A DNA stretch of 64,000 bases from Zygnema cylindricum (Eukaryota > Streptophyta > Zygnematophyceae > Zygnematales > Zygnemataceae), in contig JBBHKE010001023.1 of the NCBI GenBank assembly GCA_037447655.1, positions 62,001-126,000 of the forward strand. The letters are read 5' to 3'. Below, piece after piece: positions 1 to 64,000 of the stretch. The notes beneath the pieces are model-generated. The model made no database searches and had not been told where the DNA came from. It worked only from the letters and a program-made list of their open reading frames with translations. A program made the position numbers and the translations under genes. The number at the start of each line of letters is the position of its first letter. Within the stretch, counting starts at the first letter, position 1.

Positions 1-1435
1 ATTTTAGATAATCATCCTATTTCCAAGCTTAGTCCAAAATATGTTCTCGGGATATATGTGGGATATGATAATGAGTCGGTTGGCTATAGAGTATACAATA
101 CCGATAGAAAAACTCTTCAAGTTGCTAGAAATATTCAGGTTAAGGAAAAGAGTCAATCGGTTGATGTGTTTGGCATGACAGATTTTGAAAAACATGCCAA
201 AATTCAAGAATATGTAATTTTTGAAAATCTTCCTCTTTCTTCTTCTACAATTTCTTCCTCAATGAATGGAGGATCAGCTCCAACTTCGGGCAATCCGGAT
301 ATTCAGCCTGTACAACATACTGGACATCCTCCTCCTCCTCCTCCTCCTCCTCCTCCTCAACGGACACATACGGCTCCAACAATTTTAGCCTCGGACTTTC
401 CGGGGGGAAGAAGGCAAAGTGGCAGGCTGCGAGGTGAACGACTGGAGCTTGCTCTATTTTCTGCCAGTAAGATGGAACCGGTCACCATACACGAGGCTTT
501 TTCAGCTCTGGAAAAGGATCAATGGATTTCTGCAGTGAACGACAAAATGAGATCGATAATGGAGGCTCAAACTTGGGAGCTTGTTGAGCTTCCGCCGAAT
601 CGAAAGGCAATCGGCTGTAAGTGGGTCTTTAAACTTAAGTTGAATCCGGATAATTCTATTGAAAGATATAAAGCTCGCCTTGTTGCAAAAGGCTATAATC
701 AAAAGGAGGGAATTGATTATGAAGAGACTTTCTCTGCGGTTGTCCGGTTTCCGACTATTAGAATTTTGTTGTCTTTAGCAGCCATTGAGGATATGGAATA
801 ACATCACATGGATGTTAAGACGACTTTCTTGCATAGAGACTTAGAGGAAGTGATTTATATGAGGCAGCCTGAAATGTATACAGAGACCGGAAAATAAAAT
901 CAGGTGTGTAAACTATTGAAGTCTTTGTACGGTTTTAAGCAGGCTCCACGTCAGTGGAATCTGAAACTAGATGAGTTTCTAACTAGTCTCAGTTTTGTAA
1001 GGATTAGTTCAGATCATTCAGTTTATGTTATGGAAGGGGAAGATGGAATTATTTACATTGCGGTGTATGTAGATGATTTGTTGCTACTAAGTAAGTCATT
1101 AAATGAGATTAATAAAATAAAGGCAGCCTTGAATTCTAGATTTGAGATGAAAGATTTAAAAGAGGCAAAGTATATTTTTGGAATTCAAGTAGAAAGGGAT
1201 AGAGATAGAAAAAATATTTATCTAACGCAGCGAGAAGCGATTGGGAATATGCTTGAAAAGTTCGGCATGGCAGAGGCAAACGGAAGTGCCACTCCCATGG
1301 AATTAAAGCAAAAGGTAGAAGGCATGGAGACTGATGGAGGAATCATTTTTGATGACATCTTCGAATCGAAGAGGCAGATTCTATGGCTGCCATACCATAC
1401 CGTCATATTGTCGGGAGCCTAATCTACTTCATGTG
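1..1435 (+). pseudogene. Ty1/Copia pol fragment: integrase C-terminus to reverse transcriptase
   Basis: This is the middle of a Copia polyprotein that enters from outside the window. The frame reads from base 1, with [15 protein letters not shown] and GYRVYN, the usual C-terminal signature of Copia integrase. A Pro-rich linker follows, then the RT start ([25 protein letters not shown]). SLYGFKQAPRQW and the active-site box YVDDLLLLS (about 1066-1092) are intact. Two in-frame TAA codons (799-801 and 895-897) and a frameshift near 1370 break it. The IPYR..VGSLIYFM block continues in another frame, and homology ends near 1435. RNase H and the LTR are absent. The relatedness to the minus-strand fragment at 2.5-3.6 kb is clear from aligned RT blocks. 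It is certainly a dead copy. Confidence 0.93.
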
Positions 1436-2162
1436 CAATTCTGTGTCCTCCATTGGACCACAGAATAGAGGAAGCCTCTAGATAGTATTTAACTAACCCA
1501 CTTTAAGCCACAACCTTTGCTACCCTAGAAAGCAAACTGAAAATTTGACTGCACCCTTGTGTAGCCTGGACTCCCTTGAGTCCGTAGCAAAAAGAATCAC
1601 TGAAAACGGCCAACCAGCCAATAAGTTATGAGTCGGCAAAGATGCCAAGTTTATACAAACTCTCAAAGAGAGAGAGGTTCATATCTACCAAAATTCTCTA
1701 AGTCCTAAATCCCTCTCACAAACCCTATCTATTGAAGTACGAACCAATCAGATCACTGTAGAGTACAGAAAAGTACTATGGCCGATGTACTTTCTGTACG
1801 GCCCATGTACGGCAACGCCAATAGGTGGACGCGTGTCCACTTTTTATATGTCCTTATGTTCGCCGGAATTCCTGCGACCAAATGCTATCCCTCCGCGTGG
1901 CGCCACGTCACGCCACGTCCAAAAACGCCAAAAATGACCATTCCGTGATCTCGGCATTGATGTACGCCGTCGGATCACATTCGATATTAAATGTCCGCCG
2001 TCGAAAACAAATGTCCGATTCATTTGTTTGCGTGCGAAATAATGTTCGCACTATAAAATACTTGGTTCCATGTTCTTTCGTTTGGAATTCCGTTAATCGA
2101 ATTCATAGACGTAACATTGTTTAAATAAATATCAAACCTAATGTATCCTAACGGACTTCTAC
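1436..2162. other. Intergenic stretch, no gene recognised
   Basis: There is no convincing coding potential here. The stretch contains short GTAC-rich runs (about 1745-1815) and AT-rich sequence between the two Copia fragments. A 99-codon open frame at 1825-2124 resembles nothing I know and has no supporting splice or start context. Confidence 0.5.
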
Positions 2163-2233
2163 GACAGACTGGTTTAGAGCTAACGGCTAAGCCGCGCTCC
2201 ACTAGTCGGAGGTTCGAGTCCTGCCGGACTCAA
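2163..2233 (+). repeat. tRNA-like segment with Pol III A and B boxes (SINE head candidate)
   Basis: A perfect B box, GGTTCGAGTCC, lies at 2211-2221. A near-perfect A box, TGGTTTAGAGC, lies 30 bases upstream at 2170-2180, which is the spacing of tRNA genes. The flanking arms do not pair into a proper acceptor stem, so a functional tRNA is unlikely. A tRNA-derived SINE head or tRNA pseudogene fits better. The body that follows (to about 2400) has no recognised tail. Confidence 0.35.
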
Positions 2234-2436
2234 CCTTTTGTTGAGAGTGACATAAGTCACTCTTTAGCCCTGCTTGCTTAAGCGAGGACAGCCATGGCTC
2301 AGCCACCCTCTCTATCCCTCAATGACTACGACAAGTATGGTGGGAAGAGAGAGGAGGCGGAGGCAAGCTGTCCACCATTTTCTATTTGTACTAAATTCAA
2401 ACCTAGAAAATACCATATAAAAATTATAATTTCAAC

Positions 2437-2446
2437 ACTCCCCTTA
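2437..2446 (-). other. Polypurine tract and start of Copia 3' LTR (minus strand)
   Basis: Read on the minus strand, AAGGGGAG is followed immediately by TGTTGAAATT. This is the typical polypurine tract plus 5'-TG start of an LTR, just downstream of the RNase H end of the minus-strand Copia fragment. The LTR would run toward lower coordinates. I could not find its other end. Confidence 0.6.
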
Positions 2447-2499
2447 TTTTCTAGTCTTATTTAAATTTCATTTTTAATCCACACTTTTCCCTGCAATAT

Positions 2500-3567
2500 T
2501 TTAACTTAGGAGAAGGCACCGGTTTTGTCATCATATCAACTACCATTTCCTCATCAGGTCTATATACAAGATTCAAGATATTATTCTCAACCTTTTCTCT
2601 TACAAAACTTTATCTTATGTGTATATGTTTAGCCTTAAAATGATGTTTTGGATTGGCTGCAATTGCTATGGCCGCTTGATTATCACAAAACACTTCATGC
2701 ACTCCCTCCTTCATATACCCCAATTTTTGCAGGAAGGACTTGACCCACATCAACTCTTTCACAGCAGAACAAGAGGCCATGTACTCAGCCTCCATAGTGG
2801 ACTGAGCAACCAACTTTTGTTGCTTACTGCTCAAACAGCATGCACCTTCCCCAACATACAACACATACCCAGAAGTGCATCGTCTCATAGGTGCGTCCTC
2901 ATAACTGGCATCACTCCAAGTAGTGATGTCAGTGTGCTCCCCTCCCAAATGCAACCATAACTCTCTTGTTCCTACCAGATATCTCATGACTCACTTGGCT
3001 GCCTCCTAATCCCTCTTCCTAGGATCATTAAGACTCCTACTGAGTACTCCAACTGCTGCCGCTATGTCCGGCCTGGTACAATTCATAAAATAGATTAAAC
3101 TTCCTACGACCTGTCTATAAGGGATAGTCTTCATAAACTCTCTCTCTTCTATACTCATTTGATCATCTAAGATCATCACTCCTCCTTCTACACTCCCATC
3201 ACTTACTTTTTTCAAGTCCATGGGAGTGGTACAACTGTTAGCATTTTCCATCTAGAATTTCTCAAGCATATTACCTATTGCTTCTTTCTGAGTAAGTCTG
3301 ATAATCTTCTTCCCCCTATCTCTCTCCATTTGAATCCCCAAAATATATTTTGCCTCCCCTAAATCCTTCATATCAAATCTGCTTCTAAGATCTGTTTTTA
3401 ACTTATTGATCTTTTCCAAGGATTTACTCAACACAAGCAGATCATCCACATAAATTGCAATAAAAATGACACCATTCTCATCTTCAAACATATAGATAGA
3501 ATGGTCAGAGCTGATACGGATATATCCCAAACTGCTAAGAAACTCATCTAGTTTCTTATTCCACTGT
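2500..3567 (-). pseudogene. Ty1/Copia pol fragment: reverse transcriptase to RNase H, minus strand
   Basis: On the minus strand the fragment opens abruptly within RT at QWNKKLDEF (near 3567). It continues through IYVDDLLVLSKS and TRPDIAAAVGVLSRSL to RNase H (TTWSDASYEDAP, SKQQKLVAQSTMEAEYMA, FCDNQAAIAIA, KHIHIR) and ends with YRPDEEMVVDMMTKPVPS. One reading frame runs throughout but is cut by four nonsense codons: TAG 3252-3254, TAG 3006-3008, TGA at about 2991-2993 and TAA 2610-2612. At least two sit where family members have Trp or Arg. A polypurine tract and LTR start follow at 2437-2446. It is a 5'-truncated, inactive relative of the element at 1-1435. Confidence 0.93.
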
Positions 3568-3798
3568 CGGGAATTTTACAAAAAATGAGTTAAATCAGAC
3601 GCGCACGCATAGGATCGTGCGCTAAAAAAACGGGATTGTTCTGACACGTAAATTAGGCTTACATGTACGGATATTTGAATTTCACGACGGCGTACGATTT
3701 TTAAAATTTTGTACGAATACATATATTAATGTATATAATTGTACGACGAATATTCCATTTTTGCTGTTCCCAAATTAGCATAAACGCCGAAATTAGAA

Positions 3799-3911
3799 TA
3801 CACCTTTTTTTTTTTTTTTTTTTTAAATTCTTAATTAGCGTCAATGACGGTATATTTACTTTCACACTATTTAAACTTTGACACTAATAAGTAATAACGA
3901 TGCGCGGTGTA
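3799..3911. mobile_element. Short MITE-like element, degraded
   Basis: The 3' end ACGATGCGCGGTG followed by TA (3910-3911) is the terminal repeat seen in the other MITEs of this window. A weak partner, TA followed by CACC, occurs at 3799-3804, next to a poly-T run. The 5' end is uncertain and the element may be truncated. Confidence 0.4.
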
Positions 3912-4220
3912 GTGAACACGACCAAAAAAAAAAACGGTGAAAAGCCTCACACAAGTTCTCCTGAGTTTTTTGCACTGTAGCAAAAATAAAATAACTCGTC
4001 ATTGACGCATTTTAGTATTTTACAGCAGTACATGCGCAGCTCCATACCGTACTCACCATTGTGTGGGTCTTCGCATAGTACTAATTGTACATCTAAATTG
4101 TACCTTTGTACCGTATCATTTGCGTGGTTCACACTTGAAAAAGGGGAAAACTGTATGGTATGAAAACAGTACTTTTTTTAGTCCGCCGTGAACTGGCACG
4201 TGACGTTAGCCTACGTCAAC
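3912..4220. other. Intergenic stretch, nothing recognised
   Basis: I see AT-rich non-coding sequence between two MITE ends and no gene signal. Confidence 0.4.
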
Positions 4221-4440
4221 TACACCGCGCATCGTTATTAGTGTTATTAACTCTAATTTGGGTTCTTAAAATCTTGATTTTTTCCCGCAATTAGTATCAT
4301 GATTTCGAAATTAAATTAGCAACGCTATTTAAGGACGTGGACCATAATCTGCCACGTTTCTCGCACTAAATTAGAATCAATAACACTATTTTTTTTTTTA
4401 CGCTATTTAAACTTTGAGACTAATAACGATGCGCGGTGTA
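4221..4440. mobile_element. TA-flanked MITE, about 220 bp
   Basis: The terminal inverted repeats are CACCGCGCATCGTTATTAG at the left and CTAATAACGATGCGCGGTG at the right, perfect over 19 bases. Both are bordered by TA, consistent with a TA target-site duplication. There is no coding capacity. The repeat core is shared with the elements near 14.4, 17.3, 17.9, 18.9 and 20.5 kb. Confidence 0.82.
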
Positions 4441-5390
4441 GCGTGTCGTGATACGAGCCACTTGCCCGTACGAAAAAGGAAACGCTTTGTGGACATGATA
4501 TGTACGAATCCTTCCAAACCAAGACCGAAAATAACCGCGAAGGAACTTTGGACATGCCCTTTTTTTTCCTTCGGTGTTTTTTTTTTTTTTTTTTACATTA
4601 CGGGTTCTCTTATGTGATTGGTCCCCTAGTTTGTTCATAAGTTTGCGACGGAATGAATTCCTGTACGGTTCACGTCCGTGCGCTTCTTTTTCGAAATTCT
4701 TCAAAAACGAAAAAGTGCATTCCGAACATGATGTCCGATAGCGGACGGCAGTAGAAGTTTGCTATCGGCAGCTGTCAAGTTTTGACGCTTAAAACTGCAT
4801 CTTTTGTCCGCCGCAACACTCCAAAATGGTCGAAATCTACCGTCTCAACTGTCACTGCCATGTTTTTTGTCATTTTATGAAATTTGGCGTACGGCTCCCC
4901 AAATTTATGACATCCTTTTCCTATTTTTCCAAGTGTGAACCACACAATTGTTCGATCAACTTCTTTCTAACCTTGTTATCCCGTTTTTCTTCTACCGGTA
5001 TAACGTTTTTTCTCTATTTTTTTTACTCCTTCCACACCCAAATGTTGTTGGTAGCCTCCATCAAAAAGAAGGAGAAAGACGAACGTAGGAAACGAAGAAG
5101 AAGTGCAGTAGAAGAGGGAATGATAGAAGTGAACTTTTTTTGTTTGGTAGGAAATGTGCTCCGGAGTTCTATCATTTTTTATGCTAAGGGAGGAGTCAGT
5201 TACAATCGACATTCGCCCTTTGGTGTAAAAATCAGTCGAGCAATCAGTTCCGTAATCAGTTTCTGTCCTCGTGCAATAAGTAAGAGCCACCCTAACGGAC
5301 ATAAAAAAAAACTCTAATGTCGCATTGGCCGTGTTCAATAATGTTTGTACACTGAAAGTTCAATTTCATAGAAAAACAAGAAATTAGGTC
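4441..5390. other. Intergenic stretch with overlapping open frames, no gene recognised
   Basis: Open frames of 163 codons (+, 4826-5317) and 120 codons (-, 4976-5338) overlap on opposite strands. They are rich in Phe/Lys and homopolymer-derived residues, with no domain I recognise. I do not support either as a gene. Confidence 0.4.
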
Positions 5391-5616
5391 CATTTTCCAT
5401 AGACTTTTACAACGGATTTAATACACAGCCGACTGTTACCCTTCCTTAGTCTAGTAAAACAGAATTAGTACACAGCACAATGATACCATTCCTTAGTCTC
5501 GTAAAACGGATTTAGTACACATCCCATTGTTACCATTCCTTGAACTCTTAAAACAGAAAGAGTACACAACCCAGTGTTAACATTCCTTAAGCCTTGTACA
5601 ACAGATATAGTACATG
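5391..5616. repeat. 47-bp minisatellite, about 4.7 copies
   Basis: The unit reads GTACACA...TGTTACCATTCCTTAGTCT..TAAAACAGATTTA and repeats every 47 bases from 5422, with a partial copy before it. It lies just downstream of the FKBP12 stop codon in gene orientation, so it may be in or near that gene's 3' UTR. Confidence 0.75.
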
Positions 5617-5766
5617 TGTATAATTCGCTGCAAAATGGTCACAAAATGGTCATAAAATGGTGTTCCGCAGTAAATTCGCTGGGCCATACAAAAGAACCTC
5701 CGTAAAAAATAACCATCCCATGTCTCAATACCTGATGATATCTGACAATTTTTAGTCAGTTTTCTT

Positions 5767-5846
5767 ACTCTCTATTGATATTCAAAACTCTCTTCCGATA
5801 TTTAAAACTCTCTATCAATATTTAAGACTCTCTACCGATATAAGAC
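5767..5846. repeat. 20-bp tandem repeat, four copies
   Basis: Four consecutive 20-base units resemble ACTCTCTATCGATATTTAAA, with a few substitutions each. The repeat lies within the probable 3' UTR or downstream flank of the minus-strand FKBP12 gene. Confidence 0.75.
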
Positions 5847-5988
5847 CAGGTTTCGGATAAAGAAGGTAGCACTCAGTCATTCAAAAAAGTTACTCTCACA
5901 TCATCTTCTTATGAAAACAATAATAGCTCAACAACAAAGAAAAAAAAATACAGAAACGAGCAATCAATTTTATGAAAGTTACAGGTTT

Positions 5989-8900
5989 TCAATCAATACT
6001 AAGAACCTCAATTTCAAAAACAAGTACCGAATTCGGTTGAATGCCCCAATGTGGAAACCCGCCTGCCCCATATGCATAGTCTGGGGAACACTGCACCCCT
6101 CACCAGGAAAAAAAAATGGTTTTATTAGCGGTCATCTAAGGGTTTCCCTAGAAGTTTTAGGGTTTTTAGAGTTATTGAAGTATTTTCACGGTTTTCCTGG
6201 AGTTTTTTAAGCTTTTCTGGGTTTTTTATGCACCAGTAAGGAACCAGAAAGGCATGCCTATCTCCTAATTGTGAAGAAACCTCTTCAGGATTACATTTTC
6301 ACACAATACTTGAATATAGAGCATACGTTTATGACCTCCTCGATTACATTTACTGGTAACAGTAGAGACAAATAAAAGAATCTCAATATTCATTAATAAA
6401 CTCAAAACAACGATCTGTTACAAGTAAAGTTACATCTCCAGGTTTGTCTTGTACACGAGATTAACCAAGGTTGGAGCACTCAATGAGTTAAGTACTTCAG
6501 TAAATAATCAATCAATTGATTACGTAATTACTGAATTAAGAGGGAAAATACAACTCAGAGGTAAAAAAAGCCAATTTCTGATAAGGTGGTAATTTCGGAA
6601 AAACAGCTCCCTCAGTCATCATTCTCCAGATTAAGCAACATGTTTTAGTTGCCTAGTTCAGATTCAGATTAATGTACTTTAAATTGACTCAAAAGTTTTC
6701 TTTTTTTTTTATCGACAAATAAATTGGCATTGAAACTGAAAATTCAAATTGACTGAACGGAGGAGATACCTTTTTAACTGACAAATAATAGACACTTTAT
6801 AGAAAAGATTCCTTTTTATTGAAGAATAAATCGACTTAAAAGACAAGATTGCTTTTATTGACGGATAATCGGCACCCAAAAGAGCAGGTTATTTTTTTGA
6901 GACAAATAAATTGACCTAAAAGAGAAGATGCTTTTATATTCACAAATAATTCGCATTAAAAATGAGACTTCAAATTGACTTAGAAGAGGAAATTCTTCTT
7001 TATTAACAAATAATTGGAACTTAAAACAGAAGATTCTTTCTTATCGACAAATAAACTGACTTAAAAAGGATAATTTTTTTACTGAAAAATATATTGGCAC
7101 TTAAAAGGGAACATTCTTTTTTATTGACAAATAAATTGGCATTGAAACTGAACCTTCAAATTTGAATTAAAAAAGAAGAATATTTTTTATCCACAAATAA
7201 ATTAATAAAGTGGAATTGATACTGACCGTCAATCGAGCAACTTCTCCGAGCTTCATTCCCAGAACTCCTTCATCCCAGCCTGTGAAAACCCTCACAGAAA
7301 AAAGGAATTATTGATCATGGAAATTCTTTGTGGGAATTGACCTGTTTATTTTTTTTCTTTCAGGAAAATTAACTCAGAGTCCTCTCAAAAATATGTCAAA
7401 AAAAACACATCTCCCTAAGGCAGAAAAAGTCAAACATGATGAGCCATGAGTTGCATTGTCCTCTGTGTCCTTTGATGAAGAATCAAGGGTGGAGGTATTG
7501 AAGACAGAGAGGCAATGAGCTAAAATGGAATGAAACCGACAAGAAAGCAAGGGAAGGAAAAGGAAAAGGAAAAGGAAAGTGAACACAGGAAGTGAAGGAA
7601 CGGGAAGGGAAGAGAAGGGAAGAGAAGGACAAGGCAAAAGGAAAGGAAAAGGGAAAAGGGAAGGGGGAAGGGGAAGGGGAAAGGGAAGGGGAAGGGAAAG
7701 GAAAAGGGAAAGAGAAAGGAAGAGACGGGAAGGGACGCGTAGGGACAGGAAGGGAAGGGAAGTTGGGAAGGGAAGGGACGGAAAGGAAATGGAAAAAAAT
7801 GAAATGAAGTAATATTGGAAAAAAAAAGGATGGAGGGAAACAATAAAAAGTGGTATTGGAGTTTTCCAAAGTAAAGGAGAGAGGGAGATGGTAAAATAGA
7901 AAAGCTCAAAATCCAAAGCAAACAGCCAAAATATACCAAAGTGAAAAGATGTCTAAAAGTAAAGACAGAAAGTTATTTAGCTGGGAGGTAAACTATGATG
8001 TACATGTCCTATGAAAAATATTTCAGGGGAAAAAAGGGAAAAACCGTCATTGGTGGAAAAAAAAAAAAAATCAGAAAGAAAAAAATAGGAGAGCAAATTA
8101 AAAAAAAAATAGGTTATAAAAAGATACCTTTAATAACTCTTCCCAGTCCTACTTGAAAGTCAAAGGGTTTTTGACCAACATCTTTAGTGCTGCATGTAAA
8201 AAACAAGCAAAAAAAGAAAAAGATTCAAAAAAGTACCTTAATTAAATTACTTTTTCTGACAATTCTGTTCACTTGGAGACAACATAGCTTCTGGAGAAAA
8301 AATAAGAAAAAAATGAAAATAGCCCCCTGTAAAACCCTGAAAAATCTTAAAACTGTAAAATAATTTCAAAAAAACCTAAAAAGCCTAAAGCTTAGTTCCT
8401 GCAACAAAATACAATTTATATGATTTTAAGGGAGAAACGTCTCACCCCCCTTAATATGACATATATTACATTTTAAAGGGCCAACATTTTAATACAATAT
8501 CAACGAAAATATATTTTTAAGTACCGACATTTTAATATGCACTATGTTCATTTTAAAGAGTAAAACATATTATTATGGACTATATTGCACTATAAAGTAA
8601 CAATGTTTTTAACCCTAAAAAGCAATAAATAAGGACATTGTTGAAAAATCCTAAAATAATTGTTAGGCAGCCATGGACCATAATATATTCTCAACAACGC
8701 AAATTAGGGTAAGAGGTGAACTCAAATATTTTTCACACAATTTACCGAAAAAAAAATCTTCAGACTTTTTATGAAAACTCATACATTCAATACTTTCTTC
8801 CATTTTCACAAAAAACCGTACCTCCAAAATTTCTTCGATAAATCTCGATCCTTGCCTGTCCATACAAAATCAAATAATAACAATAAAAGTAATGAGAATA

Positions 8901-9536
8901 AAAAAAAATCCACATAACATTAGATAGATGACATCAGCATTGAACCAAAGAATACAAGAAAGCCATCCATCTGACTAAATTGTTTTTTTTCCTAAATTTA
9001 TTTCCACATGAGTCAAAAATCCACACTAAAAGTGATACAAAAAAGCGCAATATTCAAAAAGGGCAAAGCACAAAAAAGAACGAAATAAACAAAAGTAAAA
9101 AAAAACAAAAAATGCAAAAAACAAAAATGTAAAATTCAAAAAGTGCAAAAGTCAAAAAAAGTGCAGAAGACAAAAAAGTCATTAAACATAACATTCAAGA
9201 TAACATAAGATTCAAGAGATATGTTTGCTAAATAAACACTAACAGAAGACAAACAAAAGGATAACACTCAACACTATTTCATTGCAGAATAAAAAAAAGT
9301 ACTGAAAAAAGACAAAAAAACAGCAATCACACACTAATTAACAAAGCAAAAAGCGATCCATACTGATCCATTGAGCGGAAGGTGTCCACACTAATTAGCT
9401 GAGTGGACAGGGATCCACACTAATTAAGTGGAGAGTGTGGGAAAGTACCATAGCCTGTGCAGTGAACTGTCACGCGTTGACCCTTGGCAGGGTAAGGCCC
9501 TGAGCCTGGACGAAGAATCTCCTTTTCTACGCCCAT
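5989..9536 (-). CDS. FKBP12: FKBP12-type peptidyl-prolyl cis-trans isomerase, five exons
   Basis: Cytosolic immunophilin: catalyses cis-trans isomerisation of prolyl bonds and, as known for the family, binds FK506/rapamycin. Minus-strand exons are 9449-9536, 8822-8855, 8128-8189, 7227-7279 and 5989-6090. All introns have GT/AG borders and the phases join exactly, giving 112 residues, the usual plant FKBP12 length. Motifs in order are [74 protein letters not shown], and the end EIEVLSID. Cys26 and Cys80 are the pair reported to form a disulfide in plant FKBP12. The FW(S) motif is plant-like. The start ATG lies in the conserved MGVEK context. Exon 2 is only 34 nt. Introns 3 and 4 hold a polypurine tract and a degenerate minisatellite. 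The gene appears intact, and the next gene is divergent. Confidence 0.95.
6690..7200. repeat. Degenerate tandem repeat of about 45 bp inside FKBP12 intron 4
   Basis: The sequence repeats a theme like TTTTTATTGACAAATAAATT followed by GGCACTTAAAAGAGAAGATTC, with a variable spacing near 45 bases and many substitutions. About ten units can be traced. It is an old, decayed minisatellite wholly intronic to FKBP12. Confidence 0.6.
7541..7800. repeat. Long polypurine/polypyrimidine tract in FKBP12 intron 3
   Basis: About 260 bases are almost pure purine on the plus strand, built of GGGAA, GGAAAA and GAGAAG units. The transcript of the minus-strand gene would therefore be pyrimidine-rich here. Mirror-symmetric purine tracts of this kind can form triplex (H-DNA). 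The long open frames that span it on both strands are products of low complexity. Confidence 0.85.
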
Positions 9537-11709
9537 GGCTGTTGAGGAAGGTACAGTACAGTAGTGGAAGTGGCTGGAATGCTATTAGAATGTAAAAGTG
9601 GTCTAGGATATTGCTGGAGTATTGCTTACTGGTTACTTTGACAGTTACAGGAATTTGAAGGTATTGTAAGCTGCAAACTTGGAAAGTTGCTGGTATGTTA
9701 CCGGAATGTCACAGTGTTGAAAACTTGAAGCTACAGTACAGGATACCATGTATCGCTATTAGTGTTTATGTTTTTTTCGCCACTCCGAAACAACTTGTCT
9801 CCTTGCACACATGATAAATTTCGAATGGAGACCGCCAATCGGAAGGTGAGGAACTTGCCATTTAATCCCAGCCGTCAGCTTAACTAAAGGATGAGTGTAC
9901 ACGGAAAACAGTGTAGTGTATGTTCCTGCAAAGTGAAATCTGTTTTTGACGTACGAAGTACTTACTGTACGAGATATAGCATAAAGAAAGTTCGTACACT
10001 TTGTTCTATGTCCAGAACTATGATATTAGCGAAATTGATTAACGACTTTACTGTAGCGGCATGTAACGTCTCTGGTCGTCGCTGTTCCCGGTGTTCCCCC
10101 AAGCTGATGAGTGATGACGATGTGGCGGATGCATTTGCATTTTGCTGCAAAAGTGATGCGATTCCTGTTGGGAGGCCAGTCCTTGGGCCGTGCCTAGACC
10201 GCAGGCCCGTCGTTGCCGGCGCGGCAACCCAAAGTTACATGGGGTGAGCCTGACACTCCGTGGTAGCCAATGGGAGGTCTTCGAATGACTCTTAGAACAA
10301 GTTGTCGCACTTCTGCCCTTACAGAATCCCCTGCGTACGACCGGCCGGTCCCAACAACCAACAGAAGTCTTCAACCTCCGAGACAGATTCGCATCTTACG
10401 GCGGAGATTGCACGAAGAATATTTTACGGTCAGACAATGTAATGTTTTGGTAGCGTACTGGACATTTGAAAAAAATCTTTTGGAATTTGAAGAGGCGCGA
10501 AATGTAGTCCCTATGCCCTCCGAGCCCACAAGTTCGCCTTGTTTAAACGGGCCTGAAAAAATTCATCTACAGTTAAATCGACTGTTTATACATGACAAAA
10601 TTATCGAATCAGAATTTCGGTAAGACTACGACTGTAGAGAAAGTACGGTTCTGTACGAATTTTCGAATGAATATTTTTTGAAGTCTTATACGTACATTTA
10701 ATATTCCTAAACTTCCTGAGCCCGATTCTTTAAACGTTTAAAATATATGTTGAAACTCTTTTGTATTTTAATCTGCTAAACATTTTAAGCGGGTTTGCAC
10801 AATATAGCGAAATTGAAAAAATTAAAAGAAGGATTGTGTGAGTTGTTTCGCGAGAAAACGGGCGGGATGCTGAAAATTTTCGCGGTATTTTTTTGATGTT
10901 TTCATGTTTTTGGCGGCCTGGGAAAGAAAGTCCGGGAGAGTCAAGTCTGGTTCAGTTGGTTCATTCTTGATGGCTTTTCTGACGATCCTGCGGGATCATG
11001 GCAGAACAGCGACACGCTAGGGAATCGAGACTTTGATCCATAGAAAAAAAGCGAGGGAAACTAAAACTTTAGGTACATTTTAGCTCTAAATTTGAACTTT
11101 AAAATTTTGAAATTTGAATCTCTAGTGGTTTGAAACTTCGGAAGCAAAGGGGAGGGAAAATAGAGTCAACTTCAAATCTCCGTTTGCCAGCCGATGGTCG
11201 CTAGGTTATAAGCAGGAAAGGAGAAGTTAGGCTACTAACAGACAGAAAAGTATCCTTCTCTTACGAGGAGGAGAGGTAGAGATTTTGAGGCTAGGTTTTT
11301 TCCGTCATTAGTCTTAGTCCCTTTTTTTTATTGAAAGCAGTTTAGCAGGTGCCTTTTTCATTTTTAATACTTGGTTCAGGAGTACTACATTGCTAGGCTG
11401 CAGTCTGTATTACTTGACGGATATCCTTCTTATAATATTTTTATGAGTTTAGGTTTGTCGTTGGTTCCTCAGATGAAGATTCATCGAGGAGAGGGCAATA
11501 AGCTAGTTTCTATCTTGTCAGGACAAACATTATCAACAGAATATTCTTACAATGTTATTAGAGTGACAGTGAAGGAGTTGGTAACAATTGTCGCTTGGAA
11601 AAGTATGGCTGCTTCTTACCATTAGAGGCTGCAGTTCCAGGTTGGTCCACTGTACTTAAAAAACTAGAGAATATTTTTGTCTGAGATAGTTGCCATCGGG
11701 AAAGCGAGG
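9537..11709. promoter_or_regulatory. Intergenic region between divergent FKBP12 and phosphatase genes
   Basis: The two start codons face away from each other about 2.76 kb apart, so both promoters and 5' leaders must lie in this region or in the leader up to 12,294. I could not pick a specific TATA box or transcription start. Open frames at 9891-10247, 10270-10623 and 11371-11625 resemble nothing I know. A decayed MITE sits at about 9740-9935. Confidence 0.5.
9740..9935. mobile_element. Decayed MITE fragment
   Basis: It contains TATCGCTATTAGTGTT, the subterminal block of the B-type MITEs. An internal body with GGAGACCGCCAATCGGAAGG is also found in the copy at 20,522-20,770. The left terminal repeat is imperfect and the right one is missing, so boundaries are approximate. 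Confidence 0.5.
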
Positions 11710-12055
11710 ATATACTAACCCGCGAAGTGAGAAGAGAATATGGAGAGATTTTCTGTAGGTTATTTTCTGGTGTAGGTGCTATTATTCTGAAAAACGAGGA
11801 GAGAATATGGAGAGGTTTTCTGTAGGTTATTGTCTGGGATAAGTGCTATTATGCTGGAAAGTGAAGTGAGAATATGGTGAGATTTTCTGTAGGTTCTTTT
11901 CTGGGATTGGTGCTATTAGGAAAGGGAGAATATAGTATTCTGGAAAGTGAAAAGAGAATGTGGAGGTTTTCTGTCGGTTTTTGTTTTGGATAAGTGCTAT
12001 TAGGAAGCGAGAATATAATATGCTGGAAAGAAGAAGAAAGTTTGAAGAGGTTTTC
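11710..12055. repeat. Imperfect minisatellite, four units of 66-90 bp, in phosphatase leader region
   Basis: Four units share GAGAATATGGAGAGGTTTTC, TGTAGGTTATTTTCTGG and AAGTGCTATTA. Unit length varies through small insertions. The repeat lies 240-580 bases upstream of the phosphatase start codon, where the 5' leader or promoter should be. Confidence 0.7.
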
Positions 12056-12294
12056 TTTTTTAATCTGACGTTGTGTCAGGGCATCTGTTTTGCAGGTTTG
12101 GAAAGACTCTCTGTTTGGCAGGCAGCTCTCCGTTTATGATTGACAGTATCTCAGCAAGTGATGTGTTTTGCGACTTGAAATATTTGTAAGGGTAACTACA
12201 TAGTGCCCTACGTTTGTAGGAGCCCTACATAGTTAAACTTACGGCTGTACTCTAAATTTTTAGGAGCCTTACCTAGTTTAACTTAGGGCTGTAC

Positions 12295-15200
12295 ATGGTT
12301 GCCTTTACAATGACAAAAGCTAGAGCTCGCAGGGCATCTGGAAGGAGCGTGCCTGCCACTGGAAAGGCGGTTGGTGCAGCTAAACGCCCTAAGAAGGGTT
12401 CTGCGGCTATGTCTCGATACCGGGGAACTGCTGCTGGAACACTCATAACATCATCATCGCGAAAACGCAGCCGTCTAGGTTCATTCATTGCCCTTTCTTT
12501 CTGTTTTTTTTGTGTGTGTTTTTTCTTTCCTGCCTAATGTTTCACCCTTAAATCATGCTGGCCTATCTTTACTGTTTAAGTCACGGCTGAAACTCAGCCA
12601 TAGGTTCACCCAGTGTCCCTTTTTTTTGTTTATTTAATTATTTTCTGCTTGTTGTTCAAATCTTTATCATGCTGGTCTATTGATGCGAGTGTTTTAAGGT
12701 AGCAGCTAAAGTTCATCCATGCCTTTTTTGTTGTTGTCCTTCATTTTTTTTTGTGCTTTCATTTCTTAGAGTTTAAACCTTTATCATGCAGGTTATGGAT
12801 GGAAGTGTTTAAGCTTTTTTGTTGTTGTTGAATTTGCTGCAGAGGATGTTCCACCAGATGCTGCGGTTAAAACAGCCCGTTCACGGTTTGTTTCTGTTTC
12901 AAAGGAAGTCACTGAGGGGGGTTCTCAATCAGAGAAGGTTCAATGTAACATTTCAGTTCCTTTGGCAGAAGCCACTGAGTCTTCTCTGCTAGTAAAGGTG
13001 GGTTATTGAGCTAACACTTATCTGGCTTGTTGATGGTTAAATGCCTTTATTGCTTAGGATAACCTAGCCTGTGAATTGAGAGCGTTAATAGCACTTGCCC
13101 TCTGAACATAAAATGGTGTAATTTATACTGTTTATTTTTTTCTTGATTTTATTTCCTTTTGAGGTTCATGATTCTTCACGTCATTTAAACTGGAAATAGA
13201 ATCGTGATTTACTCTGTAGTTTGCTAGGTGGAGAAATCTAGGTGAGCTCCTGAGGCACGTTTTTGTGAGTTGATGCGAGCTTTAGTTATTTTATTATCCA
13301 TAATGACTCATAAACGCTTTTGTATTGCAGGCTGATTTTGTCACGGAAAAGGAAAATAAGAACACAGTGGAGAATAAGAACTCAGGGAAGCAGCAACAGC
13401 TTTTGTCTGACAAAATCAACATGTTACCAGCACAGAGCTGCACTCCAACAGAAGAACAGGAAAAAGGCAGCCTCATGGCTGGCGTTCAGTCCCATAGCCA
13501 TTCGGCCCCTGACACTATTTTTTCTCCTACATACAGTATACCTCCAGCTTCTGCAAGCTCAGGTGAGATGCCTTTCAGGTGGTGTGAGTTGTTCAGGAAG
13601 CAACCTTTACGATTTGCTGTTTAATCACTGCTAAACTTTTCTAGGTTCATGTATTGAAGCCATCTTATGCTTTGAATGGTTTCAGTATTATTGTGGTTAC
13701 TATGGCTAACATTATTTCTTGCTATGTGCCAGGGAGATCGCACCATGGAGAAGCATCCAGAGTCTCAAATGCAGATCGCCATGTGATGGTAACAGGGAGC
13801 TCAGCAGCAGAACAAAGCACTGCTACGAGCCGAAACAAAGGGAAGCCAACTTTAGTTTTGTGTGCACAGTCAGAAAAAGCAACAAGAGAACAGAGTTCAA
13901 AGGAAATCCACAGTACGTCGGTTCTAGGAGAGGGAGAAACAGAGAACCTCGAGTTATTGTATGGCATGCAGGAATATGAGATTCTGCTTGTTGGACCTGC
14001 TGCCAGTGGAGTGCAAGCAGGAGCCGTGGCTTCTGCAGAGACGTTAGGTCACCAAACTGAGAGCAGACCACCTAGGGAGGGCACTCCTGAGGTTCAGATT
14101 GCAGAATCTGATAGTAAAGTGGTCAAGAAGTTAACGAAAATAGATACAAATATAGTTATTCCTTCTGACGTGGCAGAGTTGGAATGTCGTGATGAAGGAG
14201 GAGAGGAGGCCGTGCAGGATGATGATGATTATGATGATTTTGATCCATATCTCTTCATCAAAAGACTCCCCAGACTATCAGAGGTTGTTCCTTCTTGTCG
14301 GCCTCATTTATTACCAAAACAGACGCGAAGATGTCCACCGGTGACCCTAGTACTTGACCTTGATGGTAAGTGATTTTCCTTACCATTTCATTTTTTCAAG
14401 TTCCCTGCCAATGGTACACCGCGAATCGTAATTAGAGTAATGAAAAAATTAGAGGACAAAAACTTTAAAAAAAAATTATAGTAATTAACGCTAATTTATG
14501 TGATAGAGCTGTTTCAACTATGAAGTTTACTCTAATTTATTTAAGTACTCTAATTTGGCACGCTAATATCCTCTACTGTAAATAAGGTATTCATACAGAA
14601 TTTGGCAAAACGTACATTTTATCGTCACTATGACGTTTGCACTACGCGGTTTGTTAAGACGCAGTTACATGATAACGGCCTGTATTAAATCATTATTTGT
14701 ACTTTTTTACTTAATAAAGTACAATTTTGCACGGTCGGAGGTCGTCCGTACTCCACGTTATTTAAAACGAACCTATATTAGAATCGAAAACGCTAATTAA
14801 ACTTTACCTTAAATAGAATAATGAAAAAATTAGAATCAATTACTCTATTTCATGTGATAGAGTCGAAATTTTGAGCGACCGAATTAGAGTAATTTACTCT
14901 AATTACGATTCGCGGTGTAGTGGTATTGTTAATATGGTGGTTCATAAAAGTTGATGAAAGGAATGCGGTAGAAATAAGCGTCTGCTGATCAAGGTTCTCT
15001 GACATTGGTCGCACGCGGATGGTAACAGTTATTGAAAATCTTACCATCTGCATATCATACCATACCTCTGTTACCATTCGTCTATTAAATGTTCCTGTTT
15101 CTTTGTTTTGCCTGCCTTTTGCTTTAAAGCAGTAAGATGCTTGAATATTAGTTGGTTTTGTCAATTCAGCAACTTACAGTTTTTCCTTTTGCTTTTGCAG

Positions 15201-16011
15201 AAACTTTGGTGCATTCAACGTTAGAGCAGTGTCAGGATGCAGATTTCAGTTTTCCTGTCCACTTCAATAACCAGATGCATACTGTCTATGTACGCCGACG
15301 GCCTCATCTGGAGGCATTTATGGAACGAGTTGCTCAAATGTTTGAGATCATTGTATTCACAGCCAGTCAAGGAGTGTATGCTGAGCAGCTTCTGAACATT
15401 CTTGATCCACAAAGAAGACTCATACGCCATCGTATCTTCCGAGATTCTTGTGTTTATGTGGAGGGAAATTATTTGAAGGATCTTTCTATCCTTGGGCGTG
15501 ACTTGTCAAAGGTGGCGATTGTTGATAATTCACCACAGGTATGCACATCCTATTCTATGATTTTGCGTTACTGGCAGACTGATTGCATGCGGAGTGTTTG
15601 GGTACCAGTTTGGGATGTTTTTTGATTCACGACACTGATTAGTTGTTAAAAGGTGGCACATACAAGGTGGCATAATGGTTGAGAGGGTGATATTGTGTCC
15701 CATCAGAATACTACGGTATAGCATCTTTTTAAGCAGGAAGTATTTTGTTGACATGAATCATATGCTTCGTCTTTGAAATTATAGTGTTACGTGGCTGTTG
15801 GTTATTGCAGGCCTTTGGTTTTCAGGTAGATAATGGCATCCCTATCGAAAGCTGGTTCGATGACAAGTCAGACTCTGCTCTGCTTTTTCTTCTCCCGTTT
15901 CTGGAAACGTTAGTGGGTGTTGACGACGTCCGACCAGTCATTGCAAAAAAGTTCAACTTGAGGGACAGAATAGCTGCTGCAGAGGAGCCTCCAAGTCTAC
16001 TCCTGCGTTAG
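12295..16011 (+). CDS. SCP1-like small phosphatase (FCP1/HAD family, SSP4-type), six exons
   Basis: Probable Mg-dependent phosphoserine phosphatase of the HAD superfamily. Plant relatives (SSP4/SSP5 group) act on the RNA polymerase II CTD in the nucleus. Exons are 12295-12478, 12843-12997, 13331-13562, 13733-14365, 15201-15538 and 15811-16011. Every junction is GT/AG and in phase, giving 580 residues. The N-terminus is basic ([14 protein letters not shown]), likely nuclear targeting. A low-complexity middle leads to TIFSP, an acidic run and [13 protein letters not shown], then the FCP1 domain with catalytic DLDET at residues 399-403. [22 protein letters not shown]-like [27 protein letters not shown] and PIESWFDD follow. 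Intron 4 splits the DLDET codons and carries a MITE. A second in-frame ATG at 12310 is an alternative start. Confidence 0.92.
14415..14919. mobile_element. TA-flanked MITE, 505 bp, in phosphatase intron 4
   Basis: The inverted repeats are perfect for 24 bases inside the TA borders. The left begins CACCGCGAATCGTAATTAG and the right ends CTAATTACGATTCGCGGTG. Both are flanked by TA. A second copy with the same internal sequence is at 18,867-19,372. It has no coding capacity. Confidence 0.9.
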
Positions 16012-17312
16012 GTCATGCTCTGTTATTTTGGTAAATGTTCCAAAGTACATTTTTTTTGAGAGATTGGTGATACTATTTGCTATGTGGAGCTTGCACAAGG
16101 GAGAACAATAAGCAGCGGATTATTGTGTATATTGTGGACCTGTGGAAGAGCTGCAATTTAGGTGAATCTGCTTTTTACAATGCTTTAAGAGGGAGATATA
16201 CTGCATGCCAGGCTAGATTCGCATAGAAATCTCCGAGGATAAGAGTTTTCAAAAAATCGCTAAGTAGAAGAATTTCAGTTTGCGGAGAGAGAGAGAGCTT
16301 TGTTTAGGGAAAGTTTGGAAACGTCCATGTGTGGATGTTAGGAGAGACATGGGAGCATAGTTTTCGTGGGTGGATGGGGGATGTGTGTTTGTGTCCACCT
16401 TTCCTTTCGTTGTATGGAGGAAGGTTTTGTATATTGGTCTTTAAGTTGTAACAAGTCGATAGTTTGTTGTTGCTGGCAGAAATTTTAGGGTTTTTAGGGG
16501 AGCGATTTCGAGAGCCATGGCTTTGGATAACAGTATGGAAGACATGTGGTTCGAAATGCTTGGGTTAGGTTTCATGGATGACGTGTATAACCAAAAGATG
16601 GCTAAATATTTGAAATTGACGCTCTTTTTCTATGTAAGATAATTTGTGCCTCGGCTTTTTTTTTAACCTTTGGAGTGTTCAAGTTGTCTTTGTTTTTTTA
16701 TTGAGTGTAAAGTTTGTGTTTGTGATTTCTTGTCAGTTTAGATTCTTGTGTTGATTGTTTTTGAAAGTTGATGATGCCTGAGTACAATGTGTGTATCTCT
16801 GAGGGGGTAATCATAGTTTTTTGTGTAATCAAATGTATGTGAATTGAATTCATTTCGCTGCAAGAAAGATTCCTTCCATAGACGTTATGAAAAACGTGCG
16901 ATCCATGAAATTGTTTAAAACGGAACTGATTTTCACATCAGTCATAGAAAACAGTGTTACAGAACCTCCGGACAATTTCATTCTAGCCACGTATGCAGTG
17001 GCCACTAAAGATAGACCATGGATATGGTGGATTTTTATGTTAGTTTGACAGCAAAAGGATATCTACAATGACCTTGGATGATCAGAGGCATCATTATCGG
17101 AGGTGTATGATAATTAATAATTATAATGGTAAATAAAATTGTGAAGTTAGATCTTTTCAGTTCTTGCATCCTCTTCTTGATATCGTTTACATATGGTGTG
17201 GACCGTCATATACTTGGTGGTAGTACCTTCAACACTATTGCTTGTTAGTTTGGTGACGCCTAGTCCTAAATATTTTAGGCCAGCCCCTAAACTTTAGATT
17301 TGGCGGTGTGAC
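16012..17312. other. 3' UTR and downstream flank of the phosphatase gene
   Basis: The sequence after the stop codon is T-rich with GA-repeat patches. A 41-codon frame from the ATG at 16516 (MALDNSMEDMWFEMLGLGF...) ends in a GTAAGA that could be a splice donor. I cannot identify it or connect it to a further exon. No other gene signal is visible. Confidence 0.45.
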
Positions 17313-17541
17313 TACACCGTATATCGCTATTAGTGTTAATGTTTTTTTTGGCGCTTTAAACATCTTTTCTCTGTACATGCTTGTCGGATTATGGATCTCA
17401 CGGCTGCGACTGAAAGCCAAGATTTCCACCTTACCATTGGCGGTCTCCATGTGAAAAACGGACAAGTGTGTACGGAGATAAGATGTTTTAAGTGGCGAAA
17501 AAATCAAAAAATTATAAACACTAATAGGGATACAAGGCGTA
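17313..17541. mobile_element. B-type MITE, about 229 bp, imperfect ends
   Basis: The left end is TA then CACCGTATATCGCTATTAG. The right end is the imperfect complement, CACTAATAGGGATACAAGGCG then TA. The internal inverted blocks AACATCTTTTCTCCGTACA and its complement make most of the element one large palindrome. Confidence 0.75.
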
Positions 17542-17728
17542 CTGTTCTTTTTCTCTCTCTTGTAAAATAGAGGGAGTATAGGGAGTATAGATACTCCCTT
17601 GTACCCAGAATTCGGGTGATTGACACATCGCGAGGATAAAGCCGTTGACTTTTCTTGACCCTGCGGTCTCTACTCAGTCTCTCTCTTTTTTTTTTGTCAA
17701 GGCTACGCAAGACAATTCCAGTTTAGCG

Positions 17729-17830
17729 TACACTGCCCATCGTTATTAACGTTGAGAATTTTATTAGTGTTAATCCGAAATTAGGCTATATGAAGATACG
17801 TGGCAGATTATAGTCCACTATCTTAAACTA
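17729..17830. mobile_element. Truncated C-type MITE fragment
   Basis: TA then CACTGCCCATCGTTATTAACG matches the left end of the 4,221-4,440 element. An internal ACGTGGCAGATTATAGTCCA is shared with it in inverse order. No right terminus is present. Confidence 0.5.
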
Positions 17831-17867
17831 TTTTATAAGTTCCGGTCAAAAAAAGTCACGATCGAAC

Positions 17868-18479
17868 TACACCGTTTATCGCTATTAGTGTTGATCATTT
17901 TTTTGCCGCTTAAAACAACTTTTCTCCGTACAAACCTGTCCGATTTTCAATTTGCGACAGCCAATTGGAAGCTGAGAATCTTACCTTTCCATCGCCACCG
18001 TGAAATCCACAATCTGACATGTGTGCACGGAGAAAAGATGGTTTAAGTGGCGATTTTTTTTTTTAACATTACAGTTATAGCTAGTGTTGGGTATCGAGGA
18101 CCTTTTGCCGAAATTCGATATATATATCGAATTTCAGGTACCCGATAATCGATATATGGCTTCGATATATCGAAAACCAAATCATCGCGATATATCGCCG
18201 ATATATCGCCAATATATCGTATCGCCGATATATCGAGGCGTTAATTTTTTTTTATTTTTTTTCCCAAACCAGCGGTATCCTACTATTTTCCGTATGATTT
18301 TCCGTACTAGGACTGTACGGACACCCAGTTTTTGCGATATATATCGCGATAATTTATGTTGGTCCCGGTACGATATATCAAGGAATCTGCTCGATCGATA
18401 TTCGATATATCGAATATCGAAAATATCGCGATATGAATTTACCCGATACCCAACACTAGTTATAGCGATTCGCGGTGTA
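17868..18479. mobile_element. B-type MITE interrupted by a nested hAT-like MITE
   Basis: The left end is TA then CACCGTTTATCGCTATTAG. The right end is TTATAGCGATTCGCGGTG then TA. Internal arms (AACAACTTTTCTCCGTACA and complement) match the other B-type copies. The extra length comes from an insertion at 18,082-18,458 that carries its own target duplication. Confidence 0.82.
18082..18458. mobile_element. hAT-type MITE, 377 bp, 8-bp target duplication
   Basis: The inverted repeats TAGTGTTGGGTATCG and CGATACCCAACACTA (reading with one offset base) bound the element. The direct repeat GTTATAGC sits on both sides (18,074-18,081 and 18,459-18,466), the 8-bp duplication of hAT transposition. The body is dense in GATATATCG palindromes. 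There is no transposase. It is nested inside the TA-flanked MITE, so it inserted later. Confidence 0.85.
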
Positions 18480-18489
18480 GTGTTACTAA

Positions 18490-18832
18490 CATAGTTCAAA
18501 AGTAGGTGAAAGTAGGCGCATACAATATGCCTATTGTATGCAAAACATACAATATGACCTTAAGACCCATATTGTATTCGGACCTATTCGGACCAATTAA
18601 AACATGAGGGACCAAATTTTTTAATTTACACCGTCAGATTCAGAGGATCGGACGGTCGCTGATCAAAGTAACGATCTAAGAAGATCACATGAAATTAACA
18701 CAACTTACGATAAAGGCGCCGACCAAAGGCCTACCATAAAAATCATAGTTTAAAAGTAGGTGAAAGTAGGCCCATACAATATGCCTATTGTACGCAAAAC
18801 ATACAATATGACCTTAAGACCCATATTGTATT
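18490..18832. repeat. Pair of 89-bp direct repeats (TRIM-like candidate)
   Basis: CATAGTT.AAAAGTAGGTGAA and the rest of an 89-base block occur at 18,490-18,578 and again at 18,744-18,832 with four or so differences, 254 bases apart. The spacing resembles a miniature LTR element. I see no primer-binding site or TG/CA ends, so a simple segmental duplication is equally possible. Confidence 0.55.
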
Positions 18833-18866
18833 GGTTCCGGTCAAAAAAGTCACGACCGAACTACAG

Positions 18867-19372
18867 TACACCGCGCATCGTAATTAGAGTAATGAAAAAA
18901 TTAGAGTAAAAAATGAGAAAAAAATAATTAGAGTAATTTACTCTAATTTATGTGATAGAACTGTTTCAAAAGAGGAATTTACTCTAATTTATGCGGTGTA
19001 CTCTAATTTGGCAAGCTAATATCCTCTACTGTAAATAAGGTATTCGTACAGAATCTGACAAAACGTACAGTTTATCGTCACTATGACGTTTGCACTACGT
19101 GGTTTGTTAAAACGAAGTTACATGATAATGGCCTGTATTAAATCATTATTTGTACTTTTTTACTTATAAAAGTACAATTTTGCACGGTCGTACTTCGTCC
19201 GTACTCCACACTATTTAAAATGAACATATATTAGAATAAAAAACGCTAATTAAACCTTACCTTAAATAGCATAATGAAAAAATTAGAATCGGTTACTCTA
19301 TTTGATGTCATAGAGTCGAAATTTCGAGCGACCGAATTAGAGTAATTTACTCTAATTACGATTCGCGGTGTA
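18867..19372. mobile_element. TA-flanked MITE, 506 bp, second copy of the intron element
   Basis: The left end is TA, CACCGCGCATCGTAATTAGAG and the right end is CTCTAATTACGATTCGCGGTG, TA. The interior aligns with the 14,415-14,919 copy through ATTTGTACTTTTTTACTTA and GGTATTC.TACAGAAT, with scattered substitutions. Confidence 0.88.
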
Positions 19373-20521
19373 CTGTACTGTAGTGCTACTAACTGTTAAC
19401 GATGGGTTAACGATGTACTGCACTGTAGCTTTGGTGGCTGGCGTACTTTTGCACCGCCAATTTTAAGTAAAAAATATGATCGTATTCGTACACAATTCGT
19501 ACACTTTCTTCCATGGTTTTTACTTTCACGACTTTGCGACGATTTTGAATGGGCGAGAAATAAAACCAACGCGGTGAAATCGTAGCCGTGCCTTTTGGGT
19601 AATAAGCATGGTTCTCGCCGTGTGAAAGATCTGGCCACGCCGGCCTTGGACGGCCAGCCCATGCCAGCCGACACTTACACGTGCGAAAATTGCAGCGACC
19701 GCGTGACTGCAAGTCTTCTCGCGGCTTGTGCCGAACTTCCATTTTTCGGTATCCGTATCGGTATTGGTTTGCCGATGGAGTTTCCGTACGACGACCGGAA
19801 GAATTGGATGAGTTTCTCCGTACTTTATTTATGGTTGACGTCCATTCGGGAGGAGTAGCTAATGGGAGTATTCTTGCTTCTCTTCTCTTTTTTTCGTTTG
19901 CCATGCACGGAGTTGGTTTACCGCCGCGCTCTGGTAATAATGTCTTGGTTTTTTTGCTTCTCTCCTTACTCCTTTTTATTGTCAGTGTTTATTGGTTGCT
20001 TCATAGCGAGTGGCGGGTTTTAGGGGTTTGCTTTAGTAGTTTTTAGCTACGGAATTTCGACTCTATAGTTTTTGTTTTGGATGCGCTATTTTATTGTTCT
20101 TTCTGTGCTTGCTTGTCCCTTTAAAAACATGACAGCTTGCCCTTTCAACCTGTTTTAATTTTTAAAATGTTTCCGACTCGCGTTCGGTTGCCTTTCTATT
20201 TGATGTTCCTACATGTTCTAATGGTTTACCATTGTGCCTGTTTAATAAAGTCTTACGGTTTTACACTTTGCTAGTACAACCACAACTCCCAAAGCTGTCT
20301 ATAAGTGGACAGCAGAAAGGGAATTAGTCTTTGTTTGTGAAACAAAGTACTCAGAATGACTTAGTTGAGGGATGAAAAAAGGCAATCACTTTTGAAAATC
20401 TGGCAACAACATTCTCGTTTTCGAGCGAATCGATTGTTCTTGTAACCATGACAACCAGAAAACTGGGAACGACTTATAATCCAGTAATTTGAGTGGTGCT
20501 TAGGGCAGATTGTTAGGTCAG
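19373..20521. other. Intergenic stretch with a GC-richer patch, no gene recognised
   Basis: From 19,560 to 19,860 base composition rises and open frames occur in several phases on both strands. None gives a known domain, and no consistent splice sites are evident. It could be a promoter or leader region of an unrecognised gene. Confidence 0.35.
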
Positions 20522-20770
20522 TACACAGTGAATCGCTTGTAGTGTTAGTATCTTTTTAGCCCATTAAAACATATTTTCTCCATACACACGCGTCCGATCT
20601 ATGATTAGAGACCACCAATCGGAAGGTGAGAACCTGGTCTTTCAATCGGAACTGTTGAGAACCTGGTCTTTCAATCGGAACTGTTGGATTTTCAATCCGA
20701 CAAGTGTGCAACGAGAAAAAAGTTTTAAGCGTCTACAAGAGCATTTACACTAGAAGCGATTCACGGTGTA
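20522..20770. mobile_element. B-type MITE with internal duplication
   Basis: The left end is TA, CACAGTGAATCGCTTGTAGTG. The right end is CACTAGAAGCGATTCACGGTG, TA. Inside, a 30-base block starting GAGAACCTGGTCTTTCAATC is directly duplicated. The body matches the fragment at 9.74-9.94 kb. Confidence 0.75.
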
Positions 20771-21710
20771 CCTTGCAACCTGGATCTATACCTTATTTTC
20801 TTGTCCAATACACTGAGCCAGGAAATTTAAGCATCAATTGTGACAAGCAGGTTGTATATGACACTGTTGTCTTTTAGCCTTACCTTATCATGGTAATTAC
20901 AATGATATGACATACAGGATAAAATTGTGATAGGTAAAACATTCTTTCATGAGAAGACATTATTCACAAAGGAAAAATGAATGCAGTTAATCCCAATACC
21001 TGGCATAACTGATAAGAGCATGAACCCATTTCTCCATAGTACAGTAAAACTCCAATGTTCTCGAAAGCTCTCGATATAAAAAAGTTAACAAGAGAAAAAT
21101 ATTTCACGCCTGATATAATGTGAAAAACTATCCAATCTCCCTCCAAAATTCGGCCTCCTAACGACAGAAAAAAATAAAATAAGCAAACTCCTCCCTACAG
21201 TAATTACAGCACCACTAATAGTCATGCAAGTCTCAAGAGGAAAATAAAATTTTCCAGCTAAAGCACTTTCCCTGTAGTAGGAAACAAGTCAATAAACTAT
21301 TTGTAATGTTGCTTTCATTATTATCATTTACCTCAACTTTAACATTTTCAATTAGATCAATCATAACATCTTCATATTTTCGAACTTCACACTGTATTCC
21401 ACACATAATGCTCAAACTTTTCCACGCTATACCCATAACTTTCCTGATCTCTAGATATTTCCTTCTAATACCTGTTCCAATTACAATGCAAACTGCCAGG
21501 TTTGACAAAACCCGGGCATATACCAACTAGCGACAAACAGTATTTTACCTACGGATAGAAAAAAAAGGACTCAATCCCGCTATATCTCAACAAAGAGTCC
21601 TCATTTGAACAAAGAGTTCTCCACTGAAAAAAGAGTCCTCCAATGGACAAAGAGTCCTCGAATAGACAAAGTCCTCCAATGAACCAAGTGGGTTTTCAAA
21701 GGACAAGTGT
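20771..21710. other. Non-coding stretch, likely 3' flank of the minus-strand gene
   Basis: The sequence is AT-rich. GAGTCCTC-type short repeats occur at about 21,590-21,670. Open frames at 21,233-21,530 overlap on both strands and look spurious. Confidence 0.35.
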
Positions 21711-22879
21711 TTAACTAACTTGCTGGGTCAAATTTGGATCCACTGATGGTATAATCTCCTGTTGTTCCACTTGATCAGGTACAACTTCAGGAGCAGTAAT
21801 CTCTGGATCAGCTTGTTCAGGTTGAGCCTCCTTCAACTCCGGATTTGAAACCTCCGTTTCTAAACCGATAACCTGTCAAGAGGGAGAGGGCAATCGAGAG
21901 GGAGAGAGGAGGAGAGGGAGGCGAAAGGAAGAGAAAGAGGAAGAAGAAGAAGAGGACAACGAGGAAGAGGAATAAGAAAAAGAATACGAGCAATAAATAA
22001 ATAATCGCCTGCTTTCAAAAAGAAAAACAGCTTATGACACCACCCTTATTTCTAATCCCCGTGTTCAAAAATCAATCAGATGGCCTTATAGTGTTGGAAT
22101 GGTGCGGCCGAATGGAAGGTAACAAGAATGAAAGATAGAGCCTTGAGTGGACACTTGGCGTTCACTAATTTGACTTAATAATAATTTGGATATGTTTTGT
22201 AATGATGTGGATGAGCAGGCCCCTCCGTACCATTTACAATGGACCATGTTACATAACCCTGACCAACTTCGCTAGAGTCATAAAGCAGAGAAAAGTACAA
22301 AGAGGGTAATAAACCAAAGGAATCAAAGGAGAGGACTTACCCCACGTTCGAGGCTCTCCTCAAGGCCTACCATGTTGTCTTCTTCTCTTGGTGCCTGGAT
22401 TATGATCTGCCATGATACATTTCCACCTCAAACCACAGTATGAGGGATAGTTCTCAAACATAGAAAAAGCTCTAGCAACTCCATTGGAAAAACAACCCAG
22501 GTTCCAAACCTTCAACCAAAGAATCATCTACAAGAACCTTGTCAGTCGATATTGCTCATGCACATGACATCAAACATAGCAACAGTTTTTTTGCCCAACA
22601 TTTTTAATTTAGAAACAAACAGCTAAATTCAGTACACTAACTGCACAAAGAACTGACACTCATCCGACTAACCCACATTGACTTAGCTAGCTCGGCCTAG
22701 TTAGCTTGGCTAGCTTAAGATTCCAGGTGAACTCGAAACTGCTTTGTAGAGTTTTCAGAGTTTCTTAATGTTTTTTAAGGTTTTTAAGGCCTTTGATTTT
22801 TTAAGGTTACCTGTTGTTGATGAAGCATGTGTGGTTGCTGGGGCATAACTGGGCCTGGGCTTTTTGTGAGATCCCTCAA
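21711..22879 (-). CDS. 3' exons of an unidentified Gln/Pro/Glu-rich protein, cut by gap
   Basis: I do not recognise this gene. Three minus-strand exon candidates join in phase with GT/AG borders: 22,811 to at least 22,879 (SPGPVMPQQPHMLHQQQ, then donor GTAACC), 22,341-22,406 (IIIQAPREEDNMVGLEESL, donor GTAAGT) and 21,711-21,872 (VIGLETEVSNPELKEAQPEQ to NLTQQVS and stop TAA). The composition is Gln-, Pro- and Glu-rich, as in disordered tails of transcription-related proteins. Further 5' exons would lie beyond the 10-N gap, where the assembly instead shows satellite. The exon model is inference from codon phase and splice sites only. Confidence 0.5.
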
Positions 22880-22889
22880 NNNNNNNNNN
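22880..22889. other. Assembly gap of 10 Ns
   Basis: Ten N characters separate the last exon-like sequence from the satellite. The true distance across the gap is unknown. Confidence 1.
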
Positions 22890-23213
22890 TTAACAATGAA
22901 TTTAATGTGTTAGTATTCGCTATTGTCCTTAAGTATGGATTTAATGTGTTTATCAATCGTTATTGTTCTTAACAATGGATTTTATGTGTTTGTCACTTAC
23001 TATTGTACTTAACAATAGATTTAATGTGTTTGATAATCGCGATTGTCCTTAACAATGGATTGAGTGTTTTTGTAATCGCTATTGTCCTTAACAATGGATT
23101 TCATGTGTTTTACAATGGTGAATGTTCTTAACAATGGAATTGATGTGTTTGTCAATCGTTATTGTACTTAACAATAGATTTAAAGTGTTTGACGATCGCT
23201 ATTGTTCTTAACA
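22890..23213. repeat. Variant 40-bp satellite flank, about eight copies
   Basis: Units resemble TTAACAATGGATTTAATGTG followed by TTTGTCAATCGCTATTGTCC, period 40. This is the same length as the main satellite but a different sequence outside TAACAAT and the ATCGCTA-like core. The main array follows without a break. Confidence 0.9.
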
Positions 23214-26200
23214 GTTATCGCTAGCAGTTTGTGAAATTTAGATAACAATTCATGTTATTGCTAACTGTTTGTGTAGTTAAGGTAACAATTCTTGTAAGTG
23301 GTAACATTTTGTGTACTTTAGGTAACAATTCCTGTTATCGCTAATGTTTTTGTGAGTTAGGTAACAATTCCTGTTAGCGCTAATAGTTTGTGTAATTTAG
23401 ATAACAATTCATGTTATCATTCACTGTTTGTGTATTTTAGGTAACAATTCTTGTTATTGCTAACTATTTGTGTAATTTAGGTATGAATTCCTGTTATCGC
23501 TTATGATTGTGTAATTTAAGTAACAATTCATGATATCGCCAACTGTTTTTGTAATTTAGGTAACAATTATTGTTATCGTTAACTATTTTTGTAATTTAGG
23601 TAAGAATTCTTGTTATCGCTAACTATTTGTGTAATTTAGGTAAAAATTCCTGTAACCGCTATTGTTTGTGTAATATATGTAACAATTAATGTTATCGCTA
23701 AATGTTTGTGTAAGTTAGGTAACAATTCATGTTAGCGGTAACAGTTTGTGTAATTTAGGTAACAATTCCAGTTATCGTTAACAGTTTTTGTAAATTAGAT
23801 GACAATTCTTGTTTACGCAAAAAAATTGTGTCAGTTAGGTAACAATTCATGTTAGCGCTAACTATTTGTGTAATTTAGGTAACAATTCTAGTTAGCGCAA
23901 AAAGATTGTGTTATGTAGATAACAATATTTAAAACCACTTACAGCTTGTGTAAGTTAGGTAACAATTCATGTTACCACTAACAGTTTGTGTAAGTTAGGT
24001 AACAATTCATGTTAGCGCTAACAGTTTGTATAATTTAGATAACAATTCATGTTATCGCTAATTGTAGCGCTAATAGTGTGTGTAATTTAGGTAACAATTC
24101 CTGTTAGCGCTATCAGTTTGTGTAATTTAGATGACAACTCATGTTATCCATGACTTTTTGTGCTATTGAGGTAACAATTTTTGTTATCGCTAACTATTTG
24201 TGTAATTTAGGTAAAAATTCCTGTTATCGCTATTGTTTGTGTAATTTATGTAACAATTAATGTTATCGCTAAATGTTTGTGTAATATAGGTAACAATTCT
24301 TGTTATCGCTAACTGCTTGTGTAATTTAGGTTACAATTCCTGTTAGCGCTAACAGTTTGCGTAATTTAGGTAACAATTTTTGTTATCCCTAACAGTTTGC
24401 GTAAGTTAGGTAAGAATTCTTGTTATCGCTAACAGTTTGTGTAAATTAGGTAACAATTCCTGTTAGCACTAACAATTTGTGTAAGTTAGGTAACAATTCG
24501 TGTTATCGCTAACAGTTTGAATAATTTAGATAACAATTCCTGTTATCGTTATCAGTTTGTGTAAGTTAGGTAACAAAATTTGTTTTTGCTATCTGTTTGT
24601 GTAATTTAGGTAACAATTCTTGTTTTCGCTAACAATTTTTGTAATTTAGATAACAATTCCTGTTATCGTTAACAGTTTGTGTAAATTAGGTAACAATTCT
24701 TGTAAACGCAAAAAAATTGTGTCAGTTAGGTAACAATTCCTGTTAGCGCTAACATTTTGTGTAATTTAGGTTACAATTCTAGTTAGCGCAAACAGATTGT
24801 GTTATGTATATAACAATATTTAAAAGCTTTAACACTTTGTGTAAGTTAGAAAACAATTCATGTTATCGCTAACAGTTTGTGTAATTTAGGTAACAATTCT
24901 TGTTATCGCTAAAAGTTTGTGTAAGTTTGGAAATATATCCTTTTAGAACTAACAATTTGTGTATTTATAAAACAATTCTTGTTATCGCTAACAGTTTGTG
25001 TACGTTAGGTAACAATTCTGGTTATCGCTTACAATTTGTGTAAGTTAGGTAACAATTCCTATTAGCACTAACAGTTTGTGTTAGTTAGGTAACGATTCAA
25101 GTTAGCGCTAACAATTTGTATAATTTAGGTAACAATTCTTGTTATCGCTAACTGTTTGTTTAATTTAAGAAACAATTCTCGTTATCGCTAATTGTAGGGC
25201 TAATAGTGTGTGTAATTTAGGTAACAATTCCTGTTAGCGCAAACAGTTTGTGTAATTTAGGTAACAATTCGTGTTATCCCTAATAGTTTGTGTAAGTTTG
25301 GAAATATATCCTTTTAGAACCAACAATTTGTGTATTTATAAAACAATTCCTCTTATCTCTAACAGTTTGTGTAAGTTAGGTAACAATTCTGGTTATCCCT
25401 TACAATTTGTGTAAGTTAGGTAACAATTCCTATTAGCACTAATAGTTTGTGTAAATTAGGTAACGATTCAAGTTAGCGCTAACAATTTGTATAATTTAGG
25501 TAACAATTTTTGTTATCGCTAACTGTTTGTTTAATTTAAGAAACAATTCTCGTTATCGCTAATTGTAGGGCTAATAGTGTGTGTAATTTAGGTAACAATT
25601 CCCGTTAGCGCAAACAGTTTGTGTAATTTAGATAACAATTCCTATTAGCACAAATAATTTGTGTAATTCAGATAGCAATTCTTCTTATTGCTAACAGTTT
25701 GTGTAATTAAGGTAACAATTCTTCTTATCGCTAAAAGTTTGTGAAATTACATAACAGTTCATGTTATCGCTTACTGTTTGTGTAATTAAGATAGCAATTC
25801 TTGTAAGTGCTAACAATTTGTGTAATTTAGGTAACAATTCCTGTTATCGGAAATTGTTTGTGTAAGTTAGGTAACAATTCCTGTTAGCGCAAACAGTTTG
25901 TGTAATTTAGGTAACAATTCTCGTTATCGGTAACTTTTTGTGTAATTTAGGTAAAAATTCCTGTTATCGCTATTGTTTGAGTAATTTATGTAACAATTAA
26001 TGTTATCGCTAAATGTTGTGTAATTTAGGTAACAATTTTTGTTATCGCTAACTACTTGTGTAATTCAGGTAACAATTCTTGTTAGCGCTAACTGTTTGTG
26101 TAATTTAGGTAACAATTCTTGTTATCGCTAACAAATTGTATAATTTAGAGAACAATTCTTGTTTTCGTTACCAATTTGTGTAAGTTAGATAACAATTCCT

Positions 26201-27981
26201 GTTATCGATATCAGTTTCTGTAAGTTAGGTAACAATTTTTGTTATCGCTAACTGTTTGTGTAATTTAGATAACAATTCCTGTTATCATTAACAGTTTGTG
26301 TAAATTAGGTAACTGTTCCTATTAGCGCAAAAAAATTGTGTAATTTAGATAACAGTTCGTGTTATCGCTAACTGTTTGTGTAATTTAGGTTACAATTCCT
26401 GTTATTGCTACATGTTTTTGTATTTTAGGTAACAATTCCTGTTAGCGCTAACAGTTTGTGTAATTTAGATAATAATTCTTGTTATCGCTAACTGTTTGTG
26501 TAATTTAGAGAACAATTCTCGTTATCGCTTATTGTAGCGCGAATAGTGTGTGTTATTTAGGTAACAATTCCTGTTAGCGCAAATAAATTGTGTAATTCAG
26601 ATAACAATTCTTGTTATTGCTAACTGTTTGTGTAATTTAGGTAATAATTCTTGTTATTGCTTAAAGTTTGTGTAATTTAGATAACATTTCCTGTTATCGC
26701 TAAATGTTTGTGTAATTTAGGTAACAATTCCTGTTAGCGCTAACTTTTTGTGTAATTGAGGTAAAAATTCTAGATTGCGCAAACACATTGTGTTATGTAG
26801 AAAATAATATTAATAAGCTCTAATAGTTTGTGTTAGTTAGAAAACAATTCATGTAATCGCTAACAGTTTGTGTAATTAAGGTAACAATTCTTGTAAGTGC
26901 TAACAATTTGTGTAATTTAGGTAACAATTCCTATTATCGCAAAATGTTTGTGTAAGTTAGGTAACAATTCTTGTTAACGCTAACAGTTTGTGTAATTTAG
27001 ATAACAATTCATGTTATCGTTAACTGTTTGTGCTATTTAGGTAATAATTCTTGTTATTGCAAACTATTTGTGTAATTTAGGTAACAATTCCTGTTTTTGC
27101 TACTATTTGTGTAATTTAAGTAAAAATTCATGTTATTGCTAATTTTTTTTTTTAATATAAGTAACAATTTTTGTTGTCGCTAACTTTTTGTATAATTTAG
27201 TTAACAATTCTTGTTATCGCTAACTATTTGTGTAATTTAGGTAAAAATTCCTATTATCGCTATTGTTTGTGTAATTTATGTAACAATTAATGTTATTGCT
27301 AAATGTTTGTGTAATTTAGGTAACAATTTTTGTTATCGCTAACTGCTTGTGGAACTTAGGTAACAATTCCTGTTAGCGCTAAAAGTTTTTCTAAGTCAGG
27401 TAACAATTCCTGTTGGCTCTAAAAGTTTGTGTAAGTTAAGTAACAATTCTTGTTAGCGCTAACTGTTTGTGTAATTTAGGTAACAATACTTGTTATCGCT
27501 AACAGTTTGATTAATTTAGATATCAATTCCTGTTATCGTTAACAATTTGTGTAAGTTAGATAACAATTCTTGTTATCGTTATTAGTTTGTGTATGTTAGG
27601 TAACAATTTTTGTTATCGCTAACTGTGTGTGTAATTTAGGTAACAATTCCTGTTATCGCTAATTGTTTGTGTTATCTAGGTAACAATTCCTGTTATCGCT
27701 AACACTTTGTGTAAATTATGTAACAATTCCTGTCAACGCAAACAATTTGTGTAATTCAGATAACAATTCTTGTTATCGCTAAATGTTAATGTAATTTAGA
27801 TAACAATTCTTGTTATCGCTAACTGTTTGTGTAATTTAGGTAACAATTCCTGTTATCGCTACATGTTTGTGTAATTTAGGTAACAATTCTTGTTATCGCT
27901 AATTGTTTGTGTTATCTAGGTAACAATTCCTGTTATCGCTAACAGTTTTGTGTAATTTAGGTAATAATTCGTGTTAGCGCT
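23214..27981. repeat. 40-bp satellite array, block 1
   Basis: The consensus monomer is GTAACAATTCCTGTTATCGC plus TAACAGTTTGTGTAATTTAG, 40 bases. About 119 monomers occur here. Variants alternate GTTATCGC with GTTAGCGC; the latter makes the perfect palindrome CTGTTAGCGCTAACAG. Occasional indels (TATTGTTTGTG) shift the phase. There is no coding potential. Confidence 0.98.
24931..25672. repeat. Higher-order duplication of about 371 bp within satellite block 1
   Basis: A run of nine diverged monomers beginning AAATATATCCTTTTAGAAC at 24,931 recurs at 25,302. The recurrence keeps the same private variants in the same order (TTTATAAAACAATTC, AACGATTCAAGTTAGCG, ATTGTAGGGCTAATAGTG). Two tandem copies are visible. 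Confidence 0.8.
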
Positions 27982-28943
27982 TGTTGTTTTTGAAAAGTCA
28001 GTTTCGTGCGTAACTGCTAATTGGATTTAACATGGAGGTTTGAATAGATTCACGAATTGGGGGAGCGAACGGATTGATAATTTAAGTTACGTAAAAGACT
28101 CATTGAGTGGTGTGAACAACCAATGGCAAATGGACAGCGGATCGCGAAGCGATCCAATGTAAAATAATTGGAATGTTGAAATAGGCGCCGCCGGTACGGA
28201 GCAGCTGCGACGCAGTAAAGACAATGCAGTTGCGGCTATTTTTATGATCCGTACGCAAAGCGCACCCAGCGCACCTAGTGCAACTACGGATAATAGAAAC
28301 AGGATAGATTTCAAGTAATGATGATTAAATGACAGTGGTAGCTTAGTGGTTGCTTAGTGGTAGCTTAGTTTTTGACATACGAAGAGTAAGGTGTAATTAT
28401 TTTGTACAACAGAGGTTTGTCCTTTTGACTAGTTAAGTTATTAGAGTAGATACAGTACGGCTGGTATGCCTCCGTACTCTGAGTATAGCTTGCAGGACTT
28501 AGATTATTTTATGTATCGCAGTCAAGTTTATCAAAACAATGGCAGACTGATTCCTGCATCTTTGACCTATTGGTGTGATCACTCTGTTTGGTGCTTTTAT
28601 GTGAAACTTTGTGGGGTTATTCTATGATATAGAATATATTTGTGTGTGAAGTTTCATTATATTACAGTATCTCTGTAAGATTCTGTGAGCAGTCTAAGTG
28701 GTTAGTTTGTGAAGTTGTCAGCTGTTTTTGTGAAACTCTGGAGCTATATCTTCTAGATGCCTTGGTGGATTTCGCTATTACTTTGAGAGTTTCAAGTGTA
28801 TATGGTATAATGCATATTGGTGCAGTTTGAGGTGATTCTCTTCATTGTGGAGTAATAAGTGCTGTTTGAAACACAGCTGTTTTTGAGGTAGTCTGTGGGT
28901 GTTTCCGTGAGTAATCCATGGTTGAAATAAGCTTTAGACAACA
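27982..28943 (+). mobile_element. Solo LTR of a Copia-type element, copy 1 (962 bp)
   Basis: It begins TGTTGTTTTTGAAAAGTCAG and ends ATGG..GAAATAAGC...GACAACA, matching the 3' LTR at 38,877-39,877. Near-matching 5-bp flanks GCGCT and ACGCT lie in the satellite palindrome centre. No internal sequence is present, so it is a solo LTR left by LTR-LTR recombination. The 75-codon frame inside is LTR sequence, not a gene. Confidence 0.88.
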
Positions 28944-31217
28944 ACGCTAACAGTTTGTGTAAGTTGGGTAACAATTCCTGTTAGCGATAACTGTTTGTGT
29001 AATTTAGGTAACAATACTTGTTATCCCTAACTGTTTGTGTAATTTAGGTAACAATACTTGTTATCGGTAACAGTTTGTATAATTTAGATAACAATTCCTG
29101 TTATCGTTAACAAATTATGTAAGTTAGATAACAATTCCTGTTATTGTTATCAGTTTGTGTAAGTTAGGTAACAATTTTTGTTATCGCTAACTGTTTGTGT
29201 AATTTAGGTAAGAATTCTTGTTTTCGCTAACTGTTTGAGTAATTTAGATAACAATTCCTATTATCATTAACAGTGTGTGTAAATTAGGTAACAAATCGTG
29301 TTAGCGCAAACAATTTGTGTAATTTAGATAACAGTTCCTGTTATCGCTAACTTTTTCTGTAATTTAGGTAACAATGTTTGTTGTCGCTAAGTGTTTGTGT
29401 AATTTAGGTAACAATTTCCGTTATTGCTAACAGTTTGTGTAATTTAGATAACAACTCCTGCTATCGCTAACAGTTTGTGAAAATTAGGTGACAATTCTTG
29501 TTAGCGCAAACAATTTGTGTCAATTAGGTAACACTTCTTGTTAGCGCTAACTGTTTGTGTAATTTAGGTAAAAATTATGGTTAGCGCAAACAAATTGTGT
29601 TATGTAGATAACAATATTTATAAGCTCTAACAGTTTGTGTAAGATAGAAAACAATTCATGTAATCTCTAAAAGTTTGTGTAATTTAGGTAACAATTCTTG
29701 TTATCGCTAAAAGTTTGTGTAAGTTAGGTAACAATTCGTGTTATCCCTAACTGATTGTGTAAGTTAGGTACCAATTCCTATTAGCACTAACAGTTTGTGT
29801 AAATTAGGTAACAATTCGTGTTAGCGCTAACAGTTTGTGTAATTTAGATAACAATTCTTGTTATCGCTAATTGTTTGTGCAATTTAGGCAACAATTCTTG
29901 TTATCGCTAAGTGCTTCTGTAATTTAGGTAACAATTCCTGTTATCGCTAATTGTTTGTGTAGGTTAGGTAACAATTTCTGTTAGCGCTAACAGTTTGTGT
30001 AAATTAGATAACAATTCATGTTATTGCTAAATGTTTGTGTAATTTAGGTAACGATTCATGTTATCGCTATTGTTTGTGCAATTCATGTAACAAATCTAGT
30101 TATCGCTAAATGTTTGTGTAATTTAGGTAACAATTCTTTTTATCTCTAAGTGCTTGTGTAATTTAGGTAACAATTCCTGTTGGCGCTAAAAGTTTGTGTA
30201 AATTAAGTAACAATTCTTGTTATCGCTAACTGTTTGTGTAATTTAGGTAACAATACTTGTTATCGCTAACAATTTGTGTAATTTAGGTAACAATTCCTGT
30301 TATCGCTAATTGTTTGTGTAAGTTAGGTAACAATTCCTGTTAGCGCTAACAGATTGTGTAATTTAGCTAACAATTCATGTTATCGTTAACTGTTTATTTA
30401 GGTGATAATTATTGTTATTGCTAACTATTTGTGTAATTTAGGGAACAATTCCTGTTTTTGCTACTGTTTGTGTAATTTAAGTAACAATTCATAATTTTGC
30501 TAACTGTTTTTGTAATTAGGTAACAATTCTTGTTATCGATAATTGTTTGTGTAGTTTAGGTAAAAATTCGTGTTATCGCTATTGTTTGTGCAATTTATGT
30601 AACAATTAATGTTATCGCTAAATGTTTGTGTAATTTAGTAACAATTTTTGTTATCGCTAAGTGCTTCTGTAATTTAGGTAACAATTCCTGTTAGCGCTAA
30701 AAGTTTGTGTAAGTTAAATAACAATTCCTGTTTGCGCTAATAGTTGGTGTAATTTAGGTAACAATTCTTGTTATCGCTAACTGTTTGTGTAATTTAGGTA
30801 ACAATACTTGTTATTGCTAACAGTTTGATTAATTTAGATAACAATTCCTGTTATCGTTAACAATTTGTGTAAGTTGGATAACAATACCTGTTATCGTTAT
30901 CAGTTTGTGTAAGTTAGGTAACAATTTTTGTTATTGCTAACTGTTTGTGTAATTTAGGTAACAATTCTTGTTTTCGCTAACAGTTTGTGTAATTTAGATA
31001 ACAATTCCTGTTATCATTAACAGTTTGTGTAAATTAGGTAACAATTTCTTTCAGCGCAAACAATTTGTGTAATTTAGATAACTGTTCTTGTTATCGCTAA
31101 CTCTTTGTGTAATTTAGGTAACAATTCCTGTTATCGCTACATGTTTGTGTAATTTAGGTAACAATTCCTGTTATCGCTAACAGTTTTGTGTAATTTAGGT
31201 AATAATTTGTTAGCGCT
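28944..31217. repeat. 40-bp satellite array, block 2
   Basis: About 57 monomers of the same consensus as block 1. The last monomers, including the unusual CAGTTTTGTG insertion, copy those just before the first solo LTR. Confidence 0.98.
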
Positions 31218-32179
31218 TGTTGTTTTGAAAAGTCAGTTTCGTGCGTAACTGCTAATTGGATTTAACATGGAGGTTTGAATAGATTCACGAATTGGGGGAG
31301 CGAACGGATTGATAATTTAAGTTACGTAAAAGACTCATTGAGTGGTGTGAACAACCAATGGCAAATGGACAGCGGATCGCGAAGCGATCCAATGTAAAAT
31401 AATTGGAATGTTGAAATAGGCGCCGCCGGTACGGAGCAGCTGCGACGCAGTAAAGACAATGCAGTTGCGGCTATTTTTATGATCCGTACGCAAAGCGCAC
31501 CCAGCGCACCTAGTGCAACTACGGATAATAGAAACAGGATAGATTTCAAGTAATGATGATTAAATGACAGTGGTAGCTTAGTGGTTGCTTAGTGGTAGCT
31601 TAGTTTTTGACATACGAAGAGTAAGGTGTAATTATTTTGTACAACAGAGGTTTGTCCTTTTGACTAGTTAAGTTATTAGAGTAGATACAGTACGGCTGGT
31701 ATGCCTCCGTACTCTGAGTATAGCTTGCAGGACTTAGATTATTTTATGTATCGCAGTCAAGTTTATCAAAACAATGGCAGACTGATTCCTGCATCTTTGA
31801 CCTATTGGTGTGATCACTCTGTTTGGTGCTTTTATGTGAAACTTTGTGGGGTTATTCTATGATATAGAATATATTTGTGTGTGAAGTTTCATTATATTAC
31901 AGTATCTCTGTAAGATTCTGTGAGCAGTCTAAGTGGTTAGTTTGTGAAGTTGTCAGCTGTTTTTGTGAAACTCTGGAGCCTATATCTTCTAGAAACCTTG
32001 GTGGATTTCGCTGTTACTTTGAGAGTTTCAAGTGTATATGGTATAATGCATATTGGTGCAGTTTGAGGTGATTCTCTTCATTGTGGAGTAATTAGTGCTT
32101 TCTGAAACACAGCTGTTTTTGAAGTAGTCTGTGGGTGTTTCCGTGAGTAATCCATGGCTGAAATAAGCTATAGACAACA
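31218..32179 (+). mobile_element. Solo LTR of a Copia-type element, copy 2 (962 bp)
   Basis: It is nearly identical to the solo LTR at 27,982-28,943, with about ten differences by eye, offset by 3,236 bases. It has the same start, the same GACAACA end and flanks GCGCT/TCGCT. The shared private variants in the adjoining satellite on both sides show that this copy arose by duplication of LTR plus satellite and not by a second insertion. Confidence 0.88.
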
Positions 32180-35100
32180 TCGCTAACAGTTTGTGTAAGT
32201 TGGGTAACAATTCTTGTTAGCGATAACAAGTGTGTAATTTAGATAACAATTCATGTTATCCCTAATTGTTTGTATCATTAAGGTAACAATTCCTGTTAGC
32301 ACAAATAATTTGAGTAATTTAGATAACAATTGTTGTTAACGCTAAAAGTTTGTGTAATTTAGGTAACAATCATTGTTATCGCTAACAATTTGTGTAATTT
32401 AGATATTAATTCCTATTATCGTTAACAGTTTGTGTAAGTTAGATAACAATTCTTGTTATCCCTAACAGTTTGTGTAATTTAGGAAACAATTCTTGTTATC
32501 TCTAACAGTTTTTGTAATTTAGATAGGAATTCATGTTATCGCTAACAGTTTGTGTAAGATAGGTACCAATTCCTATTATCGCTAACAGTTTGTGTAAGTT
32601 AGGTAACAATTCTTGTTATTCCTAACTGTTTTTGTAATTTAGGTAACAATACTTGTTATCGCTAACAGATTGTGTAATTTAGATAACAATTCTTTTTATC
32701 GTTAACAATTTGTGTAAGTTAGGTATTAATTTTTGATATCCCTAACTGTATGTGTAATTTAAGTAACAATTTTTGTTATCGCTAACAGTTTGTGTAATTT
32801 ACATAACAATTCCTATTATCATTAACAGTTTGCGTAAATAAGGTAGCAATTCCTATTAGCACAAACAATTTGTGTAATTTAGATAACAATTCTTGTTATC
32901 GTTGACTATTTGTGTAATTTAGGTAACAATTCCTATTATCGCTAACTGTTTGTGTAAGTTAGGTAACAATTCCTGTTATCGTTCATTGTTTGTGTAATTT
33001 AGGTAAAAATTCTTGATATTGCTAATTATATGTATGATTTAGGTAAGAATTCCTGTTATCGCTACTGTTTGTGTAATTTAAGTAACAATTCAAGTTATCG
33101 CTAACTATTTTTGTAATTTAAGTAACAATTCTTGTTATCGGTAACTATTTGTATAATTTAGGTAACAATTCTTGTTATCGCTAACTATTTGTGTAATTTA
33201 GGTAAAAATTCATGTTATCGCTATTGTTTGTGTAATTTATGTAATAATTAATGTTTTCCCTAAATGTTTGTGTAATTTAGGTAACAATTCTTGTTTTTGC
33301 TAACTGCTTGTGTAATTTAGGTAACAATTTCTGTTAGCTCTAAAAGTTTGTGTAAGTTAGGTAAGAATTCCTGTTAGCGCTAACAGTTTGTGTAATTCAG
33401 GTAACAATTTGTGTTATTGCTAATTGTTTGTATAATTTAGATAACAATTCTTGTTATCGTTATCATTTTGTGTAAGTTAGGTCACAATTTTTGTCAGCTC
33501 TATCTGTTAGTGTAATTTAGGTAACAATTCTTGTTTTCGCTAACAGTTTGTGTAATTTAGATAACAATTCTTTTTATCGTTAACAATTTGTGTAATTTAG
33601 ATAACAATTCTTGTTATCGCTAATTGTTTGTGTAATTTAGGTAACAATTGCGGTAATTGCTACCTTTTTGTGTATTTAGATAACAATTCTTGTTATCGCT
33701 GACTTTTTGTGTAATTTAGGTAACAATTATTGTTATCGCTATGTGATTGTGTAATTTAGGTAATAATTCTTGTTATCGCTAACAGTTTGTGTAATTTAGA
33801 TAACAATTCCTGTTATCGTTAACAGTTTGTGTAAATTAGGAACAATTCTTATTAGCACAAACAATTTGTGTAATTTAGATAACAATTGCGGTAATTGCTA
33901 CCTTTTTGTGTATTTAGATAACAATTCTTGTTATCGCTGACTTTTTGTGTAATTTAGGTAACAATTATTGTTATCGCTATGTGATTGTGTAATTTAGGTA
34001 ATAATTCTTGTTATCGCTAACAGTTTGTGTAATTTAGATAACAATTCCTGTTATCGTTAACAGTTTGTGTAAATTAGGAACAATTCTTATTAGCACAAAC
34101 AATTTGTGTAATTTAGGTAATAATTCCTGTTATCGCTAACTGTTTATATAATTTAGGTAACAATCCTTGTTATCGCTACCTGTTTGTGTATTTAGATAAC
34201 ATTTCCCGTTATCGCTAACTATTAGTGTAATTTAGATACCAATTATTGTAATCGCTATATGTTTGTGTAATTTAGGTAACAATTCATGTTTTTGCTAACA
34301 ATTTTTTGTAATTAAGGTAACAATTCTTGTTATCGTTAATAGTTTGTGTAATTTAGGTAACAATTCCTGTTACCACTAACAGTTTGTGTAAGTTAGGTAA
34401 CTATTCCTGTTAGCGCTTTTAGTTTGTGTAATTTAGGTAACAATTCTTGTTTTGGCTAACTGTTTGTGAAATTTTGGAAACAATTTTTGTTATCGCTAAC
34501 AGTTTGTGTAATTTAGGTAACACTTCGTGTTATCGCTACCTGTTTGTGTAATTTAGGCAACAATTCTTGTTATCGCAAATAGTTTGTGTAAGTTAACAAT
34601 TCCTGTTGGCACTAAGAGTTTGTGTTAGTTAGGTAGCTATTCCTGTTAGCGATAACAGTTTGTGTAATTTAGATAATGATTATTGTTATCGCTAACTGTT
34701 TGTGTAATTTGGGTAACAATTCCTGTTATCGCTAATTGTTTGTGTATTTTAGGTAACAATTCATGTAATCGCTACCTGTTTGTGTATTTAGGTAGCAATT
34801 TTTGTTATCGCTAACTGTTGTGTAATTTAGATAAAATTTCGTGTTATCGCTGCCTATTTGTGTAGTTTATGTTACAATTATTATTATCGCTAACTGTTGT
34901 GTGTAATTTAGGTAACAATTATGTTATCGCTAAGAGTTTTCTGTAATTTAGGTAACAATTCTTGTTATAGCTAACTGTATGTATAATTTAGGTAACAATT
35001 TTTGTTATCGCTAACTGTTTGTGTAATTTAGGTAACTATTTTTGTTATCGCAAATAGTTTGTGTTAGTTAGGTAACAATTTCTGTTATCGCTAACCGTTT

Positions 35101-35691
35101 GTGTAAGTTAGGTAACAATCCTTTTTAGCACTTATAGTGAGTGTAATTAGGTAACAATTCCTGTTAGCGCAAACAGTTTGTGTAATTTAGCGAATAGTTC
35201 TTGTTATCGCCAATAGTTTGTGTAAGTTAGGTAACAATTCTGTTTGCGCAAACAGTTTGTGTAATTTAGATGACAATTTCTGTCATCGCTAACTGTTTGT
35301 GTAGTTTAGTAGCAATTATTGTTATCGCTAGCTGTTTCTGTAATTTAGGTAACAATTCTTGATATCGCTAACTGTTTGTGTAGTTTAGGTAACAATTTTT
35401 GTTATCGCTAACAGTTTGTGTAATTTAGGTAACAATTCCTGTTATCGCTACCTATTTGTGTAATTTAGATAACAATTCTTGTTATCGCTACCTATTTGTG
35501 TAATTTAGATAACAATTCTTGTTATCGCTAACAGTTTGTTTAATTTAGGTGACAATTCTAGTTAGGGCAAACAATTTTTGTAATTTAGATAACAATTTTT
35601 ATTAGCGCTAACAGTTTGTGTAAGTTTGAAAATTATTCATGTTATCGCTAATAGTTTGTATAATTCAGGTAACAATTCTTGTTATCGCTAT
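32180..35691. repeat. 40-bp satellite array, block 3
   Basis: About 88 monomers of the 40-bp consensus, with a few shortened units. It contains the exact 238-bp tandem duplication at 33,643-34,118. It ends abruptly against a truncated LTR at about 35,692. Confidence 0.97.
33643..34118. repeat. Two essentially identical 238-bp tandem units in the satellite
   Basis: The stretch starting AACAATTGCGGTAATTGC is repeated directly (33,643-33,880 and 33,881-34,118). I see essentially no difference between copies although neighbouring monomers differ strongly. It is six monomers minus two bases, so it is a very recent unequal exchange or an assembly duplication. Confidence 0.9.
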
Positions 35692-36371
35692 ATGTATGAT
35701 CCGTACGGACAAGCGCAGCCAGCGCAGCTAGCGCAGCTGCGGATAATATGATTAGGATAGATCTCGAGTAATGATGATTGTACGGTAGTGGTAGCTTAGT
35801 AGTTGCTTAGTGGTAGCTTGGTTTCTGACATACGAAGAGTACGGTGTAAATATTCTGTACAATAGAGGTTTGTCCTTTTGACTAGTTAGGTTATTAGAGT
35901 AGATACAGTACGGCTGGTATGCCTCCGTACTCTGAGTATAACTTGCAGGACTTAGATTTTTTTATGTATCGCAGTCAAGTTTATCAGTGCAATGGCAAAC
36001 TGTTTTCTGCATCTTTGACCTGTTGGTGTGATCACTTTGTTTTGTGCTTTCATGTGAAACTTTGTGGAGGTATTCTTCGATATAGAATATATATGTGTGT
36101 GAATTTTCATTGTATTCCAGTATCTCTGTAAGATTCTGTGAGCAGTCTAAGTAGTTAGTATGTTAAGCTGTCAGGCATTTTTGTGAAACTCTGGAGCCTA
36201 TATCTTCTAGATGCCTTGGTGGATTCAGCTGTAACTTTGGGAGATATTAGTTTATATGGTATACTGGTTATTTCTGCAGTTTGAGTTGATTCTGTTCAGT
36301 TTGGAGTAATCTGTGCTGTCTGAAATACAGCTGGTTTTGAGGTAATCTGTGGGTGTTTCGGTGAGTAATCC

Positions 36372-38009
36372 ATGGCTGAAATAGGCTATGGACAACAGGT
36401 TATGGGCCCACACCCATGGCTACCTATATTTGATGGATCGAAATATCACTACTGGAAGTGTGCGCTTGAGAGCTACTTCGAGATGATGGAGCTAATGGAT
36501 GTGGTGGACGTTACCTTGGCCGAAACATCAAATGACTGGAAAAGGAAAAATCATGAGTGTCTCAAGGTTATCAAGAACTCCTTGACTGAGGATTTGGTAA
36601 TGTCATACCTAAGTTTTAAAAGGGCAACTGAATTATGGAAGAGCTTAGAATGTATGTATGCAAAGACGTCTTTATATCATTGGCTTAGTAGTGTTACCAA
36701 AATAGTTGAACACAAGTATGTAGGAGGTAGTATGGAGAAACACTGTATTGACTTACAAGTATTATTTGCAGAAAATGATTTGGCACGGGGAAACTTTACA
36801 GATGCTCAACAAGCTATCTTGTTAATGAGAAGTCTACCTAAAGAATATAAGAGTGCAATAGATCGATTGACTTTAATTGATAAAAATGATTAGAGTATAA
36901 CTGTAGCTAGACGAGTTATTCTAGATGAAGAGGCTAATAGAAAGGTTTTATCAAGTGAAAGGAATATAAAGGAATCTAAGTCTCAGTTTCAGAAAATTAA
37001 AGGTAATAGTGAGTTCGGAGATCGGCCAAAGAATTGTTTTTACTGTAATGATTTAGGACATACCTTCAGGGTATGTCCATCGTATTTCGTGAGTGAGAGA
37101 CAAGACTCGACAAATGACAAAAGACATACACCATGTGTTGACGAATTTATGTATTTACCGACCTTCTGTGGTGTTTGGAATGGAGTAGAGGAGGAGGTGA
37201 CAGAAAAGGATTTAATGTCTGTCCCTTTTCCCGACGTCAGATTGGTGAGTAACAAAGAGTTACAGGAGGAAGAGTTGTTTGAAGTAAGAGAAATTAGAGG
37301 AAGTGAAGGTCACTTGGAAGTGGAAGCCGAAAAATACTTAAACATAAAGACTAATAAACTAAACCCAATTTTTCTAGAAGGACCGGGCGAAGATATGAAG
37401 AAAACTGGAATTAGGAATAAGGTGTATAATGTGGAAACTGGTGGAAGGAGTTATGTCACCGAAGATAGTGTGGTGAAGGACGAAAGAGAGAAGGACACGA
37501 TTTCTGTGACCTTATCAAGTGAAAAATCTGTGAGTGAAAATTGCTTACAAGAAAGTTTGTTAACTAAAGCAAGAGGAGTTGAAGGAGGAGATGGACACTT
37601 AGAAGCAGAAACTAGAAGTAAGGTGGCCATGAAAATTGGTGAACTAGGAGAAAAACAAAGAAAAACTGTTCAAAAAATTGAAGTGAGAAAAGAAGTTTGT
37701 GGGATTGAAAATTGTAATAGAAATGGAAAAGTTAAAAGAGTGCAGCTGAAAAGAAGAAGAATCAAAATTAAAATTTCTCAAATGAATGAAGTTGATGGAA
37801 GTAGCAAATCTATGGAGAAAAACATAAAGGTGAAACAGAAAACTAGTATTTGTGACTTTAAACGAGTAGAAAATTGTGATAGAAATGTAAACTTTCAAAC
37901 AAGACAAAAGATCATGAAGAAAACAAAAAGAATATGTAATATTCAAAGGATCAAGAGTAGAAGAAAACATGCTCAGAAAGTGATCAAGAAAAGAGAGCGG
38001 GAGAAATGA
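36372..38009 (+). pseudogene. Copia-type gag (UBN2-like) with zinc knuckle, one nonsense codon
   Basis: This is the capsid/nucleocapsid protein of a Copia-type retrotransposon. The ATG lies in the last 26 bases of the LTR and the frame runs through the primer-binding site (MAEIGYGQQVMGPHPWLPIF). LDGSKY-like FDGSKYHYWK, TELWKSLECMYAKTS and FAENDLARGNFTDAQ are Copia gag marks. A CX2CX4HX4C knuckle (CFYCNDLGHTFRVC, 37,035-37,076) follows near residue 222. A charged, Lys/Arg/Glu-rich tail of about 300 residues ends KKREREK. One in-frame TAG at 36,891-36,893 replaces the Trp of the sister copy (DKRDWN). No pol follows. Confidence 0.87.
36398..36411 (+). other. Primer-binding site for the anticodon arm of initiator tRNA-Met
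   Basis: GGTTATGGGCCCAC follows the LTR end (GACAACA) directly. It is the exact complement of GUGGGCCCAUAACC, the anticodon stem-loop of plant initiator tRNA-Met. Half-tRNA priming of this kind is known for Drosophila copia and yeast Ty5. The same site is in the element at 44.5 kb. Confidence 0.8.
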
Positions 38010-38596
38010 TTTTCTGGAGGATATTTCTGAAGATTGTGAATTTAGAGAAATCTTAGTTTTGGAAAAACTTATTTTACAGGCATGTCTTATAAAGACAACT
38101 TTGTTTGACATTCTATTTGTTTTTGGTTGGACTTTAGATTTGTATTATTCCTTGTTGCGTTAGTTGAAAAGAAACAAAAAGATTTATTTATGTATTTTTG
38201 AAGACGAAGGAGGTGGTGGAAGCAATGACTTGTTCAAGAACGAAAATTTCGGGAGACATGGCAGAGCGCAGCGAAAGCAGTGGAGAATCATCAGAAGAAG
38301 TTCGCGTCGCGAACAGCGACGCAGCATAGCGGCGCAGCAAAAATAGTGATGTTGTATAACACTTACACGCTGATTATTTTATTCCTGGTACAGGCGACTA
38401 AACATTCAGGGGTTATGCATTTATGGCGTAAGGGGAGCTATTACAGGACACTTTTTGCAAGAAGGCAGCAAGCGACTGGGAATTGGCAGAGGGCAGTAGG
38501 AGCAATGGCGACGTCGACAAAGCACTGGTGATGTGGTGTTTTTGCTAAATTTATTGTATGATGAAAAGTGGAGGCTGATACAGAATTTTGAATATT

Positions 38597-38598
<2 letters not shown>

Positions 38599-38633
<35 letters not shown>
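38599..38633. repeat. (TA)n microsatellite
   Basis: About 17 uninterrupted TA units lie in the non-coding tail of the gag-only element. Confidence 0.95.
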
Positions 38634-38636
<3 letters not shown>

Positions 38637-38876
38637 ATTCTTTTGTTTATACATTAGAGTGGAAACATTTGCGTACATCATGGACTAATGAGTCTAAAGC
38701 TTTAGGGGAATGTAGAATTTGAAAGCTTTAGTCTCAGTAGATGAGGCTATGAGGAGGAAGTTAAAGGTGAAAAAGAGCAGTAGTTAGGACTGCGATGTCA
38801 AATTAGAGCAGCGTAGCAACATAGCATTACACGCTGCATATTTTTCTGGGTGCACGAAACTAAATTTTCGGGGGAG

Positions 38877-39877
38877 TGTTGTTTTGAAAAGTCAGTTTTT
38901 TGCGAACGAGACAGTTTGCCCGTAACTGCTAATTGGATTTAATATGGAGGTTTGAATAGATTCACGGATTGGAGGAGCGAACGGATTGATATAATTAAAG
39001 TGACGTAAAAGACTCATTGAGTGGTGTTAACAAGCTGTGACAAATGGACGGCGGATCGCGAAGCGATCCGATGTAAAATAAACTGAATAGGCGCCGCCGG
39101 TACGGCGGAGCTGCGACGCAGTTAAGTCAACGTAGCTGCGGCTATTTGTATGATCCGTACGGACAAGCGCAACCAGTGCAGCCAGTGCAGCATGCGCAGC
39201 CAACGCAGCTAGCGCAGCTGCGGATAATATGACTAGGATAGATCTCGAGTAATGATGATTGTACGGTAGTGGTAGCTTAGTAGTTGCTTGGTGGTAGCTT
39301 GGTTTCTGACATACGAAGAGTACGGTGTAAATATTCTGTACAATAGAGGTTTGTCCTTTTGACTAGTTAGGTTATTAGAGTAGATACAGTACGGCTGGTA
39401 TGCCTCCGTACTCTGAGTATAACTTGCAGGACTTAGATTTTTTTATGTATCGCAGTCAAGTTTATCAAAGCAATGGCAAACTGTTTTCTGCATCTTTGAC
39501 CTGTTGGTGTGATCACTCTGTTTGGTGCTTTCATGTGAAACTTTGTGGAGGTATTCTATGATATAGAATATATATGTGTGTGAAGTTTCATTGTATTCCA
39601 GTATCTCTGTAAGATTGTGTGAGCAGTCTAAGTGGTTAGTTTGTGAAGCTGTCAGCATTTTTGTGAAACTCTGGAGCCTATATCTTCTAGATGCCTTGGT
39701 GGATTCAGCTGTCACTTTGGGAGTTTATAGTTTATATGTTATACTGCTTATTGATGCAGTTTGAGTTGATTCTGTTCAGTTTGGAGTAATCTGTTCTGTC
39801 TGAAACACAGCTGGTTTTGAGGAAGTCTGTGGGTGTTTCCGTGAGTAATCCATGGCTGAAATAGGCCATGGACAACA
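38877..39877 (+). mobile_element. 3' LTR of the gag-only element (1,001 bp)
   Basis: It starts TGTTGTTTTGAAAAGTCAG after the tract CGGGGGAG and ends GGCCATGGACAACA at the satellite. It includes GCGCAGC-rich repeats at about 39,170-39,225 and the ATGGCTGAAATAGG start of gag at its 3' end, as the 5' LTR does. Confidence 0.9.
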
Positions 39878-42800
39878 TAATCTAGATAATAATTCCTATT
39901 ATCCCTTATTGTTTCTCTAATTTAGATAACAATTACTGTTATCGCTAACAGTTTGTGTATGTTAGGTAACAATTTTTGTTATCGCTAACAGTTTTTGTAA
40001 GTTTGGTAACAATTCCTGTTAGCCCTAACACTTTGTGTAAGGAAGATAACAATTCCTGTTAGAGCTATCGGTTTGTTTAAGTAAGGTAACAATTCCTGTT
40101 AGCGCAAACTATTTGTGTAATTTAGATAACAATTCCTATTATCGGTTACTGTTTGTGTAATTTAGATAACAATTATTGTTATTCTAACAATTTGGGTAAG
40201 TTAGATAACAATTCTTGTTAGCGCTAACAGTTTTTGTAAGTTAGATAACAATTCCTGTTAGAGCTAACATTTTTTGGAAGTTAGGTAGCAATTCTTCTTA
40301 GCGCAAACAGTTTGTGTAATTTAAATAACAATTCCTAATAAGGCTAACAGTTTGTGTAAGTTAGGTAACAATTCCTTTTAGCGCTAATAGTTTGTGTAAT
40401 TTAGATAACAATTCGTGTTATCGCTAACTGTTTTAGTAAGTTAGGTTACAATTCTTGTTATCGCTAACACTTTGTGTAAGTGAGGTAATAATTCCTATAA
40501 TCTCTAACAGTTTGTGTAAGTTAGATAAAAATTCCTGTTAGCGCTAACAGTTAGTGTTAGTTAGGTAACACATTCTGTTAACGCTAACAGTTTGTCTAAT
40601 CTAGATAACAATTCATGTTATCTCAACTGTTTGTGTAATTTAAATAACAATTATTGTTATCGCTAACAGTTTGTATAATTTAGGTATCAATTCCTGTTAG
40701 TGCTAACAGTTTGTGTAATTTAGATTACAATTCCTGTTATAAACTAGCTGACATCTAATTTAGGTAACAATTCCTATTATCGCTAACTGTTTGTTTAAGT
40801 TAGGTAACAATTTCTTTTAGCGCTAACAACTTGTGTTTGTAAGGTAACAATTCCTGTTATCACTAACAGTTTGTGTAATTGAGGTAACAATTCCTGTTAG
40901 CCTAACAGTTTCTATAAGTTAGGTAACAAATTTTGTTATCGCTAATAGTTTGTGCAAGTTAGGTAGGTTAGAGCTAAAAGTTTGTGTAAGTTTGGTAACA
41001 ATTCGTGTTAGCGCAAACTGTTTGTGTGATTTAGGTAACAATTACTGTTACCGCTAACTATTTCCGTAACTTTAGAAACAATTCTCGTTATCGCTAACAG
41101 TTTGTGTAAGTAAGGTAACCATTTTTGTTAGCGCTAAAAGTTTATGTATGTTTGATAATAAGCATCATTATCGCAAATTGTTTGTGTAAGTTAGATAACA
41201 TTTTTTGTTATCCCTAAAAGTTTGTGTAAGTTAGGTAACTATTCCTGTTATCGCTAACTGCTTGTGTAATTTATGTAAAAATTCTTGTTATCGCTAACTG
41301 TTTCTGTACTTTAGGAAACAATTTTTGTTATCGCTAATTGTTTTGTAAGTTAGATAACAATCGCTAACAATTTGTTTAAGTTAGGTAAAGTTCCTCTTAG
41401 CTTTAACAGTTTCTCTAAGTTAGGAAACAATTCCTGTTAGCGCAAAAAGTTTGTGTAATTTACATAACAATTCCTGTTATCGCTAATTGTTTATGTAATT
41501 TAGGTAATAATTCCTTTTAGCGCTAACTGTTTGTGTAATTTAGATAGCAACTCTTTTTATCACTAACATTTTCTGTAAGTTAGGTAACAATTATTGTTAG
41601 CGCTAATAGTTTATGTAAGTAAGGTAACCATTCATGTTCGCGCTAACAGTTTGTGTAAGTTAGATATCAATTCCTGTTATCGCTAATTGTTTGTCCAATT
41701 TAGGTCATAATTACTATTAGCGAAAACAGTCTGTGTAATTTAGATAGAAATTCCTGTTAAAGCAAATAGTTTGTGTAATTTAGAAAATAATTCCTGTTAT
41801 CGCTAACTGTTTGTGTAGTTTAGGTATCAATTCCTTTAATCGCTAATTGTTTGTGTAATTTAGGTAACCATTCTTGTCAGCGCTAACAGTTTAAGTAAGT
41901 TAGAAAACAATTTGTGTTAGCGCCAACTGTTTGTGTTATTTAGGTAACAATTTTTGTTAGCGCTAAGTGTTTGTGTAATTTGGATAACGAATCTTGTTAT
42001 CGCTAACAATTTCTGTAAGTTAGGTAATCAATATTGTTGGCGCCAATAGGTTGTGTATGTAAGGTAACAATTCCTGTTAGCACAAACAGTTTGTGTAATT
42101 TAGGTAAAAATTCTTGTTATCGCTAACACTTTATGTAAGTTAGGTAACCAATTTTGTTAGCGCTAACAGTTTGTGTAAGTTAGGTAACAATTTTTGATAT
42201 CGTTAAATGTTTGTGTAAGTTAGATAACAATTATTGTTATCGCTAACAGTTTGTGTAACTTAGGTAAAAATTCCTGATATCGTTAACTGTTTGTTAACAT
42301 TAGATAACAATTATTTTTATCGCTAATAGTTTGTGAATGTTAGGTAACAATTCCTATTAGCGCAAATAGTTTGTGTAATTTAGGTCAAAATTCTTGTTAT
42401 CGCTAACACTTTATGTAAGTTAGGTAACCATTCTTTTTAGCGCTAACAGTTTGTGTATGTTAGAAAATAATTCCTGTTAGGGCAAACAGTTCGTGTAATT
42501 TAAATAAAATTTCTTGTTATCGCTAACACTTTAAGTAAGTTAGGTAACCATTGTTGTTAGCGCTAACTGTTTGTGTAAGATAGGTAACAATTCCTGATAT
42601 CGTTATTAGTTTGTGTACGTTAGATAACAATTATTGTTATCGCTAAGTAACCATTGTTGTTAGCGCTAACAGTTTGTGTAAGATAGGTAACAACTCCTGA
42701 TATCGTTAACTGTTTGTGTACGTTAGATAACAATTATTGTTATGGCTAACAATTTGTGTAACTTAGGTAACAATTCCTGATATCCTCAACTGTTTGTGTA

Positions 42801-44540
42801 CGTTAGATAACAATTATTTTTATCGTTCACAGTTTGTGAATGTTTGGTAACAATTCCTATAAGCGCTAACAGTTTGTGTAAGTTAGGTATCAATTCCTGA
42901 TATCGTTAACTGTTAGTGTACGTTAGATAACCATTGTTGTTAGCGCTAACTGTTTGTGTAAGTTAGGTAACAATTCTTGTTAGCGCAAATAGTTTGTGTA
43001 ATCTAGGTGACAATTATTGTTATCGCTGACAGTTTGTGTAAGTTAGATAACAATTCGTGTTAACGCTAATTGTTTGTGTAAGCTAGGTAACAATTCTTGT
43101 TATCGCTAACTGTTTCTGTAATTTAGATAACGATTATTTTTTTTGCTAACAGTTTGTGTAAGTTAGGTAACCAATATTTTTAGCGCTAACTGTTTGTGTA
43201 ATTTAGGTAATAATTCTTGTTATCCCTTACTGTTTGTGTAATTTTAGTTACAATTTTTGTTATCGCTAACAGTTTGTGTAAGTTAGGTAACCATTATTGT
43301 TAGCGCTAATAGTTTGTGTATGTTAGATAACAAGCCTTATTATCGCAAACTGTTTGTGTAAGTTAGATAACTTTTCTTGTTATCCCAATTAGTTGCGTAC
43401 TTTAGGTAACAATTTTTGTTATCGCTAACTGTTTGTGTAAGTAAGATAACAATTCTTGTTAGCGGTAACAGTTTGTGTAATTTAGATAACAAGCCTTGTT
43501 ATTGCTAACAGTTTGTGTAAGTTAGGTATCAATTATTGTTAGCGCTTAAAGTTTGTGTAAGTTAGGTAACAATTCCTATCATCTCCAAAAATTTGTGTAA
43601 GTTAGGTAACCATTCTTGTTATCGCCAACAGTTTGTGTAAATTCGTGTTAGCGCCAGCTGTTTGTGTTATTTAGGTAACAATTCTTGTTAGCGCTAACTG
43701 TTTGTGTAATTTAAATAATGAATCTTGTTATCGCTAACAATTTGTGTAAGTTAAGTTACCAATATTGTTAGCGCTACCAGTATGTGTATGTTAGGAAACA
43801 ATTCTTGTTAGCGTACACAATTTGTGTAATTTTCGTAAAAATTCTTGTTATCGCTAATAGTTTATGTAAGTTAGGTAACCATTGATGTTATCGCTATCTG
43901 TTTGTGTAAGTTAGGTTACAATTCTTGTTAGCTCAAACAGTTTGTGTATTTTAGGTAACCATTCTTGTTATCGCTAACAGTTTGTGTAAATTCGTGTTAA
44001 CGCCAGCTGTTTGTGTTATTTAGGTAACATTTCTTGTTAGCGCTAACTGTTTGCGATATTTTGATAACGATAATGGTTATCCCTAACAGTTTGTGTAAGT
44101 TAGGTAACCAATATTGTTAGCGCTAACATTTGTGTAAATTAAGTAACAATTCGTGTTAGCGCTAACTGTTTGTGTAATTTAGGTAAGAATTACTGTTATC
44201 GCTAACTGTTTGTGTAATTTTAGTAACAATTCTTGTTAGCTCTACCAGTTTGTGTATGTTAGATAACAAATGTTATTATCGCAAACTATTTGTGTTATTT
44301 AGATAACATTTATTGTTATCCCTAAAAGTTTGTGAAAGTTAGGTAACTATTCTTGTTATCGCTATCTGTTTGTGTAATTCATGTAACAATTCTTGTTATC
44401 ACTAACTGTTTCTGTACTTTAGGTAACAATTTTTGTTATCGCTAATTTTTTTGTAAGTTAGATAACAATTCCTGGTAGTGTTAACTGTATGTGTAATTTA
44501 GGTAACAATTCTTCTTATCCCTAACTGTTTGTGTAATTTT
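39878..44540. repeat. 40-bp satellite array, block 4
   Basis: About 116 monomers. Compared with blocks 1-3 they show more GTAAGTTAGGTAACCATT and TGTTAGCGCTAACAG variants, so the palindromic form is common. Local higher-order motifs with CCTGATATCGTTAACTG recur at about 42.2-42.9 kb. Confidence 0.97.
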
Positions 44541-45680
44541 TGTGGGTTTTTGGAAACCTTTAGTCCTCTCTGTATCACATTGCTATGCTGCCACGCTGCG
44601 CTGGTTACAACACAGCCATAGCAGCGTGTGTGATAAAGATATTGCGCTACCATGCTGCGCCAGTCACATCGCAGTCATAGCAGCTTGTGTACTAGGTACT
44701 AAGTTTATTGAGATGTACGGATCTAATTGAGTGGCGCCAACAAACGTACGTCAAATGAACGGCGGATCTCGAAGCGATCCGATTTGGAATATTCTTGAAA
44801 GGTTCACTGCAAGTACGAATCATAATGATGAAGAAAGGGATTCAAACTAAAAGTTGCGTGAGAGGCATTGAGTGGAAAGGACGCCACGTGTATGGATTAA
44901 TTTTGGTGAGGTGGCATCAGTTCGTCAATTGATTGTGTGATCGTGTGACATGGCATCAAGTATGCGGAAAAAGGGCTACGGACGGCGGCGCCGTCAGTTT
45001 GTTGAGGGACGCAAAATCGCGTCCGTCACAAGATACTTATTTTGGAAGGTCCCGATTCGATTAACAGAATTAGTAAGACTTGTAAATATGTAACGATGTT
45101 TTGTCCTGTGCATTAATTATTAATGTAGGTTTTAGGTACACTCACATTAATAGAGGTAGTTGATTGATTACGAACGGCTGGTATGCCTCCGTACAGTTAG
45201 TAGTAAGCTGTAGTGTATATTTGTAGGACTTAGTCATTTTTGACTTAGGAACCTTTTGGACAGAAACTGTTTCTGCTCCTTTTTGGGATTTTCATCTGAG
45301 AATTGCTCTCAGTTTTATTGGCAGAATTATCTGAAATTTTGCATGTGTCTTCTTCCTTTTATTGGCAATATTGTGGCGAATTTGCAGATCTAGTGTGTGT
45401 CTGGTTTGCTCGGGGCTTCATTGTGAAGTTGGTCATATTTATCAAAGTTCTGGCAGGCTGTTTTTCTGCAACTTTGACTGAGTGTTGTGATTATTCGGTT
45501 TGGTATTTTTGTATGAAAATTGGTGGAAATACTAAGTGGCCTACGAAATCTCTGGTTGAGTAGTTTCAGCTGGGTTTGGTTATCTTGTAGAATTCTGAGT
45601 GGAATCAAAGGAGGCTGTTTTGGGGTAGTCTGTGGTGCTTCCGAGGGTACATTCATGGCTGAAAATGGCTGTGAACAACA
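44541..45680 (+). mobile_element. 5' LTR of the complete gag-only element
   Basis: It starts TGTGGGTTTTTGGAAACC and ends TGTGAACAACA. It shares blocks with the other LTR family (GGCGGATC.CGAAGCGATCCGA; CGGCTGGTATGCCTCCGTAC), showing common origin, but its left boundary differs. Confidence 0.92.
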
Positions 45681-46930
45681 GGTTATGGGCCCACGCCCAT
45701 GGTTACCCATATTGGATGAATCAACCTTACCCATACTTGATGGATCTAAATATTATTATTGGAGGAGTTTGATGGAGAGCTACTTAAGTCGAGGAAGCTA
45801 ATGGATGTGGTGGACGAACGTGTGCTGAATCATCGGTTGGATGGGAGGAGAAGAACAATGAGTGTTTGCTGATTGTCAAGCTATCCTTGAACGAGGAACT
45901 TGTAATGACTTACCTTGGTCTGGAAAGTGCAGCTGAATTATGGAAGAGCTTAGAACGTGTATATCAAAAGACTTATGTGTATCATTGGATGAGTAATGTT
46001 ACAAAAATAGTTGAGTATAAGTATGATGGAGGTAGTATGTTGGATTATTGTATTGGCATACAAATATTGTTCGCGGAAAATGATATTGCAAGAGGAAACT
46101 TTACAAATACTCAAAAGGCTTACATGTTAATGAAAGGATTACCTAAGGAATATAGGTGTGTTGTAGATAGATTAAGACAAGTTGATAAAAGGGATTGGAA
46201 CGTACCTTTAGCAGTCAGGTGTGTTTTAGAGGAAGAGGCTAATAACGAGGCTCTAAAGATTAAGGGGAATTTTCAAGGTGTCAGATCACAGTTTCAAAGA
46301 AATAAGAAAAGTTGTAAGGTAGAAAATTGTTTTTACTGTAATGTTGTAGGGCATACTTTCAAGGTATGTCCGCTATATAAAAGTGCATGTGTCGCAGGAA
46401 CCTTCAGGAATGGATGGGATGATAATCGAGTTCGACCTCCTAAACGAAGGGCCACACTTCCCGTGGACGAATTTGTTTACTTGCCGATTGTTACTCTTCG
46501 AGATATGAAACATGAGGGAGGAAAAGAAAAATTTGATGTCACCGGAAATGGAGTGGAGAAAAGGGTGACAGAAAAAGAGTCAGTTTTTGTCACTTTTACA
46601 AACAACAGATTGGTGAGTGATGAAAATGTGCAAGAGGAAGAGGTTGTTGAAGTAAGAATATTAGGAGGAAGTGAAGGGCATTTGGAAGTTGAAATTGAAA
46701 ATAATTTGCAGAAGGAGATTAATTCACCTAGAGAGGGAGAGAGGAAAAGGGTTCAGAAAATCGGAGTACGTGAAGAAGTTCATAATACGGAAGAAGAAAA
46801 TAAAATTGCGAAAATGGGAAAAACATCAAAATTCAGTAAGAAAACGAAGAAAGGAAGTAGAATTAAAAGGATGAATCGTAGAAGAAAACGTAGTCCGAAA
46901 GTGGTCAAAAGAAGACGGCGTGAAAAGTAA
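45655..46930 (+). pseudogene. Copia-type gag, two small frameshifts
   Basis: The ATG is within the LTR end, and the protein starts MAENGCEQQVMGPRPWLPIL, reading through the primer-binding site. The frame shifts near 45,785 and again near 45,815, then stays open to the stop at 46,928-46,930. AAELWKSLERVYQKTYVYHW and FAENDIARGNFTNTQ match Copia gag. The zinc knuckle CFYCNVVGHTFKVC is at 46,328-46,369. The tail is rich in Lys, Arg and Glu and ends KRRRREK. Relative to the sister copy it carries an inserted tandem piece near residue 20 (PILDESTLPILDGS). Confidence 0.87.
45681..45694 (+). other. Primer-binding site, initiator tRNA-Met anticodon arm
   Basis: GGTTATGGGCCCAC abuts the LTR. It is the same 14-base complement to the initiator tRNA-Met anticodon stem-loop as in the 35.7-39.9 kb element, so the site is conserved across two diverged families. 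Confidence 0.8.
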
Positions 46931-47140
46931 ATTTACAGAAGTGACTACCATTAACATTCGATAATATTGGTAGAATTTTAAAAATTTAGTTTTCTATTGT
47001 TCTAAAATTGACTGAAAAATAGAGTTTTATTTTGAAAACTTAGAAAGACGCAGTGGAAGCGATGGTGTGTCTAGGAAGGACGAATTTTGGAAGAGATGGC
47101 CGGAGGGAGTTCGAGCAGTGGAGACGTTAAACACGTCTTG

Positions 47141-47230
47141 TTGCTATGCTGCTATATTGCTATGCTGCTAAGTTGCTATGTTGCTATGCTGCTAAGTTGC
47201 TATGCTGCTATGTTGCTATGCTGCTATGCC
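47141..47230. repeat. Low-complexity GCTATGCTGCTAAGTT repeats
   Basis: Short units of TTGCTATGCTGCTA repeat about seven times in the internal tail of the gag-only element. Related GCTATGCTGC motifs also occur near the LTR start. Confidence 0.7.
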
Positions 47231-47582
47231 TTTATCTGACATCGCAAGCATAGCAGCTACCATGCTTTTATATTATTTCGGATGTACCAAACTAAATTTT
47301 CGAGGGAGTGTTGTTTCGAAAATTCAGTTCAGTGAGTGCGTGTCGTTTCGTGCATACAAAATGTTTCGTGGGTACAGTACGAGATTCTAATGATATCTTG
47401 ATTTAATGTGGAGGTTCGAACGGATCTGCAAATTGGGGGAGCAATCGTACTAATTGCTTGGGATGTACGGAGTTATTTGAATCAGTGGTAACGTTAGCCG
47501 AAGCGGTGGTGACGGTTGAACAAAAGGAGAGAATGGAGAAATGTAAACTTAGTGGCTGAGAGAGTCTAAAGGTTTGGGGGAG

Positions 47583-48721
47583 TGTGGGTTTTCGGAAACC
47601 TTTAGTCCTCTCTGTATCACATTGCTATGCTGCAATGCTGCGCTGGTTACTTCGCAGCCATAGCAGCGTGTGTGATAAAGATATTGCGCTGCCATGTTGC
47701 GCCAGTCACATCGCAGTCATAGCAACTTGTGTACTAGGTACTAAGTGTATTGAGATGTACGGATCTAATTGAGTGGCGCCAACAAACGTAAGTCAAATGA
47801 ACGGCGGATCGCGAAGCGATCCGATTTGGAATATTGTTGAAAGGTACACTGCAAGTACGAATCATAATGATGACGAAAGGGATTCAAACTGAAAGTTGCG
47901 TGAGAGGCATTGAGTGGAAAGGACGCCACGTGTATGGATTAATTTTGGTGAGGTGGCATCAGTTCGTGAAGTGATTGTGTGACCGTGTGACATGACATCA
48001 AGTATGCGGAAAAAGGGCTACGGACGGCGGCGCCGTCAGTTTGGTGAGGGACGCGAAATCGCGTCCGTCACAAGATACTTATTTTGGACGGTCCCGATTC
48101 GATTGACGGAATTAGTAAGACTTGTAAATATTTAACGATGTTTTGTCCTGTGTATTAATTATTAATGTAGGTTTTAGGTACACTCACATTAATAGAGGTA
48201 GTTGATTGATTACGAACGGCTGGTATGCCTCCGTACAGTTAGTAGTAAGCTGTAGTGTATATTTGTAGGACTTAGTCATTTTTGACTTAGGAACCTTTTG
48301 GACAGAAACTGTTTCTGCTCCTTTTTGGGATTTTCATCTGAGAATTGCTCTCAGTTTTATTGGCAGGATTATCTGAAATTTTGCATGTGTGTTCCTCCTT
48401 TTATTGGCAATATTGTGGCGAATTTGCAGATCTAGTGTGGGTCTGGTTTGCTTGGGGCTTCATTGTGAAGTTGGTCATATTTATCAAAGTTATGGCGAGC
48501 TGTTTTTCTGCAACTTTGACTGAGTGTTGTGATTATTCAGTTTGATATTTTTGTATGAAAATTGGTAGGAATAATAAGTGTCTACGAAATATTTGGTTGA
48601 GTAATTTCAGCTGGGTTTGGTTATCCTGTAGAATTATGAGTGGAATCAAAAGAGGCTGTTTTGGGGTAGTCTATAATGCTTCCGAGGGTACATTCATGGC
48701 TGAAAATGACTATGAACAACA
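47583..48721 (+). mobile_element. 3' LTR of the complete gag-only element
   Basis: It starts TGTGGGTTTTCGGAAACC after the polypurine tract and ends TATGAACAACA, then the target duplication ATTTT. It aligns over its full length with the 5' LTR. Confidence 0.92.
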
Positions 48722-50802
48722 ATTTTAGTAACAATTCTTATTATTGCTAACAGTTTGTGTAAGTTAGGTAACCATTCTTGTTAGCGCTTATAGTTTGTGT
48801 ATGTTAGATAACAAGCCTTATTATCGCAAACTGTTTGTGTAAGTTAGATAATTTTTCCTGTTATCCCTAAAAGTTGTGTACTTTAGGTAACAATGTTTGT
48901 TATCGGTAACTGTTTGTGTAAGTTAGATAACAACTCCTGTTAGCGCTAATAGTTTTTTTAAGTTAGGTAAAGTTCCTGTTAGCGCTAATAGTTTCTCTAA
49001 GTTTGGTAGCCATTCGTGTTATCGCCAACAATATGTGTAAGTTAGGTAACAATTCATGTTAGCGCTAACAGTTTGTGTAAGTTAGATAACAATTCCTGTT
49101 ATCGCTAACAATTTGTGTAAGTAAGGTAACAATTCCTTTTAGCTTAAACAGTTTGTGTAATTTAGATAACAATTCCTGTAATTGCTAACTGTTTATGTAA
49201 TTTAGGTAACAATTTGTGTTAGCGCTAACTCTTTGTGTAATTTAGGTAACAATTCCTGTTTTCCCTAAACTGTTTGTGTAGTTCTAGTAACAATTTTAGT
49301 TATCGCTAACAGTTTGTGTAAGTTAGGTAACCATTCTTGTTAGCGCTAACAGTTTGTGTATGTTAGATAACAAGCCTTATTATCGCAAATTGTTTGTGTA
49401 AGTTAGATAACTTTTCCTGTTATCCCTAACAGTTTCTGTAATTTAGGTAACAATTCATGTCATCGCTAACTGTTTGTGTAATTTTAGTAACAATTCTTGT
49501 TATTGCAAACAACTTGTGTAAGTTAGGTAACAATTCTTGTTAGCGCTAACCGTTTGTGTATGTTAGGTAACAAGCCTTATTTTCGCAAACTGTTTGTGTA
49601 AGTTAGATAACAATTCTCTTTAACGCTAACAATTTGTTTAAGTTCGGTTAAGTTCCTGTTAGCGCTAACAGTTTCTCTAAGTTAGGTAATAATTCCTGTT
49701 ATCGCCAACAGTATGTGTAAGTTAGGTAACAATTCTTGTTACCGCTAACAGTTTGTGTGACTTACGTAACAATTACTGTTATCGCTAACATTTTGTGTAA
49801 TTTAGGTAACCATTATGTTTAGCGCTAACAGTTATGTATGTTAGATAACAAGTCTTATTATCACAAATTGTTTCTGTAAGTTAGATAACATTTCTTGTTA
49901 TCCCTAAAAGTTTGTGTAAGTTAGGTAACAATTCCTCTTATCGCTAATTGTTTGTGTAATTTATGTAAAAATTATTGTTATCCCTAACTGTTTGTGTTAT
50001 TTTAGTAACAATTCTAGTTATCGCTAATAGTTTGTGTAAGTTAAGTAACCATTCTTGTTAGCGCTAACAGTTTGTGTATGTTAGATAACAAGCCTTATTA
50101 TCGCAAATTGTTTGTGTAAGTTAGATAACATTTCCGGTTATCCCTAATAGTTTGTGTTTGTTAGGTAACAATTCCTGTCATCGCTAACTGTTTGTTTAAT
50201 TTATGTAACAATTCTTGTTATCTCTAAATGTTTGTGTTATTTTAGTAACAATTCTTGTTATTGCGAACAGTTTGTGTAAGTTAGGTCACCATTCTTGTTA
50301 GCGGTAACAGTTTGTGTATGTTAGATAACAAGCCTTATTATCGCAAACTGTTTGTGTAATTTAGATAACAATTCTTGTTAGTGCTAACAGTTTGTTTAAG
50401 TTAGGTAAAGTTCGTGTTAGCGCTAACAGTTTCTCTAAGTTAGGTAACAAATCCAGTTATATCCAACAGCATGTGTAAGTTAGGTAACAATTCATGTTAT
50501 CTCTATTTGTTTGTGTAAGTTACATAACAATTCCTGTTATCGCTAACAATTTGTGTAAGTTAGGTAACAATTAGTGTTAGCATAAACAATTTGTGTAATC
50601 TAGATAACAATTCCTGTTATCGCTAACTGTTTATGTAATTTAGGTAACAATTCTTGTTACCGCTAACAGTTTGTGTGAGTAACGTAACAATTCCTGTTAT
50701 CGCTAACATTTTGTGTAATTTAGGTAACCATTCTGTTTAGTGCTAATAGTTGTGTATGTTAGATAACAAGCCTTATTATCGCAAATTGTTTCTATAAGTT
50801 AG
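48722..50802. repeat. 40-bp satellite array, block 5
   Basis: About 52 monomers. A distinctive pair of variants, AACCATTCTTGTTAGCGC then GATAACAAGCCTTATTATCG, recurs at about 48,811, 49,369, 50,088 and 50,328 at multiples of 40 bases (14, 18 and 6 monomers apart), indicating higher-order organisation. Confidence 0.96.
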
Positions 50803-51050
50803 ATCTTTCATGCCTCCCAGCAGTTTGCCAAGTTATGCAAGCCCTTACTAACTGCAGTTATATGTCTTCTTTTTATCCCTTACTTTTGTGTTATTTTGGC
50901 CCTTTGTTATGCAATTTTGTATAGGTAACCATCTTGTTATCCCTGGGTTGTGTACTTTGGCACAATTTTGTTATGGTTGGGGTGTGTGGTAGGTGGGTGG
51001 GAAGGAGGGCCGGACAGGGGGAGGAGGAGTAATAGACAGGGAGAGGGTGC
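50803..51050. other. Garbled satellite-like seam
   Basis: Fragments resembling the satellite (TAGGTAACCATCTTGTTATC, GTTGTGTACTTTGG, CACAATTTTGTTATGG) appear with missing bases and G-rich inserts. This could be decayed satellite, or a poorly polished assembly seam before the Gypsy island. Confidence 0.45.
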
Positions 51051-53231
51051 GTCAACAGAAGGGAGGATTGTACCGTACTTAATTATAATATCCGGATTTT
51101 TCGTCGACGACACATTTCTGAATTTACGTCGGTACAAATAAGCTTACCGTACCATAGATATCTTCCTTGATTTCCGCCGACGGTGGATTCGATTATTTTA
51201 CGTCGACCTTACGACTTACACTGCCCGGTATTCCCGCGACTACATATTGGACCGTACCTTTGGTCTTACAGTACCTACTTTCATTTCCCGAAATCCCGGC
51301 GACGATAATTTTTAATCGTTTCGCGTGAAGTAGCATCCTGGCCGTCGATGCTGATTATGTAATTTTCTCACTTTGCATCTGGACCGTCGACGCAAATGAC
51401 AGACAAATTGGCTGTCAGCTTTGATGAAGCGACGTCATTGGACTATTTTAAGTTGTGAACCATGTGGAGGTTCATGCATTCACATGTAGATAGGAAGGGT
51501 TTTAATTAGTAGGTTATAGATTCTGTAACATAGGGAATAGGATTTCGGCCTCCTATTGGCTGAATCCAAACTAGACGCAAATACTTACATAACACGCTGT
51601 AATCTGATTGGCCTATTTTTGCTAGGTGTAGTTTTTGTTACTTAGTTCATTTCGGATCATTTCCTGCACACAATTTTCAAGTGCAGGAATTATTCATTTT
51701 ATTTATTTGTTTTCAATATTGAGGATTTTCTGCAGCCATCTTTTTATTATGTAAAATTGTCCGGACAGCTTAGAGGCGATTTTTTGCCTTTGCGTGAAGC
51801 GTCTAGTTTCCTATTACATTATCAATATCTTGTAAAGCCTTACATATTAATCTATACGGCTTCGGCCAAGACCTACATGGTTTCCTTTCACTTTTCTTGT
51901 CCTTTTAAGTGGATTTCGACCGCGATCTTACAACACGAACTTCTTTCCCCGGCTGTGGCTTAATTTTAATTAGTGTGGAAGTTGCATGTTGGGATTATTG
52001 ATTCGTTGTTTTATTTCTTGAGATTGTGTGTTTATTTCTATTTGGCTTTTGTGTATCTTTTGAGTTTGGTTATCTCAAACCTCATAAGTGTCGGGCAAAT
52101 TGTCATTTTCAGTTTTTATTTATCTTTCTCGGTTGTTTATGTTTTGATTCATTTTGTTTAAGTATAAATTCAGATTATTCTCGATAAAGATAACTCCTGC
52201 AAGGAATATAAGTAGACCGTGGGGCCTAGTGGTCATCCATCGGCTTAGTATTCCTGCACTTGAAAATTGTCTTATTTTCTTTTCTCGCTTGTTTGTTTTT
52301 ATTTCAATTTCGGTTTTCTTTTAATTTAAAGAAAAAAAACAAAAATATCTCAAAAAATATATATATATATCAAAAATATATATTTATAGATACATTTCTA
52401 CAAATATCTATAACTAGCTTTACATTTATAGTTACCATTTGCTTGTTAGTTGACGTTTTATCTTATTGGCCAATTTTCGGCCAACGATATACTACACTAA
52501 CTTAAGTATTTGGTTTTTGTTTTCCCCATTTTCTTTGTTATATATCTTGAGCATCGTTTGCTCACATTGAGACATACATCACTTAGGGGTGGAGTTAGTG
52601 AAGCGGATCCATTCTTGGGAGCTCTGCAAAACTTTGGTTGTAGCGAACAACCGCAGTTCACCCTTGGCAGTCACCAGATTGCTAAGAGTGTTATGTAAGT
52701 ATCACGATGCCTTGCGGGTAAAGGCGCGTGTTAAGGTAGTCGGTTGATCGTATAGAGGGATCGTGTTTGGAGTGGATTACTGTTAATCCACTTGTATTGA
52801 GCATTGCATTTGTCCAGCTTTCCTTGCTTGCTATCTGGCCCTGAGTGGCCTCGGCTGAGTTTGCTTTGCCCGGAGTGGGATTTCTTCCATAGATCTTGCC
52901 GTTGGAGGCATTGGTTAGCACTTTTGTGGATTGTGCGGATTTAAATCTGCACTTGGGAGTGCTTGGATAGTAAGTTATTTGCCTTTATATATCTGGCCCT
53001 TTGGCCTTGTCCCCTTGTCTGTAGGGTAGAAGGTTTTGGTAATACGGCTTCTGATAGAACTGGCCATCAAGGCCCTGTTAGAGATTGATTGGCTGACTAG
53101 ACAAAAGAGTGGTGTGGCTTGGCATTTGAAGCATATCGGATAGATCTGTTTTGTTATCTGGTCATCATTTGGTGTTATCATTTTTATGCCCACCGATTAG
53201 GATAATCTTGATTATCCTGTCGGAACCACTC
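51051..53231 (+). promoter_or_regulatory. Putative 5' LTR/leader region of the Gypsy element, ends unresolved
   Basis: There is no gene here. CCTATTGGCTGA (about 51,551) and TGATTGGCC (about 51,607) resemble CCAAT boxes, as expected of a U3 promoter. T-rich sequence follows to about 52,550. I could not find a matching copy at the 3' end, nor a convincing primer-binding site, so LTR boundaries are unknown. Confidence 0.35.
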
Positions 53232-55182
53232 GATCGTCGGCCTCGTTTAGGCCCACGGAATCGGGACCATCAGATTTATCTAGTTCTTTGGACCATCCTT
53301 CCCTAAATATCTCGGGTCAAATTTCCCCTTCGGTTTGATCAACTCTCACCTCAGTATCTTCCTTATCATCTGTCTCTTCCACATTTTTCAAAGAGGAATC
53401 TGACCACGATACCCTTGACGGGTCGGATTCCGATTCATTATCTTTTTGGTTTCCACAAATTACCAATCCAGTTTTATCCTTAAGCATTACATTATTGGAA
53501 ATGGCTTCCATATCCGAGGGAGGGGGGCGCCTTCATTTATGTTTTTTAGGATTGAAGGACACCATGACTTTATCGAATTTTTGAATGCTATTCGATACCG
53601 AAATGCGTGATCTTGCATATCGTTACCAAGATCGGTTCTACCTACGGGTTGCTTTCTCTGTATTAGGCCGTTACCTTCGCGGTTCAGCCTTTACTCTTTA
53701 TTCTCGCAAGTATGATTCGGTACTTGCAATGACAGAGTTTTCTCCGGCTTTCACTGGGAGTCTTGCTATTATAGGACAACCAGAGATTCCATACCAACCG
53801 GCTATCCCGTAAGTCCTCGATCTCAACGGGGATGTTATGATAGCAGCAGTTGCGGAAATACCGCAACAATTTGCTATAGCCGCACGTGCTGGAATCCCAA
53901 CACGACCAGCGATGACGATCCCTATACTTGATCCGCTCTCAGTCATGTTTGAAATGTTGTAAGCGGAATACTGTATGCAAAACCCTGACCAAGTTCGTGA
54001 GTTAATGAACTTCAAACGGAAGTCAGGAGAGACTGCTTCTGCCATGCGTGCTTGCATGGAAGCTATTCGTGAAGCATTGCCGGACTTAATGTTGGATGCT
54101 GAAGCTGTCCAAAAATTTGTAGGACAGTTTCCGAGTCAGTCTAAGAAATTTATTCAGAGTCCCTTGACTCAAACGTACGGCTTGAAGTTCACTTTCGACC
54201 AAGCCGCCAGGATGCCGTGGAATACGAAATGCAAAATTGTTGGTGGGAAGCTTATGACCGTCCTAAAGCGGTCTCGAAAGAACCGATTGTTCCACCATGG
54301 AACAATCCTCGTCCTAACAACTGGCCCCCTAAAGTCTCGGCCATGGGAACCCCACCTGTTGCTCCTGGAAACCGATTATGTTTTCGATGCGGGAAGACGG
54401 GGCATGATGCTAGAATGTGTCCAGACAAAACAATTACCTGTACACATTGCAAACAAACCGGACACTACGTCCAACGTTGTCATATAAAGAACCGAGAATT
54501 TTCCTATCACAACCAAATTAAAAATGGTGGCATTCTCGCTCGATCCGCAAAACTGGTTCAACCGGTTAAAGAACGGGAGAAGGACACCACTCCACCTAAG
54601 GTATCTCGAAGAGAGAGAGAGCGTTTAGAAATGCAAGAGCAAATGGCGGCTATGATGAAGGAACAATTCGCAGCCTTCATGACTCAAATGAAACCACAAT
54701 TTACTGGCATGGCTCGTACGGTTGTACACATGCACACGTTAGCAGGTCGAATCTTACGAGATTCCACCATCCAACAACGAGAGGTTACGTTCGACAAAGG
54801 TTCAACTAATCATAGCCATGACGGTAAAACTCCTAACACACGCATTCATTTGTCATTCACTAAAGAGCTTTCTCCTCCCTTACCCGAAACCGCGTCAGCC
54901 ATCGCTGCTAAAGCTCTCAACATAGTGGATCGAACTATAAACAAGGCACACCGCGTAAAAGAACGCTTGTGCATTCTATCCACTAAGATTTCACATTCAC
55001 CAAAAATCTCCGCTATCTCCTTTACGTCCGATAGCTCAACTGCAGCTGCCGCTTTATTAGCACTTCAGCTGCACAGAAATCTGGCTGCTATTCAGCCTAT
55101 TTCCATAGAGGAGCCAAATTTCCATGATCCTCACATCATATTTTTCTATAATTGGAAGGGCGCATTGTTGACAATGGTATAG
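53232..55182 (+). pseudogene. Gypsy gag with two CCHC zinc knuckles, broken
   Basis: This is a structural capsid/nucleocapsid region. A Ser/Thr-rich head (to about 53,580) leads to RYQDRFYLRVAFSVLGRYL, AFTLYSRKYDS and QNPDQVRELMNFKRKSGETA, typical of a capsid domain. Stops occur at 53,582-53,584, 53,810-53,812 and 53,960-53,962, and a frameshift near 54,210. The knuckles CFRCGKTGHDARMC (54,379-54,420) and CTHCKQTGHYVQRC (54,439-54,480) follow the CX2CX4HX4C rule. A coiled-coil-like, Met/Gln-rich stretch (RRERERLEMQEQMAAMMKEQ) comes next. The start codon was not determined. Confidence 0.85.
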
Positions 55183-55475
55183 CCCCTTCTCGCCCCTCAT
55201 AGATACGGGTGCAAAGCCGATGATATTGGGCTCTAGCTTTGCACTCAAGCTTGGTCTAACTCCGGACAAGCTTTAGGCCACTTCTACTCAGTTGTTAACA
55301 TAAGCGGGTACAACCGAGCCAGTCCTAGGAATCACAAATGAACCGCACGTTTTCAGGTTCTAGAGCGGAACGGCCACAGACTTTGCTGAGATCTCGGTTC
55401 ACGCTTTGGTCACTAAATGTAGTGACTATGAATGCCTAGTGGGACAAGACGTATATTACGCGTAGGGGGTGGAGT
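55183..55475 (+). pseudogene. Retropepsin-type aspartic protease remnant
   Basis: PLIDTGAKPMILGSSFAL contains the catalytic D-T-G-A box (Asp codon at 55,202). YECLVGQDVYY about 75 codons later matches the second conserved strand of Gypsy proteases. Several stops interrupt it. It would cleave the gag-pol polyprotein in an active element. Confidence 0.75.
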
Positions 55476-55563
55476 TGACATGCATGATTAGACATTTTAT
55501 TATAGGCCCACTAGCTTCCCGTAACGCAAAATCTGCATTCCGTTAATTTCCGCTAGGAAGCCC

Positions 55564-56835
55564 ATGCCTATTATGGCAAATTCAGCCACATCCATACCTG
55601 CATTTTCAGGGAATTCGGTGGGGGCCGAAATATTTCATTCATTGTCAGCAGAAGAAATTCTACCCGATAGTTCTTACTTACCAGAAATTTTCACTGACCC
55701 AGGTTTTCTTATAGATACGAGGGAATTTGACCGAATCTATAACCAAACCTTGTCAATTCCACTTTCTCCAGTCTCTCCCACAACCCCAGTCCCTACAGAC
55801 TCTTCTGGGTTTCTTCCCATTAATTGGAATCCGGTCCAATAGAAACCTCACCCAAATGGATTGGTGATTTTGGACCTCTTCGGTGGAATAGGCACTTCTC
55901 TTCTTGCATGTTTGCGGAATGGATTATTAATCCGATTTTATTATTCGGTTGGGATTGATCCATTAGCACGAAAAGCACATTTACTTAATTTTAATTTGCT
56001 GCATTCCCAATACCCGCTTTTGTTACCAAAATTTGCATATGAGCATATGCATACTACCCTCCCACAAGACATTCGGATTGTGGGCAACAATCACTTACTG
56101 GAGATTGGTCGAATTGATCTAGTTTTTGGGCGGATGGGAGTGCCAGGAAATGTCTTGGGCCAGGAAAGGTCCTGGATTAGCCGATCCCCGCACCAAATTA
56201 TTTTTTGAGTTGGTTCGCATCCTGCATTTTCTACAAACTTTAGATTATCCTATGGGGTATATTTTGGAAAATGTCGCAGCCTATAATGATCTAAGACCTA
56301 CAATCTTGGCTGATTATCAATGGATTGAACAATTGATTGGTCCGCCTCTTATTATTGACGCGGCTCGCCATGGTTCACTAGCACACCGGGTTCGCTCCAA
56401 ATGGACGAACCTGATCGATATTGGTAAACTCCGTGAGGCCAACTTCTAAGTTCATCCTCCTCTTACATCCATTCAAGCTGCCCTTCTTCCTTTTCATAGG
56501 GTGCAGCCTTGCATTTAAAAGGATTGTCCCCCAAATTTCAGTGTCAATGTCCTAGGTCAACCGCTCAAGGTGCTTCCTACCTTAGTTTCTTACCCACATT
56601 CCCATGCATTTTCTAATGACGGTCCTGGCATGCTCTGAAACATTCATACCGGTGAGCTTGAAGAGCCTACCTTTACAGAACGAGAACACCTCATGCATTT
56701 TATTCCTGACACTACGGCCGCTATTGGTCTTACAGAACCAAAGATGCACTTTATTAGGTCGTGTCATGGACCCTTAGTCTTTGTCTTTTGTTTTAGGTCT
56801 TGGGTTTGCACCTGGTCGCTACTCTCAAGCACATC
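55564..56835 (+). pseudogene. C5-cytosine DNA methyltransferase domain (DNMT3/DRM-like) inside the Gypsy pol
   Basis: In an intact copy this would transfer a methyl group from SAM to cytosine C5. After an N-terminal linker (from 55,564, with TAG at 55,840-55,842) come motif I VILDLFGGIGTSLL (FGGIGT at 55,879-55,896), VGIDPLARKAH, and IDLVFG leading to motif IV. The catalytic Cys codon of CQEMSWARKGPG is at 56,141. KLFFELVRIL, motif VI ENV in YILENVAAYNDLRP (56,267-56,275), motif VIII AHRVRSKWTN (56,381-56,410) and motif X-like QRCTLLGR (56,739-56,762) follow. A frameshift just before motif IV, a later one and TAG at 56,775 break it. Glu replaces the usual Pro before the catalytic Cys. The length and motif order resemble DNMT3. 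Confidence 0.88.
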
Positions 56836-58590
56836 CGTCTCAAGCAACTGGGGGGTGGAATGCATCAAGAAAATCTTTCCGTCTCACTCTCCAAGGGACC
56901 AAATTTCAATTTTTCTTCTTTCGTTCTCCAATTCCACCAGTCCACGAGATCTCTATCTACAATTTCCATAACCCTAGCCATATGTCTTGGTCTATCCCCG
57001 CATACACGGCTGTCCAGTCTACAAGTCCCATGCATATTCCGCCCACTCCTCATTGGAGTGCTGCTTTCCCAACACACAGCTGGAATCATTCAGTTAATTG
57101 CCTTAAACAGACACCGGTAGCTTACGAGTTAGGTCAAACGCTTATCGCAGATGAGCAGTTGGCCTTTGCACAAGCCATGGAAGCTATGACAACCGAAAAT
57201 CCCGATGCTCTTAAATGGAAATTCGGCACCAATCTAACCAAAGTCGAACAAGAGTTAGTGAATGACGTAGTTTTACAAAATGTCGACACCTTTGCCTTTT
57301 CTATGAACGATTTGGGTCATCACACGGCTTATAAGATGTCGATAGATCTCGAAGATGATCGCCCGATATTTAAACCGAAACATCATTTGTCAGAAACTGA
57401 ATGGAAAATGGTAGACAAGCGATGTGCTGAACTAGAGGAAGCTGGCCTAATCTATCGGTCAGACTCCACATTTGCAGCTCCCTCAGTTATGCCTCGGAAA
57501 AAGGATTTTGAGGGTAATTTTATTGAACCTCGAATGTGTGGTGATTATCGTGAACTAAATGCTAGAACGGTTCAAGATCGTCATCCCATGCCTCTTGCCG
57601 AAGAAATATTTGATCAGGTAGGCGGGGCGAAGTATTTTAGTATCCTTCACCTCCGTCAAGGATTCAATCAAATTGAGATAGAGGAAAAAGACCGGCATAA
57701 AACTGCCTTTTGGGGTAGTAACGGCTGATGGGAATGGGTCGTAATGCCGTTCGGACTGAAAAATGCCCCCGCGGTATTTCAAAAAGTCATGGACTTAGTT
57801 CTCGGAGGTTGTAAGTTTGCTAGGGTGTAACATCGATGACCTCATCATTGCCTCCGCTACTATCGAAGAGCACGCCGCTCACATCGAATGGGTATTGACT
57901 GAATTAAAAAGGTTGGATTAAAGTCTCATCAGCGAAATGCACCTTTGGAGCCGAGGGAGTGCCTTACCTCGGCCATTTTATCTCGGCTGAGGGGATCACT
58001 CCTCTCGAAGCAAAGGTAGAGGCAATCAGTAAATTGCCTGCTCCCACGGACCTCACTAGTCTGCGAGCCTTTCTCGGACTTGCAAATTATTATCGCAGGT
58101 TTGTATCTAATTTTAGCACCATCGCATCTCCGTTAAACGACCTTCTCAAGAAAGAAGTGGCGTTTACATGGGGTCCCGATCAGATTTCCGCATTTCAAAA
58201 AATAAAAACCGCTTTATCAAGTGCTCCAATTCTCCGTCCTCCCAATCACAAATTCCCTTTTTGTCTTCAAACACACTTTGGGAAACCCGGAATCGCTGCC
58301 ATTTTGACACAAAAAGAGTTGAGCGGAGAGGAATACGTAGTTGCTTACGCGAGTAGAAGCAATAACCGGGCTGAATCAAATTATAGTAGCTACGAAGGAG
58401 AGTGTCTATCCGCGGTTTTGGGAGTCGTTCACTTCCGCCACTATTTGTACGGAAAAACCTTTCACACTCTTAATTGACCATCAGCCACTGTAATGGCTGA
58501 TGACTAATGATGAGCTTTCCCGGAAACTAGCCCGATGGGCTTTAATCTTACAAAAATATGACGTTGAAATCATTCATCGACCCGGTCTGC
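56836..58590 (+). pseudogene. Gypsy reverse transcriptase and RNase H, broken
   Basis: RT begins near 57,370 (DRPIFKPKHHLSETEWKMV) after a linker and includes MCGDYRELNARTVQDRHPMP, FSILHLRQGFNQI, VMPFGLKNAPAVFQ and the IDDLIIAS box. RNase H shows FLGLANYYRRFV (connection), FGKPGIAAILTQK, YEGECLSAV and HRPGLLSLNADGISR. Faults include His for the first catalytic Asp of RT (codon 57,648), a TGA at 57,726, an extra base at the YIDD Tyr codon (near 57,829), His for the first RNase H Asp (codon 58,274), and further frameshifts. The copy cannot be active. Confidence 0.9.
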
Positions 58591-60045
58591 TTAGTCTAAA
58601 TGCGGACGGGATTTCTCGAAATCCTTTGGCTCGAACAACGGATAACCGAGTTCGACAGGATTTCGACGACGATGAGGTTCCGGCTATGTGGGTGGGTTCT
58701 TATCTTACTTATTGTCTGGCCTCTATTCCGAACCCCCGTCCCACCACATATCATTGGCGTGATGGGCCTCTCATTCTTTTTCTATCCTCCCAGACCTTCT
58801 GGTCGGGCACTACCTTTGATGAAGAAGACAGAGTGAAAAAGAGGGCCAAAAGTTACCTTTGGCTCGGGGGATCTTTAGTTCGGTTGTTGGCAAACAGAAG
58901 CCATAGGCACGTTCCACGGCCTACCGAGCGTCTTTCTCTCATTGAGCAGATTCACACTGAGCTTGGTCACTACGGTACCAAGAGAACGTTAAGTCTACTT
59001 CTGGCACGGTATTGGTGGTCACGAATGCAAGTTGATGTCGCTGCTATTCTACACAGGTGTGCCACCTGTGACCGTCTCCGAACTTCTTTCTCTAATCGGC
59101 AGACTACGCTCCAACCTCTACCCATTAGGGGTTTATTCTATCGATGGTCGGTCGATCTGGCCGGACCTTTCCCCATATCACGTAGGGGGAAACAATACAT
59201 CATGATTATGATCAAAAATTTCAGTAAGTGGGTAGAAGTCGTAGCCTTGCCTCACAAGACAGCTAAGTTAACCACTGCAGCTTTTAAGTAAAATGTCCTT
59301 TTGAGATATGCTGCCCCAGCCGAGGTCCTTACGGAGCATGGTACAGAATTTCGGGGAGAATTTCAAGAGATGCTTGATGAGGTTCTCATCGATCATCGTC
59401 GTACTAGCCGAGATCACCCCTAGGTCGATGGCCTGGCTGAACGGGCAGTCCAGACATTTAAGCGTTCCTTGCGTAAGCATTGCTTAGAAAAACACATTTC
59501 GGTTTGGGACGAGTCCCACCGCTACATTACCATGGGATATTGCATGTCAGTTCAGGCTTGTGTCGCGTTTTTACAGCCCGTACTATGTTTTATTTGGGCG
59601 ACAACCGTTGCTCGGTCGCAATATTCAAAAAGTTGCGAGCTTTCCACTTCCACTAATGTTTGACACTATTTTTTTGGAAGAACTCATTCGTTGTGCTTTG
59701 CTTTTTGCCTGTGAAATGCCCATGGCTTTTGATAACCTGCAGATTGCCCAACATCGGGACACACTTCGGTTTGCCACCACTCGAAGCGGCAGTTACAGGC
59801 TGCAACAAAAGCCCTATCGGGTGGGAGATTATGTTTATCTTCGCAGGCAATCTTTTGACACTTTGGACACGGATGTTTCTGCACACATCCTATGTATTAT
59901 CGAGGTGGATCCAAACGGAATGTTGGGATTACAAGGAGCTGACACAAGGACTTTTCGAGAGCACTCTAAGAACTATGCTCCATGTTATCTACCAGATTTG
60001 TCGCAGGATATGGATCCTATGTGGATGCCGATAACGGAGGCAACA
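58591..60045 (+). pseudogene. Gypsy integrase, broken
   Basis: The zinc-binding HHCC part is HTELGHYGTKRTLSLLLARY to CATC. The catalytic core shows WSVDLAGPFP (first Asp), LTEHGTEFRGEF (Glu at codon 59,334 where Asp is expected) and GLAERAVQTFKRSL (catalytic Glu). Stops at 59,289-59,291 (TAA) and 59,421-59,423 (TAG) and a frameshift near 59,500 interrupt it. The C-terminal SH3-like part is PYRVGDYVYLRRQ to NYAPCYLPDL, leading directly into the PHD finger. Confidence 0.88.
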
Positions 60046-60048
60046 ACA

Positions 60049-60225
60049 TGTACCTTTTGTCATCGATCGGACTGGGAAACTACCATGTTACTTTGTGATC
60101 ATTGCAATTTGGGGTTTCACATGGAGTGTTTGGCGCCACCATTGTTAGCCAATCTGGATGGTCACTGGTTATGCCACGGATGTCGCGAGATTCTGGTCGT
60201 GTTGGCCAGCTCCTCTGCCGGCTAA
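60049..60225 (+). pseudogene. PHD finger fused to the integrase C-terminus
   Basis: The pattern is canonical C4HC3: CTFC, 11 residues, CDHC, 4 residues, H, 2 residues, C, then a spacer with Trp two residues before the last CHGC pair. PHD fingers read the histone H3 tail, often the H3K4 state. Here it sits where chromoviruses carry a chromodomain, so it probably steers insertion or retains the element in a chromatin type. The finger itself is unbroken, but the polyprotein upstream is not. Stop at 60,223-60,225. Confidence 0.88.
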
Positions 60226-60230
60226 AGAGC

Positions 60231-60433
60231 TGGGGGGGAGAATAAACCGACCTAACCATAACCAGCTAAGTCGTTGACCTTTCTTTTTATTCCACCTTGC
60301 CTGTTGTTGTATTTATCTATTGTTGCTTTTATGTTTTATTTCATATACGATATCTCACTATCATTTGAGATTAAGTTAAGCACAGCTGATGATATTGCAT
60401 GCATCTTCATGTTATTTGACAACTGCACGACAA
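60231..60433 (+). mobile_element. Polypurine tract and truncated 3' LTR of the Gypsy element
   Basis: TGGGGGGGAG (60,231-60,240) lies six bases after the last stop codon and is a strong polypurine tract. About 190 bases of T-rich sequence follow until satellite restarts at about 60,434. No TG start is evident and no second copy was seen, so the LTR is truncated or decayed. Confidence 0.6.
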
Positions 60434-63400
60434 TAACAATTCCTGTTAGCGTTAATAGTTTGTTTAAGATAGGTAAAGTTCCTATTAGCGCTAACAGTTT
60501 CTATGAGTTAGGTAACAATTTATGTTATCGCCAACAATATGTGTAAGTTAGGTAACAATTCATGTTATCGCTAATTGTTTGTGTAAGTTAGATAACAATT
60601 CCTGTTTTCGCTATCAATTTGTGTAAGTTAGGTAACAATTCCTGTTAGCGCAAATAGTTTGTGTAATTTGGATAACAATTATTGTTTTCGCTAACTGTTT
60701 ATGTAATTTAGGTAACAATTCTTGTTACCCCTAACAATTTTTGTGAGTTACATAACAATTCCTGTTATCGCTAACAGTTTGTGTAATTTAGATAACCATT
60801 CTTGTTAGCGCTAACAGTTTGTGTAAATTAGATAACAATTCCTGTTACCGCTAACTGTTTGTGTAGTTTAGGTAATCATTCTTTCTATACGTAACAGTTT
60901 GTGTAAGTAAGGTAATCATTCTATTTAGCGCTAACATTTTGTGTATGTTAGATAACAAGCCTTATTATCGCTAACTGTTTGTGTAATTTTGATAACAACT
61001 CTTGTTATCGCTAACAATTTGTGTAAGTTAGGTAACAATTTATGTTATCGCTAACAGTTTGTGTAATTTAGGTAACAATTCCTCTTATCGCTAACAGTTT
61101 TTGTAAGCTAGGTAACCATTTTTGTTATCGCTAATAGTTTGTGTAAGTTAGATAATAATTCATGTTAGCGCTAACTATTTCTGTAATTTAGGTTACAATT
61201 CTTGTTATCGCTACCTGTTTATGTAATTTAGGTAACAATTTTTGTTATCGCTAGCAGTTTGTGTAATTTAGATAACAATTCATGTTATCGCTAACAGTTT
61301 GTGTAATTTAAGTAAGAATTCCTGTTATCGCTAACACTTTGTGTAAGTTAGATAATAATTCCTGTTAGCGCAAACAGTTTGTGTAATTTAGATAACAATT
61401 CTTGTTATCGCTAACACTTTGTGTAAGTTAGAAAACAAACCCTGTTTGCGCTAACAGTTTTGTATAAGTTAGGTAACAACTCTTTTTATCGCTAACAATT
61501 TGTGTAAGTTAGGTAACAATTCATGATAGAGCTAACAATTTGTGAAATTTAGGCAACAATTCCTCTTATCTCTAAGTGTTTGTGTAATTTAGGTAACAAT
61601 TCTTGTTAGCGCTAACCGTTTGTGTAAGATAGGTAACAATTCTTGTTATCGCTAACAGTGTGTGTAAGTTAGGTATCCATTCTTGTTAGCGCTAACAGTT
61701 TGTGTAATTTAGATAACAAATCTTGTTATCGCTAACAGTTTGTGTAAGTTAGGTAACAATTCCTGTTATCGCTAACAGTTTGTGTATGTTAGGTAACCAT
61801 TCTTATTAGTATAACTGTTTGTGTAATTTGTAAAACAATTCTTGTTAGCGCTATTTGTTTGTGTAATTTAGATAACGAATCTTGTTATCGCTAACAATTT
61901 TTGTAAGTTACGTAACCAATATTGTTAGCGCTAAGAGTTTGTGTATGTTAGGAAACAATTCGTGTTAGTGCTAACAGTTTGTGGAAGTTAGGTAAAAATT
62001 CCTGATATCGTTTACTGTTTGTGTACGTTAGATAACAATTCTTATTAGCGCTAATTCTTTGTGTAGGTTAGGTAATAATTCCCTTTAGCGCTAACTGTTT
62101 CTGTAATTTTAGTAACAATTCTTGTTATCGCTAACTATTTGTGTATGTTAGATAACCAATATTGTAAGCACTAACAGTTTGTGTAAGTTAGGTAACAAAT
62201 CGTGTTAGCGCTAACTGTTTGTGTAATTTCAGTAACAATTCTTGTTATTGCTAACAGTTTGTGTAAGTTAGGTAACCATTCTTGTTCGCGCTAAGAGTTT
62301 GTGTATGTTAGATAATAAGCCATATTTTCGCAAACTGTTTGTGTAAGTTAGATAACATTTTTATCCCTAACACGCATTTATAACTATTCTTTATTGCTAA
62401 CTGTTTCTGTACTTAAGGTAACAATTTTTGTTATCGCTAACTGTTTTTGTAAGTTAGATAACAATTCATGGTAGCGCTAGCAGTTTGTTTAAGTTAGGTA
62501 AAGTTCCTGTTAGCGCTAACAGTTTCTCTAAGTTAGGTATCAATTCTTGTTATGGCCAACAGTGTGTGTAGTTAGGTAACAGTTCCAGTTAGCACAATTA
62601 GTTTGTGTAATTTCGATAACAATTTGTGTGATCCCTAACTGCTTATGTAATTTAGGTAACAATTCCTATTATTGCTAACTATTTGAGTAATTTAGATAAC
62701 AACTCTTGTTATCGCTAACATTTTGTGTAAGTTAGGTAACAATTATTGTTAGCGCTAACAGTTTGTGTATGTTAGGTAACCATTTTTGTTAGCACTAACA
62801 GTTTGTTTGGGTTACGTAACAATTCTTGTTATCGCTAACTATTTGTGCATCCCTGTTCCTGTTAACGCAAAGAGTTTCTGTAATTCAGGTAACAATTCCT
62901 GATAGCGCAAATACTTTGTGTAATTTAGATTACAATTTTTGATATCTCTAATTGTTTGTGTTGTTTAGGTTACAATTCCTTTTATCGCTAATTGTTTGTG
63001 TAATTTAGGTAACAATTTTTGATATAGCTAACAATTTGTGTAATTTAGGTAACAATTCCTGTTTGCGCTAACCGTTTGTGTAACTTAGGTAACAATTCTT
63101 GTTAGCGCCAACAATTTGTGTACGTTAAATAACAATTCCTGTTAGCGTTAATTGTTTGTGTAATTTAGGTAACAATTCTTGTTATCGCTAACAGTTTGTG
63201 TAAGTTAGATAACAATTCCTTTTAGCGCTATTTTTTTTTGTAATTTAGGTAACAATTCTTGTTATCACTTTCTTTTTGTGTTATTTAGGTAACAATTCTT
63301 GATATCGCTAACAGTTTGTGTAAGTTAGATAACAATTCTTGTTATCGGTAACTGTTTGTGTAAGTTAGATAACAAATCTTGTTAGCGCTAACAGTTTCTC

Positions 63401-64000
63401 TAAGTTAGGTAACAATTCCTATAATCACCAACAGTAACTGTAAGTTAGGTAACAATTTCAGTTATCGCTAATTTTTTTTTTTAAGTGAGGTAACAATTCC
63501 TGTTAGCGCAAATGGTTTGTGTAATTTAGATAACAATTCCTGTTATCGCTAACTGTTTGTGTAATTTAGGTAACAATTATTGTTAGCGCTAATAGTTTGT
63601 GTAATTTAGGTAACCATTCTTATTAGCGCTAAAAGTTTGTGTGAGTTACGTAACAATTCCTGTTATCGCTAACAGTTTGTGTAATTTAGGTAACCATTCT
63701 TGTTAAAGCTAAGAGTTTGTGTAAGTTAGATAATAATTCTTGGTATTGCTAACTCTCTGTGAAAGTTAGGTAACAATTCCTGTTAGCGCAAACAGTTTGT
63801 GTAATTTAGATAACAATTCCTGTTATCGCTAATTGTTTAAGTAATTTAGGTAATAATTCCTGTTAGCGCTAATTGTTTGTGTAATTTAGATAACTACTCT
63901 TGTTATCGCTAACAGTTTGTGTTAGTTAGGTAACAATTATTGTTAGCGCTTATAGTTTGTGTAAGTTAGGTAACCATTCTTGTTACTAACAATTTGGGAG
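60434..64000. repeat. 40-bp satellite array, block 6 (continues beyond window)
   Basis: About 89 monomers, mixing GTTATCGC and GTTAGCGC types. The GATAACAAGCCTTATTATCG variant of block 5 recurs at about 60,951 and 62,307, linking this block to block 5 across the Gypsy insertion. The array reaches the window end. Confidence 0.98.

What the first reader, a model, noticed from the sequence alone, without database searches (positions are those of the whole stretch)
55564..56835. A Ty3/Gypsy retrotransposon that carries its own cytosine DNA methyltransferase between protease and RT
Seen: FGGIGT, CQEMS, ENV and AHRVRSKWTN motifs in the correct order and spacing, lying between the DTGA protease and the RT of one element. 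Known: methyltransferase capture by retrotransposons has been reported in charophytes and dinoflagellates (de Mendoza and colleagues, 2018). Inference: the element may have methylated its own or neighbouring DNA, a rare case of a transposon carrying the mark normally used to silence it. The exact site between protease and RT, the DNMT3-like motif set and the pairing with a PHD finger make this worth phylogenetic placement.
Basis: partly seen in the sequence, partly recalled or inferred. Interest (0 to 1): 0.92.

Follow-up and report, generated by a model that had tools for sequence, protein, structure and literature searches.

The report
Gypsy retrotransposons carrying DNMT3-type methyltransferases
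A decayed jumping gene in a plant-lineage genome belongs to a large family whose members carry, as a built-in and selectively conserved part, a relative of the DNA-methylating enzymes that hosts use to silence jumping genes.

Summary
Window 55855-56807 encodes a C5 cytosine methyltransferase (MT) closest to DNMT3, between protease and reverse transcriptase of a broken Ty3/Gypsy element (about 51073-60432). It is no chance insertion: the genome has at least 123 PF00145 matches; in 20 of 20 loci fetched as 10-kb stretches the protease lies just upstream, in 18 of 20 the RT just downstream. One copy is a single 2395-codon frame between identical 931-bp LTRs. The domain is under purifying selection. 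The kind is known: KnitGypsy-Dnmt3 (de Mendoza 2018). What I did not find in print: relatives fall into two lineages with MT in different slots (PR-MT-RT, partial copies in Closterium; RH-MT-IN, in Haematococcus); the catalytic motif switched between PCQ and ECQ at least four times; subfamily-A copies carry complements between LTR and primer site that suggest Tf1-like self-priming; the dead window copy has a C-to-T excess at CG and CHG, which fits host plant-type methylation; the second lineage often bears another, amino-methyltransferase-like domain. Enzyme activity is inferred, not shown. Host: a streptophyte, species unresolved.

The parts
51073..52251 (+). 5' LTR of the window element (at least this far; homologous to the LTR of the copy at C1915)
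   Evidence: 51073-60432 aligns to L018 at 91%; 51279-52251 aligns to the other LTR of that copy (L031) at 88.5%
51670..51690 (+). arm 1 of a 21-nt perfect complement inside the 5' LTR (putative transcript start, self-primer)
   Evidence: longest inverted pair in 200 shuffles 14 nt; one other 15-nt pair occurs in the same stretch
52250..52270 (+). arm 2, at the end of the 5' LTR: putative self-priming primer binding site
   Evidence: arms differ together between subfamilies (five types)
53504..54208 (+). Gag region, interrupted
   Evidence: tblastn to P0001, 67% identity
54355..54516 (+). Gag CCHC zinc knuckles
   Evidence: PF00098 E=8.5e-6 on the 54145-55182 frame
55178..55533 (+). aspartic protease with DTGA, frameshifted
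   Evidence: tblastn to the protease stretch of P0001, 71%; no Pfam hit of its own
55855..56807 (+). DNMT3-type C5 cytosine methyltransferase domain, ECQ in motif IV; four stops and two frame changes
   Evidence: highest identity 89%, to L018
57492..57985 (+). reverse transcriptase, interrupted
   Evidence: PF00078 E=1.4e-4 on 56778-57728, below its curated cutoff; tblastn 88% and 83%
58169..58504 (+). RNase H
   Evidence: PF17919 E=1.5e-28 on the 57908-58477 frame
58911..59757 (+). integrase: H2C2 zinc domain and core
   Evidence: PF17921 E=1.3e-14; PF00665 E=4e-4, below its cutoff
60049..60189 (+). PHD finger at the C-terminus of the integrase
   Evidence: PF00628 E=4.6e-9
60263..60432 (+). 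3' untranslated part; homology stops here and a 40-bp satellite begins, so the 3' LTR is missing

Best explanation
The window holds a dead, 3'-truncated copy of a Ty3/Gypsy LTR retrotransposon family, probably self-priming, whose polyprotein includes, as a regular domain, a DNMT3-derived C5 cytosine methyltransferase, and whose integrase ends in a PHD finger. Shown: layout, copy number, uninterrupted relatives, DNMT3 kinship by best match, purifying selection, LTR/primer-site complementarity. Inferred: the protease frees the methyltransferase (alone or with RT) in the particle; it adds 5-methylcytosine to the new cDNA or to DNA at the insertion site, while the PHD finger steers the integrase by reading histone H3. 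A copy that arrives already methylated would look like resident silent chromatin, do less damage and persist. Afterwards the host's own CG and CHG methylation takes over and the copy decays, as this one did.
Against: No activity is measured here. Subfamily A has Glu in place of the motif IV proline, which could lower or change activity. In de Mendoza 2018 the KnitGypsy-Dnmt3 domain gave no detectable methylation in yeast (called inconclusive there). The CHG part of the C-to-T signal needs a host enzyme of another kind; in the unpolarised count CG transversions are raised too (p 0.009), and one copy, L011, shows no C-to-T excess. No target-site duplication was seen at the two copies with both LTR ends read. 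MT is less constrained than RT. The transcript start and the PHD's target are unknown. The 14-15-nt complements (L016, L011, L023) are within or close to background on length alone.
Confidence: 0.6

Rival explanations
1. Pseudoenzyme or decoy: the domain no longer methylates but binds SAM, DNA or host DNMT partners (as DNMT3L and DRM3 do, recalled) and so blunts or redirects host silencing.
For: Motif IV proline replaced by Glu in 13 of 15 subfamily-A copies (2 unreadable by my pattern) and Glu in 35 of 72 homologous domains; the motif switched between P and E at least four times and ECQ as one clade is rejected (AU p 0.0053), as if the change were selected.
Against: Catalytic Cys, ENV and RxR stay; sister subfamily B of the same genome has PCQ in 6 of 6; selection continues in A.
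Confidence: 0.2
2. The enzyme works on the element's RNA or RNA:DNA hybrid (as DNMT2 does on tRNA, recalled), for packaging or reverse transcription, not on double-stranded DNA.
For: It travels in the same polyprotein as RT and RNase H, in two different slots, before RT or after RNase H.
Against: Sequence is nearer DNMT3 than DNMT2.
Confidence: 0.1
3. A tool against rivals: the enzyme methylates other elements or DNA viruses in trans, protecting the host cell that the element lives in (proposed for accessory domains by Morozov 2019, PMC6338049, passages read).
For: That paper's argument; the domain is kept in two algal lineages.
Against: No direct evidence here; a benefit in cis explains the fixed fusion better.
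Confidence: 0.06
4. Chance: a host gene fragment landed in one Gypsy copy.
For: The window copy alone is broken.
Against: 20 of 20 loci share the protease-MT junction; relatives with the same order, whole or in part, number 16 of 80 hits, two of them from Closterium.
Confidence: 0.01

Closest known systems
KnitGypsy-Dnmt3 (Klebsormidium nitens; de Mendoza 2018, PMC5890265)
   Same: Ty3/Gypsy LTR element of a streptophyte alga, DNMT3-type methyltransferase inside the Pol polyprotein, many copies, purifying selection.
   Different: The paper's legend gives it a DIRS-like repeat structure; the one copy whose two LTRs I read to both ends has ordinary direct LTRs. The paper's main text has no mention of PHD or protease; motif IV is described only as conserved key residues.
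SymbioDIRS-Dnmt3 and SymbioLINE-Dnmt (Symbiodinium; same paper)
   Same: Retrotransposons with a C5 methyltransferase; two domain orders in SymbioDIRS.
   Different: Tyrosine-recombinase DIRS or LINE elements; here a DDE integrase and LTRs.
Ty3/Gypsy and DIRS elements with DCM or DAM domains in green algae and others (stated in passing by Morozov 2019, PMC6338049)
   Same: Cytosine- or adenine-methylase domains in retrotransposon polyproteins; green algae and charophytes are named.
   Different: The passage gives no layout, motif or tree, so overlap with the T2 lineage found here cannot be judged.
DNMT3A/DNMT3B
   Same: Closest solved sequences and folds; motifs I, IV, VI, VIII.
   Different: 20-27% identity over the fold of P0064; ECQ in place of PCN in subfamily A; the histone-reader-like finger is a PHD on the integrase.
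Tf1/Sushi and Tcn1 self-priming Ty3/Gypsy elements (Neumann 2019, PMC6317226, passages read)
   Same: Primer site complementary to a stretch of the element's own transcript.
   Different: Complement of 14-21 nt here; PHD finger in place of the chromodomain; carries a methyltransferase.

Membership tests
Ty3/Gypsy LTR retrotransposon | PR-RT-RH-IN order with DDE integrase core and H2C2 | tested here: met
   protease by DTGA and by homology (its relative P0004 has a Pfam protease hit above cutoff)
Ty3/Gypsy LTR retrotransposon | RT closest to Ty3 | tested here: met
   PDB 4ol8 (Ty3 RT) E=8.4e-80, best hit
Ty3/Gypsy LTR retrotransposon | direct long terminal repeats | tested here: met
   931 bp, identical, C1344 copy; window copy keeps only the 5' one
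Ty3/Gypsy LTR retrotransposon | target-site duplication | tested here: inconclusive
   none seen at two copies; window copy lacks its 3' end
DNMT3 family | closest to DNMT3 among C5 methyltransferases by sequence | tested here: met
   DNMT3A/B/C ahead of HhaI and DNMT2 for A, and of HhaI, DRM2 and DNMT2 for B; DNMT1 in neither list at E<=1
DNMT3 family | catalytic motif PC(N/Q) with Cys, ENV, RxR | tested here: inconclusive
   Cys, ENV, RxR kept; proline replaced by Glu in subfamily A
DNMT3 family | placement inside a DNMT3 clade of a wide tree | not tested
   only DNMT3A, DNMT1 and HhaI were used as references, all on long branches
KnitGypsy-Dnmt3 | DNMT3-type domain in Gypsy Pol | tested here: met
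KnitGypsy-Dnmt3 | DIRS-like repeat structure (legend of Fig. 4c) | tested here: not met
   ordinary direct LTRs in the copy read to both LTR ends
KnitGypsy-Dnmt3 | sequence kinship with the Klebsormidium elements | not testable with these tools
   no hit named Klebsormidium, but most hits are unnamed and the two searches left lengths of about 981-1316 aa uncovered
Tf1/Sushi-type self-priming element | primer site after the 5' LTR complementary to the element's own transcript start | tested here: inconclusive
   complement seen in 10 of 18 loci; LTR end known independently only for L009 and the window/L018 type; transcript start not known
Chromovirus | chromodomain at the integrase C-terminus | tested here: not met
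   PHD finger there, no chromodomain in the Pfam scan of P0001-P0003
SymbioDIRS-Dnmt3 | tyrosine recombinase | tested here: not met
   rve/DDE integrase instead

The most novel reading that the evidence does not exclude
DNMT3-carrying Gypsy elements are not an isolated Klebsormidium event but an old lineage of green algae and streptophytes, with one enzyme clade sitting in two different slots of the polyprotein, in which the proline next to the catalytic cysteine repeatedly switched to or from glutamate under continuing selection, so that the enzyme's chemistry or target changed; one branch has a second, amino-methyltransferase-like domain, giving a retrotransposon with two kinds of base-methylating enzyme.
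Probability: 0.35. Interest if true: 0.82.

Novelty: new variant of a known kind. Interest (0 to 1): 0.64.

Why it matters
It turns one published oddity into a family that can be studied: over a hundred matches in one genome, young and old copies side by side, two catalytic variants (ECQ, PCQ) in the same host, and two domain orders among relatives. That makes it possible to ask directly why a transposon would carry the mark used to silence it, and whether self-methylation helps a new copy to settle. If ECQ enzymes are active, a rule on C5 methyltransferase active sites needs revising; if not, the elements carry a conserved decoy.

Tried and rejected
Chance insertion of a gene fragment: rejected. 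Viral source of the enzyme: one scan of viral contigs with one MT domain, 13 pattern matches, none a relative; other viral data not searched. Host species: not resolved; no RuBisCO large subunit match in the assembly; rRNA, COX1 and LHC searches did not complete; the one host gene of the window (a CTD small phosphatase) is 95% identical to an unnamed protein, 86% to Chara braunii, 86% to Selaginella (best 120 of 3666 hits listed). Single capture against two captures: the larger MT tree puts the RH-MT-IN lineage (T2) inside the PR-MT-RT one (T1) with modest support (SH-aLRT 88-89), T1 as one clade is not rejected (AU p 0.22), RT trees separate the two: undecided. ECQ as one clade: rejected (AU p 0.0053, 38 chosen rows, long reference branches); the direction of the changes is not resolved. 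CpG depletion of the element loci: no general trend (O/E 0.69-1.04 in six stretches). Literature: no paper on ECQ, on PHD fingers in algal Ty3 elements or on named chlorophyte DNMT elements was seen in the listings (open-access library, mostly titles and abstracts); Morozov 2019 mentions green algae in passing. Self-priming: no complement at the like place in L017, L024, L025 and in the five B loci scanned; their 5' LTRs may lie outside the stretches held. Other 15-nt inverted pairs, elsewhere, occur in L015 and the window.

Full report
1. What is there. The window's finding lies in a decayed Ty3/Gypsy element. tblastn with domains of an uninterrupted relative places Gag at 53504-54208, CCHC at 54355-54516, protease at 55178-55533, methyltransferase (MT) at 55855-56807, RT at 57492-57985, RNase H at 58169-58504, integrase at 58911-59757 and a PHD finger at 60049-60189. 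Pfam agrees for CCHC, MT, RNase H, H2C2 and PHD above its cutoffs and for RT and the integrase core below them. MT is cut into three pieces with four stops. The element runs by homology from 51073 to 60432; it keeps a 5' LTR and lacks the 3' one, where a 40-bp satellite begins.

2. Not a one-off. The genome (352.8 Mb, 2689 contigs) has 123 scored PF00145 matches out of 782 first-look candidates, a lower bound; the broken window copy is not among them. In 20 of 20 the protease lies just upstream of MT, in 18 of 20 the RT just downstream on the same strand (not L025, L027), in 14 of 20 a PHD follows on the same strand. One copy (L009) is a single frame of 2395 codons with MT, RT, RH, IN and PHD by Pfam and a weak CCHC, between LTRs of 931 bp without a difference. 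Two subfamilies live side by side: A (window, L009 and others; 15 copies here with the window) and B (L013 and others; 6 copies).

4. Selection. Between A subfamilies synonymous sites are saturated (NG86 undefined) while MT keeps 75-84% identity; in nearer pairs MT dN/dS is 0.17, 0.33, 0.43 (A) and 0.13, 0.23, 0.25 (B); RT 0.04 and 0.07; RNase H 0.04 and 0.05; protease 0.11-0.60 in four such pairs; integrase 0.11 in one. L022 and L025, in the higher MT values, are partly decayed copies. The domain is kept, less tightly than RT and about as tightly as the protease.

5. Relatives. Two searches of 5.8 billion proteins gave 39 and 41 hits. Of these 80, 16 show the PR-MT-RT order in whole or part (T1), 34 the RT-RH-MT-IN order in whole or part (T2), 30 show too little. 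Named T1 hosts: Closterium NIES-53 (P0080, MT-RT) and NIES-54 (P0083, PR-MT), both partial; named T2 host: Haematococcus lacustris (P0014; P0041 of the same species shows MT alone). Most hits are unnamed. The searches missed proteins of about 981-1316 aa and were seeded with A and B, so the classes are not a census. T1 and T2 are each one side of a branch in RT trees (98/92 and 100/96 with Ty3 and a host Gypsy as outgroup); T2 is one clade in the MT trees (100/99; 100) while T1 is not, yet T1 as one clade is not rejected (AU p 0.22). So capture once with one move, or twice, is open. With only three reference enzymes in the tree, the common origin of all these MT domains is itself not tested.

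6. Motif IV. Of 72 homologous domains long enough, 35 have E, 34 P, 3 no readable motif. At least four changes are needed and a single ECQ clade is rejected (AU p 0.0053, 38 chosen rows). Whether E was gained several times or gained once and lost is not resolved. That the proline is near-universal in C5 methyltransferases is general knowledge, not from a call. A literature search for such a motif listed nothing on it.

7. Priming. Directly after the 5' LTR of L009 and of the window copy lies a stretch whose exact complement (17 and 19 nt in that scan) sits inside the LTR. A scan of 18 loci found such a pair at a like place, starts 466-580 nt apart, in 10 A copies, of five sequence types (L009; L020; L014/L015/L018/window; L011/L019/L023; L016), 14-21 nt, both arms differing together between types. 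The longest pair in 200 shuffles of the window stretch was 14 nt, but real sequence holds stray 15-nt pairs (one each in L015 and the window), so the weight rests on the 16-21-nt pairs and on the recurrence, not on L016, L011 or L023 alone. Eight loci showed none there (L017, L024, L025 and five B loci). This resembles Tf1/Sushi/Tcn1 self-priming (PMC6317226, passages).

8. Methylation of the dead copy. Polarised by L011/L019, C-to-T changes in the window copy are 8.9% at CG (43/482), 10.1% at CHG (46/455), 3.4% at CHH (49/1461); transversions there give p 0.06 and 0.37; in the unpolarised count CG transversions are raised as well (p 0.009). L019 shows the same excess, L015 too but with a raised CG transversion rate, L018 only a trend, L011 none. 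CG plus CHG is the plant pattern (general knowledge), so host methylation is the simplest cause; it says nothing on what the element's own enzyme does.

9. Host. The assembly carries no name. The window's CTD small phosphatase gene, spliced by me, has as its best named hit Chara braunii (86%), after an unnamed protein (95%): a streptophyte.

10. Literature seen. de Mendoza 2018: parts 1-3 of 7 read and passages. Morozov 2019: passages. Neumann 2019: passages. Other papers: search listings only.

Noticed in passing
T2 relatives (P0009-P0040), tail after the PHD finger: 26 T2 proteins have 137-500 aa after the PHD. The last 200 residues of P0013 match 20 of the 25 other tails (phmmer E<1e-3; not P0021, P0026, P0032, P0034, P0035). 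Seven carry a motif-I-like DPxxGxG and four of them also SPPF (P0013, P0033, P0037, P0040), the order of N4/N6 amino-methyltransferases; others look degenerate. Pfam MethyltransfD12 on P0013 E=0.003, below cutoff, none in the other seven proteins scanned; no PDB match. P0008 and P0038 have short tails; the three T1 proteins with a detected PHD end 2-12 residues after it.
   Followed up: partly
window 22890-35690, 39883-44536, 48728-50802, 60434-63985: A long, diverged 40-bp satellite array fills much of the right half of the window and is broken by inserted elements, the Gypsy copy among them; a probe of it matched none of the other loci held then (L001-L028).
   Followed up: partly
window 44541-48721 and about 36369-38006: LTR-like elements with a Gag-like frame (zinc knuckle) and no pol frame of 140 aa or more seen, inside the satellite; the flanking repeats near 44541-45680 and 47583-48721 are 92-95% alike in the compared pieces.
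   Followed up: no
window 13699-15990: Host gene for a CTD small phosphatase-like protein in at least three exons.
   Followed up: partly
P0012 residues 1184-1223; PF01585 also listed for P0036: A G-patch domain between methyltransferase and integrase in P0012; listed for P0036 too, place not checked.
   Followed up: no
window 1-1419: Fragment of a Ty1/copia-like pol (RT with YVDDLLLL) at the left edge, judged by eye.
   Followed up: no
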